From NCBI GenBank assembly GCA_905182565.1, contig CAJJCB010000013.1:1-56841 (forward strand): a stretch of DNA of 56,841 nt, given 5' to 3'. Position numbers and translations under genes: made by a program. How positions within the stretch are numbered: position 1 is the first letter of the stretch; every line of letters begins with the position of its first letter. Positions 1-56,841 of the stretch are shown in pieces. The notes beneath the pieces were generated by a model. It saw nothing but the letters and a program-made list of their open reading frames with translations. It was not told the DNA's origin and made no database searches. The DNA is from Acidimicrobiaceae bacterium (GTDB taxonomy: Bacteria > Actinomycetota > Acidimicrobiia > Acidimicrobiales > Poriferisodalaceae).

Positions 1-72
1 GGGCTTCCGGCAGGTGGTGTTGTCTTGACAGGCCAGCTTGGAGCAACTTCTTCTTTGGAATTCACACCGTAG
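1..72 (+). CDS. C-terminal end of an unidentified gene cut by the window start
   Basis: Frame 1 is open from the first base to a TAG at 70-72 and reads 23 residues beginning GLPAGGVVLTGQLG. The LPAG-x-VVLTG-x-LG pattern resembles the C-terminal part of 2-keto-4-pentenoate hydratase / fumarylacetoacetase-fold enzymes, but too little is present to assign a function. A hairpin at 100-125 follows, consistent with a transcript end. The frame could be open by chance, so this is tentative. Confidence 0.3.
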   Translation, partial: GLPAGGVVLTGQLGATSSLEFTP

Positions 73-99
73 ATCCTATGAACAGTCGAAGCAGAGGTG

Positions 100-125
100 T
101 GACCGCTTAGCTGATCTAGCGGTCA
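100..125. other. Short inverted repeat (8-bp perfect stem)
   Basis: TGACCGCT at 100-107 pairs exactly with AGCGGTCA at 118-125 across a 10-nt loop. There is no T-run on either side, so it is not a classical intrinsic terminator. It lies 27 bases after the stop of the partial gene at the window edge and could be its 3' hairpin. Confidence 0.4.
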
Positions 126-137
126 GCACGACCGGCT

Positions 138-226
138 ACCAAAACGACGAAAGCCGCCCGGCTGGGCGACGTGGAAGTAAAACATAGCACATCTAAATTT
201 TCATGTCCACTATCAAACCCCTATTT
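138..226 (+). repeat. Dispersed ~88-bp intergenic element, copy A
   Basis: This stretch aligns by eye with 10797-10883 over its whole length at roughly three quarters identity. Shared blocks include CGAAA, CCGCC, GGCGACGTG, ATAGC, ATCTAA and a TCCA..TCAAA..CC..TATTT tail. The CCGCC/GGCG blocks could form a small stem. Neither copy lies in a recognisable gene; this one sits in the 284-base stretch between the window-edge gene and the DUF1330 gene. Function is unknown. Confidence 0.5.
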
Positions 227-356
227 CTCAGTGTTTTCAGTACTTTTTGAGCTTTATTTACGTGTGGTGCTATTAGATAACCGCAAAGAACCCTTGCCTC
301 AACAGACAGCAGTTCTTTGCGGCCGCGAACCTTTAGTTCTAACGGATGCCCCGATG

Positions 357-644
357 CTAGCTCAGGCCTTTGGCAAGAACAGCTCGAGAGTCGGTTGAAG
401 ATAACCGCAACGGGAGAGCTTCTTGATACTCCGGGGAGTCATACCATTCCCTGAAAGCCTCGTCATCATCAAATTCAAGGACCACGAGTCTTGAACCATG
501 CCAATCTCCTTCAACGGACGTAACGTTGTTATCAACAATTATCGCTCGACCCCGACCAAGTGAAGAAGCGCTTGCCGCCTTCATGTAGCGTTCTAAACCA
601 TCTTGGTCATTGACCTCTTCTTGCACAACGAAATAAACTGACAT
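357..644 (-). CDS. DUF1330-like small protein
   Basis: A 95-residue protein of the ferredoxin-like dimeric alpha/beta-barrel fold. It opens MSVYFVVQEEVNDQDGLERYM and ends with the block FDDDEAFREWYDSPEYQEALPLR, typical of DUF1330 proteins. The start at 644 is chosen over an upstream in-frame ATG because the family fold begins there and an AGGAG ribosome site lies just before it. No enzymatic role is established for most DUF1330 members; they often sit near small-molecule catabolism genes. It follows the membrane protein gene at 767-1330 on the same strand by about 120 bases, so co-transcription is possible. A more distant relative lies at 48015-48416. Confidence 0.8.
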   Translation of the reverse strand: MSVYFVVQEEVNDQDGLERYMKAASASSLGRGRAIIVDNNVTSVEGDWHGSRLVVLEFDDDEAFREWYDSPEYQEALPLRLSSTDSRAVLAKGLS

Positions 645-766
645 TTCAATCTCCTCTATCTTCTCGGTCTGCTGGACGTAGACAACCCTAGGAGAGTTCC
701 GGAACCCTTGTGAGATTTTATTTACAACACCACCGGTGCTCGACTTAAGACACAACGAAATTAGCT

Positions 767-1330
767 TCAGGATTTTTTTGTTGATATTCGAGCAATGGCG
801 AAAGACCCCACAAGACCTCCCAAAAAACTTAGGAGAAGATCACTAACCGTATCTTCGTAGGTGAGATGCAAACCGCTGGTACCACTCTTCATAATAAGAT
901 ATTCCAAGAATTCCCAGAAAATAATAGCACTAGCACCGAAGCCGGTACCCAATGCGATTCGATTCCATGGAGCTGCTACACCCGGATGAATCATCGCGAC
1001 GAAAGCAGCACACAAAAACATCCAGTTAACGAAGTGCAACGCATCATCAAAATTTCGAACGTTATCGAACCAACCAAACAAATTACCCAAGAGATCCAGC
1101 AGGAACGGAGTTACTAGCAGCGCTGTAGGAACGTATGGGAACGTCTCTTTACGTCCTCTGAAAAACCAGATGGTTCCCATAACGATCGCTGACAGAGGGT
1201 AACCAACTGCTCGCGCAGCCCAACCTTTACCTTGTAGTCGTTCCATCGGAACGACTAATCCGACTAAAAGACTCAACACAAGGGCGACTATGACAATCCA
1301 CATAGCCATACGTTGCCGGCGCTGTTTCAT
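767..1330 (-). CDS. YjdF/DUF2238-like integral membrane protein
   Basis: A 187-residue hydrophobic protein with about five to six predicted membrane helices. Three landmarks match the DUF2238 (YjdF) family: DDALHFVNW in the middle, WEFLEYL later, and YEDTVSDLLLSFLGGLVG near the end. In this family the conserved acidic and His residues line the membrane region, but the substrate is unknown. The start ATG at 1330 precedes a short basic N-terminus and the first helix. It diverges from the alpha/beta hydrolase at 1413. Function is not assignable beyond the family. Confidence 0.7.
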   Translation of the reverse strand: MKQRRQRMAMWIVIVALVLSLLVGLVVPMERLQGKGWAARAVGYPLSAIVMGTIWFFRGRKETFPYVPTALLVTPFLLDLLGNLFGWFDNVRNFDDALHFVNWMFLCAAFVAMIHPGVAAPWNRIALGTGFGASAIIFWEFLEYLIMKSGTSGLHLTYEDTVSDLLLSFLGGLVGSFAIARISTKKS

Positions 1331-1412
1331 CTATCTAAGAGTAGTTAGTAGTTAAGTCATGCGCACTGAAGATATGCAACAATTAAGCAGCGCAATTTTG
1401 TATTGGAGAATT

Positions 1413-2102
1413 ATGAACAGACCGGTCGTTCTAGTGCATGGAGCATTCCATGGAGCCTGGTGCTGGGATCGCGTTACTTCCCACTTGGACGCTGCTGGCG
1501 TTGTCTGGAGAGCACCAGATCTTCCTAGCTGCGCCAATGCAGCTTCCGGCGCAGCAATCGATGAAGATACGGCAGCAGTGGAATCAGTTTTAGATAACCT
1601 TCCCGGCGATGAGCCGGCTGTGCTTCTTGGTCACTCCAGAGGCGGAGCAGTCATTTCCGAAGCCGGAACTCATCACAGGGTTGGATCTCTTGTTTATTTG
1701 ACTGCTTTGCTTCTAGAAAAAGGAGAGAATCCAGCTGGTCGAATTGAAACGAATTTAACCAAAGCAATGATAGAGAATGTTGACGGCTCTTTCAGTGCTG
1801 ATGTTTCTTTAGGCACAGAACTTTTCTACAACGACTGCGATGGAGACCAAATTAGTTTCGCAACTCGTCAATTACGGTCCCAAACTCTAGCTCTCGATAC
1901 CCGCAATTCCCGGCAAGCGTGGACTGAAAAGCCTTCGATCTATGTGATTTGCACGCGCGATAAAGCCATTACGCCAGATACCCAACGTTCGATGGCTGCC
2001 AAGGCAAACACGAGGCTCGAATGGGACACAGGCCATTCGCCATTTCTTAATCGACCCGAAGTTCTTGCAGCTTTGTTAATTGGTTTGAGCGTTGGGCCAT
2101 AG
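1413..2102 (+). CDS. Alpha/beta-fold hydrolase
   Basis: A 229-residue serine hydrolase of the esterase/hydroxynitrile-lyase-like branch. VLVHGAFHGAWCWD gives the HG oxyanion region, LGHSRGG the nucleophile elbow with catalytic Ser, and DTGHSPFLNRPE near the end supplies the catalytic His. The acid is probably the Asp in CTRDKAITP. The ATG at 1413 is preferred to upstream in-frame starts because GGAG precedes it and the fold begins immediately after. Length is near the usual 230-260 residues. The substrate cannot be told. It stands alone, divergent from the membrane gene and convergent with the dioxygenase gene at 2414. Confidence 0.85.
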   Translation: MNRPVVLVHGAFHGAWCWDRVTSHLDAAGVVWRAPDLPSCANAASGAAIDEDTAAVESVLDNLPGDEPAVLLGHSRGGAVISEAGTHHRVGSLVYLTALLLEKGENPAGRIETNLTKAMIENVDGSFSADVSLGTELFYNDCDGDQISFATRQLRSQTLALDTRNSRQAWTEKPSIYVICTRDKAITPDTQRSMAAKANTRLEWDTGHSPFLNRPEVLAALLIGLSVGP

Positions 2103-2413
2103 TCAGGAATTCAACAATCGAAAATGTTCTATTTTCTTGTACCTCTAGTTCGAAATATTTGTTGTGCTCAGTCTTACTCTGAACATTCGGGATGTATTCA
2201 CTCAACGGCGAATTCAAGCTGCTAGCAAGTACGCGCAATAACTATCAAATAACATCGTGCAACAATCTTTCTTAACTGGGTGTGCCAGCATAGAGAAGCG
2301 CTAGTCAATTAGCTGTTAAAGCCAACGGGTCTTAAGTCACATTCAAGCTGGTGATCAACGCACTAGAATTACGAATCATAGCAACAATCTCAGAACCCCT
2401 ATGTTGAACATTT
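2103..2413. other. 311-base convergent intergenic region, nothing recognised
   Basis: This AT-rich stretch lies between two convergent genes. I see no credible ORF, no strong hairpin followed by a T-run, and no repeat shared with the rest of the window. Confidence 0.6.
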
Positions 2414-3238
2414 CTAAGCGCAATGGATTAGAGGAAACCTTTGATTGTCGTCAGGGTATTGACCTGTTACTGAAGTCGTGTCTTCATCAGTAACAGTTGG
2501 ATCGCAACCTGCATGAGGAAACCATGTGACGTCATCGCCTAGCCAACGAGTAGATAGAGCTGCTCGCCTTTTGGCTCCCGAATTTCCTGGTGAACCATGA
2601 ATAATCCAGGCCGAAAAAAAGATTGCGTCTCCTGGCTTCACATCAAATCCGATGATTTCATATTCACTTCGAGATGCCTCAATGTCGGGACATTTTTCAC
2701 CCTCGAACTCTGAAGCCCAACCGTCTTTACCATCAAAAGCTTCCGGCGCATAATATGAACCCCAAGCGTGTGATCCTCTAACAAATTCGAGAGAACTGTC
2801 TGCAACTTTTGCTTCAGTAATGGCTACCCAGGCTGAGCAAATTTGCTTTCCGAGAAAAGGCCAGTAAGGAACGTCTTGATGCCATGGTGTTGGATTAGCT
2901 GTCGAAGGCTCTTTAATCAACAGGTGATCAAAATAGAAGCGAGACGAGCTAGATTCCATCAACGCAGCTGCTATTCCACCCACTTCAGACTTAAACACAA
3001 AATCGTTTATTACCGGATCAGTTTCCCATCGATAGCGACTAGTGAACAAACGGCCCTCTACAGCCCCCGGATTTGTATCAGTAACCCAAGGACCAGGATT
3101 AGCTAACTGACTATCGGCGACAGATGAAAGTTTTTCTAACCACTCATTACTTACTACCTGTTCAATTTTTACAACGCCGTTCTCTCGGTACTTATTTTTG
3201 AGTTCATCGGATGCCTGTTCGTGAACCAAGATAGACAC
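2414..3238 (-). CDS. Phytanoyl-CoA dioxygenase (PhyH) family protein
   Basis: A non-heme Fe(II)/2-oxoglutarate oxygenase of about 274 residues. The iron facial triad is visible: WHQDVPYWP supplies H120 and D122, and IIHGSPGNSG supplies H214, followed by the Arg-rich KRRAALSTRW that binds 2-oxoglutarate. PhyH-family members hydroxylate acyl-CoAs and diverse secondary metabolites, so the substrate is open. I choose the GTG at 3238: it lies five bases after a run of nine G that may act as a ribosome site, and an upstream ATG would add residues encoded by that homopolymer. A second PhyH gene is at 45929-47101. Confidence 0.85.
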   Translation of the reverse strand: MSILVHEQASDELKNKYRENGVVKIEQVVSNEWLEKLSSVADSQLANPGPWVTDTNPGAVEGRLFTSRYRWETDPVINDFVFKSEVGGIAAALMESSSSRFYFDHLLIKEPSTANPTPWHQDVPYWPFLGKQICSAWVAITEAKVADSSLEFVRGSHAWGSYYAPEAFDGKDGWASEFEGEKCPDIEASRSEYEIIGFDVKPGDAIFFSAWIIHGSPGNSGAKRRAALSTRWLGDDVTWFPHAGCDPTVTDEDTTSVTGQYPDDNQRFPLIHCA

Positions 3239-3500
3239 TAGACCCCCCCCCGCAAACCATCGATAGTTACGAAACAATTGTCACGCACGCTGCGATGTTA
3301 GCTCATTGACATAGCCAGCCGCATTACCTCAAATAGCGGCGCGTTAGAAGATACTGATATCCGCATGAAAATCGCCTTAAAGGATATTAATCCCACTCGT
3401 CAGAGTAGAAACAGTAGCCAATATTGGTCTATACAGTTTGAGTAAAAATATTTTTGATACTCAGATTAGTGCAGCCTTTGTTATTGACCTCAGCTAGCTA

Positions 3501-3830
3501 CTATGCAGCCTCTTGACAATTTTTTAGAGCCTGAGCCCTTGCGGCTACGACGGCAGTTCGCCGTTTCCACGACTTGCTCTTCCAATGAGCTAGTCGAGAG
3601 CGGTTTCTGCCGACTCTCGTTCGCTTCCAATGCGCTTTATGTTTCGGCGGCCGGTGAGCGGGCGGCGGTGCAACTATCTCATCGGCTTCTCTGTCGATGT
3701 CCAGAGCTGCCGCTAATCTAGTCAACCGACGAAGCTCTTCATTCTCGCGGTGCCTAACTGATCTTGACTTAGCAACATAGAATTCATGACTTCTTATTTT
3801 TTCGAAGTCTTCTACTTTGGGTTTGGCCAT
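3501..3830 (-). CDS. Small highly basic protein, unknown
   Basis: A 109-residue protein starting MAKPKVEDFEKIRSHEFYV, with a strong AGGAG site just before its ATG. The first half is mixed charge and probably helical; residues from about 55 on are dominated by Arg, Lys, His and Trp (PPKHKAHWKRTRVGRNRSR and WKSKSWKRRT). That pattern suggests nucleic-acid or ribosome binding, but I recognise no family. It has no close neighbour on its strand. The good ribosome site and the biased composition support a real gene rather than a chance frame. Confidence 0.6.
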   Translation of the reverse strand: MAKPKVEDFEKIRSHEFYVAKSRSVRHRENEELRRLTRLAAALDIDREADEIVAPPPAHRPPKHKAHWKRTRVGRNRSRLAHWKSKSWKRRTAVVAARAQALKNCQEAA

Positions 3831-4214
3831 TGCTTCTCCTCTTGCTGTTCCTGATGGATTAGCTTTTAGATGAAACTGTTTAGCGTTACCTCAACCCTAG
3901 TCGCAGTCGATGACGCCGCCGGACCAACACGTCAAAACTGGCCTCGATCGGGTTCACTTGTTAGGACTCGGACTGATTTGAGTTCAATGATTACGCGTCT
4001 CATGGCGACTCTATTGTTGGCAACGCCTGCCGATACCGACACTACCCAAATGAAACTTTTCAAGCATCACCACCTGCGCAGCAGCGCCCTACCAGAATCG
4101 TATTCGCTTCAATTAGGCGCCTAAGTTTTTGATGTGTCGTTGGTCACGAATGAACGCGGCAACCTATCTCATTGCATACCTTCTAACGACACGAGCTAAG
4201 GAGAGTATCGATCG
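3831..4214. other. 384-base intergenic region upstream of micropeptide 1
   Basis: This region separates the divergent basic-protein gene and the first micropeptide gene. It contains the conserved motif at 4133-4147 and the AGGAG site for the peptide at about 4199-4203. A 84-codon plus-strand frame at 3870-4124 has no ribosome site and no recognisable content, and I do not call it. Confidence 0.5.
4133..4147 (+). promoter_or_regulatory. Conserved upstream motif of the micropeptide genes, copy 1
   Basis: TGTGTCGTTGGTCAC matches TGTGTCGTTTGTCAC at 8011-8025 at 14 of 15 bases. Both lie 45-70 bases upstream of the two paralogous micropeptide start codons, while the sequence around them has diverged. 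It may be a regulator site or a -35 region; no -10 element at fixed spacing is obvious. Confidence 0.5.
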
Positions 4215-4343
4215 ATGACTATTCTTAAAATAATGACAAGCAAGCTTTTCGGTAGGAAAGAACCATGTTTTTATGAAACAAAGCAATGTAAAGAAACAAA
4301 GCAATCCCATATGACTCAACAGCTCGGACCAAGATCATATTAG
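4215..4343 (+). CDS. Micropeptide 1 of the QQLGPR(S/N)Y pair
   Basis: A 42-residue ORF with an AAGGAG site about 10 bases before its ATG. It is paralogous to the 38-residue ORF at 8070-8186: both have a Lys-rich N-terminus, a G-(R)-K-E-x-P-(C/S)-F-Y-(E/D)-(T/S)-K core and the C-terminus QQLGPR(S/N)Y. In the last eight codons every codon differs in its third base while seven residues are identical, which points to selection on the peptide. This copy has two Cys residues (18 and 25) that the other lacks. A small hairpin and a strong terminator follow. I do not recognise the family. Possible roles are a signalling or RiPP precursor peptide, a stress micropeptide or a dual-function RNA. Confidence 0.75.
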   Translation: MTILKIMTSKLFGRKEPCFYETKQCKETKQSHMTQQLGPRSY

Positions 4344-4810
4344 TGATCTATTCGTGAAACCTGAAGCTTGCTTTCCTTCCAGAGCAAGTTCCAGGCTGAG
4401 TATGTGAGGGCCGGCTCTTAGGAGCTGGCCCTCATACTTTTTAAGCCGCATCTTTTGATACCCAACTCAACTCTCATTTTTTGTTCGGCCGAGGCGAACG
4501 CTAAAAGTTTCCAAATTTACGATTTCGCCAGAAAGCGGAATTCTTCGAATCCAAGAAGCTTTCAAAAACTGGAAGCTCCAGTGCAATCAAAGGCCCTTGA
4601 GGGTAGCCCTACGAAAATTTACTGAGATAATATTCGGACCCTCTTAGACTTTGAATCTTAAACTACTTAAGCACTTGCTAATCAAGTTTGGTCTACTCCA
4701 GGCACAAGTGATTACTCCAATATTTCCGGATCTCCATACTGATAGCCTCACCACGAAGTCGAATATCAATCGACTATCTCATGTTTACGAACTGCTACGA
4801 GGACCACAAC
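4344..4810. other. 467-base intergenic region after micropeptide 1
   Basis: The first 100 bases hold the 3' region of the micropeptide transcript: a hairpin at 4365-4390 and the terminator at 4399-4442. The remainder up to the MaoC gene is AT-rich and holds no convincing gene. A frame beginning at 4651 overlaps the MaoC gene out of phase and is rejected. Confidence 0.5.
4399..4442 (+). terminator. Intrinsic terminator of micropeptide 1
   Basis: A long GC-rich stem pairs 4399-4417 with 4422-4439 (AGTATG-GAGGGCC-GGCTC against GAGCTGGCCCTCATACT, one bulge and one wobble) over a 4-nt loop and runs into TTTTT. A smaller stem (AGCTTGCT/AGCAAGTT) precedes it at 4365-4390. The only plus-strand gene just upstream is the micropeptide, so the transcript appears to be monocistronic and about 250-300 nt. 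Confidence 0.85.
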
Positions 4811-5281
4811 ATGCCTTTAGATATCCCATGCAACGAAAGATGGTACGAAGACTTTTCTGAAGGTGAATCATTTCTTCTCGGTAGCGTTGAAATGGTCGAG
4901 AAAGAAATGCTCGATTTCGCAAATCAGTTTGATCCTCAACGGTTTCATATTGACCCCGAGGCCGCAGCTAAAACTCTCTACGGAGGTTTAATAGCTTCTG
5001 GTTGGCATACCGGTTCGTTAATGATGAAATTAACTGCCGAAGGTTTCTTGGGCGAACATAGCGTTGGTTCAACCGGACTTTCAGAGTTGTCTTGGCCATC
5101 CGCTGTCCGAGTTGGAGACATTCTTAGGCTCAAGATTGAAATTTTAAGCAAGCGTGTTAGCGGTTCGAGGCCGAATATAGGTTTCATCGAGCTCAAAACC
5201 CAAATGATTAAGAAGAATGATGAAATAGCGTTGCAGAGTATAGGAACGCTGCTAATCGAAAGAAAAACTGTTTCTGATTAA
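4811..5281 (+). CDS. MaoC-like hotdog dehydratase
   Basis: A 156-residue single-hotdog protein. FDPQRFHIDPEAA followed by YGGLIASGWHTGSLMMKL is the MaoC/R-hydratase signature, with the catalytic Asp and His equivalents in the FDPQxFHxD segment. Such proteins hydrate or dehydrate enoyl-CoA thioesters in fatty-acid, sterol side-chain or polyhydroxyalkanoate metabolism. The ATG at 4811 has a GAGG site at proper spacing and matches the family N-terminus. Length is normal for this class. It has no co-directional partner; a TauD-type dioxygenase converges on it. The exact substrate is unknown. Confidence 0.85.
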   Translation: MPLDIPCNERWYEDFSEGESFLLGSVEMVEKEMLDFANQFDPQRFHIDPEAAAKTLYGGLIASGWHTGSLMMKLTAEGFLGEHSVGSTGLSELSWPSAVRVGDILRLKIEILSKRVSGSRPNIGFIELKTQMIKKNDEIALQSIGTLLIERKTVSD

Positions 5282-5523
5282 AAGCTCTTCTCCTCATGTT
5301 TCTGAAGTGGTTAAATTAATTTGTCGACGATTTCAATTCAGAACCCTCGCCCTATTCACCTAAACAACCCGAAGTAAATCGAAACAAACGTCACCTGGCA
5401 TTTGTTTCCTGATAGTTCGGCCAATATCTGGCAATCCTTCTGCTGGTTATTTAGCGATCACAGTAATCAAGCAATTCCATACACGTTTATATCCAACAGA
5501 AAATTTCGAGCGGCTTAAACAAA

Positions 5524-6378
5524 TTACTCGTGGAGTGTTACTCCAGCTCCACGCACTCGCGTTTGTCTCATGTTTCGGCGAAAGCGGTCAGCGTCGTAAC
5601 CAGTACCTCGATGCAGAACACACCGATTGTCCCAAAAAATTGTGTCGCCCGGCTGCCAACTGTGAGACCACCGGTTTCTAGGCTCTGTAGCAAAATCGTT
5701 AAGTCCGTCAATCAAACGGCGGCTCTCTATACCACTCCATCCGACAATCGAACGGGCATGCGAGCCAAGGTAATAGTTACGGCTGCCGTTACCAGGGTTA
5801 GTTCTAACGAGCTTCTGTTCCACTGGAGGCAAAGATGCCGCATGGTTATCATCAACAGGCGCAGTCTTAGTCCGGCTGAAAACATAGTCATGAAGAACAT
5901 GGAGATTGTTGATCGCGTTCTGTTTCGCAGCGTCTAATCGTTTGTATGCGGCTCTCTGGCTTACAAACTCAGTTTCGCCTCCCTCAGCAGGTACTTCATA
6001 GGCATGAAGAATCGATATGTAGGAAGGAACTAGCCTAAAAGACGAATCTGAATGCCAAAGGTTATTGCCCTTAAGCGCTCGAGTTTGTGGATCTGACTCT
6101 CCGCGCTTTTTGTTGTCGTCGACAACGTTACCAACGGTGCCAATATAGATTTTTTCGCCCGTTCGACCAAACGCAATGTGGCTCTCTTCTGGTTCGCCGA
6201 ACGATTTAGTCAAGGCCATCTGAGCCTCATCGTTCATATTCTGTTCAGGAAATAGCAAAACTGAATGTTCATCAATTGCTGCGCTCAAACTTGTGATCTG
6301 GTGAGGTTCTAGCGGCACAGCCAAATCGATGCCAGTAATCTTCGCACCGAAGTCATCGTGAAGAGCTTCGATTCTCAT
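5524..6378 (-). CDS. TauD/TfdA-family dioxygenase
   Basis: An Fe(II)/2-oxoglutarate-dependent dioxygenase of about 284 residues. LWHSDSSF supplies iron ligands H109 and D111, and CVLHRGTGYD supplies H256, followed by an Arg-rich segment (FRRNMRQTR) that binds the 2-oxoglutarate carboxylate. TauD relatives act on taurine, alkylsulfates, 2,4-D and various carboxylates; sequence alone does not give the substrate. The ATG at 6378 begins the usual family N-terminus (MRIEALHDDFGAKITGIDL); a GTG six codons upstream is possible. It follows the TIGR03084 gene on the same strand with a gap of about 110 bases. Confidence 0.85.
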   Translation of the reverse strand: MRIEALHDDFGAKITGIDLAVPLEPHQITSLSAAIDEHSVLLFPEQNMNDEAQMALTKSFGEPEESHIAFGRTGEKIYIGTVGNVVDDNKKRGESDPQTRALKGNNLWHSDSSFRLVPSYISILHAYEVPAEGGETEFVSQRAAYKRLDAAKQNAINNLHVLHDYVFSRTKTAPVDDNHAASLPPVEQKLVRTNPGNGSRNYYLGSHARSIVGWSGIESRRLIDGLNDFATEPRNRWSHSWQPGDTIFWDNRCVLHRGTGYDADRFRRNMRQTRVRGAGVTLHE

Positions 6379-6489
6379 GGAAATAGCTTGCCACACGAGA
6401 CGCCTCGAAGCGAGCTTGTCTTATTTCCAATACCATTTCATGGTCCTCGCAAAGCCTTATCAACCATGGGAGTAGGAACTGTTTTTCTT

Positions 6490-7260
6490 TCAGGCTTTAT
6501 CGCTTATACGTTTAGGTTCAATCCAAGGTTGTGCGATTCGCATCCACTCAGTCGCTAGGTCCCCTTCGGTCTCAACTTCAGACTCGTGGAGCGGTACTCG
6601 CCTCGTTATGACCTTACAAAAATCATAAGCGGTTGAGTTCACGCGATCCGTGGCATCCTCTGATCCCCAAACCCATTGCGCCCCGCTCGGACTGGTGAGC
6701 TCAACTCGCATGGGTTGGGTTGGTGGAGACAACCCTTGATTGACGTAACTAAACTCGCGAGTGACGACACCAATATGTGCAATGTGGCGAAGGCGGTCTG
6801 TTCGCGGGTAATAACAGCCGAAGGTATCGGCCAAGTCATGTGAGTGCGTCCAGGTTTCTAGTAGCCGACTCGTTGCCAACGACCGAGCACCGATGTCTGG
6901 TCCCAGCCAAGCGATCCGGTCCTTCGGGTCTAAGTTCCGCAAACCTTCGATCATTTCCGCACGAACGTTGAGGAACCATTCCCAGAGTTGAGAGCCTGTC
7001 ATTGTCTGAATCTCGGGGCCACCTAACCCGTGAGCCGAAACCTCACCATTGGCTAAGCGCTCGCGCATTACAGCAAACGTTGTTGGATCCGTGACCGCTA
7101 CGTGACAAAGTAAATCAGTGCTACCAAGATGGAGAATGGTTTCGTGGCTGTCCCAACCCTCAGCGACGGTGGGGGCGCTCCACTGCTCTTCAGTTAAGGA
7201 ATCAACAACGGTCGACAAAGCCAGAGTCTCAGCTTCAAGATCATCGCAAATCTGCCACAT
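6490..7260 (-). CDS. TIGR03084/mycothiol-dependent maleylpyruvate isomerase-like protein
   Basis: A 256-residue DinB-like four-helix metal protein common in Actinobacteria. The N-terminal part has the pattern TVAEGWDSHETILHLGSTD with a candidate metal His (H44), and the middle holds ETWTHSHDLADT, which supplies further His ligands. Relatives include mycothiol-dependent maleylpyruvate isomerase, so a thiol-linked isomerase or transferase role is possible, but most TIGR03084 members are uncharacterised. The start at 7260 has only a weak ribosome site. It lies between the dioxygenase and the DMSP-lyase-like gene on the same strand, possibly one transcription unit. Confidence 0.8.
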   Translation of the reverse strand: MWQICDDLEAETLALSTVVDSLTEEQWSAPTVAEGWDSHETILHLGSTDLLCHVAVTDPTTFAVMRERLANGEVSAHGLGGPEIQTMTGSQLWEWFLNVRAEMIEGLRNLDPKDRIAWLGPDIGARSLATSRLLETWTHSHDLADTFGCYYPRTDRLRHIAHIGVVTREFSYVNQGLSPPTQPMRVELTSPSGAQWVWGSEDATDRVNSTAYDFCKVITRRVPLHESEVETEGDLATEWMRIAQPWIEPKRISDKA

Positions 7261-7330
7261 TGAAACAATCTAACCCATATCAAAGATGTCGGTAGCGCAC
7301 AAAACCTGCAGAGCAACCATGCTCTCGCTT

Positions 7331-7900
7331 TTAGCCCTTGGTTACTCCAGCTCCCCACAGCACATACAACGCAACAAGTGGAGTGTCGCCAGCTTGAACC
7401 GTGTGTATATCTAAAGGATGGTTGTATAAAACTGATTCGGGTTTCACTTCAACCAGGGTTTTGGAGCCGCCATATCTCCATTGAGCTGTACCTGAAATAG
7501 TTAGATACATCTCTTGTGGAAGATGATTGTGAATCGGGTATGAGCAACCACGTTCAACATACATTATCCCAACTTCTAGGCCCGGTAGATCAAAGACATC
7601 AGACAAAACGCATAGCGCTCTTTGTTTGCCTTTATCGTTCCAACGCGAAGACTCAACCCATCGCAACGAAGCTGCGAATTCGGTGAACTCGCGTGCTCGA
7701 GGCGTATCGCGAACATCGCCAAGGTTCTGCAATGCAATTAGCTTCTTAGATTCATAAGCTATCGGCGCTGCTTTCTTGATTGCTAATCGAAGCTGCTGAG
7801 CACCTTCTTTAGCGATCGCGTTGCTCGTCAGTGAAATGGCGCTATCCGCCGCGCTGATTAGCCATGTGCGTATTTTGTCGTGATCTTGAAGCACGTTCAT
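7331..7900 (-). CDS. DMSP-lyase-like cupin (DddL/DddQ type)
   Basis: A 189-residue protein with a C-terminal cupin. CSYPIHNHLPQEMYLTISG matches cupin motif 1 of DMSP lyases with metal ligands H124 and E130 (and H126), the conserved Y132 and the W after it; the second motif has NHPLDIHTVQAG with H166 as the last ligand. The N-terminal ~100 residues are helical, as in DddL/DddQ. Such enzymes cleave dimethylsulfoniopropionate to DMS and acrylate. Other sulfonium or small-acid chemistry cannot be excluded because this cupin family has many non-lyase relatives. The ATG at 7900 diverges from the second micropeptide gene 170 bases away. Confidence 0.7.
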   Translation of the reverse strand: MNVLQDHDKIRTWLISAADSAISLTSNAIAKEGAQQLRLAIKKAAPIAYESKKLIALQNLGDVRDTPRAREFTEFAASLRWVESSRWNDKGKQRALCVLSDVFDLPGLEVGIMYVERGCSYPIHNHLPQEMYLTISGTAQWRYGGSKTLVEVKPESVLYNHPLDIHTVQAGDTPLVALYVLWGAGVTKG

Positions 7901-8010
7901 GATCTCACCAGCAGCCTCGAATTCTGAAATCTTAAACGCTGGCGTTCAAATCTCCTCTTCCTCGGTCCATCTATTAGATAAACGCTCTGCCTTCTTATAG
8001 CAATTAGCAC

Positions 8011-8025
8011 TGTGTCGTTTGTCAC
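8011..8025 (+). promoter_or_regulatory. Conserved upstream motif of the micropeptide genes, copy 2
   Basis: TGTGTCGTTTGTCAC differs by one base from the site at 4133-4147 and lies 45 bases before the second micropeptide ATG. It also lies about 110 bases upstream of the divergent DMSP-lyase-like gene, so it could influence both. Confidence 0.5.
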
Positions 8026-8069
8026 TTCTCGAACAGTCTGCCTCTTCAATTCCTTATCGTGAAAGCACT

Positions 8070-8186
8070 ATGAAAAAGTCACTTTCGAAACTCACTTACA
8101 AAGCGCTTACCGGAAAAGAAGCACCAAGCTTTTATGACTCCAAGAGAGCGCATCAAAATCAGCAACTAGGTCCTCGTAACTACTAG
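8070..8186 (+). CDS. Micropeptide 2 of the QQLGPR(S/N)Y pair
   Basis: A 38-residue ORF starting MKKSLSKLTYKALTGKEA and ending QQLGPRNY, with the central P-S-F-Y-D-S-K block that parallels the ORF at 4215-4343. It has no Cys, and is five residues shorter between the FY..K block and the C-terminus. The ribosome site is weak (GTGAAAG). An initiation region close to leaderless is possible because TATCGT lies nine bases upstream of the ATG. The gene ends just before two hairpins, the second with a T-rich tail. The family is not recognised. The shared architecture (motif, peptide, hairpin, terminator) with the first copy argues for a real, duplicated micropeptide gene. Confidence 0.72.
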   Translation: MKKSLSKLTYKALTGKEAPSFYDSKRAHQNQQLGPRNY

Positions 8187-8637
8187 TAGCTAAACAAATC
8201 TAAGTCGGTGGCCCCCCCTGCCGCCGGCTTTCTTTATAAGGATCGGCCACCTGCGCCGGTCCTTATTTATTTTTGGACTAGTCAGATTACCTACCAGATG
8301 CTCAGAAACGAGCATGGTTAGGGGCGCTATCTCACGGGTTCTAGCCATCAACGAACCCGAAATAGCTTAACTTGCACAATTCTTTTTGCAGAAGTGCTTG
8401 CATCAAGGGCTTTTCATTACTTTCGAAACGCTTGCGTATCGAACCCCTTAGACTGACAATGATTCCAGCGGGTGCGGCTGCACCTGCTGGCGTCACTGAA
8501 AGCCCTCACTCGATGATCTCATCCATCAGACGGTGGGGACTTTCACTTTTTCGTTCCAGCTCGCAGCCCTTGCCAATAACTACGGCATGAGTACGAGCAC
8601 TTTTCTCAATCAATTTACAGCTGCTCAACCATGAGTT
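8187..8637. other. 451-base region after micropeptide 2
   Basis: The first 90 bases hold the micropeptide 3' region with two hairpins. At 8463-8492 there is an imperfect palindrome (CCAGCGGGTGC / GCACCTGCTGG). At about 8550-8575 a stretch TTTTTCGTTCCAGCTC..AGCC closely resembles the 3' part of the dispersed repeat at 10797-10883. A 72-codon frame at 8372-8590 lacks a ribosome site or recognisable content. No RNA gene is recognised. Confidence 0.45.
8236..8275 (+). terminator. Intrinsic terminator of micropeptide 2
   Basis: ATAAGGATCGGC at 8236-8247 pairs with GCCGGTCCTTAT at 8255-8266 (12 bp, one wobble) over a 7-nt loop, followed by TTATTTTT. A six-pair hairpin (GGTGGC/GCCGCC at 8207-8225) precedes it, mirroring the hairpin-then-terminator layout of micropeptide 1. 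Confidence 0.85.
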
Positions 8638-9015
8638 TTAAATTAAATTTTCATAGAGTTTGAGCTCAATTTGATTACCGTCTAGGTCACGGATGTAGAC
8701 GGCTGGGCCCCAGCCTTGAGCACCGTAAATGGATTTAAACTCTCGAACAGTTTCTACATCATCATGATCCAAGAGAGTCTCTAGGTCTCCCTCGACATAT
8801 AAGGCTATATGGTCAACGTTTTCGCCTGAACGTTCAGTTTCGAGAAGATCTATGATCGTGGTTTCATTTATCTTCATTGAGAGGAAGGGTGCTTTACCTG
8901 ATTTCCACTCCTCGTAGCGCAGCGGCTCCATCCCAAGCCGATCCCGGTACCAGCACATCGCCGTTTCAGCGTCGGAAACATTTATTACTAGATGATCTAT
9001 TCCAATAACTTTCAT
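8638..9015 (-). CDS. VOC-family (glyoxalase fold) protein
   Basis: A 125-residue vicinal-oxygen-chelate protein made of two beta-alpha-beta3 modules. The metal ligands of the fold are in place: H8 (IDHLVINV), H69 (VDHIALYV) and E117 (QIELKLYE). VOC proteins serve as extradiol dioxygenases, isomerases, thiol transferases or epimerases, so activity is not predicted. It begins 14 bases downstream of the acyl-CoA ligase stop on the same strand, so the two are probably one operon. That makes a role in processing a small acid or its CoA ester plausible. Confidence 0.8.
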   Translation of the reverse strand: MKVIGIDHLVINVSDAETAMCWYRDRLGMEPLRYEEWKSGKAPFLSMKINETTIIDLLETERSGENVDHIALYVEGDLETLLDHDDVETVREFKSIYGAQGWGPAVYIRDLDGNQIELKLYENLI

Positions 9016-9029
9016 TTTGGATGACCTTC

Positions 9030-10709
9030 CTAACTCTCTTTTATCATTACTTCACGTAGCTCTCGTTTCAATATCTTTCCGCTCGCATTACGAGGAAGCT
9101 GTTCGGTCACAAATTTCATGTGTGTAGGCACCTTAAACTTTGCGATTCGTTTTGATAAAAAGTCCTGGAGTTCCTTTGCATCAATGGTCTGGCCAACTTT
9201 TACCATCACCGTTGCTGCTACTTCTTCGCCTAATCGGTCATGTGGCACGCCATAGACCGCCGCTTCGTAAACTCCCGGGTGCTCATATATAGCTGCCTCG
9301 ACCTCGGCGCTGTAAATATTTTCGCCGGCTCTAAGCACCATGTCTTTAGCCCGGTCAGCTACAAAAATAAACCCATCTTCATCTAGCCATCCGATGTCTC
9401 CCGACTTAAGCCACCCATCGCTAATCGCCTCAGCAGTTTCGTCTGGTTTACCCCAGTAACCGCGAATAAGGTTGGCTCCGCGGAAACAAATCTCACCACG
9501 TTCGTTGGGACCTAAGACATTACCCTTTTCATCGATCACAGACATATCCATGGATGGAGACGCTCGACCTGCTGAGGTCGGCTTCGCTACATAGTCGTTA
9601 CCGGAATTTTGTGGCCCTAGCCCATTGGTTTCGGTCATTCCATAGCCAATACCTGGCCTCGCTGTCTCGAACCCGTCTTCTATTCTTCTCACCAGCTCGG
9701 GAGGAGCAGGGGCGCCTCCGCCACTTACTGAGGACAAGCTAGAGGTATCGCGTGTAGCGAAATCCGGACTTTCCAACAATTCCCAACTCATAGTCGGAAC
9801 ACCAACGAATGTAGTAATTTTTTCGCGCTCGATAAGTTCTAAAGCTCGGTCAGGGTCCCATCGATGCATCATCACCAATCGCGACCCAATCACGAAGGTT
9901 CCCATCATCACTGGGACTAAACCAGTCACGTGAAAGAGAGGAACACACAAAATTACTGCAGGGTCACCTTGGTCAGCTCCAACTTCCCCTCCAGATCCGG
10001 TAAGTTTTCCTACTTCGGCCCTACAGGCAAAACCGACTAAAGCACTCAGTACCGCTCTATGCGTTGAGACTGCTCCTTTGGGGAATCCTGTAGTGCCAGA
10101 TGTATACAAAATGGTGGCATCATCGTCTGTGTCGATAGCTATTTCTGGCATCTCTGCGCCCAGCTCGACAACATCTTCATAGCGATCGATTCCTGAAGGA
10201 AGCTCTCCAGCAACTCTTATAGCTATGGCTGCAGCCTCAGACGCTTCCAAAATCGGAGCAACCCGTTTCACACGTTCTTCGTCAACGATGACAAGTTTAG
10301 AACCTGAATCTTTTAGTCCATATTCAAGCTCGTCGGTCACCCACCACGCATTCAGCGCAACTGCGATCCCACCGATGGAGGTGATTGCAGCAAAAGCAAC
10401 TATCCATTCCGGATAGTTGCGCATGGCGATCGCTACGCGATCACCTTTTTCGATTCCGTAGTTGTGCACTAGGGCGTGGGCGAGTCCATCAATATGTTGA
10501 ACAAGATCGGTGTAACTCCAAGTTTCATCTTCATAAACTAAATACGGTTTATCACCGTAAAGCCGGGCAATCATAAATAAGTCACGAAGTGAATTCGGGG
10601 TACGCGAATAAACTTTAGTCGGCAAACCCATTACTTCTTGCGTCGTAATCTCAAAGGGGCAGCCAGGACCAGTGAGCGTCGAAACTGCTTCATCCCAAGT
10701 CATGTTCAT
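9030..10709 (-). CDS. AMP-forming acyl-CoA synthetase
   Basis: A 559-residue ANL-superfamily ligase. It carries the P-loop TILYTSGTTGFPKGA, the A5 motif YGMTETNG, the hinge region LKSGDIGWLDEDGF and the C-terminal PRNASGKILKREL with the catalytic Lys. These enzymes activate a carboxylic acid as acyl-AMP and transfer it to CoA. The substrate class (fatty, aromatic or sterol-derived) is not evident. Two near-adjacent ATGs occur at 10709 and 10703; either is possible. It forms a likely operon with the VOC gene and is divergent from a second acyl-CoA ligase, across an intergenic region that holds the dispersed 88-bp repeat. Confidence 0.9.
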   Translation of the reverse strand: MNMTWDEAVSTLTGPGCPFEITTQEVMGLPTKVYSRTPNSLRDLFMIARLYGDKPYLVYEDETWSYTDLVQHIDGLAHALVHNYGIEKGDRVAIAMRNYPEWIVAFAAITSIGGIAVALNAWWVTDELEYGLKDSGSKLVIVDEERVKRVAPILEASEAAAIAIRVAGELPSGIDRYEDVVELGAEMPEIAIDTDDDATILYTSGTTGFPKGAVSTHRAVLSALVGFACRAEVGKLTGSGGEVGADQGDPAVILCVPLFHVTGLVPVMMGTFVIGSRLVMMHRWDPDRALELIEREKITTFVGVPTMSWELLESPDFATRDTSSLSSVSGGGAPAPPELVRRIEDGFETARPGIGYGMTETNGLGPQNSGNDYVAKPTSAGRASPSMDMSVIDEKGNVLGPNERGEICFRGANLIRGYWGKPDETAEAISDGWLKSGDIGWLDEDGFIFVADRAKDMVLRAGENIYSAEVEAAIYEHPGVYEAAVYGVPHDRLGEEVAATVMVKVGQTIDAKELQDFLSKRIAKFKVPTHMKFVTEQLPRNASGKILKRELREVMIKES

Positions 10710-10796
10710 ATTGACGCAAGATAACTAACTATCAACGTCTCAGGACCAAAAAACAAGAAAAATCATTGTATCGGAACCAAAACTAGCCATATTCAC

Positions 10797-10883
10797 ACCA
10801 AAAATGCGAAAACCGCCTCTTCGGCGACGTGAAAATGAATTATAGCGTATCTAATTTTTCGTTTCCAGCTCAAAGCCTTATTT
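10797..10883 (+). repeat. Dispersed ~88-bp intergenic element, copy B
   Basis: It aligns with 138-226 (see that entry) in the same orientation, with the GGCGACGTG block intact. It lies between the divergent acyl-CoA ligase genes, ending about 90 bases before the 10975 start codon. Its 3' part (TTTTTCGTTTCCAGCTC) also recurs in reduced form near 8550-8575. Confidence 0.5.
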
Positions 10884-10974
10884 TTTGGTAGTTCCACAGA
10901 TTTTCTACATGTCGCACCTACTTATTCATCTTCCCCACTGGTATCCAAGGCAGTATTTAGCTAGCTTTCCCCAC

Positions 10975-12507
10975 ATGAGTAGCCCTTCTTATGATTGGAT
11001 CGCCCACCATGCTCTAGTGCGCGGCGACAAATTAGCAGTCCACGATCTAGATTCAGGTCGTAAATTCACTTATACAGAGATGAATGAGCGAACAAGTCGG
11101 CTTGCAACAGCATTACGATCGGAATTCAACATAGAGCGAGGCGACAGAGTCGCAGTTCTGGCAGAAAACGATAGCAACACCCTTGAGGTCCAATTTGCTT
11201 GCTGGAAGCTCGGAGCCATATTCGTGCCACTTAACTGGCGGCTAACCATCCCAGAGCTCGAATATATAGTTGGTGATGCAGAACCAACAGTTCTTTTCCA
11301 TGATGATGCACTAAGCGAACAAAGTATAAAACTCTCTCAAATTTGCGATATCTCTCATCGCGTAACCTGGGGTCGCTCTATTGAGGAAGCCGCAGCTTAC
11401 GAAGAAGTCCTAGCCCTTCATGAACCTATGGACACGTGCGTCGAATGCACCCACGATGACCCGGTCACCATCATGTATACCTCTGGGACTACAGGCCGAC
11501 CCAAAGGGGTCATAATTACTCAAGGAATGACTTTCTGGAACGCTGTTAACTGCGTCGAGTTTTATTCCCTAAGTGAGTCAATGATAAACATTGTTTTCTT
11601 ACCTCTGTTCCACACCGGCGGGTTGAACGTCTTCACAAACCCAGCATTTCATTTCGGGGGCACAAATCTAGTAATGAAAACGTTTGACCCTTCCAAAGCC
11701 TTAGCTCTACTAACTGATCCAGAAATCGCGATCACACACCTGATTGGCGTTCCTGCTAATTGGCTTTTCATGAGCCAAGTTCCTGAATTTGAAGATGCTT
11801 CTTTCCCCACGATAATTGCTCCTTGCGTCGGAGGTTCACCAACTCCAGTTCCTCTTATCGAAGCATGGGCAGGAAAAGGTCTACCTCTTCAGCAAGCATT
11901 TGGTATGACTGAAACCAGTCCTCTTGTGCTGGCGCTCCCGGCTGACAAATGTACTGAAAAAATTGGTTCTGCTGGGCTGCCTGGGATGCATACTGCGGTC
12001 CGGATCGTCACCGAGGATGGTCGCGAAGCCGAAATAGGCGAGAATGGAGAACTTTGGTGTAAGGGACCCAATATCACTCCTGGATATTGGAACGATCCTC
12101 AAGCAACAGTTGAGTCTTTCGAAGATGGCTGGCTAAAAACAGGTGACGCGGCACGACGTGACGAGGATGGATTCTATTACATTGTTGACCGTTGGAAAGA
12201 CATGTACATATCAGGTGGAGAAAACGTATATCCCGCAGAAGTGGAGAGCGTTATCTACCAGCTTCCGCAAATCGGCGAAGTTGCAGTAATCGGTATCCCT
12301 GACGAAAAATGGGTTGAAGCTGGTCGTGCTATCGTCGTCGTTAAACCTGGTGAGTCTCTTACCGAAAGCGAGATCATAAATCACTGCAGGGAAAACCTCG
12401 CTCGTTTCAAAGTTCCTCAGTCAGTGATTTTTATTGATGAGATTCCCCACAACGCAACGGGAAAAGTACTAAAACGAGAACTTCGCGACCAGCATAGTGA
12501 TGCATAG
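10975..12507 (+). CDS. AMP-forming acyl-CoA synthetase (FadD/4CL-like)
   Basis: A 510-residue ANL ligase with TIMYTSGTTGRPKGV, FGMTETSP, LKTGDAARRDEDGF and NATGKVLKREL. The ATG at 10975 (MSSPSYDWIAHHALVRGDKLAV) matches the usual family N-terminus; the 30 codons upstream in frame look unlike this family. No clear ribosome site precedes it. It is only distantly similar to the ligase at 9030-10709, so the two are not a recent duplication. The CaiB-type CoA-transferase gene starts 10 bases after its stop, so the two probably form an operon for activating and moving CoA on an acid substrate. Confidence 0.9.
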   Translation: MSSPSYDWIAHHALVRGDKLAVHDLDSGRKFTYTEMNERTSRLATALRSEFNIERGDRVAVLAENDSNTLEVQFACWKLGAIFVPLNWRLTIPELEYIVGDAEPTVLFHDDALSEQSIKLSQICDISHRVTWGRSIEEAAAYEEVLALHEPMDTCVECTHDDPVTIMYTSGTTGRPKGVIITQGMTFWNAVNCVEFYSLSESMINIVFLPLFHTGGLNVFTNPAFHFGGTNLVMKTFDPSKALALLTDPEIAITHLIGVPANWLFMSQVPEFEDASFPTIIAPCVGGSPTPVPLIEAWAGKGLPLQQAFGMTETSPLVLALPADKCTEKIGSAGLPGMHTAVRIVTEDGREAEIGENGELWCKGPNITPGYWNDPQATVESFEDGWLKTGDAARRDEDGFYYIVDRWKDMYISGGENVYPAEVESVIYQLPQIGEVAVIGIPDEKWVEAGRAIVVVKPGESLTESEIINHCRENLARFKVPQSVIFIDEIPHNATGKVLKRELRDQHSDA

Positions 12508-12517
12508 GAGAAGCTAA

Positions 12518-13717
12518 ATGAGCTATCCCGGGGGGCCATTAGCAGGTATCAGAGTCTTGGACGCGGCTGGGATGATCGCAGCGCCCAGTGCTTGTGCTCT
12601 CATGGCCGACATGGGCGCAGATGTGATAAAGCTGGAGCCCCCCCATGGAGATCTCTTACGGGGCCTTATCGAGTTTCCCGATGGTCCAGACCCTTGGTGG
12701 GAACTTGATAATCGAGGGAAGCGAGGTATCGCTATTGATCTTTCGAAAGTCAAAGGCCGAGCCGCTGCCCACGCCATAGCTAAAAGTTGTGACGTTTTTG
12801 TAACGAACTTCACTAAAGAACGACAGCAACGCTTCGAACTTACACCAGATGATCTCCGAAAAAATCATGTGGAACTCATCCATACCACTCTGACCGGGTA
12901 TGGAAGCACAGGCCCTGACCAAAGCCGTTTAGCTTTTGACCACACCGCATTTTTTAGTCGCGGTGGGGTCCTCGACATCATGGGTGAACCAGGTCAAACT
13001 ATTCCGGCTGGAAGAGCTGGGCAAGGAGACCACACTACCTCTCTGGCAATCTTGTCCTCAGTTCTGCTCGCCTTACGAGAACGTGACTTAACAGGAATAG
13101 GACAGGCCATCGAAATAGCGTTGATGCAGACCGCAATGTGGACTCTTGCTTCAGATCTTTCTCTTGCTTTAGCCACAGGTGAGATTCCTGAACCCCGTCT
13201 TCGTATCGAAACACCGAGCCCCTTAGTTGGCCGATTCAAGTGCGCTGACGATCGATGGATAATGCTAACAATGGCGCCTGAAGGACGTTACTGGGAAAGA
13301 TTTTGCAAGGCGATCGGCAAAACTGAATGGCTGTCGGATCCTAGATTCATTTACTCTGAGTCACGAGCAGAGCGAGGGGCGGAACTCATGTTGATGTGCG
13401 ACGAAGTTTTCTCGCACAAAGACAGAGACACCTGGGGTCATCTGTTTGATGAAGCGCAACTTATCTGGGGAGCGGTGCATTCACTTTCTGAAGTCATCAA
13501 CGACCCTCAAGCTGAGGCTCTCGAGGCTTTTGTAGATATCAATGACTTCGAGGAGCCACTCAGAACAGTCGCGGGCCCATTCCACCTAGCCGGTTCTGAC
13601 ATACGTGTTCGTGGACGTGCACCTAATCATGGAGAGCACACACAAGACATTCTGTTAGAAGTTGGCTTCACTGAACAACAAGTCGACGATTTGTTTGAGA
13701 GCAAATCCGTTTCCTAA
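12518..13717 (+). CDS. Class III CoA-transferase (CaiB/BaiF family)
   Basis: A 399-residue family III CoA-transferase with PLAGIRVLDAAGMIAAPSACALMADMGADVIKLEPPHGD at the start, the usual nucleotide-contacting region. The Asp in the segment RLAFDHTAFFSRGG is the candidate catalytic Asp that carries the acyl-CoA intermediate. Family members move CoA between carboxylates, for example in carnitine, bile-acid, oxalate and succinyl transfers. A GGAG site precedes the ATG, and the gene follows the acyl-CoA ligase with a 10-base gap. Which acids are exchanged cannot be read from the sequence. Confidence 0.88.
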   Translation: MSYPGGPLAGIRVLDAAGMIAAPSACALMADMGADVIKLEPPHGDLLRGLIEFPDGPDPWWELDNRGKRGIAIDLSKVKGRAAAHAIAKSCDVFVTNFTKERQQRFELTPDDLRKNHVELIHTTLTGYGSTGPDQSRLAFDHTAFFSRGGVLDIMGEPGQTIPAGRAGQGDHTTSLAILSSVLLALRERDLTGIGQAIEIALMQTAMWTLASDLSLALATGEIPEPRLRIETPSPLVGRFKCADDRWIMLTMAPEGRYWERFCKAIGKTEWLSDPRFIYSESRAERGAELMLMCDEVFSHKDRDTWGHLFDEAQLIWGAVHSLSEVINDPQAEALEAFVDINDFEEPLRTVAGPFHLAGSDIRVRGRAPNHGEHTQDILLEVGFTEQQVDDLFESKSVS

Positions 13718-13724
13718 GATCATT

Positions 13725-14396
13725 TCATTCACGCACAGAAACTAAACACAAACGTTGACGTCTTTGGGTTTCACTAACCAATACGGCATTTTCATCTGAG
13801 CATCTATCGGCTAAACGGAAGTCCAATATTTCTACTATTTCGCCATCGTTGTCCCATGTACATGGGACAACTCTTACGGTGCTATTTTCTCGTAAACGCA
13901 CACATTCTTGCTTCTCGGGTATCCGCGATGTTGGCAATGGTTGGCTACGAGAATTAGAAGCGAAAGCCGAAAACACGAAAATGCCAACCCCAATTAACCC
14001 GACGGTCAGCCAAGGTAACACTCGCAAGAAAAAAGCGAATAACCAGCTGCTAGTGACTAACAACTGGGCAGTTTCTGAATCACCTTCATCCATTTCCCAT
14101 CGGGCATCAAGGTCTTCAATCGGGAATTCGTTGCTCCGCAGACGGTCCGCTTGTTTAATTTTCCTACGACGTTCACGGTCATAACTAGCTTTTAGCTCTT
14201 CGGACCCAAGCACTCTCCATGCTTCGTTTATACGTTGCATTCTTTCTTCAGCTTTAAGCCGAACAGCAGCAGACGCATCTAAAAGAGTGTCAGGGTGATT
14301 CAGCCGAGCGGCTTGTACCCAAGCACGGCGAATATCGTCGTTGCTAGCGCTCGGGTCGAGGCCTAACTCAGCATAAAAATCGAGTCCGGTATCCAC
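13725..14396 (-). CDS. Membrane-anchored J-domain protein
   Basis: A 223-residue protein with an N-terminal J domain: HPD at residues 34-36 and the helix-III/IV region ending in YDRERRRK. A single membrane segment follows at about residues 117-143 (LFAFFLRVLPWLTVGLIGVG). The C-terminal ~75 residues are then outside and contain four Cys (CVRL, VPCTW, RCSDE, RLCLV) that may form disulfides. J proteins recruit and stimulate DnaK, here at the membrane. The GTG start at 14396 has a good GGAGG site. No dnaK lies nearby. It converges on the CoA-transferase gene. Confidence 0.82.
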   Translation of the reverse strand: MDTGLDFYAELGLDPSASNDDIRRAWVQAARLNHPDTLLDASAAVRLKAEERMQRINEAWRVLGSEELKASYDRERRRKIKQADRLRSNEFPIEDLDARWEMDEGDSETAQLLVTSSWLFAFFLRVLPWLTVGLIGVGIFVFSAFASNSRSQPLPTSRIPEKQECVRLRENSTVRVVPCTWDNDGEIVEILDFRLADRCSDENAVLVSETQRRQRLCLVSVRE

Positions 14397-14703
14397 TTAG
14401 GACCTCCAGCGCCTTAGTTTACAGTACTTCAAAAATAACGGGTTCTCGTGAAACGAAACGAGGGCGATCCGTCCATATGAAGGTCATGGAAACAAACAAC
14501 CGCAGCCATTTACTTGCGTAAGTCAACCGAGGACGAAGGCAAAAGCGTCGCAGCTCAAGAGCGACAACTACGCACCAAGGCCGAGCAGCTACTTGCTTGT
14601 CAGCTATATGCGGTTTGTTTCGATTAGTTAGGGTGCCTGTGGGGTAACGCTAATTGGTTCATTGTCTGCCGGAAAGCGTCTAGCTACAAGTAGCTTCTTG
14701 AAC
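14397..14703. other. 307-base intergenic region containing a recombinase remnant
   Basis: The stretch between the divergent J-protein gene and the exported repeat protein contains the truncated serine recombinase fragment at 14502-14627 and otherwise no recognisable gene. Confidence 0.6.
14502..14627 (+). pseudogene. Serine recombinase (resolvase/invertase) N-terminal remnant
   Basis: One frame reads 41 residues, AAIYLRKSTEDEGKSVAAQE and on to QLYAVCFD, then an in-frame TAG. The block YLRKSTEDEGKSVAAQER is the N-terminal catalytic motif of large serine recombinases, with the nucleophile Ser in the RKS step, and AEQL....YAVCFD matches the next beta strand of that fold. No start codon precedes it in frame before a TGA, and the rest of the catalytic domain, the zinc ribbon and the C-terminal domain are absent. 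It is a relic of an integrated element, not an active gene. Confidence 0.7.
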
Positions 14704-16254
14704 ATGAGCCGAATGGGTTTTCGAATTGTTACTGCAACTGTGATGGTGTTAGCAGTTCTGGTTGGTTGGGTTTATTCGGCTGCTGCTTGGGACACTGGTT
14801 CTGGCGGCGATCCAGCGTGGGGTTCTGTCACCTTAGGTGGCACCAGCACCGATTATGGCTTCGGTGTGGCGGTTGATAGTTCAGGCAACGTGTACACCAC
14901 CGGATACTTTTTTGGGACAGTGGACTTTGGGGCTGGAAATGTCACCTCTGTCGGCAACTCCGATGTGTTTGTTACGAAACTGAATGCTTCTGGGGTCCAT
15001 CAATGGACCACAACATTCGGTGGCACCAGCGCCGATGTTGGCTACGGTGTGGCGGTTGATAGTTCAGCCAACGTGTACGCCACCGGATACTTTCAAGGAA
15101 CAGTGAACTTCGGGGCCGGAAACGTCACCTCCGCCGGCAGCGCCGATGTGTTTGTTACGAAACTGAATGCTTCTGGAACCCATCAATGGACCACAACATT
15201 AGGTGGCACCAACAGCGAAAGTGGCTGGGGGGTGGCGGTTGATAGTTCAGCCAACGTCTACACCACCGGATACTTTCAAGGAACAGTGGACTTTGGGGCT
15301 GGAAACGTCACCTCCGCCGGCAGCACCGATGTGTTTGTCGTGAAGCTCAACAGTGCAGGGCAAGCCAACGTAGCCGCAGCAGGCGGTGGCGGTGGCGGTG
15401 GTGGTGGCGGTGGCGGTATTCCTACGCCTCCGGCTATGTGCGCGTGGTCAACCGCTACCTACGCATATGAACTGGCATGTGTTAAGCCGTTGAAAGGGAC
15501 GATCAGTGTTGATAGCGATGGGACCCTGTTCACTGTCGGGAACCTCGATGTGACCGGGGTTGATTTAGAACTCCAAGACGGAGAGATCGCTATCGATATT
15601 GAACTTGTTCCCGCAGCGGTAACCACCGGGTACGTGTTGACATCTACTCAACGGATCATCGGGTTTGGTGACACTCCTTCAACCAGCGACGCAGGAAAAG
15701 ACCTTGTGACGTTGAGGCCTGGTGAAACTGTTACCCAGTTATCCAATAACCGCAACGGCACCTACTTCGTTACCACACATGGACGAGTGTTCGACATTGA
15801 CGGCAACCTATATGTCGACCTGTCTCACTATGTCACCACCAACAACATTATTGACATCAAAACCACTGACAGCGGATCAGGAATATTGATTGGCTCCGAC
15901 GGGGCGGTGTTCAGCTTCGGAACTGATCTGTTTCAAGGATCACTCGGCGGCCAAGGGATCACCGGCATCATTGGCGGGCACCTCGTCGACGGCGGCTACT
16001 ACCTCATCCAATCCAACGGAAACGTTCACACCTTCGGCGATATCACGATCTCACCGAACGTCACCACACTCACCACCAAAGTCTTCGACACAAACACTTT
16101 GAACGGTCAGCTGATCGACGTCACCCCAGCCGGATCTGGTTTATGTGCGTTAGGAACAGACGGAGGGCTCTTCGACCTCCTCGGTGCAACCCACAACACC
16201 ACACTCCGAGCACACACCAACGCCAACACCACCGCCATTGACACCATCAACTAA
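14704..16254 (+). CDS. Exported SBBP-repeat protein with poly-Gly linker
   Basis: A 516-residue protein with an N-terminal signal peptide (MSRMGFRIVTATVMVLAVL, cleaving near SAAAWDTG). Residues ~40-230 carry three tandem copies of a 61-residue unit of the SBBP type, with hallmark VAVDSSANVYTTGYFQGTVDFGA and DVFVTKLNASG; such repeats build beta-propellers. A run of Gly then separates a C-terminal domain that contains a further GSDGAVFSFGTDLFQGS-like segment and CAWS..Cys-rich start. It is probably secreted or cell-surface. The ATG at 14704 is chosen because the signal peptide begins there; no clear ribosome site is seen. The middle repeats are highly similar at DNA level, hinting at unequal crossing-over. 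Confidence 0.8.
   Translation: MSRMGFRIVTATVMVLAVLVGWVYSAAAWDTGSGGDPAWGSVTLGGTSTDYGFGVAVDSSGNVYTTGYFFGTVDFGAGNVTSVGNSDVFVTKLNASGVHQWTTTFGGTSADVGYGVAVDSSANVYATGYFQGTVNFGAGNVTSAGSADVFVTKLNASGTHQWTTTLGGTNSESGWGVAVDSSANVYTTGYFQGTVDFGAGNVTSAGSTDVFVVKLNSAGQANVAAAGGGGGGGGGGGGIPTPPAMCAWSTATYAYELACVKPLKGTISVDSDGTLFTVGNLDVTGVDLELQDGEIAIDIELVPAAVTTGYVLTSTQRIIGFGDTPSTSDAGKDLVTLRPGETVTQLSNNRNGTYFVTTHGRVFDIDGNLYVDLSHYVTTNNIIDIKTTDSGSGILIGSDGAVFSFGTDLFQGSLGGQGITGIIGGHLVDGGYYLIQSNGNVHTFGDITISPNVTTLTTKVFDTNTLNGQLIDVTPAGSGLCALGTDGGLFDLLGATHNTTLRAHTNANTTAIDTIN
14836..15354 (+). repeat. Three in-frame 183-bp tandem repeats in the SBBP gene
   Basis: Units begin at 14836, 15019 and 15202, each opening GGTGGCACCA and spaced exactly 183 bases (61 codons); the last is cut short where the Gly linker starts. 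Long stretches are nearly identical between units, so they are recent duplications and a likely site for copy-number change. Confidence 0.85.
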
Positions 16255-16322
16255 CAGTATCCCCACAAACAAAGCTTGCTAAGCCCCTAAGCAGCGAGCG
16301 AAACTGGAACCGAGGGCTCGGA

Positions 16323-16360
16323 AGTAGCTTTCGCTTTTGCGCACCAAAGCGAAAGCTACT
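16323..16360. other. Perfect 15-bp hairpin before the CxxC protein
   Basis: AGTAGCTTTCGCTTT at 16323-16337 pairs perfectly with AAAGCGAAAGCTACT at 16346-16360 over an 8-nt loop. No T-run follows on the plus strand. The hairpin ends seven bases before the candidate ATG at 16367, so it would stand in the leader of that gene or end the SBBP transcript without a U-tract. Confidence 0.6.
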
Positions 16361-16366
16361 CGATCA

Positions 16367-16717
16367 ATGGTCCATCGGGACGCTACGTTAGTTTCCATGG
16401 AAGGATTGTCTTGCCCAGCATGTGGCGAAGAGGAACTACTCAGCGGAGTACCTCATGCAGACATCATCGAGGTTAGCTGCGAGCCTTGCGGGCAGAAATG
16501 GCATCGCGACCCACATGCCCTTCCAAATTGCGATCGCTGCGATGGCAACGATATGGAAGGAGCGGTTAAAGCAGTCGTAGAAAAATCTCGAGGTAGTCAA
16601 CTTTCAATTGTCGCCACACAAGTTGTGTACCTGTGTCGCGACTGTGATGAAACAATTTTAGCGTCATACAGGATAGGAAGAAGCCCGTTAATGCCTGCTG
16701 AACTTCCAACTACCTAA
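16367..16717 (+). CDS. Four-CxxC zinc-ribbon-like protein, unknown
   Basis: A 116-residue protein with four paired-Cys knuckles: CPACGEEE, CEPCGQKWHRD, CDRCDGND and, near residue 94, CRDCDE. Two tandem zinc ribbons are the natural reading, which would suggest a nucleic-acid or protein-binding role. I do not recognise a named family. The start is uncertain: ATG 16367 (MVHRDATLV) or ATG 16397 (MEGLSCPACG) are both possible, and neither has a strong ribosome site. It converges with prfC, its stop being 14 bases from the prfC stop. Confidence 0.6.
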   Translation: MVHRDATLVSMEGLSCPACGEEELLSGVPHADIIEVSCEPCGQKWHRDPHALPNCDRCDGNDMEGAVKAVVEKSRGSQLSIVATQVVYLCRDCDETILASYRIGRSPLMPAELPTT

Positions 16718-16731
16718 ATGCTGGGTTAGGT

Positions 16732-18330
16732 CTAACTCGACCCGTCGCCTAACCATTCCTGTTCAGCTAGAACTCTTTCAAGCACTAGGTGATCTTTTTC
16801 ATTTTGTATTCGCTGTAAATAATATTCGTTCTCGAAAAGAGCAAGCAGCGCACCATCGCTTCTACCTAGAACGGTGGCTCCTGGGAGCCTACGAATCTCA
16901 ACTGCAGATTTTGCATCGGTTCTGCGAGCCACGTTAAATGGTGCATTTGTGAGTATGACCGGCGCGCCGAACTCATTCTCGAGTCGGTGCGTAGCTACTT
17001 CGAACTGCATCATTCCGACCGCTGCAAGCGTCGGCTCCACGTCACCAATGTCAGGATCACGAAGAACCTGAATTACTCCCTCTTCGTCTAACTGAATTAG
17101 ACCTCGTCTGAATTGCTTAAATCGGCTCGTGTCTGTCACACGAATACGTCGAAAAATTTCTGGTGCAAATAAAGGAATAGTAGGAAACTTTATTAGCTCC
17201 TCCCCATAAAGCGTATCCCCAACTCGAACATCCATTGCATTAACTAATGCAACCACGTCACCCGGCCACGCTTCTTCCACAGTTGAGCGGTCCGCCCCAA
17301 ACATGGTATGCGCATACTTAGTAGCAAAAGGCTTTCCTGTACGACTTTGCGTGACATTCATCCCTCGTTCGAATCGTCCGGAACATACCCGCACATATGC
17401 AATTCGGTCTCGGTGAGACTTATCGGTATTCGCCTGAACCTTAAAAGCAAACGCCGAGAATCCAGCATCAACTGGTTGCGGGACGTTATCAACATCCAAT
17501 CGTGAACTCGGAGCAGGCGCCAGATCGATAACAGCGTCAAGGAGTAGCCGGACTCCAAAGTTCGTCAACGCCGAGCCGAAGAAAACAGGCGTGACTTCTC
17601 CCGCCAAAAATCCTTTATGGTCCATCTCGCTGCCCAGAGCATCCAGAAGCTCAACTTCTTCTTTGGCCTCATCCCAACCTGTAACCGAGTCATCTAGGTC
17701 AGAAAGTTCTATCCGCTCTTCGAGTGATTCAGTAGCGCCACGAGCTGTTCGGTCATAGCGAATGAATTGTGAAGTGGAGCGATCTACGATCCCACGTAAA
17801 TTGCCAGGCACTCCAACGGGCCAGGACATCGGCATTGGCAGCAGCTGCAGCATGCTTTCAATCTCGTCAATTAGCTCCAACGGGGCTCTACCCGGACGGT
17901 CACACTTGTTTACAAAAGTTAGGATTGGAATTTCGCGTTGCCGGCACACTTCAAAAAGTTTTAAAGTCTGTGGCTCAATCCCTTTCGAGCCATCAATAAC
18001 CATAACCGCCGCGTCAGTAGCAGCAAGTACCCGGTAGGTGTCCTCGCTGAAGTCTCTATGACCTGGAGTATCCAACAGATTAACGACGCAATCTCTGTAA
18101 TCAAACTGAAGCGCAGTCGACGTTATAGATATGCCTCTTTTTTGTTCCAACTCCATCCAGTCTGAAGTTGCGGAACGTCTACCCGAGCGTGCTTTGACTG
18201 ACCCAGCTACTGCTATTGAGCCTGAATACAAAAGAAACTTTTCCGTCAAAGTCGTCTTACCTGCGTCAGGATGACTGATTATCGCGAAAGTTCGGCGGCG
18301 AGCAGCTTCCTCTCGAACTCGTTCAGACAT
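16732..18330 (-). CDS. prfC: Peptide chain release factor 3
   Basis: A 532-residue translational GTPase that recycles RF1/RF2 from the ribosome after peptide release. The G motifs are intact: SHPDAGKTTLTEK (residues 19-31), the switch-I region GISITSTALQFDY, DTPGHRDFSEDTYR and NKCDRPGR. The RF3-specific stretch RSGRRSATSDWMELEQKRGIS follows the P-loop, which separates it from EF-G. The ATG at 18330 gives the usual RF3 N-terminus and the normal length of about 530 residues; an upstream extension would be unlike the family. It is apparently monocistronic and diverges from the LLM oxidoreductase gene. Confidence 0.95.
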   Translation of the reverse strand: MSERVREEAARRRTFAIISHPDAGKTTLTEKFLLYSGSIAVAGSVKARSGRRSATSDWMELEQKRGISITSTALQFDYRDCVVNLLDTPGHRDFSEDTYRVLAATDAAVMVIDGSKGIEPQTLKLFEVCRQREIPILTFVNKCDRPGRAPLELIDEIESMLQLLPMPMSWPVGVPGNLRGIVDRSTSQFIRYDRTARGATESLEERIELSDLDDSVTGWDEAKEEVELLDALGSEMDHKGFLAGEVTPVFFGSALTNFGVRLLLDAVIDLAPAPSSRLDVDNVPQPVDAGFSAFAFKVQANTDKSHRDRIAYVRVCSGRFERGMNVTQSRTGKPFATKYAHTMFGADRSTVEEAWPGDVVALVNAMDVRVGDTLYGEELIKFPTIPLFAPEIFRRIRVTDTSRFKQFRRGLIQLDEEGVIQVLRDPDIGDVEPTLAAVGMMQFEVATHRLENEFGAPVILTNAPFNVARRTDAKSAVEIRRLPGATVLGRSDGALLALFENEYYLQRIQNEKDHLVLERVLAEQEWLGDGSS

Positions 18331-18492
18331 ACTCACTGAGTCGATCGTAGAAGAACGATGAGCGAACAGCACCCTCTTGGTAAGACTTAGCAGAAACCCT
18401 TTTAGAACAAAAACTAAAATTAGCTGGGCTTTTGGTGCGATTCAGATGGCAAGATATGCCCTAGATAGAACACATCGTCGCAGGGAGACCCC

Positions 18493-19545
18493 ATGAAATT
18501 AGCAACTGGAGCCGGGTATTGGGCCGCTGGACCACCTAAAGATGCTCTCGAAACTCTGATGAAAGCCGAAGAGCTAGGGTTTCATTCATTTTGGACTGCC
18601 GAGGCTTACGGATCAGATGCTTTAACTCCCTTAGCCTGGTGGGGAAGCAACACAAAAACTATCCAATTGGGCACAGGAATCATTCAGATGTCAGCTCGGA
18701 CCCCGGCCGCAACCGCTATGGCAGCTATCACTATGGACCATCTCAGCGACGGGCGATTCATTTTGGGGTTGGGAGTAAGCGGCCCTCAAGTTGTCGAGGG
18801 TTGGTACGGCCAGCCCTACCCGAAGCCGCTGGCAAGAACAAGGGAGTACATCCATATCGTCCGAGAGATTTGCGATCGAGAAAAACCGGTCGAATTCATT
18901 GGCGACCATTACCAGATGCCATTCCCGGGTGGGCTCGGACTAGGCAAGCCTCTCAAATCAACTGTCCATCCACTCCGTAAAACAATTCCGATTTATCTCG
19001 GAGCGGAGGGCCCAAAGAACGTTGCTCTCGCTGGAGAGCTATGCGACGGTTGGCTTCCATTATTTTTCGCTCCAAAAGACAACCATTTCTACGCTGATTC
19101 CCTCAACGAAGGATTCGCTGCTGCGGGCAAGCCTCGAATTGGATCTGATGGTAAAATCCCTGACAGTAACGACTTCGAGGTCGTATGTCCGGTAAGCATC
19201 GTTCCAGATAATGACATAGAGAAGGCAGCTGACAAAGTCCGACCCATGCTCGCCCTATATATGGGTGGTATGGGCGCTAAGGGAGCGAATTTTCACTACG
19301 ACGTTTTTTGTCGAATGGGATATCAAGGTGTCGCCGATCAGGTTCAAGAACTTTATTTGCAAGGAAAAAAAGCTGAAGCTTCGGCAGCTATTCCCCTAGC
19401 ATTGGTGGAAGAAGTGGCTCTGGTTGGTCCTCTCGGCAAGATCACAGAAGATTTAACAAAATGGGAAGATACAGTCGTGACAACTCTTCAAGTAAGCGGC
19501 TCTCCTGCTCTACTCGAAACAATCGCTGAGGTAGTACTTTCATGA
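18493..19545 (+). CDS. LLM-class F420-dependent oxidoreductase
   Basis: A 350-residue luciferase-like (TIM-barrel) oxidoreductase. HSFWTAEAYGSDALTPLAWWG and LGTGIIQMSARTPAATAMAAITMDHLSDGRFILGLGVSGPQVVEGWYG are the typical coenzyme F420 contacts of mycobacterial LLM F420-dependent enzymes (TIGR03559-like). The substrate is unknown. A GGGAG site precedes the ATG. Its stop overlaps the start of the thiolase-like gene (ATGA), so the two are translationally coupled and likely act in the same lipid or sterol-type pathway. Confidence 0.88.
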   Translation: MKLATGAGYWAAGPPKDALETLMKAEELGFHSFWTAEAYGSDALTPLAWWGSNTKTIQLGTGIIQMSARTPAATAMAAITMDHLSDGRFILGLGVSGPQVVEGWYGQPYPKPLARTREYIHIVREICDREKPVEFIGDHYQMPFPGGLGLGKPLKSTVHPLRKTIPIYLGAEGPKNVALAGELCDGWLPLFFAPKDNHFYADSLNEGFAAAGKPRIGSDGKIPDSNDFEVVCPVSIVPDNDIEKAADKVRPMLALYMGGMGAKGANFHYDVFCRMGYQGVADQVQELYLQGKKAEASAAIPLALVEEVALVGPLGKITEDLTKWEDTVVTTLQVSGSPALLETIAEVVLS

Positions 19546-21014
19546 ATTCAATTAATCCTCGAACTCCCGTCTTGGTAGGAGCAGGTCAATTTCTCCAAAA
19601 GCCCGATAATCCTGTAGATGCAATCGAGCCGGTTTCCATGATGCAAGCAGCGCTCGAAGCTGCCGCTAAAGACGCTGGGGCAGCTTCGCTTCTCAGCGAT
19701 GCGACTCATACCTGGATCGTTAAAGGAGCATGGCCGTATCCCGATCCGGGCGGCCTTCTACGCGATAGATTCAGAAACAATAGCCAGACTGGACTATCAA
19801 CTGACGGAGGGAACACACCGCAATCGCTTGTAAACAAAGCATGTGTTCGAATCATTAATGGAGAAGCAAACATAGTTCTTATAGCTGGCGCTGAAGGTAT
19901 TTGGAGCCGCCGGAGAGCGAAACGGGCCGGTGAACGCATCGCCTACACCGACCAATCACCCACTTCACCAGATGAAACTCTTGGCAAAGACGTAACCATG
20001 AGTCATGAAGTGGAGCTCGAACGTGGTTTTGCAATGCCCATAAATTTTTATCCCATATTTGAGTCAGCCTTCAGAGCATCACGCGGCGAGTCAATAGAAA
20101 ACCACAGAAACCGAATCAGTAAGCTTTGGGCTACTTTCAACAAAGTTGCTGTCAGCAACCCCTATTCATGGGTTCGCACCCCAATGACGGCTGAAGAGAT
20201 AAAACAACCAGATAACGGCAATCGACTTGTCGGTTTTCCCTACACCAAAGCCATGAACTCGAACTGGGACTTGGATCAGGCGGCGGCTCTTATCTTGTGC
20301 TCAGCTGAAGCAGCAGAGGCAGCAGGTGTTCCTAAAGATCGATGGCTTTTCCCTCATGCGGGTACCGACGGCGCTGACACCAACTTCGTTTCAAACAGGC
20401 AGGACCTATTCTCGTCGCCAGCGATCAGGGTCGCTGGAAATCGCGTCCTCGAACTAGCGGGAGTAACAGCGAACTCGGTGGACCACGTCGATCTCTATAG
20501 CTGTTTTCCATCTGCTGTGCAGATCGCAGCTACTGAGATCGGATTAGACCTCGAGAAGCAGCTGACACAAACTGGGGGTCTAACTTTTGCAGGTGGTCCG
20601 CTCAACAACTACGTCACCCACTCCATCGCTACCATGGCAAATGTGCTGCGTAACGACCCAGGAAGCGTCGGCCTTTGCTCAGCGAACGGCGGGTACATAA
20701 CAAAACATGCTTTTGGGGTTTACAGCACAACGCCCCCCTCTAAAGACTTCCAGCATGAAGACTGCCAAAACGAGATTGACACTTTCCCGACTAAGCAACT
20801 AGATGCCGAATACGTCGGCCCAGCCACCATCGAGGCCTACACGGTTATGCACGGCACATCGGGTCCAGAAGTTGGACTTGCTGCCTTATTGACACCGAAC
20901 GGTAGGCAATGGGCTCAAACCACTAACTCTGATCTGATGGAAGCGATGATGAAATCTGAGCACGTCGGTCTGGCTGTGGAAGTTACGTCAGACTTCCAGT
21001 TTCATTTAATTTAA
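19542..21014 (+). CDS. Acetyl-CoA acetyltransferase-like (thiolase-fold) protein
   Basis: A 490-residue thiolase-superfamily member of the SCP-x/lipid-transfer type found in Actinobacteria. It has TPVLVGAGQF at the start, GGNTPQSLVNKACVRIINGEANIVLIAGAEG, and near the end GPLNNYVTHSIATMANVLR and CSANGGYITKHAFGVYST. I do not see an obvious nucleophilic Cys at the usual N-terminal position, so it may be a non-canonical thiolase or an aldol-lyase-like partner. It overlaps the LLM gene by four bases. The likely pathway is acyl-CoA side-chain metabolism. Confidence 0.83.
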   Translation: MNSINPRTPVLVGAGQFLQKPDNPVDAIEPVSMMQAALEAAAKDAGAASLLSDATHTWIVKGAWPYPDPGGLLRDRFRNNSQTGLSTDGGNTPQSLVNKACVRIINGEANIVLIAGAEGIWSRRRAKRAGERIAYTDQSPTSPDETLGKDVTMSHEVELERGFAMPINFYPIFESAFRASRGESIENHRNRISKLWATFNKVAVSNPYSWVRTPMTAEEIKQPDNGNRLVGFPYTKAMNSNWDLDQAAALILCSAEAAEAAGVPKDRWLFPHAGTDGADTNFVSNRQDLFSSPAIRVAGNRVLELAGVTANSVDHVDLYSCFPSAVQIAATEIGLDLEKQLTQTGGLTFAGGPLNNYVTHSIATMANVLRNDPGSVGLCSANGGYITKHAFGVYSTTPPSKDFQHEDCQNEIDTFPTKQLDAEYVGPATIEAYTVMHGTSGPEVGLAALLTPNGRQWAQTTNSDLMEAMMKSEHVGLAVEVTSDFQFHLI

Positions 21015-21082
21015 CGAGGAGCAACACTAATCCTTTGCATAGGTCCGCCACCTGAACCGATTCATTACCTATTCTCATCTAT

Positions 21083-22006
21083 GTGCAAACGGCGCTGATC
21101 GAACTGAGCAGTAACAGCTTTCGTTTAACCGTGTCTGATGGTATCCATAACGTTCTTCAACGGAATCATCATTTGGGTTTAGCAGCAAGCGTGAGCGTGA
21201 ACGGAGCCTTTACTCGATCAGACATTGATGAGGCCACTTTCGTAGCTAAGGAATTAGCCTACGTCGCCGAAAATTTTGGGTATGACCAAATAATGGTTGT
21301 TGCTACCGAGGCATTCCGTCTCGCTTCCAATGGAGAAAACGTTGCTGAACGCATCTCCCTTTCCATAGGCCACGAAGTGAGGATTCTGTCAGAGGTCGAA
21401 GAGACTAGCTTGGCCTGGGAAGCGGTTTCATCAGAATTTCCAGTTCATTCAAACATTGCTATGGCAGATCTCGGTGGGGGCAGCCTGGGCTTGGCTTTCG
21501 GACCGACTAATTCAAATAAGCCCCAACAACAATCCTCACACCGGCTTGGTGTTAGTTTGTTAAGCCCTCGGACTCTCAAAAATGGAATTCTTAGTTCCGA
21601 TACTCGGATAAGGCTCGAACACCACATCGCTAGCGAGCTTCGGCCTGCAATACAAAAATCCAAAAGCCAGCTTCCTTTGCCAACTATTTTAGTTGGTGGC
21701 GCTGCACGAGGCATTGCTCAGCTCATTTATGTGTCGCGACGAGCCGAACTACCTGACACAGCGCATGGATTCGTTATCGATTGCTCAGATTTAGGGCATC
21801 TAATCAACCGTCTTTCAAAGTTCCCTTTGGCTTCTCGTCTAGCCATGCCGGGCATGAAGGAGCGGCGTGCGGAAGCTATGCCACTTGCTGCCACTATTCT
21901 TCGACAGTTGCTCCGGTCTCTCGAAGTTCACGAAGCAGTAGTTTCCACTTCGGGCCTACGAGAAGGAATCCTTCAGCGCTTAACGGCTGTTCGCAAAGCC
22001 GCATAA
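21083..22006 (+). CDS. Ppx/GppA-family exopolyphosphatase
   Basis: A 307-residue ASKHA-fold phosphatase similar in length to the short Ppx-type proteins of Actinobacteria. IELSSNSFRLTV corresponds to the DxGSNS-like phosphate-1 motif, VVATEAFRLASNG to the middle motif, and MADLGGGSLGLAF to phosphate-2; ILVGGAARG is the adenosine-type motif. The N-terminal Asp of DxGSNS is replaced by Glu-Leu-Ser, a deviation worth noting. Such proteins degrade polyphosphate or (p)ppGpp. The GTG at 21083 lies seven bases after TATTCT, consistent with leaderless translation. It is followed by the leucine leader region. Confidence 0.8.
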   Translation: MQTALIELSSNSFRLTVSDGIHNVLQRNHHLGLAASVSVNGAFTRSDIDEATFVAKELAYVAENFGYDQIMVVATEAFRLASNGENVAERISLSIGHEVRILSEVEETSLAWEAVSSEFPVHSNIAMADLGGGSLGLAFGPTNSNKPQQQSSHRLGVSLLSPRTLKNGILSSDTRIRLEHHIASELRPAIQKSKSQLPLPTILVGGAARGIAQLIYVSRRAELPDTAHGFVIDCSDLGHLINRLSKFPLASRLAMPGMKERRAEAMPLAATILRQLLRSLEVHEAVVSTSGLREGILQRLTAVRKAA

Positions 22007-22048
22007 GTATTTTTTCGAACTCACAGGTCTAAAACTAGAATGGTCTAA

Positions 22049-22077
22049 TTGACAGATTCTGTCGATTGTTCTCATAT
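22049..22077 (+). promoter_or_regulatory. Candidate promoter for the leuL-leuA transcript
   Basis: TTGACA at 22049-22054 is followed after 17 bases by TCATAT. An alternative -10, TATCTT at 22084-22089, lies exactly seven bases before the leader GTG and would give a leaderless leader-peptide mRNA. Either fits; transcript mapping would decide. Confidence 0.45.
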
Positions 22078-22096
22078 CAGTGGTATCTTTGAAGTT

Positions 22097-22135
22097 GTGA
22101 CCGGATCATTTAACGGATTGCTTCTTCTTAGATAG
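22097..22135 (+). CDS. leuL: leuA leader peptide
   Basis: The 12-residue ORF GTG-to-TAG reads MTGSFNGLLLLR. It contains four consecutive Leu codons (TTG CTT CTT CTT) and stands directly before a hairpin and a terminator upstream of 2-isopropylmalate synthase. This is the arrangement of leucine transcription attenuators known in corynebacteria, streptomycetes and enterobacteria: ribosome stalling at Leu codons when charged tRNA-Leu is scarce favours an antiterminator. TATCTT seven bases upstream suggests a leaderless start. Confidence 0.8.
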   Translation: MTGSFNGLLLLR

Positions 22136-22213
22136 GCGAGGGCCACTATATGGCAGCCCTCGCCGAACCTCCTGCGCCTTTGGGCCGGGAGGTTCTTCTG
22201 CTTTTACAAGCAG
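22135..22213 (+). promoter_or_regulatory. Leucine-responsive transcription attenuator
   Basis: Hairpin 1 pairs GGCGAGGGC (22135-22143) with GCCCTCGCC (22156-22164), starting inside the leader stop codon. Hairpin 2 pairs GAACCTCC (22165-22172) with GGAGGTTC (22188-22195) and runs into a T-rich segment TTCTGCTTTT; it is the likely terminator. A third small stem CTGCTT/AAGCAG sits at 22198-22213. An antiterminator pairing would have to be computed; I see no long alternative pairing by eye. Confidence 0.7.
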
Positions 22214-22219
22214 ATATAG

Positions 22220-23962
<1,743 letters not shown>

Positions 23963-23995
23963 ACATCTTCTTAGCTGGCTCTCCCCTAGGACTAC

Positions 23996-24742
23996 ATGGC
24001 TCTTCGCACATTCGCTGACGGTTCCCTTTTCGGTGCCCGCTTTGGGACTGAGACTCCGCGAGTTCTCGCACTGCATGGATGGGGCAGAACGCACAAGGAC
24101 TTTGAGCCTGTTCTAACTGGATTAGACGCGTTGTCTATTGACCTCCCTGGATTCGGCGCATCGCCAGCTCCGACTGATTCAGGCGGAGCCTCAATGTATG
24201 CCAAGCTGATTGAACCGGTGTTAGACGAATGCCATCTCCCTGTGGTTGTAGTCGGCCATAGCTTCGGAGGTCGAGTAGCTGTGCATCTCAACGAGCGAAG
24301 ACCAGATGCAATTGCAGGACTGGTACTCACCGGGGTCCCACTTCTTCACAAAGCGCATGACCATGGGAAAGTGGCTTATCAATACCGGGTAGGCAAATGG
24401 TTAAACCGTCTCAAATTAGTCAACGATGACTTCGTTGAAAACCTAAAGAACAAATACGGCAGCGCAGATTACAGAGCGGCAGAGGGCGTCATGAGAGACA
24501 TCCTTGTCACATGTGTCAATGAGTCATACGGCGAAGAACTCAAAAAAATACTTTGCCCTGTTGATTTGATCTGGGGTGATGGCGATACTGCCGTGCCTCC
24601 AGAAATAGCAGCTAGAGCAGAAGCGCTAATCAACGATGTTCGTTTGACGATCCTAGGCAACGTCGATCACTTTGTCCCGACTATGGCACCCTTGGCACTT
24701 AAAGAAACTATACAGCTACAGCTAGCAGCCTTAGATGACTAA
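23996..24742 (+). CDS. Alpha/beta-fold hydrolase
   Basis: A 248-residue hydrolase. LALHGWGRTHKDF gives the HG oxyanion region, VVGHSFGGRVA the Ser nucleophile elbow, LIWGDGDTAVPPE the acid and LGNVDHFVPTMAP the catalytic His. An AGGA site lies just before the ATG. Its stop overlaps the start of the MurF-like gene by eight bases, so the two are translationally coupled; this suggests a role in envelope precursor trimming or detoxification rather than general catabolism. The substrate is unknown. Confidence 0.85.
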   Translation: MALRTFADGSLFGARFGTETPRVLALHGWGRTHKDFEPVLTGLDALSIDLPGFGASPAPTDSGGASMYAKLIEPVLDECHLPVVVVGHSFGGRVAVHLNERRPDAIAGLVLTGVPLLHKAHDHGKVAYQYRVGKWLNRLKLVNDDFVENLKNKYGSADYRAAEGVMRDILVTCVNESYGEELKKILCPVDLIWGDGDTAVPPEIAARAEALINDVRLTILGNVDHFVPTMAPLALKETIQLQLAALDD

Positions 24743-26252
24743 TTTTATCTACCTTGCAGTTGGCCTAGCCGCAATTTTTATTTCTTCGTTGCGTTGGCTT
24801 CGAGTTGCTCAACGGGAACACTACTTGCCAAGATCGACCTGCACGTTCGCTCTGCGCTGGTGGCGATCTGACCGCGAGAACATGGCGATATTCGTCATCG
24901 GCTTTGGGGCTTTGTTGCTCTCGTTAATCTCCGCTTCTGGGCTCTTAGTTACCGCCTTTGCTGCCCTTATCGCTCCCCGAGGGCTCACAATTCGAGGACG
25001 CACTAGCAAGCTGGCTTGGACACGCCGTCTCAAGACGGTGATGGTCACGTCCACCTTTTGCATCGCGTCAGTTATTGTCGCTGCAAGTTTTGCTGATTAC
25101 GGTCCTCATGCTGCTGTCGCTGCGGCTCTTTTGCTACCTGCGTTTGTCGACCTTGCCCTATGGATTTTGATGCCGATCGAAAGTGCTCTTGCGGACAAGT
25201 ACGTCAAAGAAGCGAGTAACACCCTCAACCGAGTCAATCCCATTCGAGTTGCTGTTACCGGTTCTTACGGGAAAACAACAATCAAAGGTTACGTGTACCA
25301 TCTTGTTGCTACCACCAAGAGCGTCATCGCAAGTCCTGCTAGTTTCAATAATTCAGCTGGACTATCACGAGCGGTTAACGAGAATTTCTCCTCTGCCACC
25401 GAGGTATTTGTAGCCGAAATGGGAGCCTATGGGCCGGGTGAGATTAGAGCTTTGTGCGAATGGGTAAAACCATCTATTTCGATACTTGCCTCCATCGGAC
25501 CTGTTCATTTAGAACGATTCGGAAGCCTCGACAACACAGTAAAATCTAAAGCCGAGATTTTTGAGAATAGTGATATCGCTATAATCAACATTGATGCTTA
25601 CGGCCTGGAATCTGTAGCAACTGGTTTGAGTGAATCGGGATCCAAGGTTATTCGATGTTCTGCATTTGATAAGTCCGCCGATGTCTGTGTACTCGCCACG
25701 GGTAATGGATTAGACATCTTACTAAACGGTGAGCTTCTATTATCTGCTCTTAAGTTCGATGGTGCTCCAACTAATATTGCTTGCTCTGTTGCCACAGCCC
25801 ATGCCCTTGGCGTTGAGCTCGCAACGATTGCGCAACTTTTACCAACTCTTCCAGTGGCTGAACATCGTAAGCAGATCGACGTAAGTCCCAGTGGGGTAAC
25901 TGTCATAGATGACACCTACAACAGCAATCCTGCAGGAGCTAACGCTGCGCTAGAAACCTTGAGCTCGTTGGATGCAGCACGCAAAGTTCTCGTTACTCCC
26001 GGCATGGTCGAATTGGGAAAACTGCAAGGAATTGAGAATCGTAAGTTCGGCGAAAGCGCTGCCCAGATTGTCGATGACTTCCTCGTTGTCGGTCGAACTA
26101 ATCGCGCTGCTCTTGAGATGGGCGCTCGTGCGGGCAATGCTCGACTTTTACATATGGAAACTCGCAACGAAGCTGTGGCATGGGTTCGTAATACATTAGT
26201 TGCCGGTGACGCTGTTCTCTACGAAAATGATCTTCCGGATCACTATTTCTAA
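24735..26252 (+). CDS. MurF-like Mur ligase with N-terminal membrane domain
   Basis: A 505-residue protein. The first ~160 residues contain about four hydrophobic helices (for example NFIYLAVGLAAIFISSLRW and IFVIGFGALLLSLISASG), followed by a complete Mur ligase: VAVTGSYGKTTIKG as the P-loop near residue 175, the central NNSAG and AEMGAYGPGEIR motifs, and C-terminal VIDDTYNSNPAGANAAL, which is the MurF hallmark. MurF adds D-Ala-D-Ala to UDP-MurNAc-tripeptide. The membrane part is not in standard MurF, so it may act on a membrane-bound or alternative acceptor. Coupled to the upstream hydrolase and followed by a Ddl-like ligase. Confidence 0.85.
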   Translation: MTNFIYLAVGLAAIFISSLRWLRVAQREHYLPRSTCTFALRWWRSDRENMAIFVIGFGALLLSLISASGLLVTAFAALIAPRGLTIRGRTSKLAWTRRLKTVMVTSTFCIASVIVAASFADYGPHAAVAAALLLPAFVDLALWILMPIESALADKYVKEASNTLNRVNPIRVAVTGSYGKTTIKGYVYHLVATTKSVIASPASFNNSAGLSRAVNENFSSATEVFVAEMGAYGPGEIRALCEWVKPSISILASIGPVHLERFGSLDNTVKSKAEIFENSDIAIINIDAYGLESVATGLSESGSKVIRCSAFDKSADVCVLATGNGLDILLNGELLLSALKFDGAPTNIACSVATAHALGVELATIAQLLPTLPVAEHRKQIDVSPSGVTVIDDTYNSNPAGANAALETLSSLDAARKVLVTPGMVELGKLQGIENRKFGESAAQIVDDFLVVGRTNRAALEMGARAGNARLLHMETRNEAVAWVRNTLVAGDAVLYENDLPDHYF

Positions 26253-26456
26253 GCTCACTCGCCGCAGGAACCCCCAATTGCTGCCGGTTGAAATACTCAT
26301 ACTTTTTTGCAGTCGTTAACTGATTCTCAATCATTAGCGATCAAGTTCGAGCTTCCACCCATTAGCTCTAGATCCAAAGAAATTACAAGAAAGACCCATG
26401 AACGAGCTTTTAGCCGTGACATCGATAGCGAAGCCATCTACCGTTAATTTGAGATT

Positions 26457-27563
26457 ATGAGTTATCCAGCAGTTTGCTTCGGCAGTCCATCACCTGAACA
26501 CGACATTTCTATTTTGACTGGGCTCCAAGCAGTCCGGTCTCTCCAGCGCGCCGGTGACAAAGTTGCAGCCTTGTATTGGGCTAAGTCAGGTGCCTGGTAC
26601 GAAGTCCCTGCACAAACCGAAGCCAATGAGTTCGCAAACGGAATTCCTACTTCAGCGGTCCCAGTGATTCTGGCTACTGGCGCAGATGGTGGGTTCTATC
26701 GAGAAACCCGTCGAGGGAAAAAAACCCCACTAGATATATCGGCGGTAGTGAATTGTTGCCATGGGGTTCCGGGAGAGGATGGCACTCTGCAGGCGCTCTT
26801 TGACCTTGCTGGCCTGAAATATACTGGCCCTTCACAATGGGGCGCCGCTTGCGGTATGGATAAATTAGCTTTCAGCGGTGTCATTTCTTCTGCCGGGCTG
26901 CCTAGTTTACCGCTATACCTCGTAACAGATAGCCTCGAACTAGCTGAAGGCGGGCCATTTATTGTCAAACCAAGATTTGGTGGCTCTTCAATTGGAATTG
27001 AAATCGTCGACGATTTAGACACTGCTAAGGCCCTTACTCGCAGCCAGCCTCTCCTACGTGAGGGTGCCGTGTTGCAAAAATATTTGCCGGCAGCCGTTGA
27101 TCTGAATATTTCTATTAAGACCTGGCCTTCGTTAGCTTTGAGCGCCGTAGAAAGGCCGCTGAGAACGAATGGCCTTGAGGGCATTTATAGCTATGCAGAT
27201 AAGTACCTCGGAGGTGATGCAGGAATTGCGAGTGCACCAAGAGAGCTTCCTGCTGAAATCCCAGCTGAAATAGAGGCATCGCTTAGAAGTTGCGCAGAAC
27301 AAATCGCATCGCTGACCATGGCTCGGTCAGTGGCCAGAATCGATTTTTTGTGGGATAGCTCTGATCTATGGGTGAATGAAATCAACACGATTCCGGGATC
27401 TCTTAGTTGGTATTTTTGGGCACATGAAGGACTGACGTTTGAGCAGCTACTTCAACAGATGCTTGAAGAAGCTGTAAAGGGGCCTACACGACAATTCAGA
27501 ACTAACGGAGCGGATGGTGTCGCTCTTCGGAAAGTGGGAGCGATAGCTAGCAAGCTCGCTTAA
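26457..27563 (+). CDS. D-alanine-D-alanine ligase-like ATP-grasp protein
   Basis: A 368-residue ATP-grasp ligase. It matches Ddl signatures: FGSPSPEHDISILTG near the start, CHGVPGEDGTLQALFDLAGLKYTGP in the N-domain, FIVKPRFGGSSIGIE for ATP, and WVNEINTIPGSLSWYFW at the active site. Ddl forms the D-Ala-D-Ala dipeptide that MurF uses, which fits the MurF-like gene 200 bases upstream. TAATTT six bases before the ATG and no ribosome site suggest leaderless translation. The stop overlaps by four bases the stop of the convergent TetR gene. Some Ddl motifs are divergent, so a different dipeptide or depsipeptide product is possible. Confidence 0.85.
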   Translation: MSYPAVCFGSPSPEHDISILTGLQAVRSLQRAGDKVAALYWAKSGAWYEVPAQTEANEFANGIPTSAVPVILATGADGGFYRETRRGKKTPLDISAVVNCCHGVPGEDGTLQALFDLAGLKYTGPSQWGAACGMDKLAFSGVISSAGLPSLPLYLVTDSLELAEGGPFIVKPRFGGSSIGIEIVDDLDTAKALTRSQPLLREGAVLQKYLPAAVDLNISIKTWPSLALSAVERPLRTNGLEGIYSYADKYLGGDAGIASAPRELPAEIPAEIEASLRSCAEQIASLTMARSVARIDFLWDSSDLWVNEINTIPGSLSWYFWAHEGLTFEQLLQQMLEEAVKGPTRQFRTNGADGVALRKVGAIASKLA

Positions 27564-28147
27564 TCTACGACTAAAGCCGCTTTAAGAAACGATATGGTTT
27601 CCCGTCTAGCTTTAACCAACGATCTCACATCCGGCTCCAAGCCTAGAGCACGCATTACCTCGGGTTCAGTAGCGACACCAATAACTGCTGAATAGATAGC
27701 CAGGAGCAACATTCTTGGCTCCACACGTCGAAAACTTCCAGCTTCTATTTCTGATTCCATAAACCGTAAAGCGTCGCTAAGCATTACGTTCATGGCTGCA
27801 GCGAGTTCTGCTGCTCCTGATCCGCCCTGCAGACTGACTAATCTAACTAGGCCAAGAACCTCGGGGCGTCTAGCCGCTAACGAGAAGGTGGCTTTGACAA
27901 TATCTTCGATTCTTTCGAATCCACGCGCACCACTACGTGCCGCTTCTGACATTGCTCCAGCTAACTCTTGTGCGGCTGTTTCTATGACCGAATGTAGGAG
28001 TTCTTCCTTGGATGAGAAGTGGTAAAGAATGGCTTGTTTTGTGATCCCGATCCCGGCTGCTAACTCGTCCAAAGAAGTTGAGTCATAGCCACGTAAACCA
28101 AAAGCTTCAAGCGCTGCATACAACACGCGTTCTCTAGTCCCAGCCAT
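27560..28147 (-). CDS. TetR-family transcriptional regulator
   Basis: A 195-residue repressor-type protein. The N-terminal HTH spans about residues 21-47 (TSLDELAAGIGITKQAILYHFSSKEELL); the rest is the helical ligand domain. The ATG at 28147 lies seven bases after TATAAT, giving a leaderless start. It is divergent from the acyl-reductase gene, across a 16-bp palindrome (28168-28183), so it probably represses both itself and that operon. FadR/FabR-like TetR proteins respond to acyl-CoAs, but the ligand is only inferred. Confidence 0.88.
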   Translation of the reverse strand: MAGTRERVLYAALEAFGLRGYDSTSLDELAAGIGITKQAILYHFSSKEELLHSVIETAAQELAGAMSEAARSGARGFERIEDIVKATFSLAARRPEVLGLVRLVSLQGGSGAAELAAAMNVMLSDALRFMESEIEAGSFRRVEPRMLLLAIYSAVIGVATEPEVMRALGLEPDVRSLVKARRETISFLKAALVVD

Positions 28148-28154
28148 GTCGAGA

Positions 28155-28160
28155 ATTATA
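28155..28160 (-). promoter_or_regulatory. -10 element of the TetR gene
   Basis: On the minus strand this reads TATAAT, a perfect -10, ending seven bases before the TetR ATG at 28147. The matching -35 region falls inside the palindromic operator, so repressor binding would occlude it. Confidence 0.6.
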
Positions 28161-28167
28161 GCAAATA

Positions 28168-28183
28168 CTTACCAATTGGTAAG
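28168..28183. promoter_or_regulatory. Palindromic operator between TetR and the reductase operon
   Basis: CTTACCAATTGGTAAG is a perfect 16-bp palindrome, the typical size of a TetR-dimer site. It lies 7 bases upstream of the TetR -10 and 11 bases upstream of the candidate -10 (TACAAT, 28195-28200) of the divergent gene, overlapping both -35 positions. Confidence 0.75.
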
Positions 28184-28194
28184 GATTCATGGTA

Positions 28195-28200
28195 TACAAT
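28195..28200 (+). promoter_or_regulatory. -10 element of the acyl-reductase operon
   Basis: TACAAT matches the -10 consensus at five of six positions and ends five bases before the ATG at 28206, which would give a leaderless or nearly leaderless message. Confidence 0.5.
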
Positions 28201-28205
28201 CTATA

Positions 28206-30539
28206 ATGATCGCTGACTCGCTAGCCGGAAAACGCATCGCCGTAACCGGTAGCACAGGGTTCCTCGGAACAGCGTTAGTTGAAAAATTGCTGCGATCAGT
28301 TCCCGACTGCGAATTAGTTTTGCTTGTAAGACCGACTCGGCGATACTCAGTAGAGCGGAGAGTCAATAGAGAGATTCTCAAAAACGATGCTTTTAATCTT
28401 TTGCGGGCTCAATGGGGTCCCGATTTTGAACAGCGTTGCGAAAAACGAATACAAGTTGTATCTGGTGATGTAAGCCAAGATGGTCTTGGTTTGAGCGACG
28501 CCGATAACGAAACATTTACATCATGCGATGTAATCATTCATTCAGCCGCAACGGTGAGTTTCGATAATCCTCTCGACACCTCGATCGAAATTAATCTCCT
28601 CGGCCCAAACCGCATCATCGAGGCGTTGCATGCAGCTAACCGGACCCCACATTTGGTGTCAGTTTCAACTTGTTATGTCGCTGGGAATCGGCGCGGTGAT
28701 GCTCGAGAAGAGTTCTTAGCTGGCACGCCCTTTCAGGTAGACGTGAGTTGGCGCGGTGAAGTTGAGGCTGCACGAAGAACTCGGTCAGATCTCGATGCAC
28801 GAAGTCGAGAGCCAAACCGTTTGTCTGGTTTTAGGAAAGAAGCTCGGGAGGAGCTCGGTGCAGCCGGCCTCCCAATGTTGGCCGCCAAAACCGAACAGCG
28901 TCGCGAAATTTGGGTTAATGATCAGATGGTTGAAGCCGGCCGAAGTCGGGCCACGTCGCTAGGTTGGCCAGATGTCTACACCTATTCTAAAGCACTTGGA
29001 GAAACAGCTCTTATAGAGCTTCACGGGAATGTACCAGTAACGGTCGTTCGGCCATCTATTATCGAATCGGCGTGGTCTGATCCAGCTCCGGGCTGGATTC
29101 GTGGATTTCGAATGGCCGAACCATTAATTGTGTCTTTCGCTAAGGGCGAACTAGACACCTTTCCAGGTTTCCCGGAGGGGATACTCGATGTCATCCCTGT
29201 CGATATGGTTGCATCTGCAATAATTGCTGCGGCCGCCAATGGGCCACAACCTGAGCCAGAAGTATTCCAAATAGCGTCAGGCTCAACTAACCCGCTTCTT
29301 TTCAAAGTTTTGCTGGATACTGCTATGGAGTGGTTCGGCGAGAACCCGGTGTACAACGCAGATGGACACCCCACAGCAGGAACAGAATGGAAGTATGCAG
29401 GCTCTCAGGGCTTAGAAGAGCAACTCAAAAGAGTAGTTAAAGCTTTCGACGTAGCTGGAAAAGTTATCAACCGGCTACCAATCCGAGGAGAGAAAAGTTT
29501 CACTAGCAAGTTCGCAGAACGACGACGTAACCTTGCTCAGATCCAAGGATATGTCGAAATTTATGGTGCTTATGGCAAGTGCGAAGCTCTCTACGGGATC
29601 GACAAAACTTTAGACCTTTGGAATAGCCTCTCAGATCAAGATAGGGCGGAATTTGGTTTCGACCCTCGAGTCATTGATTGGCACCACTACATAACCGAGG
29701 TTCATTTACCGACGGTTATGATCCAAGCGCGTGTAAAGACAACACCAGAAAAAAAAGTGGGGCCTAGTCGTAAAGATCGCCTGACAGAAGCGGTATTAAA
29801 CGAGAAGCGAGAGTTCGCTGCCTTTGACCTCGAGAACACCCTGATAGCGAGCAATGTCGTCGCAAGCTATGCCTGGATGGCCACCCGCCATCTAGACCGG
29901 CAGCAAAGGCTCCGGTTCACTCTTAAAACTTTGGCACAAAGCCCAGGCCTCTGGCGCAGAGACAAGCGCGATCGAACAGATTTTTTACGGTTTTTCTACC
30001 AAAGGTACAAAGGCGCTCCTGTTGCGCAGTTAGAAGACGCTGCTGCCGAAATGCTCAGCAACCTAATTCTTACCAAATCTTTTCCGGCAGGATTGCGACG
30101 AGTTAGAGCCCACCGGGCGGCTGGTCACAAAACTATATTGATTACTGGCGCTCTCGATATCGCTGTTGAACCACTTCGTCCTCTATTTGACCACATAGTG
30201 GCCGCTGAGATTGCTCAGAAAGATGGCCTACTAACTGGCGAGATGGCTAAAGTTCCTCCGACCGGCGAAGTGCGGGCCCAATTAATGCTCGAGTGGGCTG
30301 CTAGGGAAGGTTTAGACCCGAGCCAAGGTGTCGCCTACGCCGATTCAGCATCTGACCTTCCGATGCTTGAAGCAGTCGGATATCCTGTAGCAGTAAACCC
30401 TGAAACACGACTTGTGGCTATCGCCGAAAAACGGGGATGGCTGACCGAAAATTGGCCAAAAACACCTGGTGCACCTAACTCTATTCTCCCTATGGGCCCC
30501 AAAGCCCAACGCGTTACTAACCAAAGAGGAAACAACTAA
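28206..30539 (+). CDS. Fatty acyl-CoA reductase fused to a HAD-family domain
   Basis: A 777-residue two-domain protein. Residues 1-~500 are an extended-SDR/FAR reductase: TGSTGFLG at 14-21 binds NAD(P)H and Y260-S-K262 is the catalytic pair; the HTAATVSFD-like segment and VRPSIIESAW match the FAR family. Such reductases make fatty alcohols or aldehydes from acyl-CoA. Residues ~535-760 are a HAD-IB-like domain, FDLENTLI (540-547), ITGALDIAVEPL and YADSASDLPML. Motif I has Glu where Asp is usual at the second position. The gene starts a four-gene row and overlaps the LarA-like gene by one base. It is the likely target of the TetR regulator. Confidence 0.85.
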   Translation: MIADSLAGKRIAVTGSTGFLGTALVEKLLRSVPDCELVLLVRPTRRYSVERRVNREILKNDAFNLLRAQWGPDFEQRCEKRIQVVSGDVSQDGLGLSDADNETFTSCDVIIHSAATVSFDNPLDTSIEINLLGPNRIIEALHAANRTPHLVSVSTCYVAGNRRGDAREEFLAGTPFQVDVSWRGEVEAARRTRSDLDARSREPNRLSGFRKEAREELGAAGLPMLAAKTEQRREIWVNDQMVEAGRSRATSLGWPDVYTYSKALGETALIELHGNVPVTVVRPSIIESAWSDPAPGWIRGFRMAEPLIVSFAKGELDTFPGFPEGILDVIPVDMVASAIIAAAANGPQPEPEVFQIASGSTNPLLFKVLLDTAMEWFGENPVYNADGHPTAGTEWKYAGSQGLEEQLKRVVKAFDVAGKVINRLPIRGEKSFTSKFAERRRNLAQIQGYVEIYGAYGKCEALYGIDKTLDLWNSLSDQDRAEFGFDPRVIDWHHYITEVHLPTVMIQARVKTTPEKKVGPSRKDRLTEAVLNEKREFAAFDLENTLIASNVVASYAWMATRHLDRQQRLRFTLKTLAQSPGLWRRDKRDRTDFLRFFYQRYKGAPVAQLEDAAAEMLSNLILTKSFPAGLRRVRAHRAAGHKTILITGALDIAVEPLRPLFDHIVAAEIAQKDGLLTGEMAKVPPTGEVRAQLMLEWAAREGLDPSQGVAYADSASDLPMLEAVGYPVAVNPETRLVAIAEKRGWLTENWPKTPGAPNSILPMGPKAQRVTNQRGNN

Positions 30540-32128
30540 TGACCTCACGTCGCGGCCTGGTTCTCGAAGTCGATAGAACAACTCCTCCAATAGTTTTCCA
30601 CCACGGTGAAGGCTTTCGATTCGAGAAATTGCCTCCTGGAAGCAGGGTGATATACCCCAACGAACCTATTGCCCCGATATCAAATGTAGATGAAGCAATT
30701 AGAGAGGCGCTCATCAATCCGCTCGGAGATTCAGAGCCATTGACCGCTCTGCTTACACCGGGAATGAAACTGACAATTGCTTTCGATGATATTTCGCTGC
30801 CTCTGCCTCCTATGCGCTCTCCTGACATCCGAGGGCGGATTATCGAACAGGTACTCGACTTAGCAGCAGCAGCAGGAGTTGATGACATTCACCTTATAGC
30901 TGCGCTCGCACTACATCGGAGAATGACTGAATCTGAGCTGCGTCATGCTGTTGGAGATCGTGTCTATGATGCTTTTGCTCCGCAAGGCCAGCTGTACAAC
31001 TTCGATGCAGAAGACCCAGAGGGACTGACTCACCTCGGAGAGACTGAGCATGGCGAGGAGGTAGTCATTTCCACCCGTGCTGTCGAGTCAGATCTGATTA
31101 TTTATGTCAACATTAATCTTGTGTCCATGGACGGTGGCCACAAGAGCGTTGCTACTGGGCTATCAGGTTACGCCGCTTTGCGACATCACCATAATGTCCA
31201 GACAATGCGTCAGTCCAAGTCTTTTATGGATCCAGAGAAAAGTGAGCTACATACAAAAAACTGGCGCCAAGGACGTTTAATCGCAGCAGCTGGTGTAAAA
31301 ATTTTCCAAATCGAAACAACTTTAAATAACGACACGTTCCCTGCCCCTTTCGAATTTCTTCAGAAACGTGAGTGGGAGATGACCGCTAGGGACCGAGCAA
31401 TGCTTCTCGGAAGCAAAAAAGCATTAGACCGTATGCCAAGAAAAGCCGCCCGTTCAATCTTCCAAAGCATCAGATCGCCGTATGGTTTAACTTCGATACA
31501 GGCGGGCGAAGTTGAAGCAGTTCATGAAGTCACGACACGCAACGTCTACAAACAACACCTAGTTCGAGTTGAGGGACAAACCGATATTTTGAGCATGGGA
31601 CTCCCCTACATTGGTCCTTACAACGTCAATTCGGTTATGAACCCAGTGCTGGTGGCGTGTCTCGGGTTGGGGTATTTTTTCAATCTCTACAAAGGGAAAC
31701 CACTCGTCAGAGAAGGGGGCGTGGTGATAATGAGTCATCCAACGCCATGGGAGTTCCACCCTGTTCATCATCCCAGTTACATTGACTTTTTCGAAGAAGT
31801 TCTAGCTGATACAACTGATCCTGAAGAAATTGAACGCAAGTATGAAAAACGGTATGCCGAAGATGATTGGTACCGGCACCTGTATCGCACTTCATACGCT
31901 TATCACGGTGTTCATCCTTTCTACATGTGGTACTGGTGCGCTCACGCCCTCGATCATCTTTCTCAGGTGATCATCATCGGTGGTGACCTAAGAGCCACAA
32001 AACGTATGGGGTTCAGATCTGCGACTACCATGCGCGATGCCCTGGAAATGGCGAGCGATGTTGTAGGGCCTTCACCAACACTTACTCACATTCATAATCC
32101 ACCAATCCTGATGGCGGATGTAGTCTAG
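30539..32128 (+). CDS. LarA-like (DUF2088) nickel-pincer-family protein
   Basis: A 529-residue protein of the lactate racemase family. FDDISLPLPPM corresponds to the DDxTR-P motif, ALALHRRMTESELRHAVGDRV to the His-Arg catalytic region, and MDGGHKSVATGLSGY to the loop with the Lys that carries the nickel-pincer nucleotide in LarA. It is longer than LarA, about 100 residues more at the C-terminus (rich in Tyr, His and Trp). Its role is not racemisation of lactate by context: it sits between a fatty acyl reductase and an acyltransferase. It may act on a 2-hydroxyacyl compound. Whether the cofactor genes larB/C/E occur elsewhere cannot be seen here. Confidence 0.75.
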   Translation: MTSRRGLVLEVDRTTPPIVFHHGEGFRFEKLPPGSRVIYPNEPIAPISNVDEAIREALINPLGDSEPLTALLTPGMKLTIAFDDISLPLPPMRSPDIRGRIIEQVLDLAAAAGVDDIHLIAALALHRRMTESELRHAVGDRVYDAFAPQGQLYNFDAEDPEGLTHLGETEHGEEVVISTRAVESDLIIYVNINLVSMDGGHKSVATGLSGYAALRHHHNVQTMRQSKSFMDPEKSELHTKNWRQGRLIAAAGVKIFQIETTLNNDTFPAPFEFLQKREWEMTARDRAMLLGSKKALDRMPRKAARSIFQSIRSPYGLTSIQAGEVEAVHEVTTRNVYKQHLVRVEGQTDILSMGLPYIGPYNVNSVMNPVLVACLGLGYFFNLYKGKPLVREGGVVIMSHPTPWEFHPVHHPSYIDFFEEVLADTTDPEEIERKYEKRYAEDDWYRHLYRTSYAYHGVHPFYMWYWCAHALDHLSQVIIIGGDLRATKRMGFRSATTMRDALEMASDVVGPSPTLTHIHNPPILMADVV

Positions 32129-32133
32129 AACAA

Positions 32134-33093
32134 ATGGCTGATTTAAACCGTCGACGACCCATCAGCCACCTCACGGCTCGCAGATCTAAACCATCGATCA
32201 CAAAAGTGATGCGAAAAGTAGAATTCCCCCTTAAGGCTGCAGAAACCCCAAAGGGTGAAGCCGACTTGCCATCAACTTTAGGGGCTAGCTATGACACTGA
32301 CTGGGCGCGTAAATATCCAGCTCGCCTGACCCGACGTTTGGCCTTAGCCAGTTTGGGCAGAGGCGTAATTTCTTACTACGCCAGCCCCACGATTCAAGGA
32401 GCCGACAGGCTCCACGATCTTGAAGGCCCGGCTATTTTTGCTGCAAATCATCAAAGCCATGCCGACACTTTGGTCATGATCACCTCGGTACCTGAGCCCT
32501 GGAGACACAAATTATTCGTCGGGGCTGCCGCCGATTACTTCTTTGGAAGCAGATTCGCCGCTACCCTTTCTTCTCTTTTTATCGGGGCAATACCGATAGA
32601 GAGAACTTCGGTTAACAGAAACACTATTGAAAAAGCAGTGAGTCTTCTTAAGGGCGGCTGGAGCATGGTGATCTACCCAGAGGGAGGTCGGTCACCTGAC
32701 GGGTGGGGACAAGAGTTCCGTCCTGGAGCAGCTTTTCTTGCTAAGCAGGCCGGAGTTCCAGTAGTCCCAGTCCATATTCGCGGCACCTATGACATTCTGC
32801 GCAAAGGGCGAAACTGGCCAAAGCGATCTAAATCAATAATAAATTTCGGTCGACCAATCATGTTTACCGAAGATGATAACAATCGGAGATTCACAAAAAA
32901 GCTTCAAGAAGCAGTCGAATCGCTTGCAGATGAAACAGCCACCGGCAACTGGTATACATCTAGACAACGCTTACATAAATCCGATAATCCTGGTCTGCAA
33001 GGACCTGAAGGCAGCGCATGGCGAAGGCGTTGGGCACTAACAGCAGAAAATGAAAATGGTCAAACGTCTAAGCGCGAGTGGCCTTACATCTAG
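32134..33093 (+). CDS. PlsC-type 1-acylglycerol-3-phosphate acyltransferase-like protein
   Basis: A 319-residue acyltransferase with FAANHQSHADTLVM (NHx4D, catalytic His-Asp) and VIYPEGGRSPDGWGQEF (acceptor-phosphate motif III). PlsC-like enzymes acylate lysophospholipids or related alcohols at the membrane; here a ~90-residue N-terminal extension precedes the core. It starts six bases after the LarA-like stop, in one operon with the FAR-HAD reductase. This suggests the operon makes an ether or acyl lipid from fatty alcohols. The gene is not a core plsC by context, so the acceptor is uncertain. Confidence 0.85.
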   Translation: MADLNRRRPISHLTARRSKPSITKVMRKVEFPLKAAETPKGEADLPSTLGASYDTDWARKYPARLTRRLALASLGRGVISYYASPTIQGADRLHDLEGPAIFAANHQSHADTLVMITSVPEPWRHKLFVGAAADYFFGSRFAATLSSLFIGAIPIERTSVNRNTIEKAVSLLKGGWSMVIYPEGGRSPDGWGQEFRPGAAFLAKQAGVPVVPVHIRGTYDILRKGRNWPKRSKSIINFGRPIMFTEDDNNRRFTKKLQEAVESLADETATGNWYTSRQRLHKSDNPGLQGPEGSAWRRRWALTAENENGQTSKREWPYI

Positions 33094-33106
33094 GGGAACC
33101 CAAAAT

Positions 33107-33757
33107 ATGCATCTTGAACTTTCGGCTGATGAGCTTTTAACTACAACCAGAGCAGTTCGCAAACGACTGGACCTTAACCGCCCAGTTGACAGGGAAACAC
33201 TTTTGGAATGCGCAGACATAGCGTTTCAAGCACCTACAGGCTCCAATGTCCAAGGTTGGCATTTCCTGTTTGTCGAAGACCCTGAAAAAAAGCGGCAACT
33301 AGCTGATCTTTATGGACAAGGCTATGACCCGTACGTTAATGCACCGCCGCGCGAGTACCCGCCTGGCGACATAAGAGCAGAACGCGCTCAGTTTGTCCGA
33401 GGCTCTTCAAGACATCTTCGAGAAGTTTTTCACGAAGTTCCCGTGCTTCTAGTTCCATTAATGCAAGGACGCATAGAAGGCGAAGATTGCTTCGGTCAAG
33501 CATCTAAATGGGGTTCGATAATACCTGCGGTTTGGAGTTTTATGCTCGCAGCGCGAGAACGTGGACTTGGTTCCGCCTGGACAACGCTACATCTGCCATT
33601 TGAAAAAGAAGCAGCTGAAGTTCTAGGCATTGACTATAGTTCGTGGACACAAGTCGGCTTATTTCCAATAGCTCACACGATTGGAACCGACTTCAAGAAA
33701 GCGCCTCGTTTAGACACGCGAAGCTTAGTAAGTTTCAACACATTTGGTAATAACTAG
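33107..33757 (+). CDS. Nitroreductase-family flavoprotein
   Basis: A 216-residue FMN-dependent oxidoreductase. TTRAVRKRLDLNRPVDRETLLECADIAFQAPTGSNVQGWHFLFVED is the nitroreductase N-terminal signature with FMN-binding RxVRxR and the APTGSN loop; SAWTTLHLPFEKEAAEVLGI is the second flavin segment. The ATG at 33107 has AGGGGAA at proper spacing and restores the family N-terminus. It lies 13 bases after the acyltransferase, so it is probably the last gene of the TetR-controlled operon. Its substrate is not evident; reducing an enone or quinone in lipid tailoring is one idea. Confidence 0.85.
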   Translation: MHLELSADELLTTTRAVRKRLDLNRPVDRETLLECADIAFQAPTGSNVQGWHFLFVEDPEKKRQLADLYGQGYDPYVNAPPREYPPGDIRAERAQFVRGSSRHLREVFHEVPVLLVPLMQGRIEGEDCFGQASKWGSIIPAVWSFMLAARERGLGSAWTTLHLPFEKEAAEVLGIDYSSWTQVGLFPIAHTIGTDFKKAPRLDTRSLVSFNTFGNN

Positions 33758-33836
33758 CCAGACCAAACGGCTTTAGTCCTGTAAACATCTAAAGTCTTTT
33801 AAATACAGGATCTGATCTTCATACAAAGGAACCCTT

Positions 33837-36116
33837 ATGGCTGTCGCTGCCAGCACTCCAATCGAACTAATCGAAGCGGTCTATTCAAACCTTCCCAAAA
33901 ATCTCGCGTGGGGCAGATCTAAGCTCGGTAGATCGCTAACGCTCGCCGAGAAGGTACTTATAAATCACTTATCGAACCAGGATCAAGATCTTGAACGTGG
34001 CCAAAGCTACGTTGACCTTCTACCTGACAGAGTAGCGATGCAAGATGCCACCGCCCAAATGGCTTGGCTGCAATTTATGACCGCTGGACTTTCCCAGGTT
34101 GCGGTTCCAACTACCACCCACTGCGACCATCTGATTCAGGCGCGAGAAGACGGCAAGACTGACTTGGTCGTTGCATCAGAGAGCAACGAAGAAGTCTACG
34201 ATTTCCTTCAAAGCGTGTGTGCCCGGTATGGAGCCGGATTTTGGAAACCAGGAAGCGGAATCATACATCAGGTTGTACTTGAGCAATACGCATTTCCTGG
34301 CGGGATGATGATTGGAACCGATAGTCACACTCCTAATGCTGGAGGCCTCGGAATGATCGCCGTAGGAGTCGGAGGCGCCGACGCCGTAGACGTTATGACA
34401 GGTTTCTCTTGGAATGTTCGTTGGCCAAAGAGCATAGGTATCAAACTCATAGGAAGCCTTTCCGGATGGACCGCTCCCAAAGACATAATTCTGAAAGTAG
34501 CGGAAATTCTTACAGTTGAGGGCGGAACAGGTGCGATCGTTGAATACTTCGGACCGGGTGCAAATTCAATAAGTTGCACCGGCAAAGCGACGATTTGCAA
34601 TATGGGTGCTGAAATTGGCGCTACCACTTCCTTATTTGGATATGACGAAGCGATGGGAAGGTACCTTAAATCGACAGGCCGTTTGGATGTAGCAAATGCA
34701 GCTGACAAAGTCGCTGAGCACCTACGTGCCGATGACGAGGTCATCGAGAATCCACACGAATATTATGATCAGGTCATCGAAATAGACCTTTCGTCCCTGA
34801 CGCCACACATAAACGGACCCCATACTCCAGACCTTGCACGCGAGGTAAAAGCGTTGGGGTCAGAGGCCGCAGCTAAAGGATGGCCTAGCTCAATTAGTGC
34901 AGCTCTTATAGGCAGTTGCACTAACTCAAGTTACGAAGATATAACACGAGCGGCCAGCATCGCTCGAGAGGCAACTCAGAAGGGGCTTACAGTCAAAACT
35001 AAGCTCTTGATAACTCCTGGATCAGAACAAGTCAGAGCAACAATCGAGCGAGATGGACTTCTGGCCGATTTCGAGGCTCTAGGAGCCACAGTTCTCGCCA
35101 ATGCTTGTGGCCCATGCATTGGTCAATGGGACCGTTCGGCAGAAACCGATCACGAAACAGGAACACCTAACGTAATCGTTACTTCCTACAACCGTAACTT
35201 TCCGAAGCGAAACGATGGAGATCCAGCAACACTTGCATTTGTTACATCTCCTGAAACCGTCATGGCTCTGGCGTTAGCCGGAACAGTTGATTTCGACCCT
35301 ATAGAGGGAACACTTACTAACAGTAATGGCGATGAGGTCTCGCTTTCTGTTCCAGTTGGAATTGAGCTCCCACCTGATGGCTTTGACCCCGGGGAAAGTA
35401 CCTTCGTTCCTCCTCCAGCCGATGCCAGCGGAATCAGTGTCGCAGTCTCCCCTACATCTGACCGGTTGCAGCTTCTAGAAGCTTTTGAGCCTTGGGATGG
35501 TAAGGATTATACCGATTTGCCTATCTTGGTAAAGGCTCAAGGAAAGTTCACGACCGATCACATTTCAATGGCTGGTCCGTGGTTAAAATATCGTGGGCAC
35601 CTTGAGAACATTTCGGGCAATCTGTATCTGGGAGCTGTAAATGCTTTCAGCGGCTATGAAGTTGGTCATGGCAAGAATCAAGTGACTGGCGACACCCAAA
35701 CTTTTCCTGAAATAGCACGCTCCTATCACCAGGCATCCCAAAGCTGGGTTGTTATAGGTGATCAAAACATGGGAGAAGGTTCAAGTCGCGAACATGCTGC
35801 TATGGAGCCAAGATTCCGAGGTGGCCTTGTAGCTATAGCTAGGTCGTTTGCGAGAATTCATGAAACTAATTTGAAGAAACAAGGCATGCTGCCGTTGACT
35901 TTCGCAAATCCATCTGATTATGACCGGATCCAAGAAGCCGACCGCATCGCAGTTCCGGGGCTCTCAGGTCTGACTCCAGGAGTGCCTCTTACTGTTGAAG
36001 TAACTAGCAGTAACGGTGAGGTGTGGTCTTTTACCGCCAACCACACATATAGCAATGAGCAGATTGAATGGTTCAAGGCTGGCTCGGCACTCAACGTAAT
36101 CAAGGCTTCTCTCTAA
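33837..36116 (+). CDS. Aconitate hydratase, mitochondrial-type
   Basis: A 759-residue [4Fe-4S] aconitase of the TCA cycle. C361 in [10 protein letters not shown] plus C424 and C427 in [11 protein letters not shown] bind the cluster. The C-terminal swivel domain ([55 protein letters not shown]) closely resembles mitochondrial aconitase rather than the ~900-residue AcnA/IRP type usual in streptomycetes and mycobacteria. An AAAGGAA site precedes the ATG. Two hairpins follow within 300 bases. Citrate synthase lies 2.9 kb downstream, forming a TCA cluster with fumarase. Confidence 0.95.
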
Positions 36117-36277
36117 CACCGTTTGTTACTCCGACAAGGAGAACCAAAAGAAGTTAGTTTCAATCCAAAACCCAAAGCCCAAAGCCCAAAATTGCTTTAT
36201 GATTTGCTTAAATTTTTGGCTTCTGCAGCCGGCCTACTCGCGTTTAGATGCAGATTTAGAACTTGGCCTAAAAAGAG

Positions 36278-36306
36278 GAAACCGACCCGGGGGGCGGGTC
36301 GGTTTC
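36278..36306 (-). terminator. Strong hairpin with a minus-strand T-run
   Basis: GAAACCGACCCG at 36278-36289 pairs perfectly with CGGGTCGGTTTC at 36295-36306 over a G5 loop. A T-run (CTCTTTTTA on the minus strand) follows only on the minus-strand side, so its efficient orientation is minus. No minus-strand gene is visible to its right. Confidence 0.6.
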
Positions 36307-36377
36307 AGAGGTTTCGCATAGCGGGGGGCGCTTGCGACCTCGGCTGACTGGACTAGGGGTAGTCCTAATCAGCGGGT

Positions 36378-36420
36378 AACGTTAAGCAACTTGGGGGAAG
36401 TTGTTATCTCAACGTTTTTA
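36378..36420 (+). terminator. Likely aconitase transcript terminator
   Basis: CAACTT (36387-36392) pairs with AAGTTG (36398-36403) over GGGGG, nested in AACGTT/AACGTT outer arms, and the right arm runs into TTTTTA on the plus strand. It is 260 bases after the aconitase stop and 85 before the LysR start. Confidence 0.5.
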
Positions 36421-36468
36421 ATGATAGTTACCCATCGGTCATCTATCAAGCAGCAATCATAGATACTT

Positions 36469-36487
36469 TCTATCTATTTTACAGATA
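36469..36487 (+). promoter_or_regulatory. Inverted repeat at the LysR promoter
   Basis: ATAGATA-5-TATCTAT is a perfect 7-bp dyad containing a T-N11-A-type core. It ends seven bases before TACGAT (36494-36499), the candidate -10 of the LysR gene, as expected for autoregulation by a LysR protein. Confidence 0.5.
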
Positions 36488-36505
36488 GCAAGTTACGATT
36501 AGAAC

Positions 36506-37423
36506 ATGGACATCAAACAGCTCGAGGCCCTAACAGCCGTTGCCGAGTACGGACGTTTCTCAACCGCTGCTCGCGCTCTCAATACAGTTCAATCAAATAT
36601 TTCGACTCACATCGCTCGACTTGAGAATGAACTCGGTGCAATTCTTATAGATCGAAGCGCGGGTTTACTAACTCCAGAAGGGCAAGTTGTTCTAACTCGA
36701 GCACGTCGGATCAGCGCTGAACTGGAAGCCATGCGCTATGACGTGGCATCTATGAGCTCACATGTGACCGGCAAAGTCAGCTTAGGAATTATTGGAACTA
36801 CCGGAAGATGGCTTCTCCCTACACTCCTCGATGATTTAAGTAACCAGTACCCCGATGTAGAAATAAGAGTCATCGACTCAACCACAACAGCTCTCATCCC
36901 GTTACTCGAAAACGGCGACATCGACCTGGCCGTCATCAATACGCCATTAACCCATGACGAACTCACCACTAGCCCACTTTTCGAAGAACAATTAGTTGTA
37001 GTTACCCCATCTTCACACCCATTGGCAAGCGACGGCGACAGAACAGTCGATTTCCACGAACTCCAAAAACACAAGCTTTTGTTAGGTCCTCGTGGCTCGA
37101 ACTTAAGAGATCTAATTGATGATGCGGCTCGTCGCCAGGGGGTAAATCTTTCCACTCTCGCAGAACTAGACGGGATTCGTCTTGCTGCAACACTGGCATT
37201 CCAGGGCTACGCTCCGGCTATCGTTCCCGTCACGGCCATTCCTGCTTGGGCTCTTAGAGGAGACTGGAGAGTTCTCAATATCGACAGCATGCCTCCGCGC
37301 CTCGTTGGTTTAGCAATACGGCGTAGAGGCATGCTCTCTCCAGCAGCAAATGCCATGCGAGATGTGCTACGTACCGCAGTTCGTTTCCAAGCACCATCTA
37401 TCGACGGCTTGATAGCAATTTAA
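36506..37423 (+). CDS. LysR-type transcriptional regulator
   Basis: A 305-residue LTTR. Residues 1-60 hold the winged HTH (LEALTAVAEYGRFSTAARALNTVQSNISTHIARLENELGAILIDRS) and the remainder the periplasmic-binding-like effector domain. The ATG at 36506 lies six bases after TACGAT, a leaderless arrangement, and an inverted repeat is just upstream. It is on the same strand as the carboxyltransferase gene 45 bases downstream, so it may control that gene, the citrate synthase or the aconitase. The effector is unknown. Confidence 0.88.
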   Translation: MDIKQLEALTAVAEYGRFSTAARALNTVQSNISTHIARLENELGAILIDRSAGLLTPEGQVVLTRARRISAELEAMRYDVASMSSHVTGKVSLGIIGTTGRWLLPTLLDDLSNQYPDVEIRVIDSTTTALIPLLENGDIDLAVINTPLTHDELTTSPLFEEQLVVVTPSSHPLASDGDRTVDFHELQKHKLLLGPRGSNLRDLIDDAARRQGVNLSTLAELDGIRLAATLAFQGYAPAIVPVTAIPAWALRGDWRVLNIDSMPPRLVGLAIRRRGMLSPAANAMRDVLRTAVRFQAPSIDGLIAI

Positions 37424-37468
37424 CTAACTTGCACCCGCTAGACCCCTTCTGCCGCCTACGCTGAATTT

Positions 37469-38818
37469 GTGACCGAATCACTCGCCTTAGAAATCAGACA
37501 AGGAGTCCCAGGTGAAGTAACCGCCGGATTGTTTGATCTAGATGGCCGGTCTGTGATTCTTATTCGAGCAGACACTCCTACCCGAATGGGTGCTCTCACC
37601 CCTGAGGATGGTAAAACTATTGCCAACGCTCTAGAAATGGCACTAGCCAAAAGACTTCCAGCGATTCTTTTACTCGCGTCTAGCGGGGCAGATGCTAATC
37701 ATGGCGTGGCGGCACTTCATGGCTGGGGAACTGCTGCGCGCGTCCTTTCTAAGTGCTCAGGTGTAATCCCTGTTATCGCCGCAGTAACTGGTCCAGCAGT
37801 TTCCGGCACGGCGCTGCTAATAGGTCTTGCAGACATAGTCGTTATGACAGAAAGTGCCTATGCGTTTGTAAGCGGTCCGATACCAGTTCGCCAGATGACC
37901 GGAGTCCAAATAAGCCAGCAAGAACTCGGAGGCTCCGACGTTCACCACCGAGAGACTGGAGTAGCCAGCATTATCGTCTCAGATGACGAAGTCCTTCAGA
38001 CCATCGCTGAGATCTTGCAATTTTTCCCGAACTACAACGGTCTAGAAGCTCCGAGAATTGCGACTAACGACCTGGACGGTCGCCTTACTCCCGAAGCTTC
38101 TGACGTCCTCCCAGAAACACCCAGTGGTTCCTACGACGTACGTGAAATAATCCGACACATTGCCGACGATAATTACTTTGTTGAACTCAGGTCAGGTTGG
38201 GCCACCAATCTCGTCACCGGACTTGCATCATTTGGTGGACGTTCAGTCGGAGTCGTCGCAAATCAACCGATTTCGATAGCCGGCACTTTAGATATCCCTG
38301 CTAGCCAAAAAGGCGCAAGATTTGTCGCTATGTGCGACGCATTCAACCTCCCTCTCATAACGCTCGTTGACACGCCAGGCTTCTACCCCGGCAAAGATCT
38401 TGAATGGCGAGGAATGATCCGCCATGGTGCTCAACTCGCTTTTGCTTACGCACGAGCAACTGTTCCGCGTATCGCTCTTGTTTTACGCAAATCATATGGC
38501 GGCGCTTACATCGTCATGGACTCAAAAACAATCGGAAATGACGCATACTTAGCCTGGCCAACAGCCGAAATTGCAGTGATGGGTGCCACACAAGCAGCTC
38601 AGATCTTACGAAGAGGCGCAAGCGATGCCGAAATTGAGGAATACGTTGCCGAATATGACTCAACGTATTTAAACCCCTACATCGGCGCTGAAAGAGGCTT
38701 CGTTGACGCAGTGATCGATCCAAAGCTAACGCGACGGGAACTCATCGACTTGCTCGACTTACTCAGCACAAAAAAAGAGAAAAATCCAGTGAGGCGTCAC
38801 GACAACTCGCCCCTATAG
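37469..38818 (+). CDS. Acyl-CoA carboxylase carboxyltransferase-like subunit
   Basis: A 449-residue crotonase-fold carboxyltransferase. It has two halves: the N-terminal half with GPAVSGTALLIGLADIVVMTESAYAFVSGP and the C-terminal half with VDTPGFYPGKDLEWRGMIRHGAQLAFAYARATVPRIALVLRKSYGGAYIVM, the biotin/acyl-CoA pocket of AccD/PccB-type enzymes. It is shorter than the usual ~520 residues. No biotin carboxylase/BCCP gene lies next to it, so the partner must be elsewhere. The GTG at 37469 is six bases after TACGCT, suggesting a leaderless start. The acyl-CoA (acetyl, propionyl, methylcrotonyl) is not resolved. Confidence 0.85.
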   Translation: MTESLALEIRQGVPGEVTAGLFDLDGRSVILIRADTPTRMGALTPEDGKTIANALEMALAKRLPAILLLASSGADANHGVAALHGWGTAARVLSKCSGVIPVIAAVTGPAVSGTALLIGLADIVVMTESAYAFVSGPIPVRQMTGVQISQQELGGSDVHHRETGVASIIVSDDEVLQTIAEILQFFPNYNGLEAPRIATNDLDGRLTPEASDVLPETPSGSYDVREIIRHIADDNYFVELRSGWATNLVTGLASFGGRSVGVVANQPISIAGTLDIPASQKGARFVAMCDAFNLPLITLVDTPGFYPGKDLEWRGMIRHGAQLAFAYARATVPRIALVLRKSYGGAYIVMDSKTIGNDAYLAWPTAEIAVMGATQAAQILRRGASDAEIEEYVAEYDSTYLNPYIGAERGFVDAVIDPKLTRRELIDLLDLLSTKKEKNPVRRHDNSPL

Positions 38819-39006
38819 TCAAGAAAGCTTGAAGTAATACCTATTTATACTATTTCAACCAATCATTTTATTTAGAAACTACTTTCATCCGAATAGGTAA
38901 AGATAATTAAGGTAAGATACGTTATCAAACGGGGGAATTGGGACAGTGCAACGACGCACCACATGTCCATTCTCGAGTAGACGTAAGTAAAGACGAAGGA
39001 CAACAA

Positions 39007-40278
39007 ATGGCCGAAGAGAGTTTCACAATTATCGACAACAGATCTGGGAACGAGGTGACGGTGCCGATTGTTGATGGGACTATTTCATCTGCGGCTCTTC
39101 GTCAGCTTGACAAAGGCATGTGGTTCTATGATCCGGCCTACCTATCGACTGCCAACTGCGACAGCAAAATAACTTTTATCGATGGGGCGGAAGGAATCTT
39201 ACGCTATCGCGGCTACCCGATTGAACAACTTGCCGACAGTTCATCGTTCTTAGAGGTCTGCTACCTCCTCCTTCATGGCGAGTTACCAACGCAAGCACAA
39301 TCAGACGTTTGGGTCGATCACATCACCAACCACACTTATGTGCACGAAAACATTGCAAGATTCATGCAAGGTTTTAGGTACGACGCTCACCCGATGGGCA
39401 CTCTAGTTTCTACAGTTGCTGGTCTATCAACCTTCTACCCAGAAGCCAAAGACATTGATGACCCCCATAATCGCATGATTCAAATCATTCGATTAATCGC
39501 CAAAATGCCTACAATGGCCGCCTTTGCATACAAAAACCGTCTCGGCTTACCTTACGAATACCCAGTAAACAATTTGGGATATACCGGAAATTTCCTACGA
39601 ATGATGTGGAACGTCGCTGACCCTAGTTTTGAACCGGACCCAATACTTACCAAAGCCTTAGATGTCTTGTTTATTTTGCATGCTGATCATGAGCAAAACT
39701 GTTCCACTACTACGATGAGGACCGTTGGCTCAAGCCAAGCAGATCCTTATTCCGCCGTAGCAGCTGCGACCTGTGGTCTCTATGGGCCATTGCACGGCGG
39801 CGCTAATGAAAAAGTTATACGGATGCTCCACGAAATTGGAAGCTACGAAAATGTTGATGCCTACGTCGAAAAAGTAAAATCTGGCGAAATGTTGCTACAA
39901 GGTTTCGGGCATCGAGTTTACAAAAACTATGACCCACGAGCAAAAATTATAAAACAGACTGCTGACCGAGTATTTAACGTCACCGGTATGAATCCACTGT
40001 TAGACATCGCCATGAAACTCGAGGAAGTCGCTCTCAGCGACTCATACTTCGTGGACCGCAGCCTCTACCCAAATGTCGACTTTTACTCCGGTTTGATTTA
40101 TGAAGCCATGGGATTCCCTATGGACATGTTCACAGTTCTATTTGCCATCGGCAGAACTCCAGGGTGGTTAGCCCATTGGCAGGAAATGCTTGATGATCCA
40201 GAACAAAAAATCTATCGACCACGACAAAAATATACGGGTCCGGATGAACGTTCATATGTCGCTATTGGCAACCGGTAG
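39007..40278 (+). CDS. gltA: Citrate synthase
   Basis: A 423-residue type II citrate synthase. HADHEQNCSTTTMRTVGSSQADPYSAVAAATCGLYGPLHGGANEKV carries the active-site His pair, and FGHRVYKNYDPRAKIIK the C-terminal active-site loop with the catalytic Asp further on. It condenses oxaloacetate and acetyl-CoA. The ATG at 39007 has GAAGGAC at good spacing. The 188-base upstream gap has a TAAGAT -10-like element (38913-38918). It is monocistronic by layout, near aconitase and the carboxyltransferase. Confidence 0.95.
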   Translation: MAEESFTIIDNRSGNEVTVPIVDGTISSAALRQLDKGMWFYDPAYLSTANCDSKITFIDGAEGILRYRGYPIEQLADSSSFLEVCYLLLHGELPTQAQSDVWVDHITNHTYVHENIARFMQGFRYDAHPMGTLVSTVAGLSTFYPEAKDIDDPHNRMIQIIRLIAKMPTMAAFAYKNRLGLPYEYPVNNLGYTGNFLRMMWNVADPSFEPDPILTKALDVLFILHADHEQNCSTTTMRTVGSSQADPYSAVAAATCGLYGPLHGGANEKVIRMLHEIGSYENVDAYVEKVKSGEMLLQGFGHRVYKNYDPRAKIIKQTADRVFNVTGMNPLLDIAMKLEEVALSDSYFVDRSLYPNVDFYSGLIYEAMGFPMDMFTVLFAIGRTPGWLAHWQEMLDDPEQKIYRPRQKYTGPDERSYVAIGNR

Positions 40279-40355
40279 ACGCCACGATTGAAGAACTAAG
40301 GCTCCGCCAGAATGTCTATGCATTTAGGCCACCACATGGCTAACCTCTCCTAGTC

Positions 40356-41474
40356 ATGGACTATAATTGGCCAAAAAATTTAGAAAAACTGGCGGCTGAA
40401 GCTGGTGCCTGGGTAGCAGAAGCTACTTCAGATTTATTTCAGACCGATGATGGCTGGCTAGTTGGCTATTCAGATGAGTTCACGCTCAGACTGGCTGAAC
40501 GTGGCTGGATAGGAATGACTTGGCCACTCTCAGCCGGAGGAGATGGTCGGCCTGAGATTGAGCGGTTTGTAGTCACTGAGCAGCTACTTCTTGGTCGAGC
40601 TCCAATGGCTGGCTCTTTTTTTCCGGACCGCCAGATCGGCCCTGTTCTATTGGCCTATGGCAGCGAAGAACAGCAGAAAAGATTTTTGCCGGCTATGCGT
40701 CGCGGCGTTTCCAAATGGTGCATCGGAATGTCCGAGCCTGATGCCGGTTCAAACGTTGCCGGAATCGCTACCACAGCCGTCAAAGATGGTGATCGCTATA
40801 TCGTTAATGGGCAAAAAGTCTGGACTAGTGGTGCAAAAACTTCTGACTTTTGCTACTTAATATGCAGAACCGACCTTGAGTCCCCTCCTCACAAGGGAAT
40901 GAGTGAATTCATTGTGGACATGAACTCACCGGGGATTGAAATTCGCCCAATAAAAGATGCTTCGGGCGACTCACACTTCAATGAAGTTTATTTCAATGAA
41001 GTAGCCGTACCAGTTGAGAACTTAGTGGGAGAGCTCAACAACAGCTTCGGTCAAACTATGCGACAACTTGAGCATGAACGAGGTGGGATAGATCGGCTAG
41101 CTTCAAATCAACGACTTTATCTCGACACGCTAGATTACGCAGATAAAACTGATCCGCTGGTTCGACAACAAATCGCTCGGATAGAGAGTGGTTATAGAAT
41201 CGGCCGAGACATGGTTCTTCGCAATGTCCTTCGACAGACACCATTTGCCCAGTACTCAGCAGTAACTAAGACTTGGTGTACCGAATTCGAACAACAAGTT
41301 TCAGAGTTCGTTGGGAACGTAGCTGGAGCAGAAACAATGCTTTGGAACCGTGTATCTCGAAACGTTGTTTATTCGCCGGCCTACACAATCATGGGCGGCA
41401 CCACGCAAATCCTGCGAAACATCATAGGCGAACGTATCCTCGGGTTACCTCGGGAGCCACGACCCCAATCATGA
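40356..41474 (+). CDS. Acyl-CoA dehydrogenase
   Basis: A 372-residue FAD acyl-CoA dehydrogenase. IGMSEPDAGSNVAGIATTAVKDGDRYIVNGQKVWTSGAK is the FAD/substrate signature, and the C-terminal IMGGTTQILRNIIGERILGLPREP closes the fold. The catalytic Glu position is not obvious, as in many actinobacterial FadE enzymes that use a different base. It catalyses alpha,beta-desaturation of an acyl-CoA. The stop overlaps the phosphatase start by four bases (ATGA), so they are translationally coupled. Confidence 0.9.
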   Translation: MDYNWPKNLEKLAAEAGAWVAEATSDLFQTDDGWLVGYSDEFTLRLAERGWIGMTWPLSAGGDGRPEIERFVVTEQLLLGRAPMAGSFFPDRQIGPVLLAYGSEEQQKRFLPAMRRGVSKWCIGMSEPDAGSNVAGIATTAVKDGDRYIVNGQKVWTSGAKTSDFCYLICRTDLESPPHKGMSEFIVDMNSPGIEIRPIKDASGDSHFNEVYFNEVAVPVENLVGELNNSFGQTMRQLEHERGGIDRLASNQRLYLDTLDYADKTDPLVRQQIARIESGYRIGRDMVLRNVLRQTPFAQYSAVTKTWCTEFEQQVSEFVGNVAGAETMLWNRVSRNVVYSPAYTIMGGTTQILRNIIGERILGLPREPRPQS

Positions 41475-42241
41475 ACCGCGAACAAGCAATTATCCCCCTC
41501 CAGGGAGCGATGAACTGCCGTGACCTCGGCGGTTACGCAACCGAAGATGGCCAGATAGTAAGGACCGGAGCTGTTTTTCGTTCTGACAGGCTCAGCGAGC
41601 TCACTGAGGATGACCAGGCAGAACTAGGAACCTACGGCATTCGCACTATCGTAGATTTTCGGACAAAAGCAGAGTCTTCGCGTGACCCGTCCAGACTATG
41701 GCCAGGAATTACCAGCCATGTGCCTCTCTCAGTAGGAGATGAGATGGCACAACAACATGAATTCGTTGAGCGGCTTAAACTCGGTCAGATTAAAGCTGTA
41801 TCGGTAGCTGATATTTCTAGTAGCTACCTCGGAATGCTTTCAGAATATCCGGAACAATTCGCGACTTTCCTTGACCTCGTCGCAGATCTTGATAACTTGC
41901 CACTTCTCTTTCACTGCACCGCTGGGAAAGACAGAACCGGCATTGCTGCCGCTTTAGTTCTTGAAGTATGTGGCGTTCACAGAAAAACAGTTTTAGATGA
42001 TTACGAAATGACTAACCAACTCCGGTCCGAACGAAGAATCGAGCAGTTACGTCCTGAGCTCGAGGCCGCCGGGGTATCTATAGAAGCAATTCGTCCTGCT
42101 CTTTCAGCACCTAGGGAATCACTCTTATCTTTACTCGACTACATGGACATCAACTATGGAAGTGTCTTTGAGTATGCCGTCGATGCTCTTCACGTAATGC
42201 CAGCGCAGCTTGAAGCCATCCAAATGAACCTAGTTACTTAG
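41471..42241 (+). CDS. Tyrosine/dual-specificity phosphatase (PtpB-like)
   Basis: A 256-residue phosphatase. The P-loop FHCTAGKDRTGIAA has the catalytic C149 and R155 (HCx5R with Lys and Asp as in lipid-active Mycobacterium PtpB). NCRDLGGYATEDGQIVRTGAVFRSDRL at the N-terminus is characteristic of this family. It may act on phosphotyrosine or phosphoinositide-like lipid. The ATG at 41471 overlaps the acyl-CoA dehydrogenase stop; longer upstream starts would overrun that gene. It is convergent with a metallo-beta-lactamase-fold gene. Confidence 0.88.
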   Translation: MNREQAIIPLQGAMNCRDLGGYATEDGQIVRTGAVFRSDRLSELTEDDQAELGTYGIRTIVDFRTKAESSRDPSRLWPGITSHVPLSVGDEMAQQHEFVERLKLGQIKAVSVADISSSYLGMLSEYPEQFATFLDLVADLDNLPLLFHCTAGKDRTGIAAALVLEVCGVHRKTVLDDYEMTNQLRSERRIEQLRPELEAAGVSIEAIRPALSAPRESLLSLLDYMDINYGSVFEYAVDALHVMPAQLEAIQMNLVT

Positions 42242-42261
42242 AAGCACTAATCATAGAGCTT

Positions 42262-43107
42262 TTAGACGACATCAAATCGGTAAGTCTCTCCGTCTTTGAC
42301 TATGAAGCCAGCTGTTCGTCCAGCAAAGTGAGTTCCAATGACTAGCCGGCCGTCGGACCACCTTCCATAAGCATCTTTTCTCGTTGCTGAAGAAATATCC
42401 TGTCTCCAGTCCGCTGATGATGCCAAATCCGGATGGGCAAATTGGATTGGATGGTGAGTCATATCTCCGGTAATCAAGGCTCTTTCGCCAACCGATTCGA
42501 TACACACGCTTACATGCCCTGGAGTGTGCCCAGAAGTGGATTCAAGCCAGACCTCAGAAGTTAGTTGATGCGTATCTGAAACCATTTCCGCTAAGCCTGC
42601 CTCAACTATCGGACGTACCGAGTCATCGAAAACAGGGCCATAATCTTGCGGCTCATTCTGCCAGTAATCAAACTCTTCTTTTACAAACAAGTATTTAGCG
42701 TTCGGAAAGGTCGGAATCCATTCGCCATCTACTAACTGGGTATTCCAACCCACATGGTCAACGTGTAGATGGGTGCTCATCACTATGTCTATGTCGTTAG
42801 GGTGAAAACCGGCTGAGGCAAGATCTTGCAGAAATGGTGTATCTAAATTTGCGAAGGCTTTGGCACCTGGACGTTCTTTTGAGTTACCGCAGCAAGTATC
42901 AACAATAATCGTTAATCCTTTAGACTTAACTAGCAGAGCGTGAATAGAAAGTTTCATCCGCCCTTCATCCGTTACGAAGTCAGGCCGCAACCAATCAACT
43001 CCAGCTATTAGATCATCGGCACCCGGCAACAGGCTTTTAAACGGCCAGTGAACTTCCATCTCCAGCACTTTTGTTACGGTGACATCACCGATACTCCACA
43101 TAACCAT
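42262..43107 (-). CDS. Metallo-beta-lactamase-fold hydrolase
   Basis: A 281-residue MBL-fold enzyme. STHLHVDHVGWN is the HxHxDH zinc motif, followed by SGHTPGHVSV, ALITGDMTHHPIQ and GTHFAG as the remaining metal ligands. Such proteins are lactonases, glyoxalase-II-like thioesterases or phosphodiesterases. The ATG at 43107 has GGGGGA at six-base spacing and begins near the fold; an upstream ATG is weaker. The AHL-lactonase-like pattern (D near the second ligand) is suggestive only. It diverges from the PGPGW membrane gene. Confidence 0.82.
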   Translation of the reverse strand: MVMWSIGDVTVTKVLEMEVHWPFKSLLPGADDLIAGVDWLRPDFVTDEGRMKLSIHALLVKSKGLTIIVDTCCGNSKERPGAKAFANLDTPFLQDLASAGFHPNDIDIVMSTHLHVDHVGWNTQLVDGEWIPTFPNAKYLFVKEEFDYWQNEPQDYGPVFDDSVRPIVEAGLAEMVSDTHQLTSEVWLESTSGHTPGHVSVCIESVGERALITGDMTHHPIQFAHPDLASSADWRQDISSATRKDAYGRWSDGRLVIGTHFAGRTAGFIVKDGETYRFDVV

Positions 43108-43217
43108 CTTTAATCCCCCAAATTTTCGAAGAATGAAGCTTCTCAATATCGATTCTGTAGGCCAGACTAGGGGCTTTAAGATTGCGTTACCCGATTCTCA
43201 TGATTACTGAAGGAAAT

Positions 43218-43586
43218 ATGAAGGACAACAACAGCTTTAAGGACGCTGCCATCGAGGCGGAACTCGAAACCGGCGAAAGAGAACCCACCAGAGATGCTGC
43301 CTGGTCTAAATCGATAAAGCGCCTGTTTCGGGTTGGCAGTGGGTTGCTCGTTACGACATTGGGACTCGTTATGATGCTGCTCCCTGGTCCCGGCCTCCTT
43401 ACTATTGCTATCGGCTTAAGTATTCTTTCACGCGATGTTGCCTGGGCAGATCGCCTCCTGAGTAAGGTCCGAGCCAGACTGCCCAGCAACGAGCACGGCA
43501 AGCTGCCGCGTTCTTCAATAGTCACTATGACAACAATGGCAATTGCAGGGGTATTATTTTCGATTTGGGCGACGTTTCTTCGTTAA
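43218..43586 (+). CDS. PGPGW-family transmembrane protein
   Basis: A 122-residue protein with two hydrophobic helices; the first contains LGLVMMLLPGPGLLTIAIGLSILS, the diagnostic PGPG stretch of the TMEM/PGPGW family, and the next helix is near the C-terminus (TMAIAGVLFSIWATFL). The N-terminal ~40 residues are charged. GAAGGAA precedes the ATG at 43218. Its function is unknown; members are scattered in Actinobacteria. It converges on the fumarase gene. Confidence 0.75.
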   Translation: MKDNNSFKDAAIEAELETGEREPTRDAAWSKSIKRLFRVGSGLLVTTLGLVMMLLPGPGLLTIAIGLSILSRDVAWADRLLSKVRARLPSNEHGKLPRSSIVTMTTMAIAGVLFSIWATFLR

Positions 43587-43594
43587 GACTTGCG

Positions 43595-45226
43595 CTATCT
43601 GATTTGCACAGGAGTGGAGACCTCTGTGAAAAAATCGTTTCCTTTATCGTCTACCACGATAAAGGCGGGAAAATTTTCTACTTCAATCTTCCAGACTGCC
43701 TCCATGCCTAACTCCTCATACTCAAGCACCTCAACGCTCTTTATAGAGTCTTTGGCTAAACGCGCCGCCGGGCCTCCTATCGAACCCAAATAGAAACCAC
43801 CGTAGGTATGGCAGGCATCCGTAACTTGCTTCGAACGATTGCCTTTAGCCAACATTACGAGACTTCCACCAGCAGCCTGAAATGCCTCGACATAGCTATC
43901 CATCCGACCAGCAGTAGTTGGCCCAAATGACCCCGAAGCGTAGCCTTCAGGTGTTTTAGCAGGGCCTGCATAGTAGACAGGAAACTTTTTAAGGTAGTCA
44001 GGCATAGCCTCACCAGCATCGAGCCGTTCTTGAATCTTTGAATGTGCTATGTCTCTAGCCACTACAAGCGTTCCACTTAGAGACAATCGGGTTTTAACAG
44101 GATATTTAGTCAGCTCATTTCTGATATCTGCCATTGGCTGGTTGAGATCGATTGATACAACTACTGCAGAGAGATCCGCTTCGGATGCTTCTGGCAAGTA
44201 CTTGGCCGGATCATTCTCAAGTTGCTCAAGGAAAATACCTTCTGCAGTTATCTTTGCAAATGCTTGTCGGTCTGCTGAGCATGAAACCGCTATAGCAACA
44301 GGACAACTAGCGCCATGGCGTGGGAGTCGTACGACTCGAACATCATGACAGAAATATTTCCCTCCAAATTGGGCACCAATACCAAATTTTTGTGTCATCT
44401 CTAAAATATTTTGTTCCCATTCAAGGTCTCTGAATCCATGACCTGCATCGCTTCCTTGCGTCGGTAAAGTATCCAGATACTTAGAGGATGCATACTTAGC
44501 TGTTTTCAACGCATGCTCGGCTGATGTTCCCCCGATAACAACGGCTAGGTGGTATGGCGGGCAAGCAGCAGTTCCCAGTGTTCGCAGCTTCTCATCTAGA
44601 AATTTCGTTAATCCCGCGGGATTAAGAAGCGCTTTCGTTTCCTGGAATAAAAAACTTTTGTTCGCTGAGCCACCACCTTTTGCCATAAAAGCCAGTTTGT
44701 AAATTTCTCCCTCAGACGCATAAATTTCAATTTGAGCCGGGAGATTATTGCCTGTATTACTCTCTTCAAACATACTCAAAGGCGCTAATTGCGAATACCG
44801 CAAGTTAGAAGTTTGAAACGTATCGAATATGCCTCGACTAATAGCTTCGGCGTCATCACTATCGGTAATGACTCTTTCTCCTTTGTGACCCCAAACAATA
44901 GCGGTACCGGTGTCTTGGCAACTAGGTAGCACACCGCCTGCAGCTATATTCGCATTTTTTAGAAGCTCAATTGCGACGAACCGGTCATTTGCGGATGCTT
45001 CTACGTCATCAAGAATCGAAGCTAGCTGCTTCAGGTGAGCCGGACGAAGTAAGTGAGATATGTCACGCATCGCTTCAGCAGTGAGTAATCGTAGACCCTC
45101 CGGTTCAACATGCAAAAAATTTCTGCCGCCAGCCTCGAAAGTTGATACATGTTGGTCTGTTAACTTACGGTAACTAATATCGGCTTCGCCTACGGGCAAT
45201 AGATCGCTATACAAAAACTCTGGCAT
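43595..45226 (-). CDS. Fumarate hydratase class I
   Basis: A 543-residue iron-sulfur fumarase (two-domain FumA/FumB type). The N-terminal alpha region contains [19 protein letters not shown] and [13 protein letters not shown], which bind the [4Fe-4S] cluster and substrate; the C-terminal beta region has [25 protein letters not shown]. It hydrates fumarate to malate in the TCA cycle. A TAGCGT element lies seven bases before the start on its strand, a leaderless layout. Aconitase and citrate synthase are nearby, so it likely supplies the same cycle. Most actinobacteria use class II FumC, so this is a useful marker of lineage. Confidence 0.93.
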
Positions 45227-45371
45227 ACATCAAACGCTACATGGTTAATAAGGCCGTGGTTGCAGGCAAAGCTTGAACCAGATACCCAAACAACAACTTT
45301 TAACATTCTTAGCAAGTAATTTTTTGTGTTAGGTAGATGTAAGAGACCTTTTTCTCCGGCATCATTTATGT

Positions 45372-45782
45372 ATGCAACCCGCCTCGATCCCAAGTAACAG
45401 CCCGCATGGCGAACCCATGGGAGTAGTTACATCGATTAATGCTGTAACCCTTCATACAACAGATATGGGCTTATCTATAGCCTTTTACGTCGCAATGGGT
45501 TTCAGGATTAGTTTCGGAGATCCTGATGCATCTTTTACGACTGTCACTAGCGGAGATTGCTTTGTTAACTTATGGCTGGTGGAATCTGATGATGAAGTCA
45601 ATCACAGCTGGGGACGCATCATTTTCCACGTAGATAACGTTGATATTTTGTATCAAAAAGCAATTAAGGCGGGTCTAGAGCCAAGACATCCGCCACGCGA
45701 TGCCCCATGGGGTGAAAGAGTTTTTCCGATCAACGACCCAATGGGACATGACTTAAGTTTTGCTAAAACGTTAACTACTTAG
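45372..45782 (+). CDS. VOC-family protein
   Basis: A 136-residue glyoxalase/bleomycin-resistance-fold protein. LHTTDMGLSIAFYVAMGFRISFGD and IIFHVDNVDILYQKAIKAGLEPR are the two repeated beta-alpha units, and PINDPMGHDLSFAKTL the final strand. It lacks the full ligand set (the first His position is Thr-adjacent), so it may bind rather than catalyse. An ATG at 45417 (MGVVTSINAV) is an alternative start. No clear partner. Confidence 0.75.
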   Translation: MQPASIPSNSPHGEPMGVVTSINAVTLHTTDMGLSIAFYVAMGFRISFGDPDASFTTVTSGDCFVNLWLVESDDEVNHSWGRIIFHVDNVDILYQKAIKAGLEPRHPPRDAPWGERVFPINDPMGHDLSFAKTLTT

Positions 45783-45928
45783 ACAGTCGACTCAAACAAA
45801 CAATTTTCAAGCGGTCTCATGGCCCAACATGCTTTATTGATTGAGGGTCCAACAATTCGCACTAGAATTGCCCATCCATGATCTAATAGAGAAGATTCCA
45901 ACACCCGCATCACATTTAGGGGTATTTC

Positions 45929-47101
45929 ATGGTCACCGTAAATCTTCCGTTGTTGAAGGTTCCTATAGTCGACTACGGAGAAGACGAAAAAGAAATGGTC
46001 GCCTACCGAGATTACGGCACTCAACGGGCACTAACACTCGACAATCGCGGACCTATTAGGTTTACTCGGGACGGTCAGATTGATCCGCAAATCATTGATT
46101 CATATGACCGCCACGGCTTCTATATTTTTACTGATGTGATAGCCGCCGAAGAACTCCAAGATATTGAGACTGATATAGCAGAAATGCTTGACCGTTCTCC
46201 TGTTGCTAAAGACGCTGAAACTGATCGTTATGGAAGACCTGCTCTTGGCAGCGGCCTATCGGCAAGAAACATTAGTTGGGTTAAGCCGCTGTCGGATCCG
46301 ATTGGAGGAACAGACGCTTCGTACGGTCGCCATCAAGTCAAAATGAATGAACCCGTTCCACCGCCACAAGCTCCGGAGTATGTTGTTCAACTTTTCTTGG
46401 GATCTCTACAGTTCTCGGCCGCTTGTTTACGCCTCTATGGTCACCCTCAGCTTCTCCAGATCGCTGAAGAGATCAATGGACCAGACTTCACGCCGTTCAA
46501 CGAAGCTGTCTGGATCAAACAACCCGGGCTAGGCGGTTCAGTCGCATGGCATCAAGATGGCTGGACTCATTGGGAATCAGAACATCTAGATAACCACACC
46601 CACGGCTTTAACTTCATGGCCCAACTTTATGGTTGCGATGCGACTAATGGCCTTTGGGTTGTTCCAGGTTCACACAGACGAGGAAAAATAGACATTAAAC
46701 AAAAAATAGACGAAGCCGGATCAGATCGACTTGTTGACGCTGTACCGCTAATTTGCGAGCCCGGAGATGTAGCAATAACAAGCCGCCAAGCTATCCATGG
46801 TTCCTTCGCTAATACAAGCAGTAAGACTCGGGTGACTATTAATTTTGGATTCCATCGCCGCTCATCGGTTTTAGGTGTAGAGGGAGGTGGCGTTCACAAT
46901 CCGGTATCGGTCTATGACGATGCCTACATTTTCGAAAGATCTAAAGCGATTGCTTGGGGAATAGACGCTAGGTCGCAGCGTTACCATCGAGAGAGTCGTT
47001 ACGTCTACCAACCGTTCGTAGGGCTCGAAGATGATTATCGGTGGAACACTGACACCGAGAAGCTCTTATGCGACTACAACCTTCAAGATATTGGGATTTA
47101 G
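45929..47101 (+). CDS. Phytanoyl-CoA dioxygenase (PhyH) family protein
   Basis: A 390-residue Fe(II)/2-oxoglutarate oxygenase, longer than the one at 2414-3238. AWHQDGWTHW gives H208 and D210, and QAIHGSFANTSSKTRV gives H290 and the 2-oxoglutarate Arg. AGGGG precedes the ATG at 45929. Its substrate is unknown. The enoyl-CoA hydratase gene begins seven bases after the stop; the two could be an operon for oxidative acyl breakdown. Confidence 0.85.
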   Translation: MVTVNLPLLKVPIVDYGEDEKEMVAYRDYGTQRALTLDNRGPIRFTRDGQIDPQIIDSYDRHGFYIFTDVIAAEELQDIETDIAEMLDRSPVAKDAETDRYGRPALGSGLSARNISWVKPLSDPIGGTDASYGRHQVKMNEPVPPPQAPEYVVQLFLGSLQFSAACLRLYGHPQLLQIAEEINGPDFTPFNEAVWIKQPGLGGSVAWHQDGWTHWESEHLDNHTHGFNFMAQLYGCDATNGLWVVPGSHRRGKIDIKQKIDEAGSDRLVDAVPLICEPGDVAITSRQAIHGSFANTSSKTRVTINFGFHRRSSVLGVEGGGVHNPVSVYDDAYIFERSKAIAWGIDARSQRYHRESRYVYQPFVGLEDDYRWNTDTEKLLCDYNLQDIGI

Positions 47102-47108
47102 GAACCGT

Positions 47109-47915
47109 ATGTCCGTTCTCAAAACACAAATAATTGATTTCGTTGCAATCGTCACCTTGAATCGACCCGAAGCTAGGAATTCACTTAATCCAGAATTAAT
47201 CTGTGAGCTTTCTAAAACTTGGGTGGAGTTGTCTCTAAACCCTGAGATCCGTGCAGTCGTTCTAACTGGGGCAGATGGAACTACTTTTTGTTCAGGGTTT
47301 GATCTCGGCTCAACGATTCCGATTATAAATGGCACTAAGAAACCTACGAATGATTTCGAGAATGCCATTGCTCAAGACCCATCATTAATGGGCAAAGCAA
47401 CCTTGCGGGATTATGACATTGGGAAACCCTTAATCGCTGCGGTGAATGGTCATGCAATCGCAGGCGGGATGGAACTAATGCTCTCCTGCGATATCCGAGT
47501 TGTAGCAACTCAGGTAAAACTCGGGCTCTCAGAAGTCGCTCTCGGAATGATCCCAGCTATGGGGGGCACAGCAAAACTCGCTCGACACCTACCCACCGCC
47601 CTGGCACTAGAAATGCTTCTCACTGCGAGACCAATGATCAGTGATCGCTTGGCAGAATCAGGACTTATAAACCGCTTAGAGGAACCAGAAAAAGTACTAA
47701 GTTCGGCGTTGGAGATAGCACAAATCATCGCATCTAATGCCCCTATAGCGGCACAAGAAGCTCGCTCGGTGCTCCTAGCATCAGCCGACTTAACAGTCGA
47801 AGAAGCCTTAGCCTTAGAAGCATCATCGAGTTCGATGCTCATGGCCACAGAAGATGCGGTCGAAGGTCCGCGTGCTTTCATTGAAAAGAGAGCACCAATA
47901 TTTAAAGGTAGGTAG
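47109..47915 (+). CDS. Enoyl-CoA hydratase/isomerase (crotonase family)
   Basis: A 268-residue crotonase-fold enzyme. VLTGADGTTFCSGFDL provides the first oxyanion-hole glycine, and AVNGHAIAGGMELMLSCDIRV the second; SEVALGMIPAMGGTAKLARHLP holds the catalytic Glu region. The ATG at 47109 has TAGGAACC seven bases earlier and gives the normal length. It follows the PhyH gene closely, so a shared acyl-CoA pathway is plausible. Confidence 0.88.
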   Translation: MSVLKTQIIDFVAIVTLNRPEARNSLNPELICELSKTWVELSLNPEIRAVVLTGADGTTFCSGFDLGSTIPIINGTKKPTNDFENAIAQDPSLMGKATLRDYDIGKPLIAAVNGHAIAGGMELMLSCDIRVVATQVKLGLSEVALGMIPAMGGTAKLARHLPTALALEMLLTARPMISDRLAESGLINRLEEPEKVLSSALEIAQIIASNAPIAAQEARSVLLASADLTVEEALALEASSSSMLMATEDAVEGPRAFIEKRAPIFKGR

Positions 47916-48014
47916 CGTCGTTTAATTACCTTGATCTGTGAGCGTTGATTGAGATTTGATAGGGCGAATATCTTGGCAGCGAATCAGTAATATTGGCTGT
48001 TCAGGTTACTTCTA

Positions 48015-48416
48015 CTATGGGAAGCTTGGTGGCTGAGTATCAGGCATCGCAAGAATGTGAGCTACTTCCACACATGTTTTTCGATGCCTAAACATCATTT
48101 TTGCCCCATCAGCTTTTGGCAAGTCAATAAAACTTTGATAGCTCGGGTACCAGACACCAAAAACTTCGTTAAACCCGGTCAGGTCACCAACCACGCTGGC
48201 AAATATTGGCCTGCGCCAAAGAACACTGCCACCAACTTTTCCTACCGAATATTCGATAGCTCGCATATAAGACTTGTAAAGATCTCCGTTTGGGAATCCG
48301 GCTTCTTCTGTGTAACGGTTGATATTAAGCATTAAGACTGGCGTATCTTCGATCGAACCAGCAAGCGCCTGGATAACATCAATTTGATTGTTGCTCGACA
48401 TATTCGAATGTTTCAT
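48015..48416 (-). CDS. DUF1330-like protein
   Basis: A 133-residue dimeric alpha/beta-barrel-fold protein. PVLMLNINRYTEEAGFPN, YMRAIEYSVGKVGGSVLW and FGVWYPSYQSFIDLP follow the DUF1330/EthD-like spacing, and a conserved Trp-Tyr-Pro segment is seen in the family. It is only distantly like the protein at 357-644. No role is known. Start ATG 48416 or 48401. It precedes the SsuD-like gene on the same strand by about 75 bases. Confidence 0.7.
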   Translation of the reverse strand: MKHSNMSSNNQIDVIQALAGSIEDTPVLMLNINRYTEEAGFPNGDLYKSYMRAIEYSVGKVGGSVLWRRPIFASVVGDLTGFNEVFGVWYPSYQSFIDLPKADGAKMMFRHRKTCVEVAHILAMPDTQPPSFP

Positions 48417-48489
48417 GAAAGAACTTTAGTCCGCTTTATGGGCTCAAACTTTTCGAGCCGAAAACCGTAGAAGGATTCTCAAAACGTTC

Positions 48490-49551
48490 TTAACGGTCTC
48501 TTTTTTCCACAAGCCGTCGGACACGTGGAATTAGCTCTGCCCCATAGTCAGCTGCATCTACTAACGGATCAAACCCACGCACCAAAAGTCGCGTGGCTCC
48601 CAGCTCATAATACTTAAGGAGAGCCTCAGCTACCTCGTCTGGCGTGCCCACCAATGAAGTGGAGTTCCCTGGAGCGTTGGTTGCCAAAGCAGTAGCAGTC
48701 CACAAACAGCTGTCTAAAACTTCACCTTGTTGAGCGAAGGTTAAGAGTCTTCGAGAAGCCTCGTTGCTGGGCTCCTTATCTACTTTGATGCCTCGCCGTT
48801 TGGTTATTTTTTCTACTATTGCGTGAGCTCGCTCCCACGCCTCATTCGAGCTTTTACCTAAGATGGGACGAGTTGAGACACTGAATGTTGGAGTACGGTC
48901 ATGCTTTCCCCCAGCGGTAGTCACCCTTCGCATGAAGGCTCTAGTTTCGGCTAGTGGCTCTCCCCAGAGCATAAAGACATCAACGCGTGGAGCTAGAGAC
49001 TCAATCGCTGCGACAGATCCTCCCCCTCCGTAAATCGGTATGTGTGGGTTTTGGTGACACTTAATGGCTGAGCGTTGACCACGAACCTCGTAAAATTCGC
49101 CCGAAAAATTTACAGAGCTATCGCTGGTCCACACTTTTCGAAGTATGTCGGTGTACTCGGCAGTCCTGCGGTACCTAGTTTCTGAGTCTGTAAAATCTCC
49201 ATCTCGTGCCTGGTCAGTGTCATTGCCGCCAGCAATCAAGTGCACAGCTAATCGACCTTCACATAGCTGATCTAAGGTGGCAAGTTTTCGTGCGGCTACG
49301 GTTGGCGCTACGAACCCCGCCCGATGGGCTAAGAGAAACTCTAATTTAGTAGTCACAGAAGCTGCATGAGCAGCAATTATAAACCCATCTGGAGCATCAG
49401 AGAAATAACCGATGAGGACCCGGTCAAAGTCCGCTTCCTCATGCACGCGCGCTGTTTCAGTGATCACGTCCCGGTCGAACACAGGACCCTGCGAGTCGAG
49501 TATTTCTGAAGAGACCTGAGGAGCGATCCAGCCAATCATTTCTACGGGCAT
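48490..49551 (-). CDS. LLM flavin-dependent monooxygenase, alkanesulfonate-type
   Basis: A 353-residue luciferase-like monooxygenase of the SsuD type. LLAHRAGFVAPTVAARKLATLDQLCEGRLAVHLIAGGNDTDQARDGDF and RYRRTAEYTDILRKVWT are the FMN-region hallmarks of SsuD. SsuD frees sulfite from alkanesulfonates using FMNH2 and O2, which would fit the TauD and DMSP-lyase-like genes in the window as a sulfur-acquisition theme. A GAGAAGAG site precedes the ATG. No ssuE reductase or transporter is adjacent, so the partner is elsewhere. Confidence 0.82.
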   Translation of the reverse strand: MPVEMIGWIAPQVSSEILDSQGPVFDRDVITETARVHEEADFDRVLIGYFSDAPDGFIIAAHAASVTTKLEFLLAHRAGFVAPTVAARKLATLDQLCEGRLAVHLIAGGNDTDQARDGDFTDSETRYRRTAEYTDILRKVWTSDSSVNFSGEFYEVRGQRSAIKCHQNPHIPIYGGGGSVAAIESLAPRVDVFMLWGEPLAETRAFMRRVTTAGGKHDRTPTFSVSTRPILGKSSNEAWERAHAIVEKITKRRGIKVDKEPSNEASRRLLTFAQQGEVLDSCLWTATALATNAPGNSTSLVGTPDEVAEALLKYYELGATRLLVRGFDPLVDAADYGAELIPRVRRLVEKRDR

Positions 49552-49633
49552 TTTCGCTCTTCTCTATTGACTCCAACCGGTAACGCACATATTGCCATTA
49601 CCTAAGGTGTGGCTGCTTGAAAAATAGAGCTAA

Positions 49634-51154
49634 TTAACGACGGCCTTTACTATTCGCTGTACTCCGTTTTTTCGCAACGGGTCTTCCATCGCCTCGTGAG
49701 GTTTTCTTGGCTTGAGAACCGCCCCCGCGACTACCTCCGCCATAGGACTTGTCACCGTTGCGTTTTTTTCGAGTCGTTCCTTGGCCAGAACGGTCTGGTC
49801 CGGTGCCTCTAGCAGGCCTATCATCTGATTCGTTGCTGTCTTTTTCCGGAGCCCTTGCACCGCTTACTCCCGCACCACGGCTGCGCCGATTGTTACTACC
49901 CTTAAGCCCAGTCCTGTTCACTCTAGGTATATTTTGAGGATTAGATCCGTCATCCGAGCGGCGATTAGATGATTTTTTAGGCGTTCCGGTGACTTGAGAA
50001 CCTTTTCGCTCTGATGGGGCAGGATACGTTATTTCAACACCTTCATAGGTTGGTGGTGTTATCGGAATGTCTAGACCGAGTTTTCTTTGTAACTGCTTAA
50101 CCGCTTTCTTTTGGCTCACGTCAACCAAGCAAACAACGGTTCCTGAAGCTCCTGCTCGCGCGGTTCGGCCGCTGCGATGCAAATACGCTTTCTCGTCTTC
50201 TGGAGGGTCAAAATGCAGAACGCATGCCACATTATCAATATGGATTCCTCGAGCCGCAACATCTGTTGCTATCAGCGCTAAGGCTTCCCCGCCTGAGAAT
50301 GCATCTAAAGCTCGATCGCGTTGGTTCTGGGATCGCCCACCGTGAATCGCCACGGCCTCAACGCCTTCTCGTCGAAGTTGTTGGGCCGCTCGGTCTGCTC
50401 CGTGGCGGGTTCGGGTAAATACGACCGTCTTTCCGGCACGACGGATAAGCGCAACTGACGCCAAGATTCTTGAGGGACGATTAACGCTCCAAAAATAGTG
50501 ATCCATTGAGTGCACGTCCGGAGCCGCATCACCAACTTCATGTCGGACGGGATCAGTTTGATAGTCGCGAGTCAACGCCGCAACGTCGCCATCAAGGGTC
50601 GCTGAGAACAACAGCGTTTGACGGTTTTCGTTCGTCAGATCTAAGATTCGACGAACGTCCGGGAGGAAACCCATGTCGGCCATACGATCAGCTTCATCAA
50701 TGACGACAGTGGAGACAGAACCAAGTGTCAATGCTTTACGGTCCAACAGATCATGAAGTCTTCCTGGACACGCAACCAAAATATCGACGCCCTTTGCCAG
50801 ACGATCAATCTGACGGTTGATGTTGGTGCCACCGTATGCCGCCATCACCCAGAGGTCTAATGCTTGCGCCATGGGGCGTAGCTCTCCGGCTATTTGTTCT
50901 GCTAACTCGCGCGTCGGGGCGAGCACCAAAGCAGCAGGTGCTTTGGGTCTAGAACCTGCTGTACGAGCAACTAATGGGATACCAAAAGCAATTGTTTTAC
51001 CTGAACCCGTTGGGGCGCGACCGCAGATGTCTCGACCCGCTAGGCCATCAGGAATGGTTGCAGATTGGATACTAAACGGCGCAGTTATTCCGTGTGCAGA
51101 TAACGCACGCGCTATAACTGCAGGCACGCCAAGATCGCTGAAACTCGTAGGCAA
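49634..51154 (-). CDS. DEAD-box RNA helicase with basic C-terminal tail
   Basis: A 506-residue helicase. Motifs are intact: Q-motif FSDLGVPAVIARALSAHGI, motif I PTGSGKT, motif II IDEADRM, motif III SATL, and motif VI HRSGRTARAG. Residues ~400-506 are disordered, rich in Arg, Ser, Gly and Lys (RhlE/CsdA-like), probably for RNA binding. The start is TTG at 51154, with GAGGA seven bases earlier. Such helicases aid ribosome assembly or cold adaptation; a cold-shock protein is in the window. The divergent 51155-51440 region has overlapping inverted repeats. Confidence 0.92.
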   Translation of the reverse strand: MPTSFSDLGVPAVIARALSAHGITAPFSIQSATIPDGLAGRDICGRAPTGSGKTIAFGIPLVARTAGSRPKAPAALVLAPTRELAEQIAGELRPMAQALDLWVMAAYGGTNINRQIDRLAKGVDILVACPGRLHDLLDRKALTLGSVSTVVIDEADRMADMGFLPDVRRILDLTNENRQTLLFSATLDGDVAALTRDYQTDPVRHEVGDAAPDVHSMDHYFWSVNRPSRILASVALIRRAGKTVVFTRTRHGADRAAQQLRREGVEAVAIHGGRSQNQRDRALDAFSGGEALALIATDVAARGIHIDNVACVLHFDPPEDEKAYLHRSGRTARAGASGTVVCLVDVSQKKAVKQLQRKLGLDIPITPPTYEGVEITYPAPSERKGSQVTGTPKKSSNRRSDDGSNPQNIPRVNRTGLKGSNNRRSRGAGVSGARAPEKDSNESDDRPARGTGPDRSGQGTTRKKRNGDKSYGGGSRGGGSQAKKTSRGDGRPVAKKRSTANSKGRR

Positions 51155-51234
51155 TGAGAAATCCTCGCATCAAAAGTTGCTCATTCGACTTGTTGTAAAC
51201 TATTAAGAGTCTGGCAGAGTCACCATTTCATTTC

Positions 51235-51247
51235 ACAACCAAAACAA
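51235..51247 (-). promoter_or_regulatory. Outlying half of an inverted pair near 51384
   Basis: TTCACAACCAAAA at 51235-51247 is, with one mismatch, the reverse complement of TTTTGGTTGTAAA at 51382-51394, so the divergent region holds a further inverted copy of the same sequence 145 bases away. It may be a second operator half or a duplicated element. Confidence 0.4.
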
Positions 51248-51374
51248 TGATACCCGACGGAGGCATAGCTTCGTCGCAACAGTTCATCCATGTATTTTCT
51301 TTTTCAGCTTTGCCTTCGACTTAACTTGCTTTCATTTGAACGTTTTTAGCTTCAGTCAGCGATAACTCTGAAAT

Positions 51375-51430
51375 GAAATTATTTTGGTTGTAAATTCGAT
51401 AGTCAACAAAATAATTCGTTGACTATCGAA
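51375..51430 (+). promoter_or_regulatory. Two overlapping, mutually exclusive inverted repeats before 51441
   Basis: Pair 1 matches GAAATTATTTTGGTTG (51375-51390) with CAACAAAATAATTC (51404-51417), two bulges. Pair 2 matches TTCGATAGTCAAC (51395-51407) exactly with GTTGACTATCGAA (51418-51430), a 13-bp dyad with a 10-base spacer. Bases 51404-51407 belong to both, so only one can form in a transcript. The pair 2 dyad ends 10 bases before the ATG at 51441, so it can be an operator or a leader RNA switch. Confidence 0.6.
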
Positions 51431-51440
51431 AGTTACTGAC

Positions 51441-51770
51441 ATGACGAAACACGTGCTACTAGTTTTCACCAGCCCAACTGAGGGAAATGAAACGCAGTAC
51501 AACGACTGGTATAACAACGTCCACTTAGCTGAAGTTCTGACGACTGACGGTTTCGTTAGGGCTCAACGTTTTAAAGTCTCAGATATCTTGCCCGCAATTA
51601 CTGAACATGAGTACCTAGCTATTTATGAAATAGAGAACACTGAACCACGAGAAGCCATGAAAGCGCTTCGAGGACTTTCAGGAAACTTTACTATGACCGA
51701 CGCTATCGATCTCAACAACTCCAAAATGACGCTTGCTTCTCAAGTCAGCGAACTCTTTGAAGCAATCTGA
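51441..51770 (+). CDS. Small dimeric alpha/beta-barrel-like protein
   Basis: A 109-residue protein with the pattern VFTSPTEGNETQYNDWYNNVHLAEVLTTDGFVRAQRF, seen in EthD/Dabb-like small proteins of actinobacteria that often accompany LLM or dioxygenase genes. The conserved YNDWYxNVHLxxVL motif may form a substrate cleft. No RBS is clear; the ATG lies 10 bases after the 13-bp inverted repeat. Its function is not established. Confidence 0.72.
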   Translation: MTKHVLLVFTSPTEGNETQYNDWYNNVHLAEVLTTDGFVRAQRFKVSDILPAITEHEYLAIYEIENTEPREAMKALRGLSGNFTMTDAIDLNNSKMTLASQVSELFEAI

Positions 51771-51797
51771 AGCGTTGGGGTAACTGCGCAGAAACTA

Positions 51798-53102
51798 CTA
51801 AACCGAACTGCTGCTGAGTTCTTTTTCGAGTGGTCGCATCCATATAGCAAAACTTGCAGCAACCAGGGCTAACGCCGATGCAACCATAAACGGAATTGCA
51901 AATGATCCAGTCTGGTCACCGACCCAACCGGCGAAAGGTGGTCCAATTAGCTGAGCTATACCAAACCCCAAAGTGATTGTGCCAAAGGCAGTAGCGAAGG
52001 AACGGCCTGATAACGAGTCAGAGAGCATGGCTCCAATTGTTGTCGGAACTCCAGCGACACAAAGACCAAAACTTATGGCGCCCACTATGACTAACGGTTT
52101 TATGTCAGAGAGACTAAGTATTGGCGCTGTTGACATCAGCAAAAAACCAAATCCCATTGTTAGCCGTCGAGAGTAACGGTCAGATATCCGACCAAAAAGC
52201 ACACCGCCAAAAATGCTTGACAATCCTAGCAACGAAAACACCAAGGTTGATGACTGCGCACTCCACCCATTGGATAATAGTTGCGTTGGTAAAAAGTAAA
52301 AATACAAAGAGTAAGCGATACCGAAAACAGCGAACGAGGCAAGTATCCATTTCCAATTCGGAACTGTTGTTAGGACTGAAATCGCAACCTTCTCGGTAAC
52401 TTCACTTTTGGCTCCGGCCCTCAGTACAGCGAAGAGCCCTATAAGAACAAAAATTGCAATGCCTGCTTGTATCGCATACACAGGCCTCCAAGCTCCTTCG
52501 TCGTGAGTCACTGCTCGTACAGAGTTAGTAAGTGGCCCCGCAACCAATATTCCAGTGCCGATGCCTGAGCCAACAAGACCAATCGCCATTCCTCCACGTT
52601 TAGCGCCAACAAGTGCGGCAGCGATACCGGGCGCTGGTACCCAAACGGCTGCCGCACCAAAACCAGCTACGAAAAGTCCCAAGCACAAAAACCACACGTT
52701 CGGTGCGAAAGCCATTAAAGCTAATCCGATAAAAGACATCGACACACCTATTTTCACCAAACGAGCTGCCTCTATTCTCGTTGAAGCCACCGAGACGATA
52801 GCCGTGCCTATCAGATAAGCGACTAGGGGCACGTTGCTCAAAAGTCCAGCAAGGGTGTAGGAACCGAGCATCTCATTTTCGATAGCTTTCAGAAGCACTG
52901 GAAATGTAAATCGGCCAAAGCCTTGAGCAACCATAGAAGCCAATGCAACAAATATTAATGAAAGCCATGTTCTTCGCGATATCGAATCGCTGTGTAAGAA
53001 ATCTGCTCTTGTCGAGACATCTGGAGTAACCGAAAAAACGGAAGGAGCAACTCGGTCGGTAGATGCCTTCGTCAAATATTTTGCTGGAGACACATCACCC
53101 AT
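51798..53102 (-). CDS. Major facilitator superfamily transporter
   Basis: A ~434-residue MFS protein with about 12 membrane helices and the loop-2-like GRISDRYSRRLTMG segment between helices. The hydrophilic N-terminus (MGDVSPAKYLTKASTDR) is followed at residue ~50 by the first helix (TWLSLIFVALASMVAQGFG). It is likely a drug or organic-anion exporter/importer; the substrate is unknown. The ATG at 53102 avoids a non-hydrophobic upstream extension. It is convergent with the 51441 gene. Confidence 0.85.
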   Translation of the reverse strand: MGDVSPAKYLTKASTDRVAPSVFSVTPDVSTRADFLHSDSISRRTWLSLIFVALASMVAQGFGRFTFPVLLKAIENEMLGSYTLAGLLSNVPLVAYLIGTAIVSVASTRIEAARLVKIGVSMSFIGLALMAFAPNVWFLCLGLFVAGFGAAAVWVPAPGIAAALVGAKRGGMAIGLVGSGIGTGILVAGPLTNSVRAVTHDEGAWRPVYAIQAGIAIFVLIGLFAVLRAGAKSEVTEKVAISVLTTVPNWKWILASFAVFGIAYSLYFYFLPTQLLSNGWSAQSSTLVFSLLGLSSIFGGVLFGRISDRYSRRLTMGFGFLLMSTAPILSLSDIKPLVIVGAISFGLCVAGVPTTIGAMLSDSLSGRSFATAFGTITLGFGIAQLIGPPFAGWVGDQTGSFAIPFMVASALALVAASFAIWMRPLEKELSSSSV

Positions 53103-53581
53103 CGTCACATACTCAGGGCTAACCCTGCTCCACATCTGGCAAGTAACTAAGAAAAATAAAGTATCCATCCTGCAACAGCGATCGCTAGCTTCGGCGATAG
53201 TGCTGATCCAATACCGGAGCACTCACCATTCTGTTCCTTGATCCGAGTGCTCGTGACCGTAACGGAGGCAAAGCTCACTATTCCAAGGCACCGGTAGGAG
53301 GAGTTCGTAGTTACCGATGGGCAACTCAGACCTTTCTTGCAGATTGGAAAAGAACTGGTTGATATAAGACCCGACCGATCTTCACAACTTTCGATGCCAA
53401 ATCAGGAACTCCCACTCAGACCAGGGAAAAGTAGCTCCGTTAAGCCTCTCCTCATAACAGCTATCAACTAAACGGTGGATGCCAAGGACACGTTACTAAC
53501 GGCGGGTTCGACTAAGATTTTTATGTGCCCTGTCGGAATTGATTCTAAAGCCCTTGCAAATTGGCTGTGAAAGGTCGACCT
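53103..53581. other. 479-base divergent intergenic region, possibly holding a relic
   Basis: The region between the divergent transporter and LLM genes shows no recognisable gene. A frame at about 53231-53360 reads a 40-residue stretch ending in a stop, with an AGGAGGAG (53296-53303) nearby and a possible 16-codon ORF from ATG 53316. None of this is convincing. I see no terminator. Confidence 0.4.
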
Positions 53582-54634
53582 ATGAAAGTCGAAACAGTTC
53601 TTCCATTCGGGAAGCTCGATCCCGGCCTGCGCGCAGCGCGCGATTCAATTGATCTGAGTAAATTCTTTGATCAGTGCGAGCTAGTTGAGGAACTTGGGTA
53701 TAACGCCTTGTCAGTAACCGAAACAAAACTAGACCCTTTCATTCAATTGGCATTAGGAGCTCAGGCAACGAACTCAGTTGAGCTACATACCGCAGTAGCT
53801 ATAGCATTCCCACGAAGTCCAACTGTGACAGCGCAGGCTGCCTGGACTTTGCAGGCACTGTCGGGCGGTCGTCTGAATTTAGGACTCGGGACTCAGGTAA
53901 AGGGTCACATTGAGCGACGGTTCGGCATGGAATGGTTCGCCGCAGGGCCTTGGATTCGTGAATACGTTCTCGCTGTTCGTGAACTATGGCGATGCTGGCA
54001 AGAAGGAGATCAGCCATCTCATCACGGTGACCGTTACGACATAAGCCTCATGGTTCCTTTATTTGACCCTGGCCCGATCGAACACCCTGCAATACCGATT
54101 ACGTTAGCTGCAGTTAAACCTTACATGTGTGAGGTAGCCGGTGAAGTAGCTGACGGTGTCCGCCCACATCCGATATGCACACCCAAATATATTTCAAGCG
54201 TTATGGTTCCAGCCATTGAGCGTGGTTGCCATAAGGCAAACAGGGATTCGAAAAATATTGATATTTCAGTCGCCCCGCTCGTGGCTACGGCTGCAAACAA
54301 TCAACTTTTAGCCGCTCGTATTGAAGAGGTAAGAGCCCGTGTAGCTTTTTATGCTTCGACTCCTGCATACCGTCCCGCTTTTGCGATAAATGGTTTAGAA
54401 GATTTATGTCTAGAACTGTCGCACTTATCGCGAGAACAGAACTGGGATGACATGCCTGCGCGAATCACAGATGAAATCTTGTACGAATACGCATGTGTCG
54501 GAACTTACGATGAGATCGGACAGGTGATATCGAATCGTTACAACGGTTTGGTTTCCTCTACTGAATTTTCGATACCGCTGGAGACACCAGATGACCACGA
54601 TCTTCTAAAAGATCTCATCAGCTTCCTGCAATAA
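53582..54634 (+). CDS. LLM-class oxidoreductase, TIGR03617-like
   Basis: A 350-residue luciferase-like protein. LGLGTQVKGHIERRFGMEW is the signature of the TIGR03617 F420-dependent family, and ALSGGRLNLGLGTQ, PITLAAVKPYMCEVAGEVADGVRPHPICTPKYI the barrel loops. The ATG at 53582 has AAAGGT at six bases and begins the family core (MKVETVLPFGKLDPGLR). Substrate unknown. It precedes a second LLM gene on the same strand by 120 bases. Confidence 0.85.
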   Translation: MKVETVLPFGKLDPGLRAARDSIDLSKFFDQCELVEELGYNALSVTETKLDPFIQLALGAQATNSVELHTAVAIAFPRSPTVTAQAAWTLQALSGGRLNLGLGTQVKGHIERRFGMEWFAAGPWIREYVLAVRELWRCWQEGDQPSHHGDRYDISLMVPLFDPGPIEHPAIPITLAAVKPYMCEVAGEVADGVRPHPICTPKYISSVMVPAIERGCHKANRDSKNIDISVAPLVATAANNQLLAARIEEVRARVAFYASTPAYRPAFAINGLEDLCLELSHLSREQNWDDMPARITDEILYEYACVGTYDEIGQVISNRYNGLVSSTEFSIPLETPDDHDLLKDLISFLQ

Positions 54635-54753
54635 CGACTTCGTTCTAGACATACCCGTGCCTATAAAGCGTTCAACACCAGCGGCGCTAACGATGGTCTA
54701 AGACATATAACCGTACTAAAGTTTGTTGAAGTCCAGATACGAGGGGAATTCGA

Positions 54754-55965
54754 ATGAAATTTGGAATGCTTTACGAACTTCAACTACCGAAACCATGGGA
54801 TCAGGAATCCGAACTCAGGCTTATTAACGAAGCTACCGAGCAAATAATTTTAGCTGACCAAATCGGCATCGACCATGCCTGGGCTGTCGAGCACCATTTC
54901 CTCGAAGAATACTCTCATTGTTCAGCCTCTGATGTTTTCCTTGCTTCTCTAGCAGCGCAAACAAAACGTATTCGAATCGGGCTCGGAATCCGTCAAGTTA
55001 TTCCTAACTACAACCACCCATCTCGAACAGCGGAAACCGTAGCAATGCTCGACCTTGTCTCAGGAGGGCGAGCAGAGTTTGGAATCGGAGAAGGGGCGAC
55101 GAGGCTTGAGCTTCATGGTTACGACATTAACGCTCGTCGCAAAAGAGAACTTTCTTTAGAAGCCGCCGAGCAGATCGCCAACATGATGGTGATGCAACCT
55201 TATCCGGGCTACGAAGGTGAGGGATTCTCGATGCCGTGTAGGAATGTTGTTCCAAAGCCGTTGCAAAAACCACACCCACCTATGTGGATCGCTTGCACTA
55301 ACAGAGGGACCATCGAAGTAGCAGCACGTAACGGCTTAGGCGCTCTTGCGTTTAGTTTCGTTGATCCTGATGAGGCCAAGACTTGGGCTGACACTTATTA
55401 CGACATCATTAAGAGCGATGAGTGCATTCCAATTGGGCATACCGTTAATGCTAACTTGGCGATGGTCGCTGGCTTCTCTCTTCATGAAGACCCTAGGGAA
55501 GCTATGCGGCGAGGACAAGATGGTTTTCAGTTTTTCCGTTATGCCGTCAATGCTCTAGTGGCCAACGAAACTCGACCAGGGCGCAGTAACTTGTGGGGCG
55601 AATATGAGGAGCTCCGAGGGGAAGACCTTCCTTTGATTGGAGCACCCGGGATAGGAACCCCTGATGATTACACGGCATTAGTTAAAGACTTTGAATCAGC
55701 TGGCGTTGATCAAGTCATATTTTTGCAACAAGGTGGAAAGAACGAACATAAACATATTTGTGAGAGTCTTGAGCTTTTTGCGGAGAAAGTACTTCCCGAA
55801 TTTGCGCCTACTCGCGATGAACGAGTCGCAGCAAAAGATGCTGAGCTAGCGCCTTACATAACCGCAGCGTTAGCTAGAAAAGAATACATGCAGCCGCTAG
55901 CCGAGGATGAAATTCCAATTGTTTCGCCTTCCCAGGCTCGTGAATCTTTCTATGTAAAACAATAA
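54754..55965 (+). CDS. LLM-class flavin-dependent oxidoreductase
   Basis: A 403-residue luciferase-like enzyme, closest in pattern to bacterial luciferase-like monooxygenases such as those annotated 'LLM class, alkane/limonene'. DHAWAVEHHFLEEYSHCSASDVFLASLAAQTKRIRIGLGIRQVIPNYNHPSRTAETVAMLDLVSGGRAEFGIGEGA is the FMN-binding core. GAGGGGA precedes the ATG. It is not closely similar to the LLM gene next to it. A role in terpenoid or alkane oxidation is one inference from such families, not from this sequence. Confidence 0.85.
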   Translation: MKFGMLYELQLPKPWDQESELRLINEATEQIILADQIGIDHAWAVEHHFLEEYSHCSASDVFLASLAAQTKRIRIGLGIRQVIPNYNHPSRTAETVAMLDLVSGGRAEFGIGEGATRLELHGYDINARRKRELSLEAAEQIANMMVMQPYPGYEGEGFSMPCRNVVPKPLQKPHPPMWIACTNRGTIEVAARNGLGALAFSFVDPDEAKTWADTYYDIIKSDECIPIGHTVNANLAMVAGFSLHEDPREAMRRGQDGFQFFRYAVNALVANETRPGRSNLWGEYEELRGEDLPLIGAPGIGTPDDYTALVKDFESAGVDQVIFLQQGGKNEHKHICESLELFAEKVLPEFAPTRDERVAAKDAELAPYITAALARKEYMQPLAEDEIPIVSPSQARESFYVKQ

Positions 55966-56071
55966 ATTGCACACTCTGAGAAGTTTTAAGTGTGTATCTG
56001 GCGTCTATTCCCGTAGCCTTTAAGTAGACGAAGTCGACAGCGGCTTCAATTTTATATATGAGGAGGGCCCA

Positions 56072-56272
56072 GTGGCCCAAGGTACTGTGAAGTTTTTCAA
56101 CTCAGAGAAGGGCTTCGGTTTCATTTCTCGAGATGATGGCGAAGACGTTTTCGTACATTATTCAAATATTGAGGGGGACGGTTACCGTTCCCTTGAAGAA
56201 GGCCAGGCCGTTTCTTTCGATATTGGTCCTGGACGTAAAGGCGATGAAGCTCAGAACGTAAGAGCTGTATAA
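56072..56272 (+). CDS. Cold-shock protein
   Basis: A 66-residue OB-fold protein with the RNP motifs [21 protein letters not shown], the RNA-binding face of CspA-type proteins. The start is GTG at 56072 with AGGAGG right before it. It acts as an RNA chaperone in the cytoplasm. The 106-base upstream region has two hairpins (CACACT/AGTGTG near 55969-55997 and CGTCTA/TAGACG near 56000-56030) that could be a leader structure, as in cold-shock mRNAs. A strong terminator follows. Confidence 0.95.
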
Positions 56273-56299
56273 CCTGAACAACAATTAGCTACGAATACG

Positions 56300-56344
56300 A
56301 CCGGTAGAGCTTACTTAGTTTAGCTCTACCGGTTGCTTCGTTTG
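56300..56344. terminator. Bidirectional terminator after the cold-shock gene
   Basis: ACCGGTAGAGCT (56300-56311) pairs perfectly with AGCTCTACCGGT (56322-56333) over a 10-base loop; the plus side continues TGCTTCGTTTGTTATTT. It lies between the convergent cold-shock and hydrolase genes, so it probably serves both. Confidence 0.8.
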
Positions 56345-56841
56345 TTATTTAAGTCTTTTTTCGAGCCAGGCATTTATGTCTTGGCGAGCTTTCCGCGCTA
56401 CAGCGGCTTTTCCAGCGAACCCGTCAAATCCATGTGGAGCTCCTGAATAAACATGCAGTTCTGTATCGACTCCGCACTGGTTCAATCTTTGGGCGTAAAG
56501 AATATCTTCGTCGGCGAAACCATCTAAGGTTCCGACCATTATATACGTCGGTGGTAGCCCGGAAAGATCATTTTCTCGTGATGGGGCAGCGTAAGTTGGA
56601 ACGTCATTCGTTCCAAATAGATTCCCTAGATAAGAACGCCATCCGAATTCGTTGGACTCAGGGTTCCATATAGGTACGTCCCAGTTCGCAGTAACCGAAG
56701 TGCGTTTGTCATCAAGCATTGGGTAAATGAGCAGTTGGTAGTCAACGCTCATTTCAGCTCGGTCCCGCACAAGTAGACCAAGAGCAGCAGCTAAGCCAGC
56801 TCCGGCGCTCGGCCCACCGATTCCTATCCGGGTACTATCTA
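56345..56841 (-). CDS. HSL-like alpha/beta hydrolase, cut by the window end
   Basis: The C-terminal ~165 residues of a hydrolase running past the window end on the minus strand. IGIGGPSAGAGLAAALGLL holds the G-x-S-x-G nucleophile elbow, LPPTYIMVGTLDGFADED the acid Asp and YSGAPHGFDGFAG the catalytic His, the hormone-sensitive lipase family C-terminal pattern. The frame is open to the last base, so the N-terminal part lies outside the window. Probably a carboxylesterase. Confidence 0.8.
   Translation of the reverse strand, partial: DSTRIGIGGPSAGAGLAAALGLLVRDRAEMSVDYQLLIYPMLDDKRTSVTANWDVPIWNPESNEFGWRSYLGNLFGTNDVPTYAAPSRENDLSGLPPTYIMVGTLDGFADEDILYAQRLNQCGVDTELHVYSGAPHGFDGFAGKAAVARKARQDINAWLEKRLK

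What the first reader, a model, noticed from the sequence alone, without database searches (positions are those of the whole stretch)
4215..8186. Two paralogous ~40-residue peptide genes ending in QQLGPR(S/N)Y
The ORFs at 4215-4343 and 8070-8186 code for 42- and 38-residue peptides that share a K-rich start, a G-x-K-E-x-P-x-FY-x-x-K core and the C-terminus QQLGPR(S/N)Y. All eight final codons differ at the third base while seven residues are kept, so selection acts on the peptide. Each gene has a similar upstream motif, a small hairpin and an intrinsic terminator. They lie 3.7 kb apart, flanking the MaoC, TauD, TIGR03084 and DMSP-lyase-like genes. The family is not one I recognise. A precursor peptide, a small stress protein or a toxin-like peptide are possibilities; none is proven. 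The final Tyr and the conserved GPR are candidate processing or recognition points.
Basis: partly seen in the sequence, partly recalled or inferred. Interest (0 to 1): 0.85.

Follow-up and report, generated by a model that had tools for sequence, protein, structure and literature searches.

The report
Genus-specific paired small-protein genes
An uncultured actinobacterium carries two related genes for tiny 38- and 42-residue proteins, one of them kept unchanged in a sister species and neither resembling anything known; this is a real but probably ordinary example of the many small lineage-specific proteins whose job nobody knows.

Summary
Two ORFs (4215-4343, 8070-8186, +) encode related basic peptides ending QQLGPR(S/N)Y. 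Decisive evidence is a sister species: its copy of the second gene differs by 8 substitutions, all third-position and silent, so the 38-residue protein is unchanged while flanking intergenic DNA is 75-80% identical. Each gene looks like a stand-alone unit: an upstream box exact only twice in the held genome, a second box 15 nt on, the ORF, two tandem hairpins and a U-run. The first peptide is longer through an in-frame 18-nt duplication; its support is weaker, as no orthologue was found. No credible relative outside the genus was found (39 family, 397 order, 395 class genomes, overlapping sets; one GTDB-wide tail-pattern scan; IMG/VR; phages; plasmids), and no match in Pfam, NCBIfam, PHROGs, PADLOC or PDB. 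A RiPP precursor loses ground: no SPASM or YcaO protein in either genome. Best reading: co-regulated, genus-restricted microproteins, perhaps with a docking tail; the function is inferred, not shown. Genus-restricted small proteins are common (PMC11364881, passages), so interest is moderate. A structured RNA candidate lies at 8400-8560.

The parts
4133..4147 (+). upstream box TGTGTCGTTGGTCAC of gene 1
   Evidence: only two exact matches to TGTGYCRTTNGTCAC in the held own genome, one before each gene (the pattern was written from these copies and the sister's); ends 67 nt before ATG
4163..4173 (+). second box CCTATCTCATT, 15 nt after the first
   Evidence: 10 of 11 identical and at the same spacing upstream of the sister genome's gene 2; 1 of 20,000 shuffles reaches this
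4198..4203 (+). Shine-Dalgarno-like AAGGAG of gene 1
   Evidence: read by eye from the sequence
4215..4343 (+). gene 1, 42-residue peptide MTILKIMTSKLFGRKEPCFYETKQCKETKQSHMTQQLGPRSY
   Evidence: no orthologue found in the sister genome, whose contig stops inside MaoC
4275..4310 (+). in-frame 18-nt tandem duplication (ETKQCK/ETKQSH), which explains the extra length of peptide 1
   Evidence: GAAACAAAGCAATGTAAA / GAAACAAAGCAATCCCAT, 14 of 18 identical, compared by eye on the output; Tandem Repeats Finder at score 30 did not list it
4360..4395 (+). hairpin 1 after gene 1
   Evidence: fold, z = -6.27 for 4341-4445
4403..4441 (+). hairpin 2 plus CTTTTT, intrinsic terminator of gene 1
   Evidence: 15-pair stem followed by a T-run, + strand only
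8011..8025 (+). upstream box TGTGTCGTTTGTCAC of gene 2
   Evidence: sister genome has TGTGCCATTTGTCAC at the same distance, 44 nt, from ATG
8041..8051 (+). second box of gene 2 (CCTCTTCAATT; CCTCTCTCATT in the sister)
   Evidence: same 15-nt spacing; three mismatches to the two-box pattern in this copy
8070..8186 (+). gene 2, 38-residue peptide MKKSLSKLTYKALTGKEAPSFYDSKRAHQNQQLGPRNY
   Evidence: 8 silent, 0 replacing substitutions against the sister genome; the upstream in-frame TTG extension is not conserved
8202..8230 (+). hairpin 1 after gene 2
   Evidence: also folds in the sister genome
8236..8274 (+). hairpin 2 plus TTATTTTT, intrinsic terminator of gene 2
   Evidence: kept in the sister genome

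Best explanation
These are two paralogous, separately transcribed genes for small basic proteins (38 and 42 aa, calculated pI 10.1 and 9.6) that exist, as far as the collections searched show, only in one genus of uncultured Acidimicrobiales-type Actinomycetota. Shown by comparison: the second is a coding gene under purifying selection, the two are homologous, they share a two-box upstream element whose first box is found exactly nowhere else in the held genome, and each is followed by tandem hairpins with a U-run. Inferred: the two boxes are a promoter or operator for a dedicated regulator, so both proteins are made under the same condition; each folds as a short helix, a G-P turn carrying Phe-Tyr, and a second helix running into the invariant QQLGPR-x-Y tail; the tail docks on a partner (a larger protein complex or RNA) whose activity the microprotein adjusts. 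The duplicate pair would give two versions of one adaptor, the first with an extended linker and two cysteines.
For: Identical 38-aa product in a sister genome with 8 third-position changes (2 of 200,000 random placements gave no amino-acid change); coding identity 93.2% against 80.5% upstream and 74.6% downstream. Paralogy E = 4e-10. First box unique to the pair among exact matches and second box at the same spacing. Terminator-like sites on the + strand only, kept in the sister for gene 2. Hydrophilic (GRAVY -0.85 and -1.24; no membrane-span predictor was run). Two helices in the AlphaFold model of peptide 2, H5-14 and H21-33, mean pLDDT 75. Stand-alone genes among ordinary metabolic genes.
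Against: No transcript, footprint or peptide data. AlphaFold pTM is only 0.34 on a two-sequence alignment, so the fold is weak. The best hydrophobic moment is not beyond shuffles (33% of shuffles reach it for peptide 2, 90% for peptide 1), so an amphipathic helix is not established. Gene 1 has no orthologue, so its own selection is untested. No sigma-70-type promoter was called before either gene. The window's own gene 2 has three mismatches to the two-box pattern, and the second-box test compared gene 1 with the sister's gene 2, the better-matching copy. The genome scan for the first box also shows one site with one mismatch and one match of the reversed control. Partner and docking role are inference only.
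Confidence: 0.35

Rival explanations
1. Precursor peptides of a ribosomally made, modified product (RiPP) or a secreted signal: an N-terminal leader is cut off and the QQLGPR-x-Y tail is processed or recognised.
For: Length, a separate conserved C-terminal block ending in Tyr, and two paralogues are typical of precursor families (recalled knowledge).
Against: No SPASM-domain protein and no YcaO in either the own or the sister genome (0 of 2 each), while 8 and 5 of 14 control genomes ring; no maturase or peptide exporter recognised among the 49 window ORFs scanned with Pfam, 5 of which had no match; gene 2 has no Cys, so lanthipeptide rings are impossible in it; the leader region of gene 2 is as invariant as the rest between the two species. 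Other maturase classes were not searched genome-wide, and the contig ends 4.2 kb left of gene 1.
Confidence: 0.12
2. Toxin-like or antimicrobial peptide, or the toxin of a type I toxin-antitoxin pair repressed by an RNA (for instance the structured element at 8400-8560).
For: Small basic peptides with strong terminators; a conserved structured RNA candidate lies 0.2 kb downstream of gene 2.
Against: Hydrophilic, unlike the usual hydrophobic type I toxins (recalled); no PADLOC or PHROG match; no antisense partner identified, though none was searched for systematically; peptide 2 identical in both species.
Confidence: 0.1
3. A small RNA with a hairpin-rich 3' end, in which the short ORF is secondary (dual-function RNA).
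For: Tandem hairpins with z = -6.3 and -5.2, kept in the sister for gene 2.
Against: All eight substitutions within the ORF are silent third-position changes, the signature of coding; the hairpin sequences of the two genes look unrelated by eye apart from their arrangement; no Rfam match.
Confidence: 0.1
4. An ordinary lineage-specific orphan small protein with a mild housekeeping or structural role (for example a ribosome- or nucleoid-associated accessory) and no specific regulation.
For: [quoted passage not shown] basic composition fits nucleic-acid contact.
Against: A box exclusive, as an exact match, to the two genes suggests dedicated regulation.
Confidence: 0.3

Closest known systems
Genus-specific small-protein families of unknown function in the Global Microbial smORF Catalog (PMC11364881; passages seen)
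   Same: Under 100 aa, confined to one genus, no Pfam domain.
   Different: Here a paralogous pair with a shared two-box upstream element and, for one gene, silent-only divergence was shown. I could not check whether this peptide is itself in that catalogue.
RiPP precursor peptides such as PqqA and MftA (recalled, no call)
   Same: Short, with a conserved C-terminal block and a terminal Tyr (MftA ends in Val-Tyr, recalled).
   Different: No SPASM radical-SAM or YcaO protein in the genome; the Glu and Tyr of the PqqA-type spacing (recalled) do not align between the two paralogues.
Type I toxin peptides (recalled, no call)
   Same: Tiny stand-alone genes with strong terminators.
   Different: Hydrophilic; no antisense RNA identified.

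Membership tests
Protein-coding gene under purifying selection (gene 2) | silent changes in excess of replacing ones between orthologues | tested here: met
   8 silent, 0 replacing, all at third positions; 2 of 200,000 random placements as good. One pair of genomes only
Protein-coding gene under purifying selection (gene 1) | silent changes in excess of replacing ones between orthologues | not testable with these tools
   no orthologue found; sister contig breaks inside MaoC. Paralogue comparison only: 7 of 8 final residues kept with all 8 codons changed
RiPP precursor | maturase encoded nearby or in the genome | tested here: not met
   SPASM 0 of 2 and YcaO 0 of 2 genomes; none recognised among 49 window ORFs. 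Other maturase classes were not searched in the whole genome
RiPP precursor | modified, cleaved product | not testable with these tools
   needs mass spectrometry
Type I toxin | hydrophobic membrane-spanning helix | tested here: not met
   GRAVY -0.85 and -1.24, pI 9.6 and 10.1; judged from composition, no membrane-span predictor was run
Type I toxin | antisense or repressing RNA | not tested
   a neighbouring structured RNA candidate exists at 8400-8560 but pairing was not tested systematically
Any catalogued protein family | profile match in Pfam, NCBIfam, PHROGs, PADLOC or a solved structure | tested here: not met
   0 families for either peptide at E up to 10; 0 PDB chains for the pair profile
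Genus-restricted orphan small protein | relatives only within one genus | tested here: met
   credible matches in 2 of 39 family, 2 of 397 order and 1 of 395 class genomes (weak rows in 12, 2 and 7 further genomes judged chance); GTDB-wide tail-pattern scan, 1 hit, the sister. Metagenomes were not searched

The most novel reading that the evidence does not exclude
The two peptides are the sole targets of a dedicated regulator and form, perhaps with the structured RNA candidate at 8400-8560, a genus-specific regulatory island in which a new kind of microprotein uses a QQLGPR-x-Y tail to dock on and retune a core machine such as the ribosome or RNA polymerase.
Probability: 0.08. Interest if true: 0.65.

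Novelty: new member of a known kind. Interest (0 to 1): 0.36.

Why it matters
It is a well-supported case of a small protein of the size that automatic annotation tends to miss, found from sequence alone and backed by a sister genome. The two-box upstream element, whose first box is exclusive to the pair in the held genome, makes its regulation directly testable. If a function were found it would show how a single genus gained a new co-regulated protein pair. Without a function it is one of very many lineage-specific small proteins.

Tried and rejected
Distant relatives: weak profile or protein rows in other genomes (3; 8; 13; 2, one of which, L010, was already) were read by six-frame profile alignment of the fetched loci (25 loci: L003-L005, L009-L029, L057). 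All are partial, 10 of 25 lie in open frames of more than 100 codons (tally), and none ends in GPR-x-Y-stop; I treat them as chance. That script split frames at stops, so rows with stops inside were seen only as fragments. An earlier look may have missed the matched place in L018 and L028, which lie near contig ends; one search covers them.

A third QQLGPR-coding stretch in the own genome (G000:C14:10500) reads QQLGPR followed at once by a stop and lies opposite a 450-codon open frame on the other strand, which I read as a transporter from its GPIAGALADRFDRR stretch (recalled motif, no profile search succeeded).

Positional orthologues: of 15 family genomes (of 39) holding the neighbouring cupin gene, only the own and sister genomes have the peptide beside it; none of the other five neighbour proteins tested (glyoxalase, TIGR03084, acyl-CoA ligase, MaoC, TauD) was found in the flanks held (about 1.5 kb where the contig allowed) in the other 13, so the comparison says little.

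Chance hits: peptide 1 in 35 phage records, of which 20 were listed (E 3-4; most of the annotated ones in baseplate proteins); peptide 2 in one record of the plasmid collection (E about 10). Peptide 2 in phages and peptide 1 in plasmids: no match.

N-terminal amphipathicity is not beyond shuffles. No fold search was run because the model is too weak (pTM 0.34). A short match between the RNA candidate and the start of gene 2 was seen by eye and dropped as low-complexity; pairing was not computed. 'ECF promoter' as a name for the two boxes was not pursued: one search gave a listing only and no paper from it was opened.
Full report
What is there. The window is a whole contig, C13, of a 2.65-Mb, 27-contig genome (95.6% complete). 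Its only held same-genus relative, G001, has a contig C245 that I identify, from equal length, contig number and match place, with CAJQGN010000245.1, titled an uncultured Acidimicrobiales bacterium MAG. NCBI places that name in Actinomycetota, Acidimicrobiia. The two ORFs are as described: 4215-4343 (42 aa) and 8070-8186 (38 aa), both on the + strand.

Is the similarity more than chance? BLASTP of the pair gives E = 4e-10 with 15 of 41 identical. Among 774 ORFs of 20-80 aa in the window compared with each other, the pair is the best outside a repetitive gene at 14.8-15.4 kb. The last eight codons differ at every third base while seven residues stay. The 42-residue peptide contains an 18-nt in-frame tandem duplication (4275-4310; 14 of 18 bases identical, compared by eye on the output; not listed by Tandem Repeats Finder). 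It accounts for the gap of six residues in the alignment.

Is the peptide under selection? The sister contig aligns to window 5145-11400 at 86% identity. Over gene 2 there are eight substitutions, all at third positions and all silent, and the 38-residue products are identical. Random placement of eight substitutions with the same transition count left the protein unchanged in 2 of 200,000 trials. Identity is 93.2% in the ORF, 80.5% in the upstream intergenic stretch and 74.6% in the stretch after the terminators up to the glyoxalase gene. Codon changes in three neighbours were cupin 35 silent and 37 replacing, glyoxalase 25 and 10, TIGR03084 51 and 36. One of the other five reading frames of the same stretch also changes little (2 residues) but holds stops in both genomes. 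The longer TTG-initiated reading of gene 2 is not conserved upstream of the ATG, which supports the ATG. For gene 1 no orthologue was found in the sister assembly: the contig ends inside MaoC, and the first 5 kb of the window finds only one 64% match there. So the selection evidence for gene 1 is indirect.

Transcription unit. TGTGTCGTT(G/T)GTCAC occurs before both genes. The held own genome has two exact matches to TGTGYCRTTNGTCAC, these two, plus one further site with one mismatch and one match of the reversed control pattern; the pattern was written from these copies and the sister's. Fifteen bases after the box lies a second box, CCTATCTCATT in gene 1 and CCTCTCTCATT in the sister's gene 2; 1 of 20,000 shuffles gives a match as good in register. 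In the window's own gene 2 the second box is weaker (CCTCTTCAATT; three mismatches to the two-box pattern). A plain sigma-70 scan calls no promoter before either gene, so promoter or operator function is inferred. Downstream of each ORF are two tandem hairpins and a U-run, on the + strand only (the scan of 5.7 kb found 10 terminator-like sites against 5.8 in shuffles; fold z = -6.27 and -5.17 with 0 of 200 shuffles as good). Those of gene 2 fold equally well in the sister (z = -5.06), where a U-G pair of hairpin 1 becomes U-A (read by eye).

Distribution. Peptide 2 against 61 relatives: only own and sister genomes, plus three weak rows. The pair profile: credible in 2 of 39 family genomes, 2 of 397 order genomes and 1 of 395 class genomes (the sister was evidently not in that draw). 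These sets overlap and the order and class sets are samples. The weak rows (13 rows in 12 genomes, 2 in 2, and 8 in 7) were examined and judged chance. The tail pattern QQLGPR-x-Y-stop was scanned against one genome for each of 84,980 GTDB-220 species and hit once, in the sister (the window's own genome may be left out there). It hit nothing in IMG/VR, where a profile-based search also gave 62 pattern matches but no confirmed relative. The tail scan cannot see relatives with a different tail or a TGA stop. Phages and plasmids gave only chance hits or none. No match in Pfam, NCBIfam, PHROGs, PADLOC or PDB sequences. Metagenomes could not be searched.

What it might do. Both peptides are basic and hydrophilic (pI 9.6 and 10.1; GRAVY -0.85 and -1.24). 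AlphaFold on the two-sequence alignment gives two helices (5-14, 21-33) at mean pLDDT 75 but pTM 0.34, a weak model. All 49 ORFs of at least 100 aa kept by a longest-first, non-overlap rule were scanned with Pfam; 5 of 49 had no match. The rest are largely acyl-CoA, dioxygenase, luciferase-like, hydrolase and central-metabolism genes, with no peptide maturase, peptide exporter, toxin or phage gene recognised. SPASM and YcaO proteins are absent from the own and sister genomes (0 of 2 each) while 8 and 5 of 14 control genomes ring. A RiPP precursor is therefore unlikely, though other maturase classes were not searched and the contig ends 4.2 kb left of gene 1. The most economical reading is a pair of co-regulated microproteins acting by binding, with the QQLGPR-x-Y tail as the most conserved and thus most likely contact surface between paralogues. 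The binding role is inference.

Known or new. A search for the string QQLGPR anywhere in the 5.39-million-paper library found nothing. A search combining Acidimicrobiia, small protein, sORF and marine found 21 papers with three of the four terms; the 8 listed contain no mention of Acidimicrobiia (listing only). Other listings showed catalogues, reviews and unrelated papers, of which only PMC11364881 was opened, and there only passages were seen. [quoted passage not shown] So a genus-restricted orphan small protein is a common kind of thing. This is a new, well-supported member, with an unusually clear shared upstream element. I could not check whether the catalogue already contains it.

Noticed in passing
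window 8400-8560 (+): A non-coding stretch between gene 2 and the glyoxalase gene, conserved in the sister genome (17 substitutions in 8400-8555, spread 7/4/6 over the codon positions of one frame), folds into two tandem hairpins followed by ACTTTTT on the + strand (z = -4.3 here, -7.6 in the sister; the - strand folds about as well here, z = -4.0). Changes at 8482, 8487 and 8503 appear by eye to keep or improve pairs. Candidate small RNA; no Rfam match. An earlier count said about 93% identity; 17 in 156 is 89%.
   Followed up: partly
window 14662-16254 (+): Gene with SBBP beta-propeller repeats containing three 183-nt direct repeats (87 and 77% to the reference copy).
   Followed up: no
window 1-5000: The first 5 kb (DUF1330, alpha/beta hydrolase, PhyH, gene 1) has no DNA match in the 93%-complete sister genome apart from one 64% stretch: either an assembly gap or a species-specific segment.
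   Followed up: partly
window 3501-3830 (-): 109-aa Lys/Arg-rich ORF beside gene 1 without a Pfam or NCBIfam match.
   Followed up: no
window 7331-7900 (-): Cupin-like protein matching Pfam DMSP_lyase over its C-terminal part only; found in 15 of 39 family genomes and fairly fast-evolving between the sister species (35 silent, 37 replacing codon changes).
   Followed up: no
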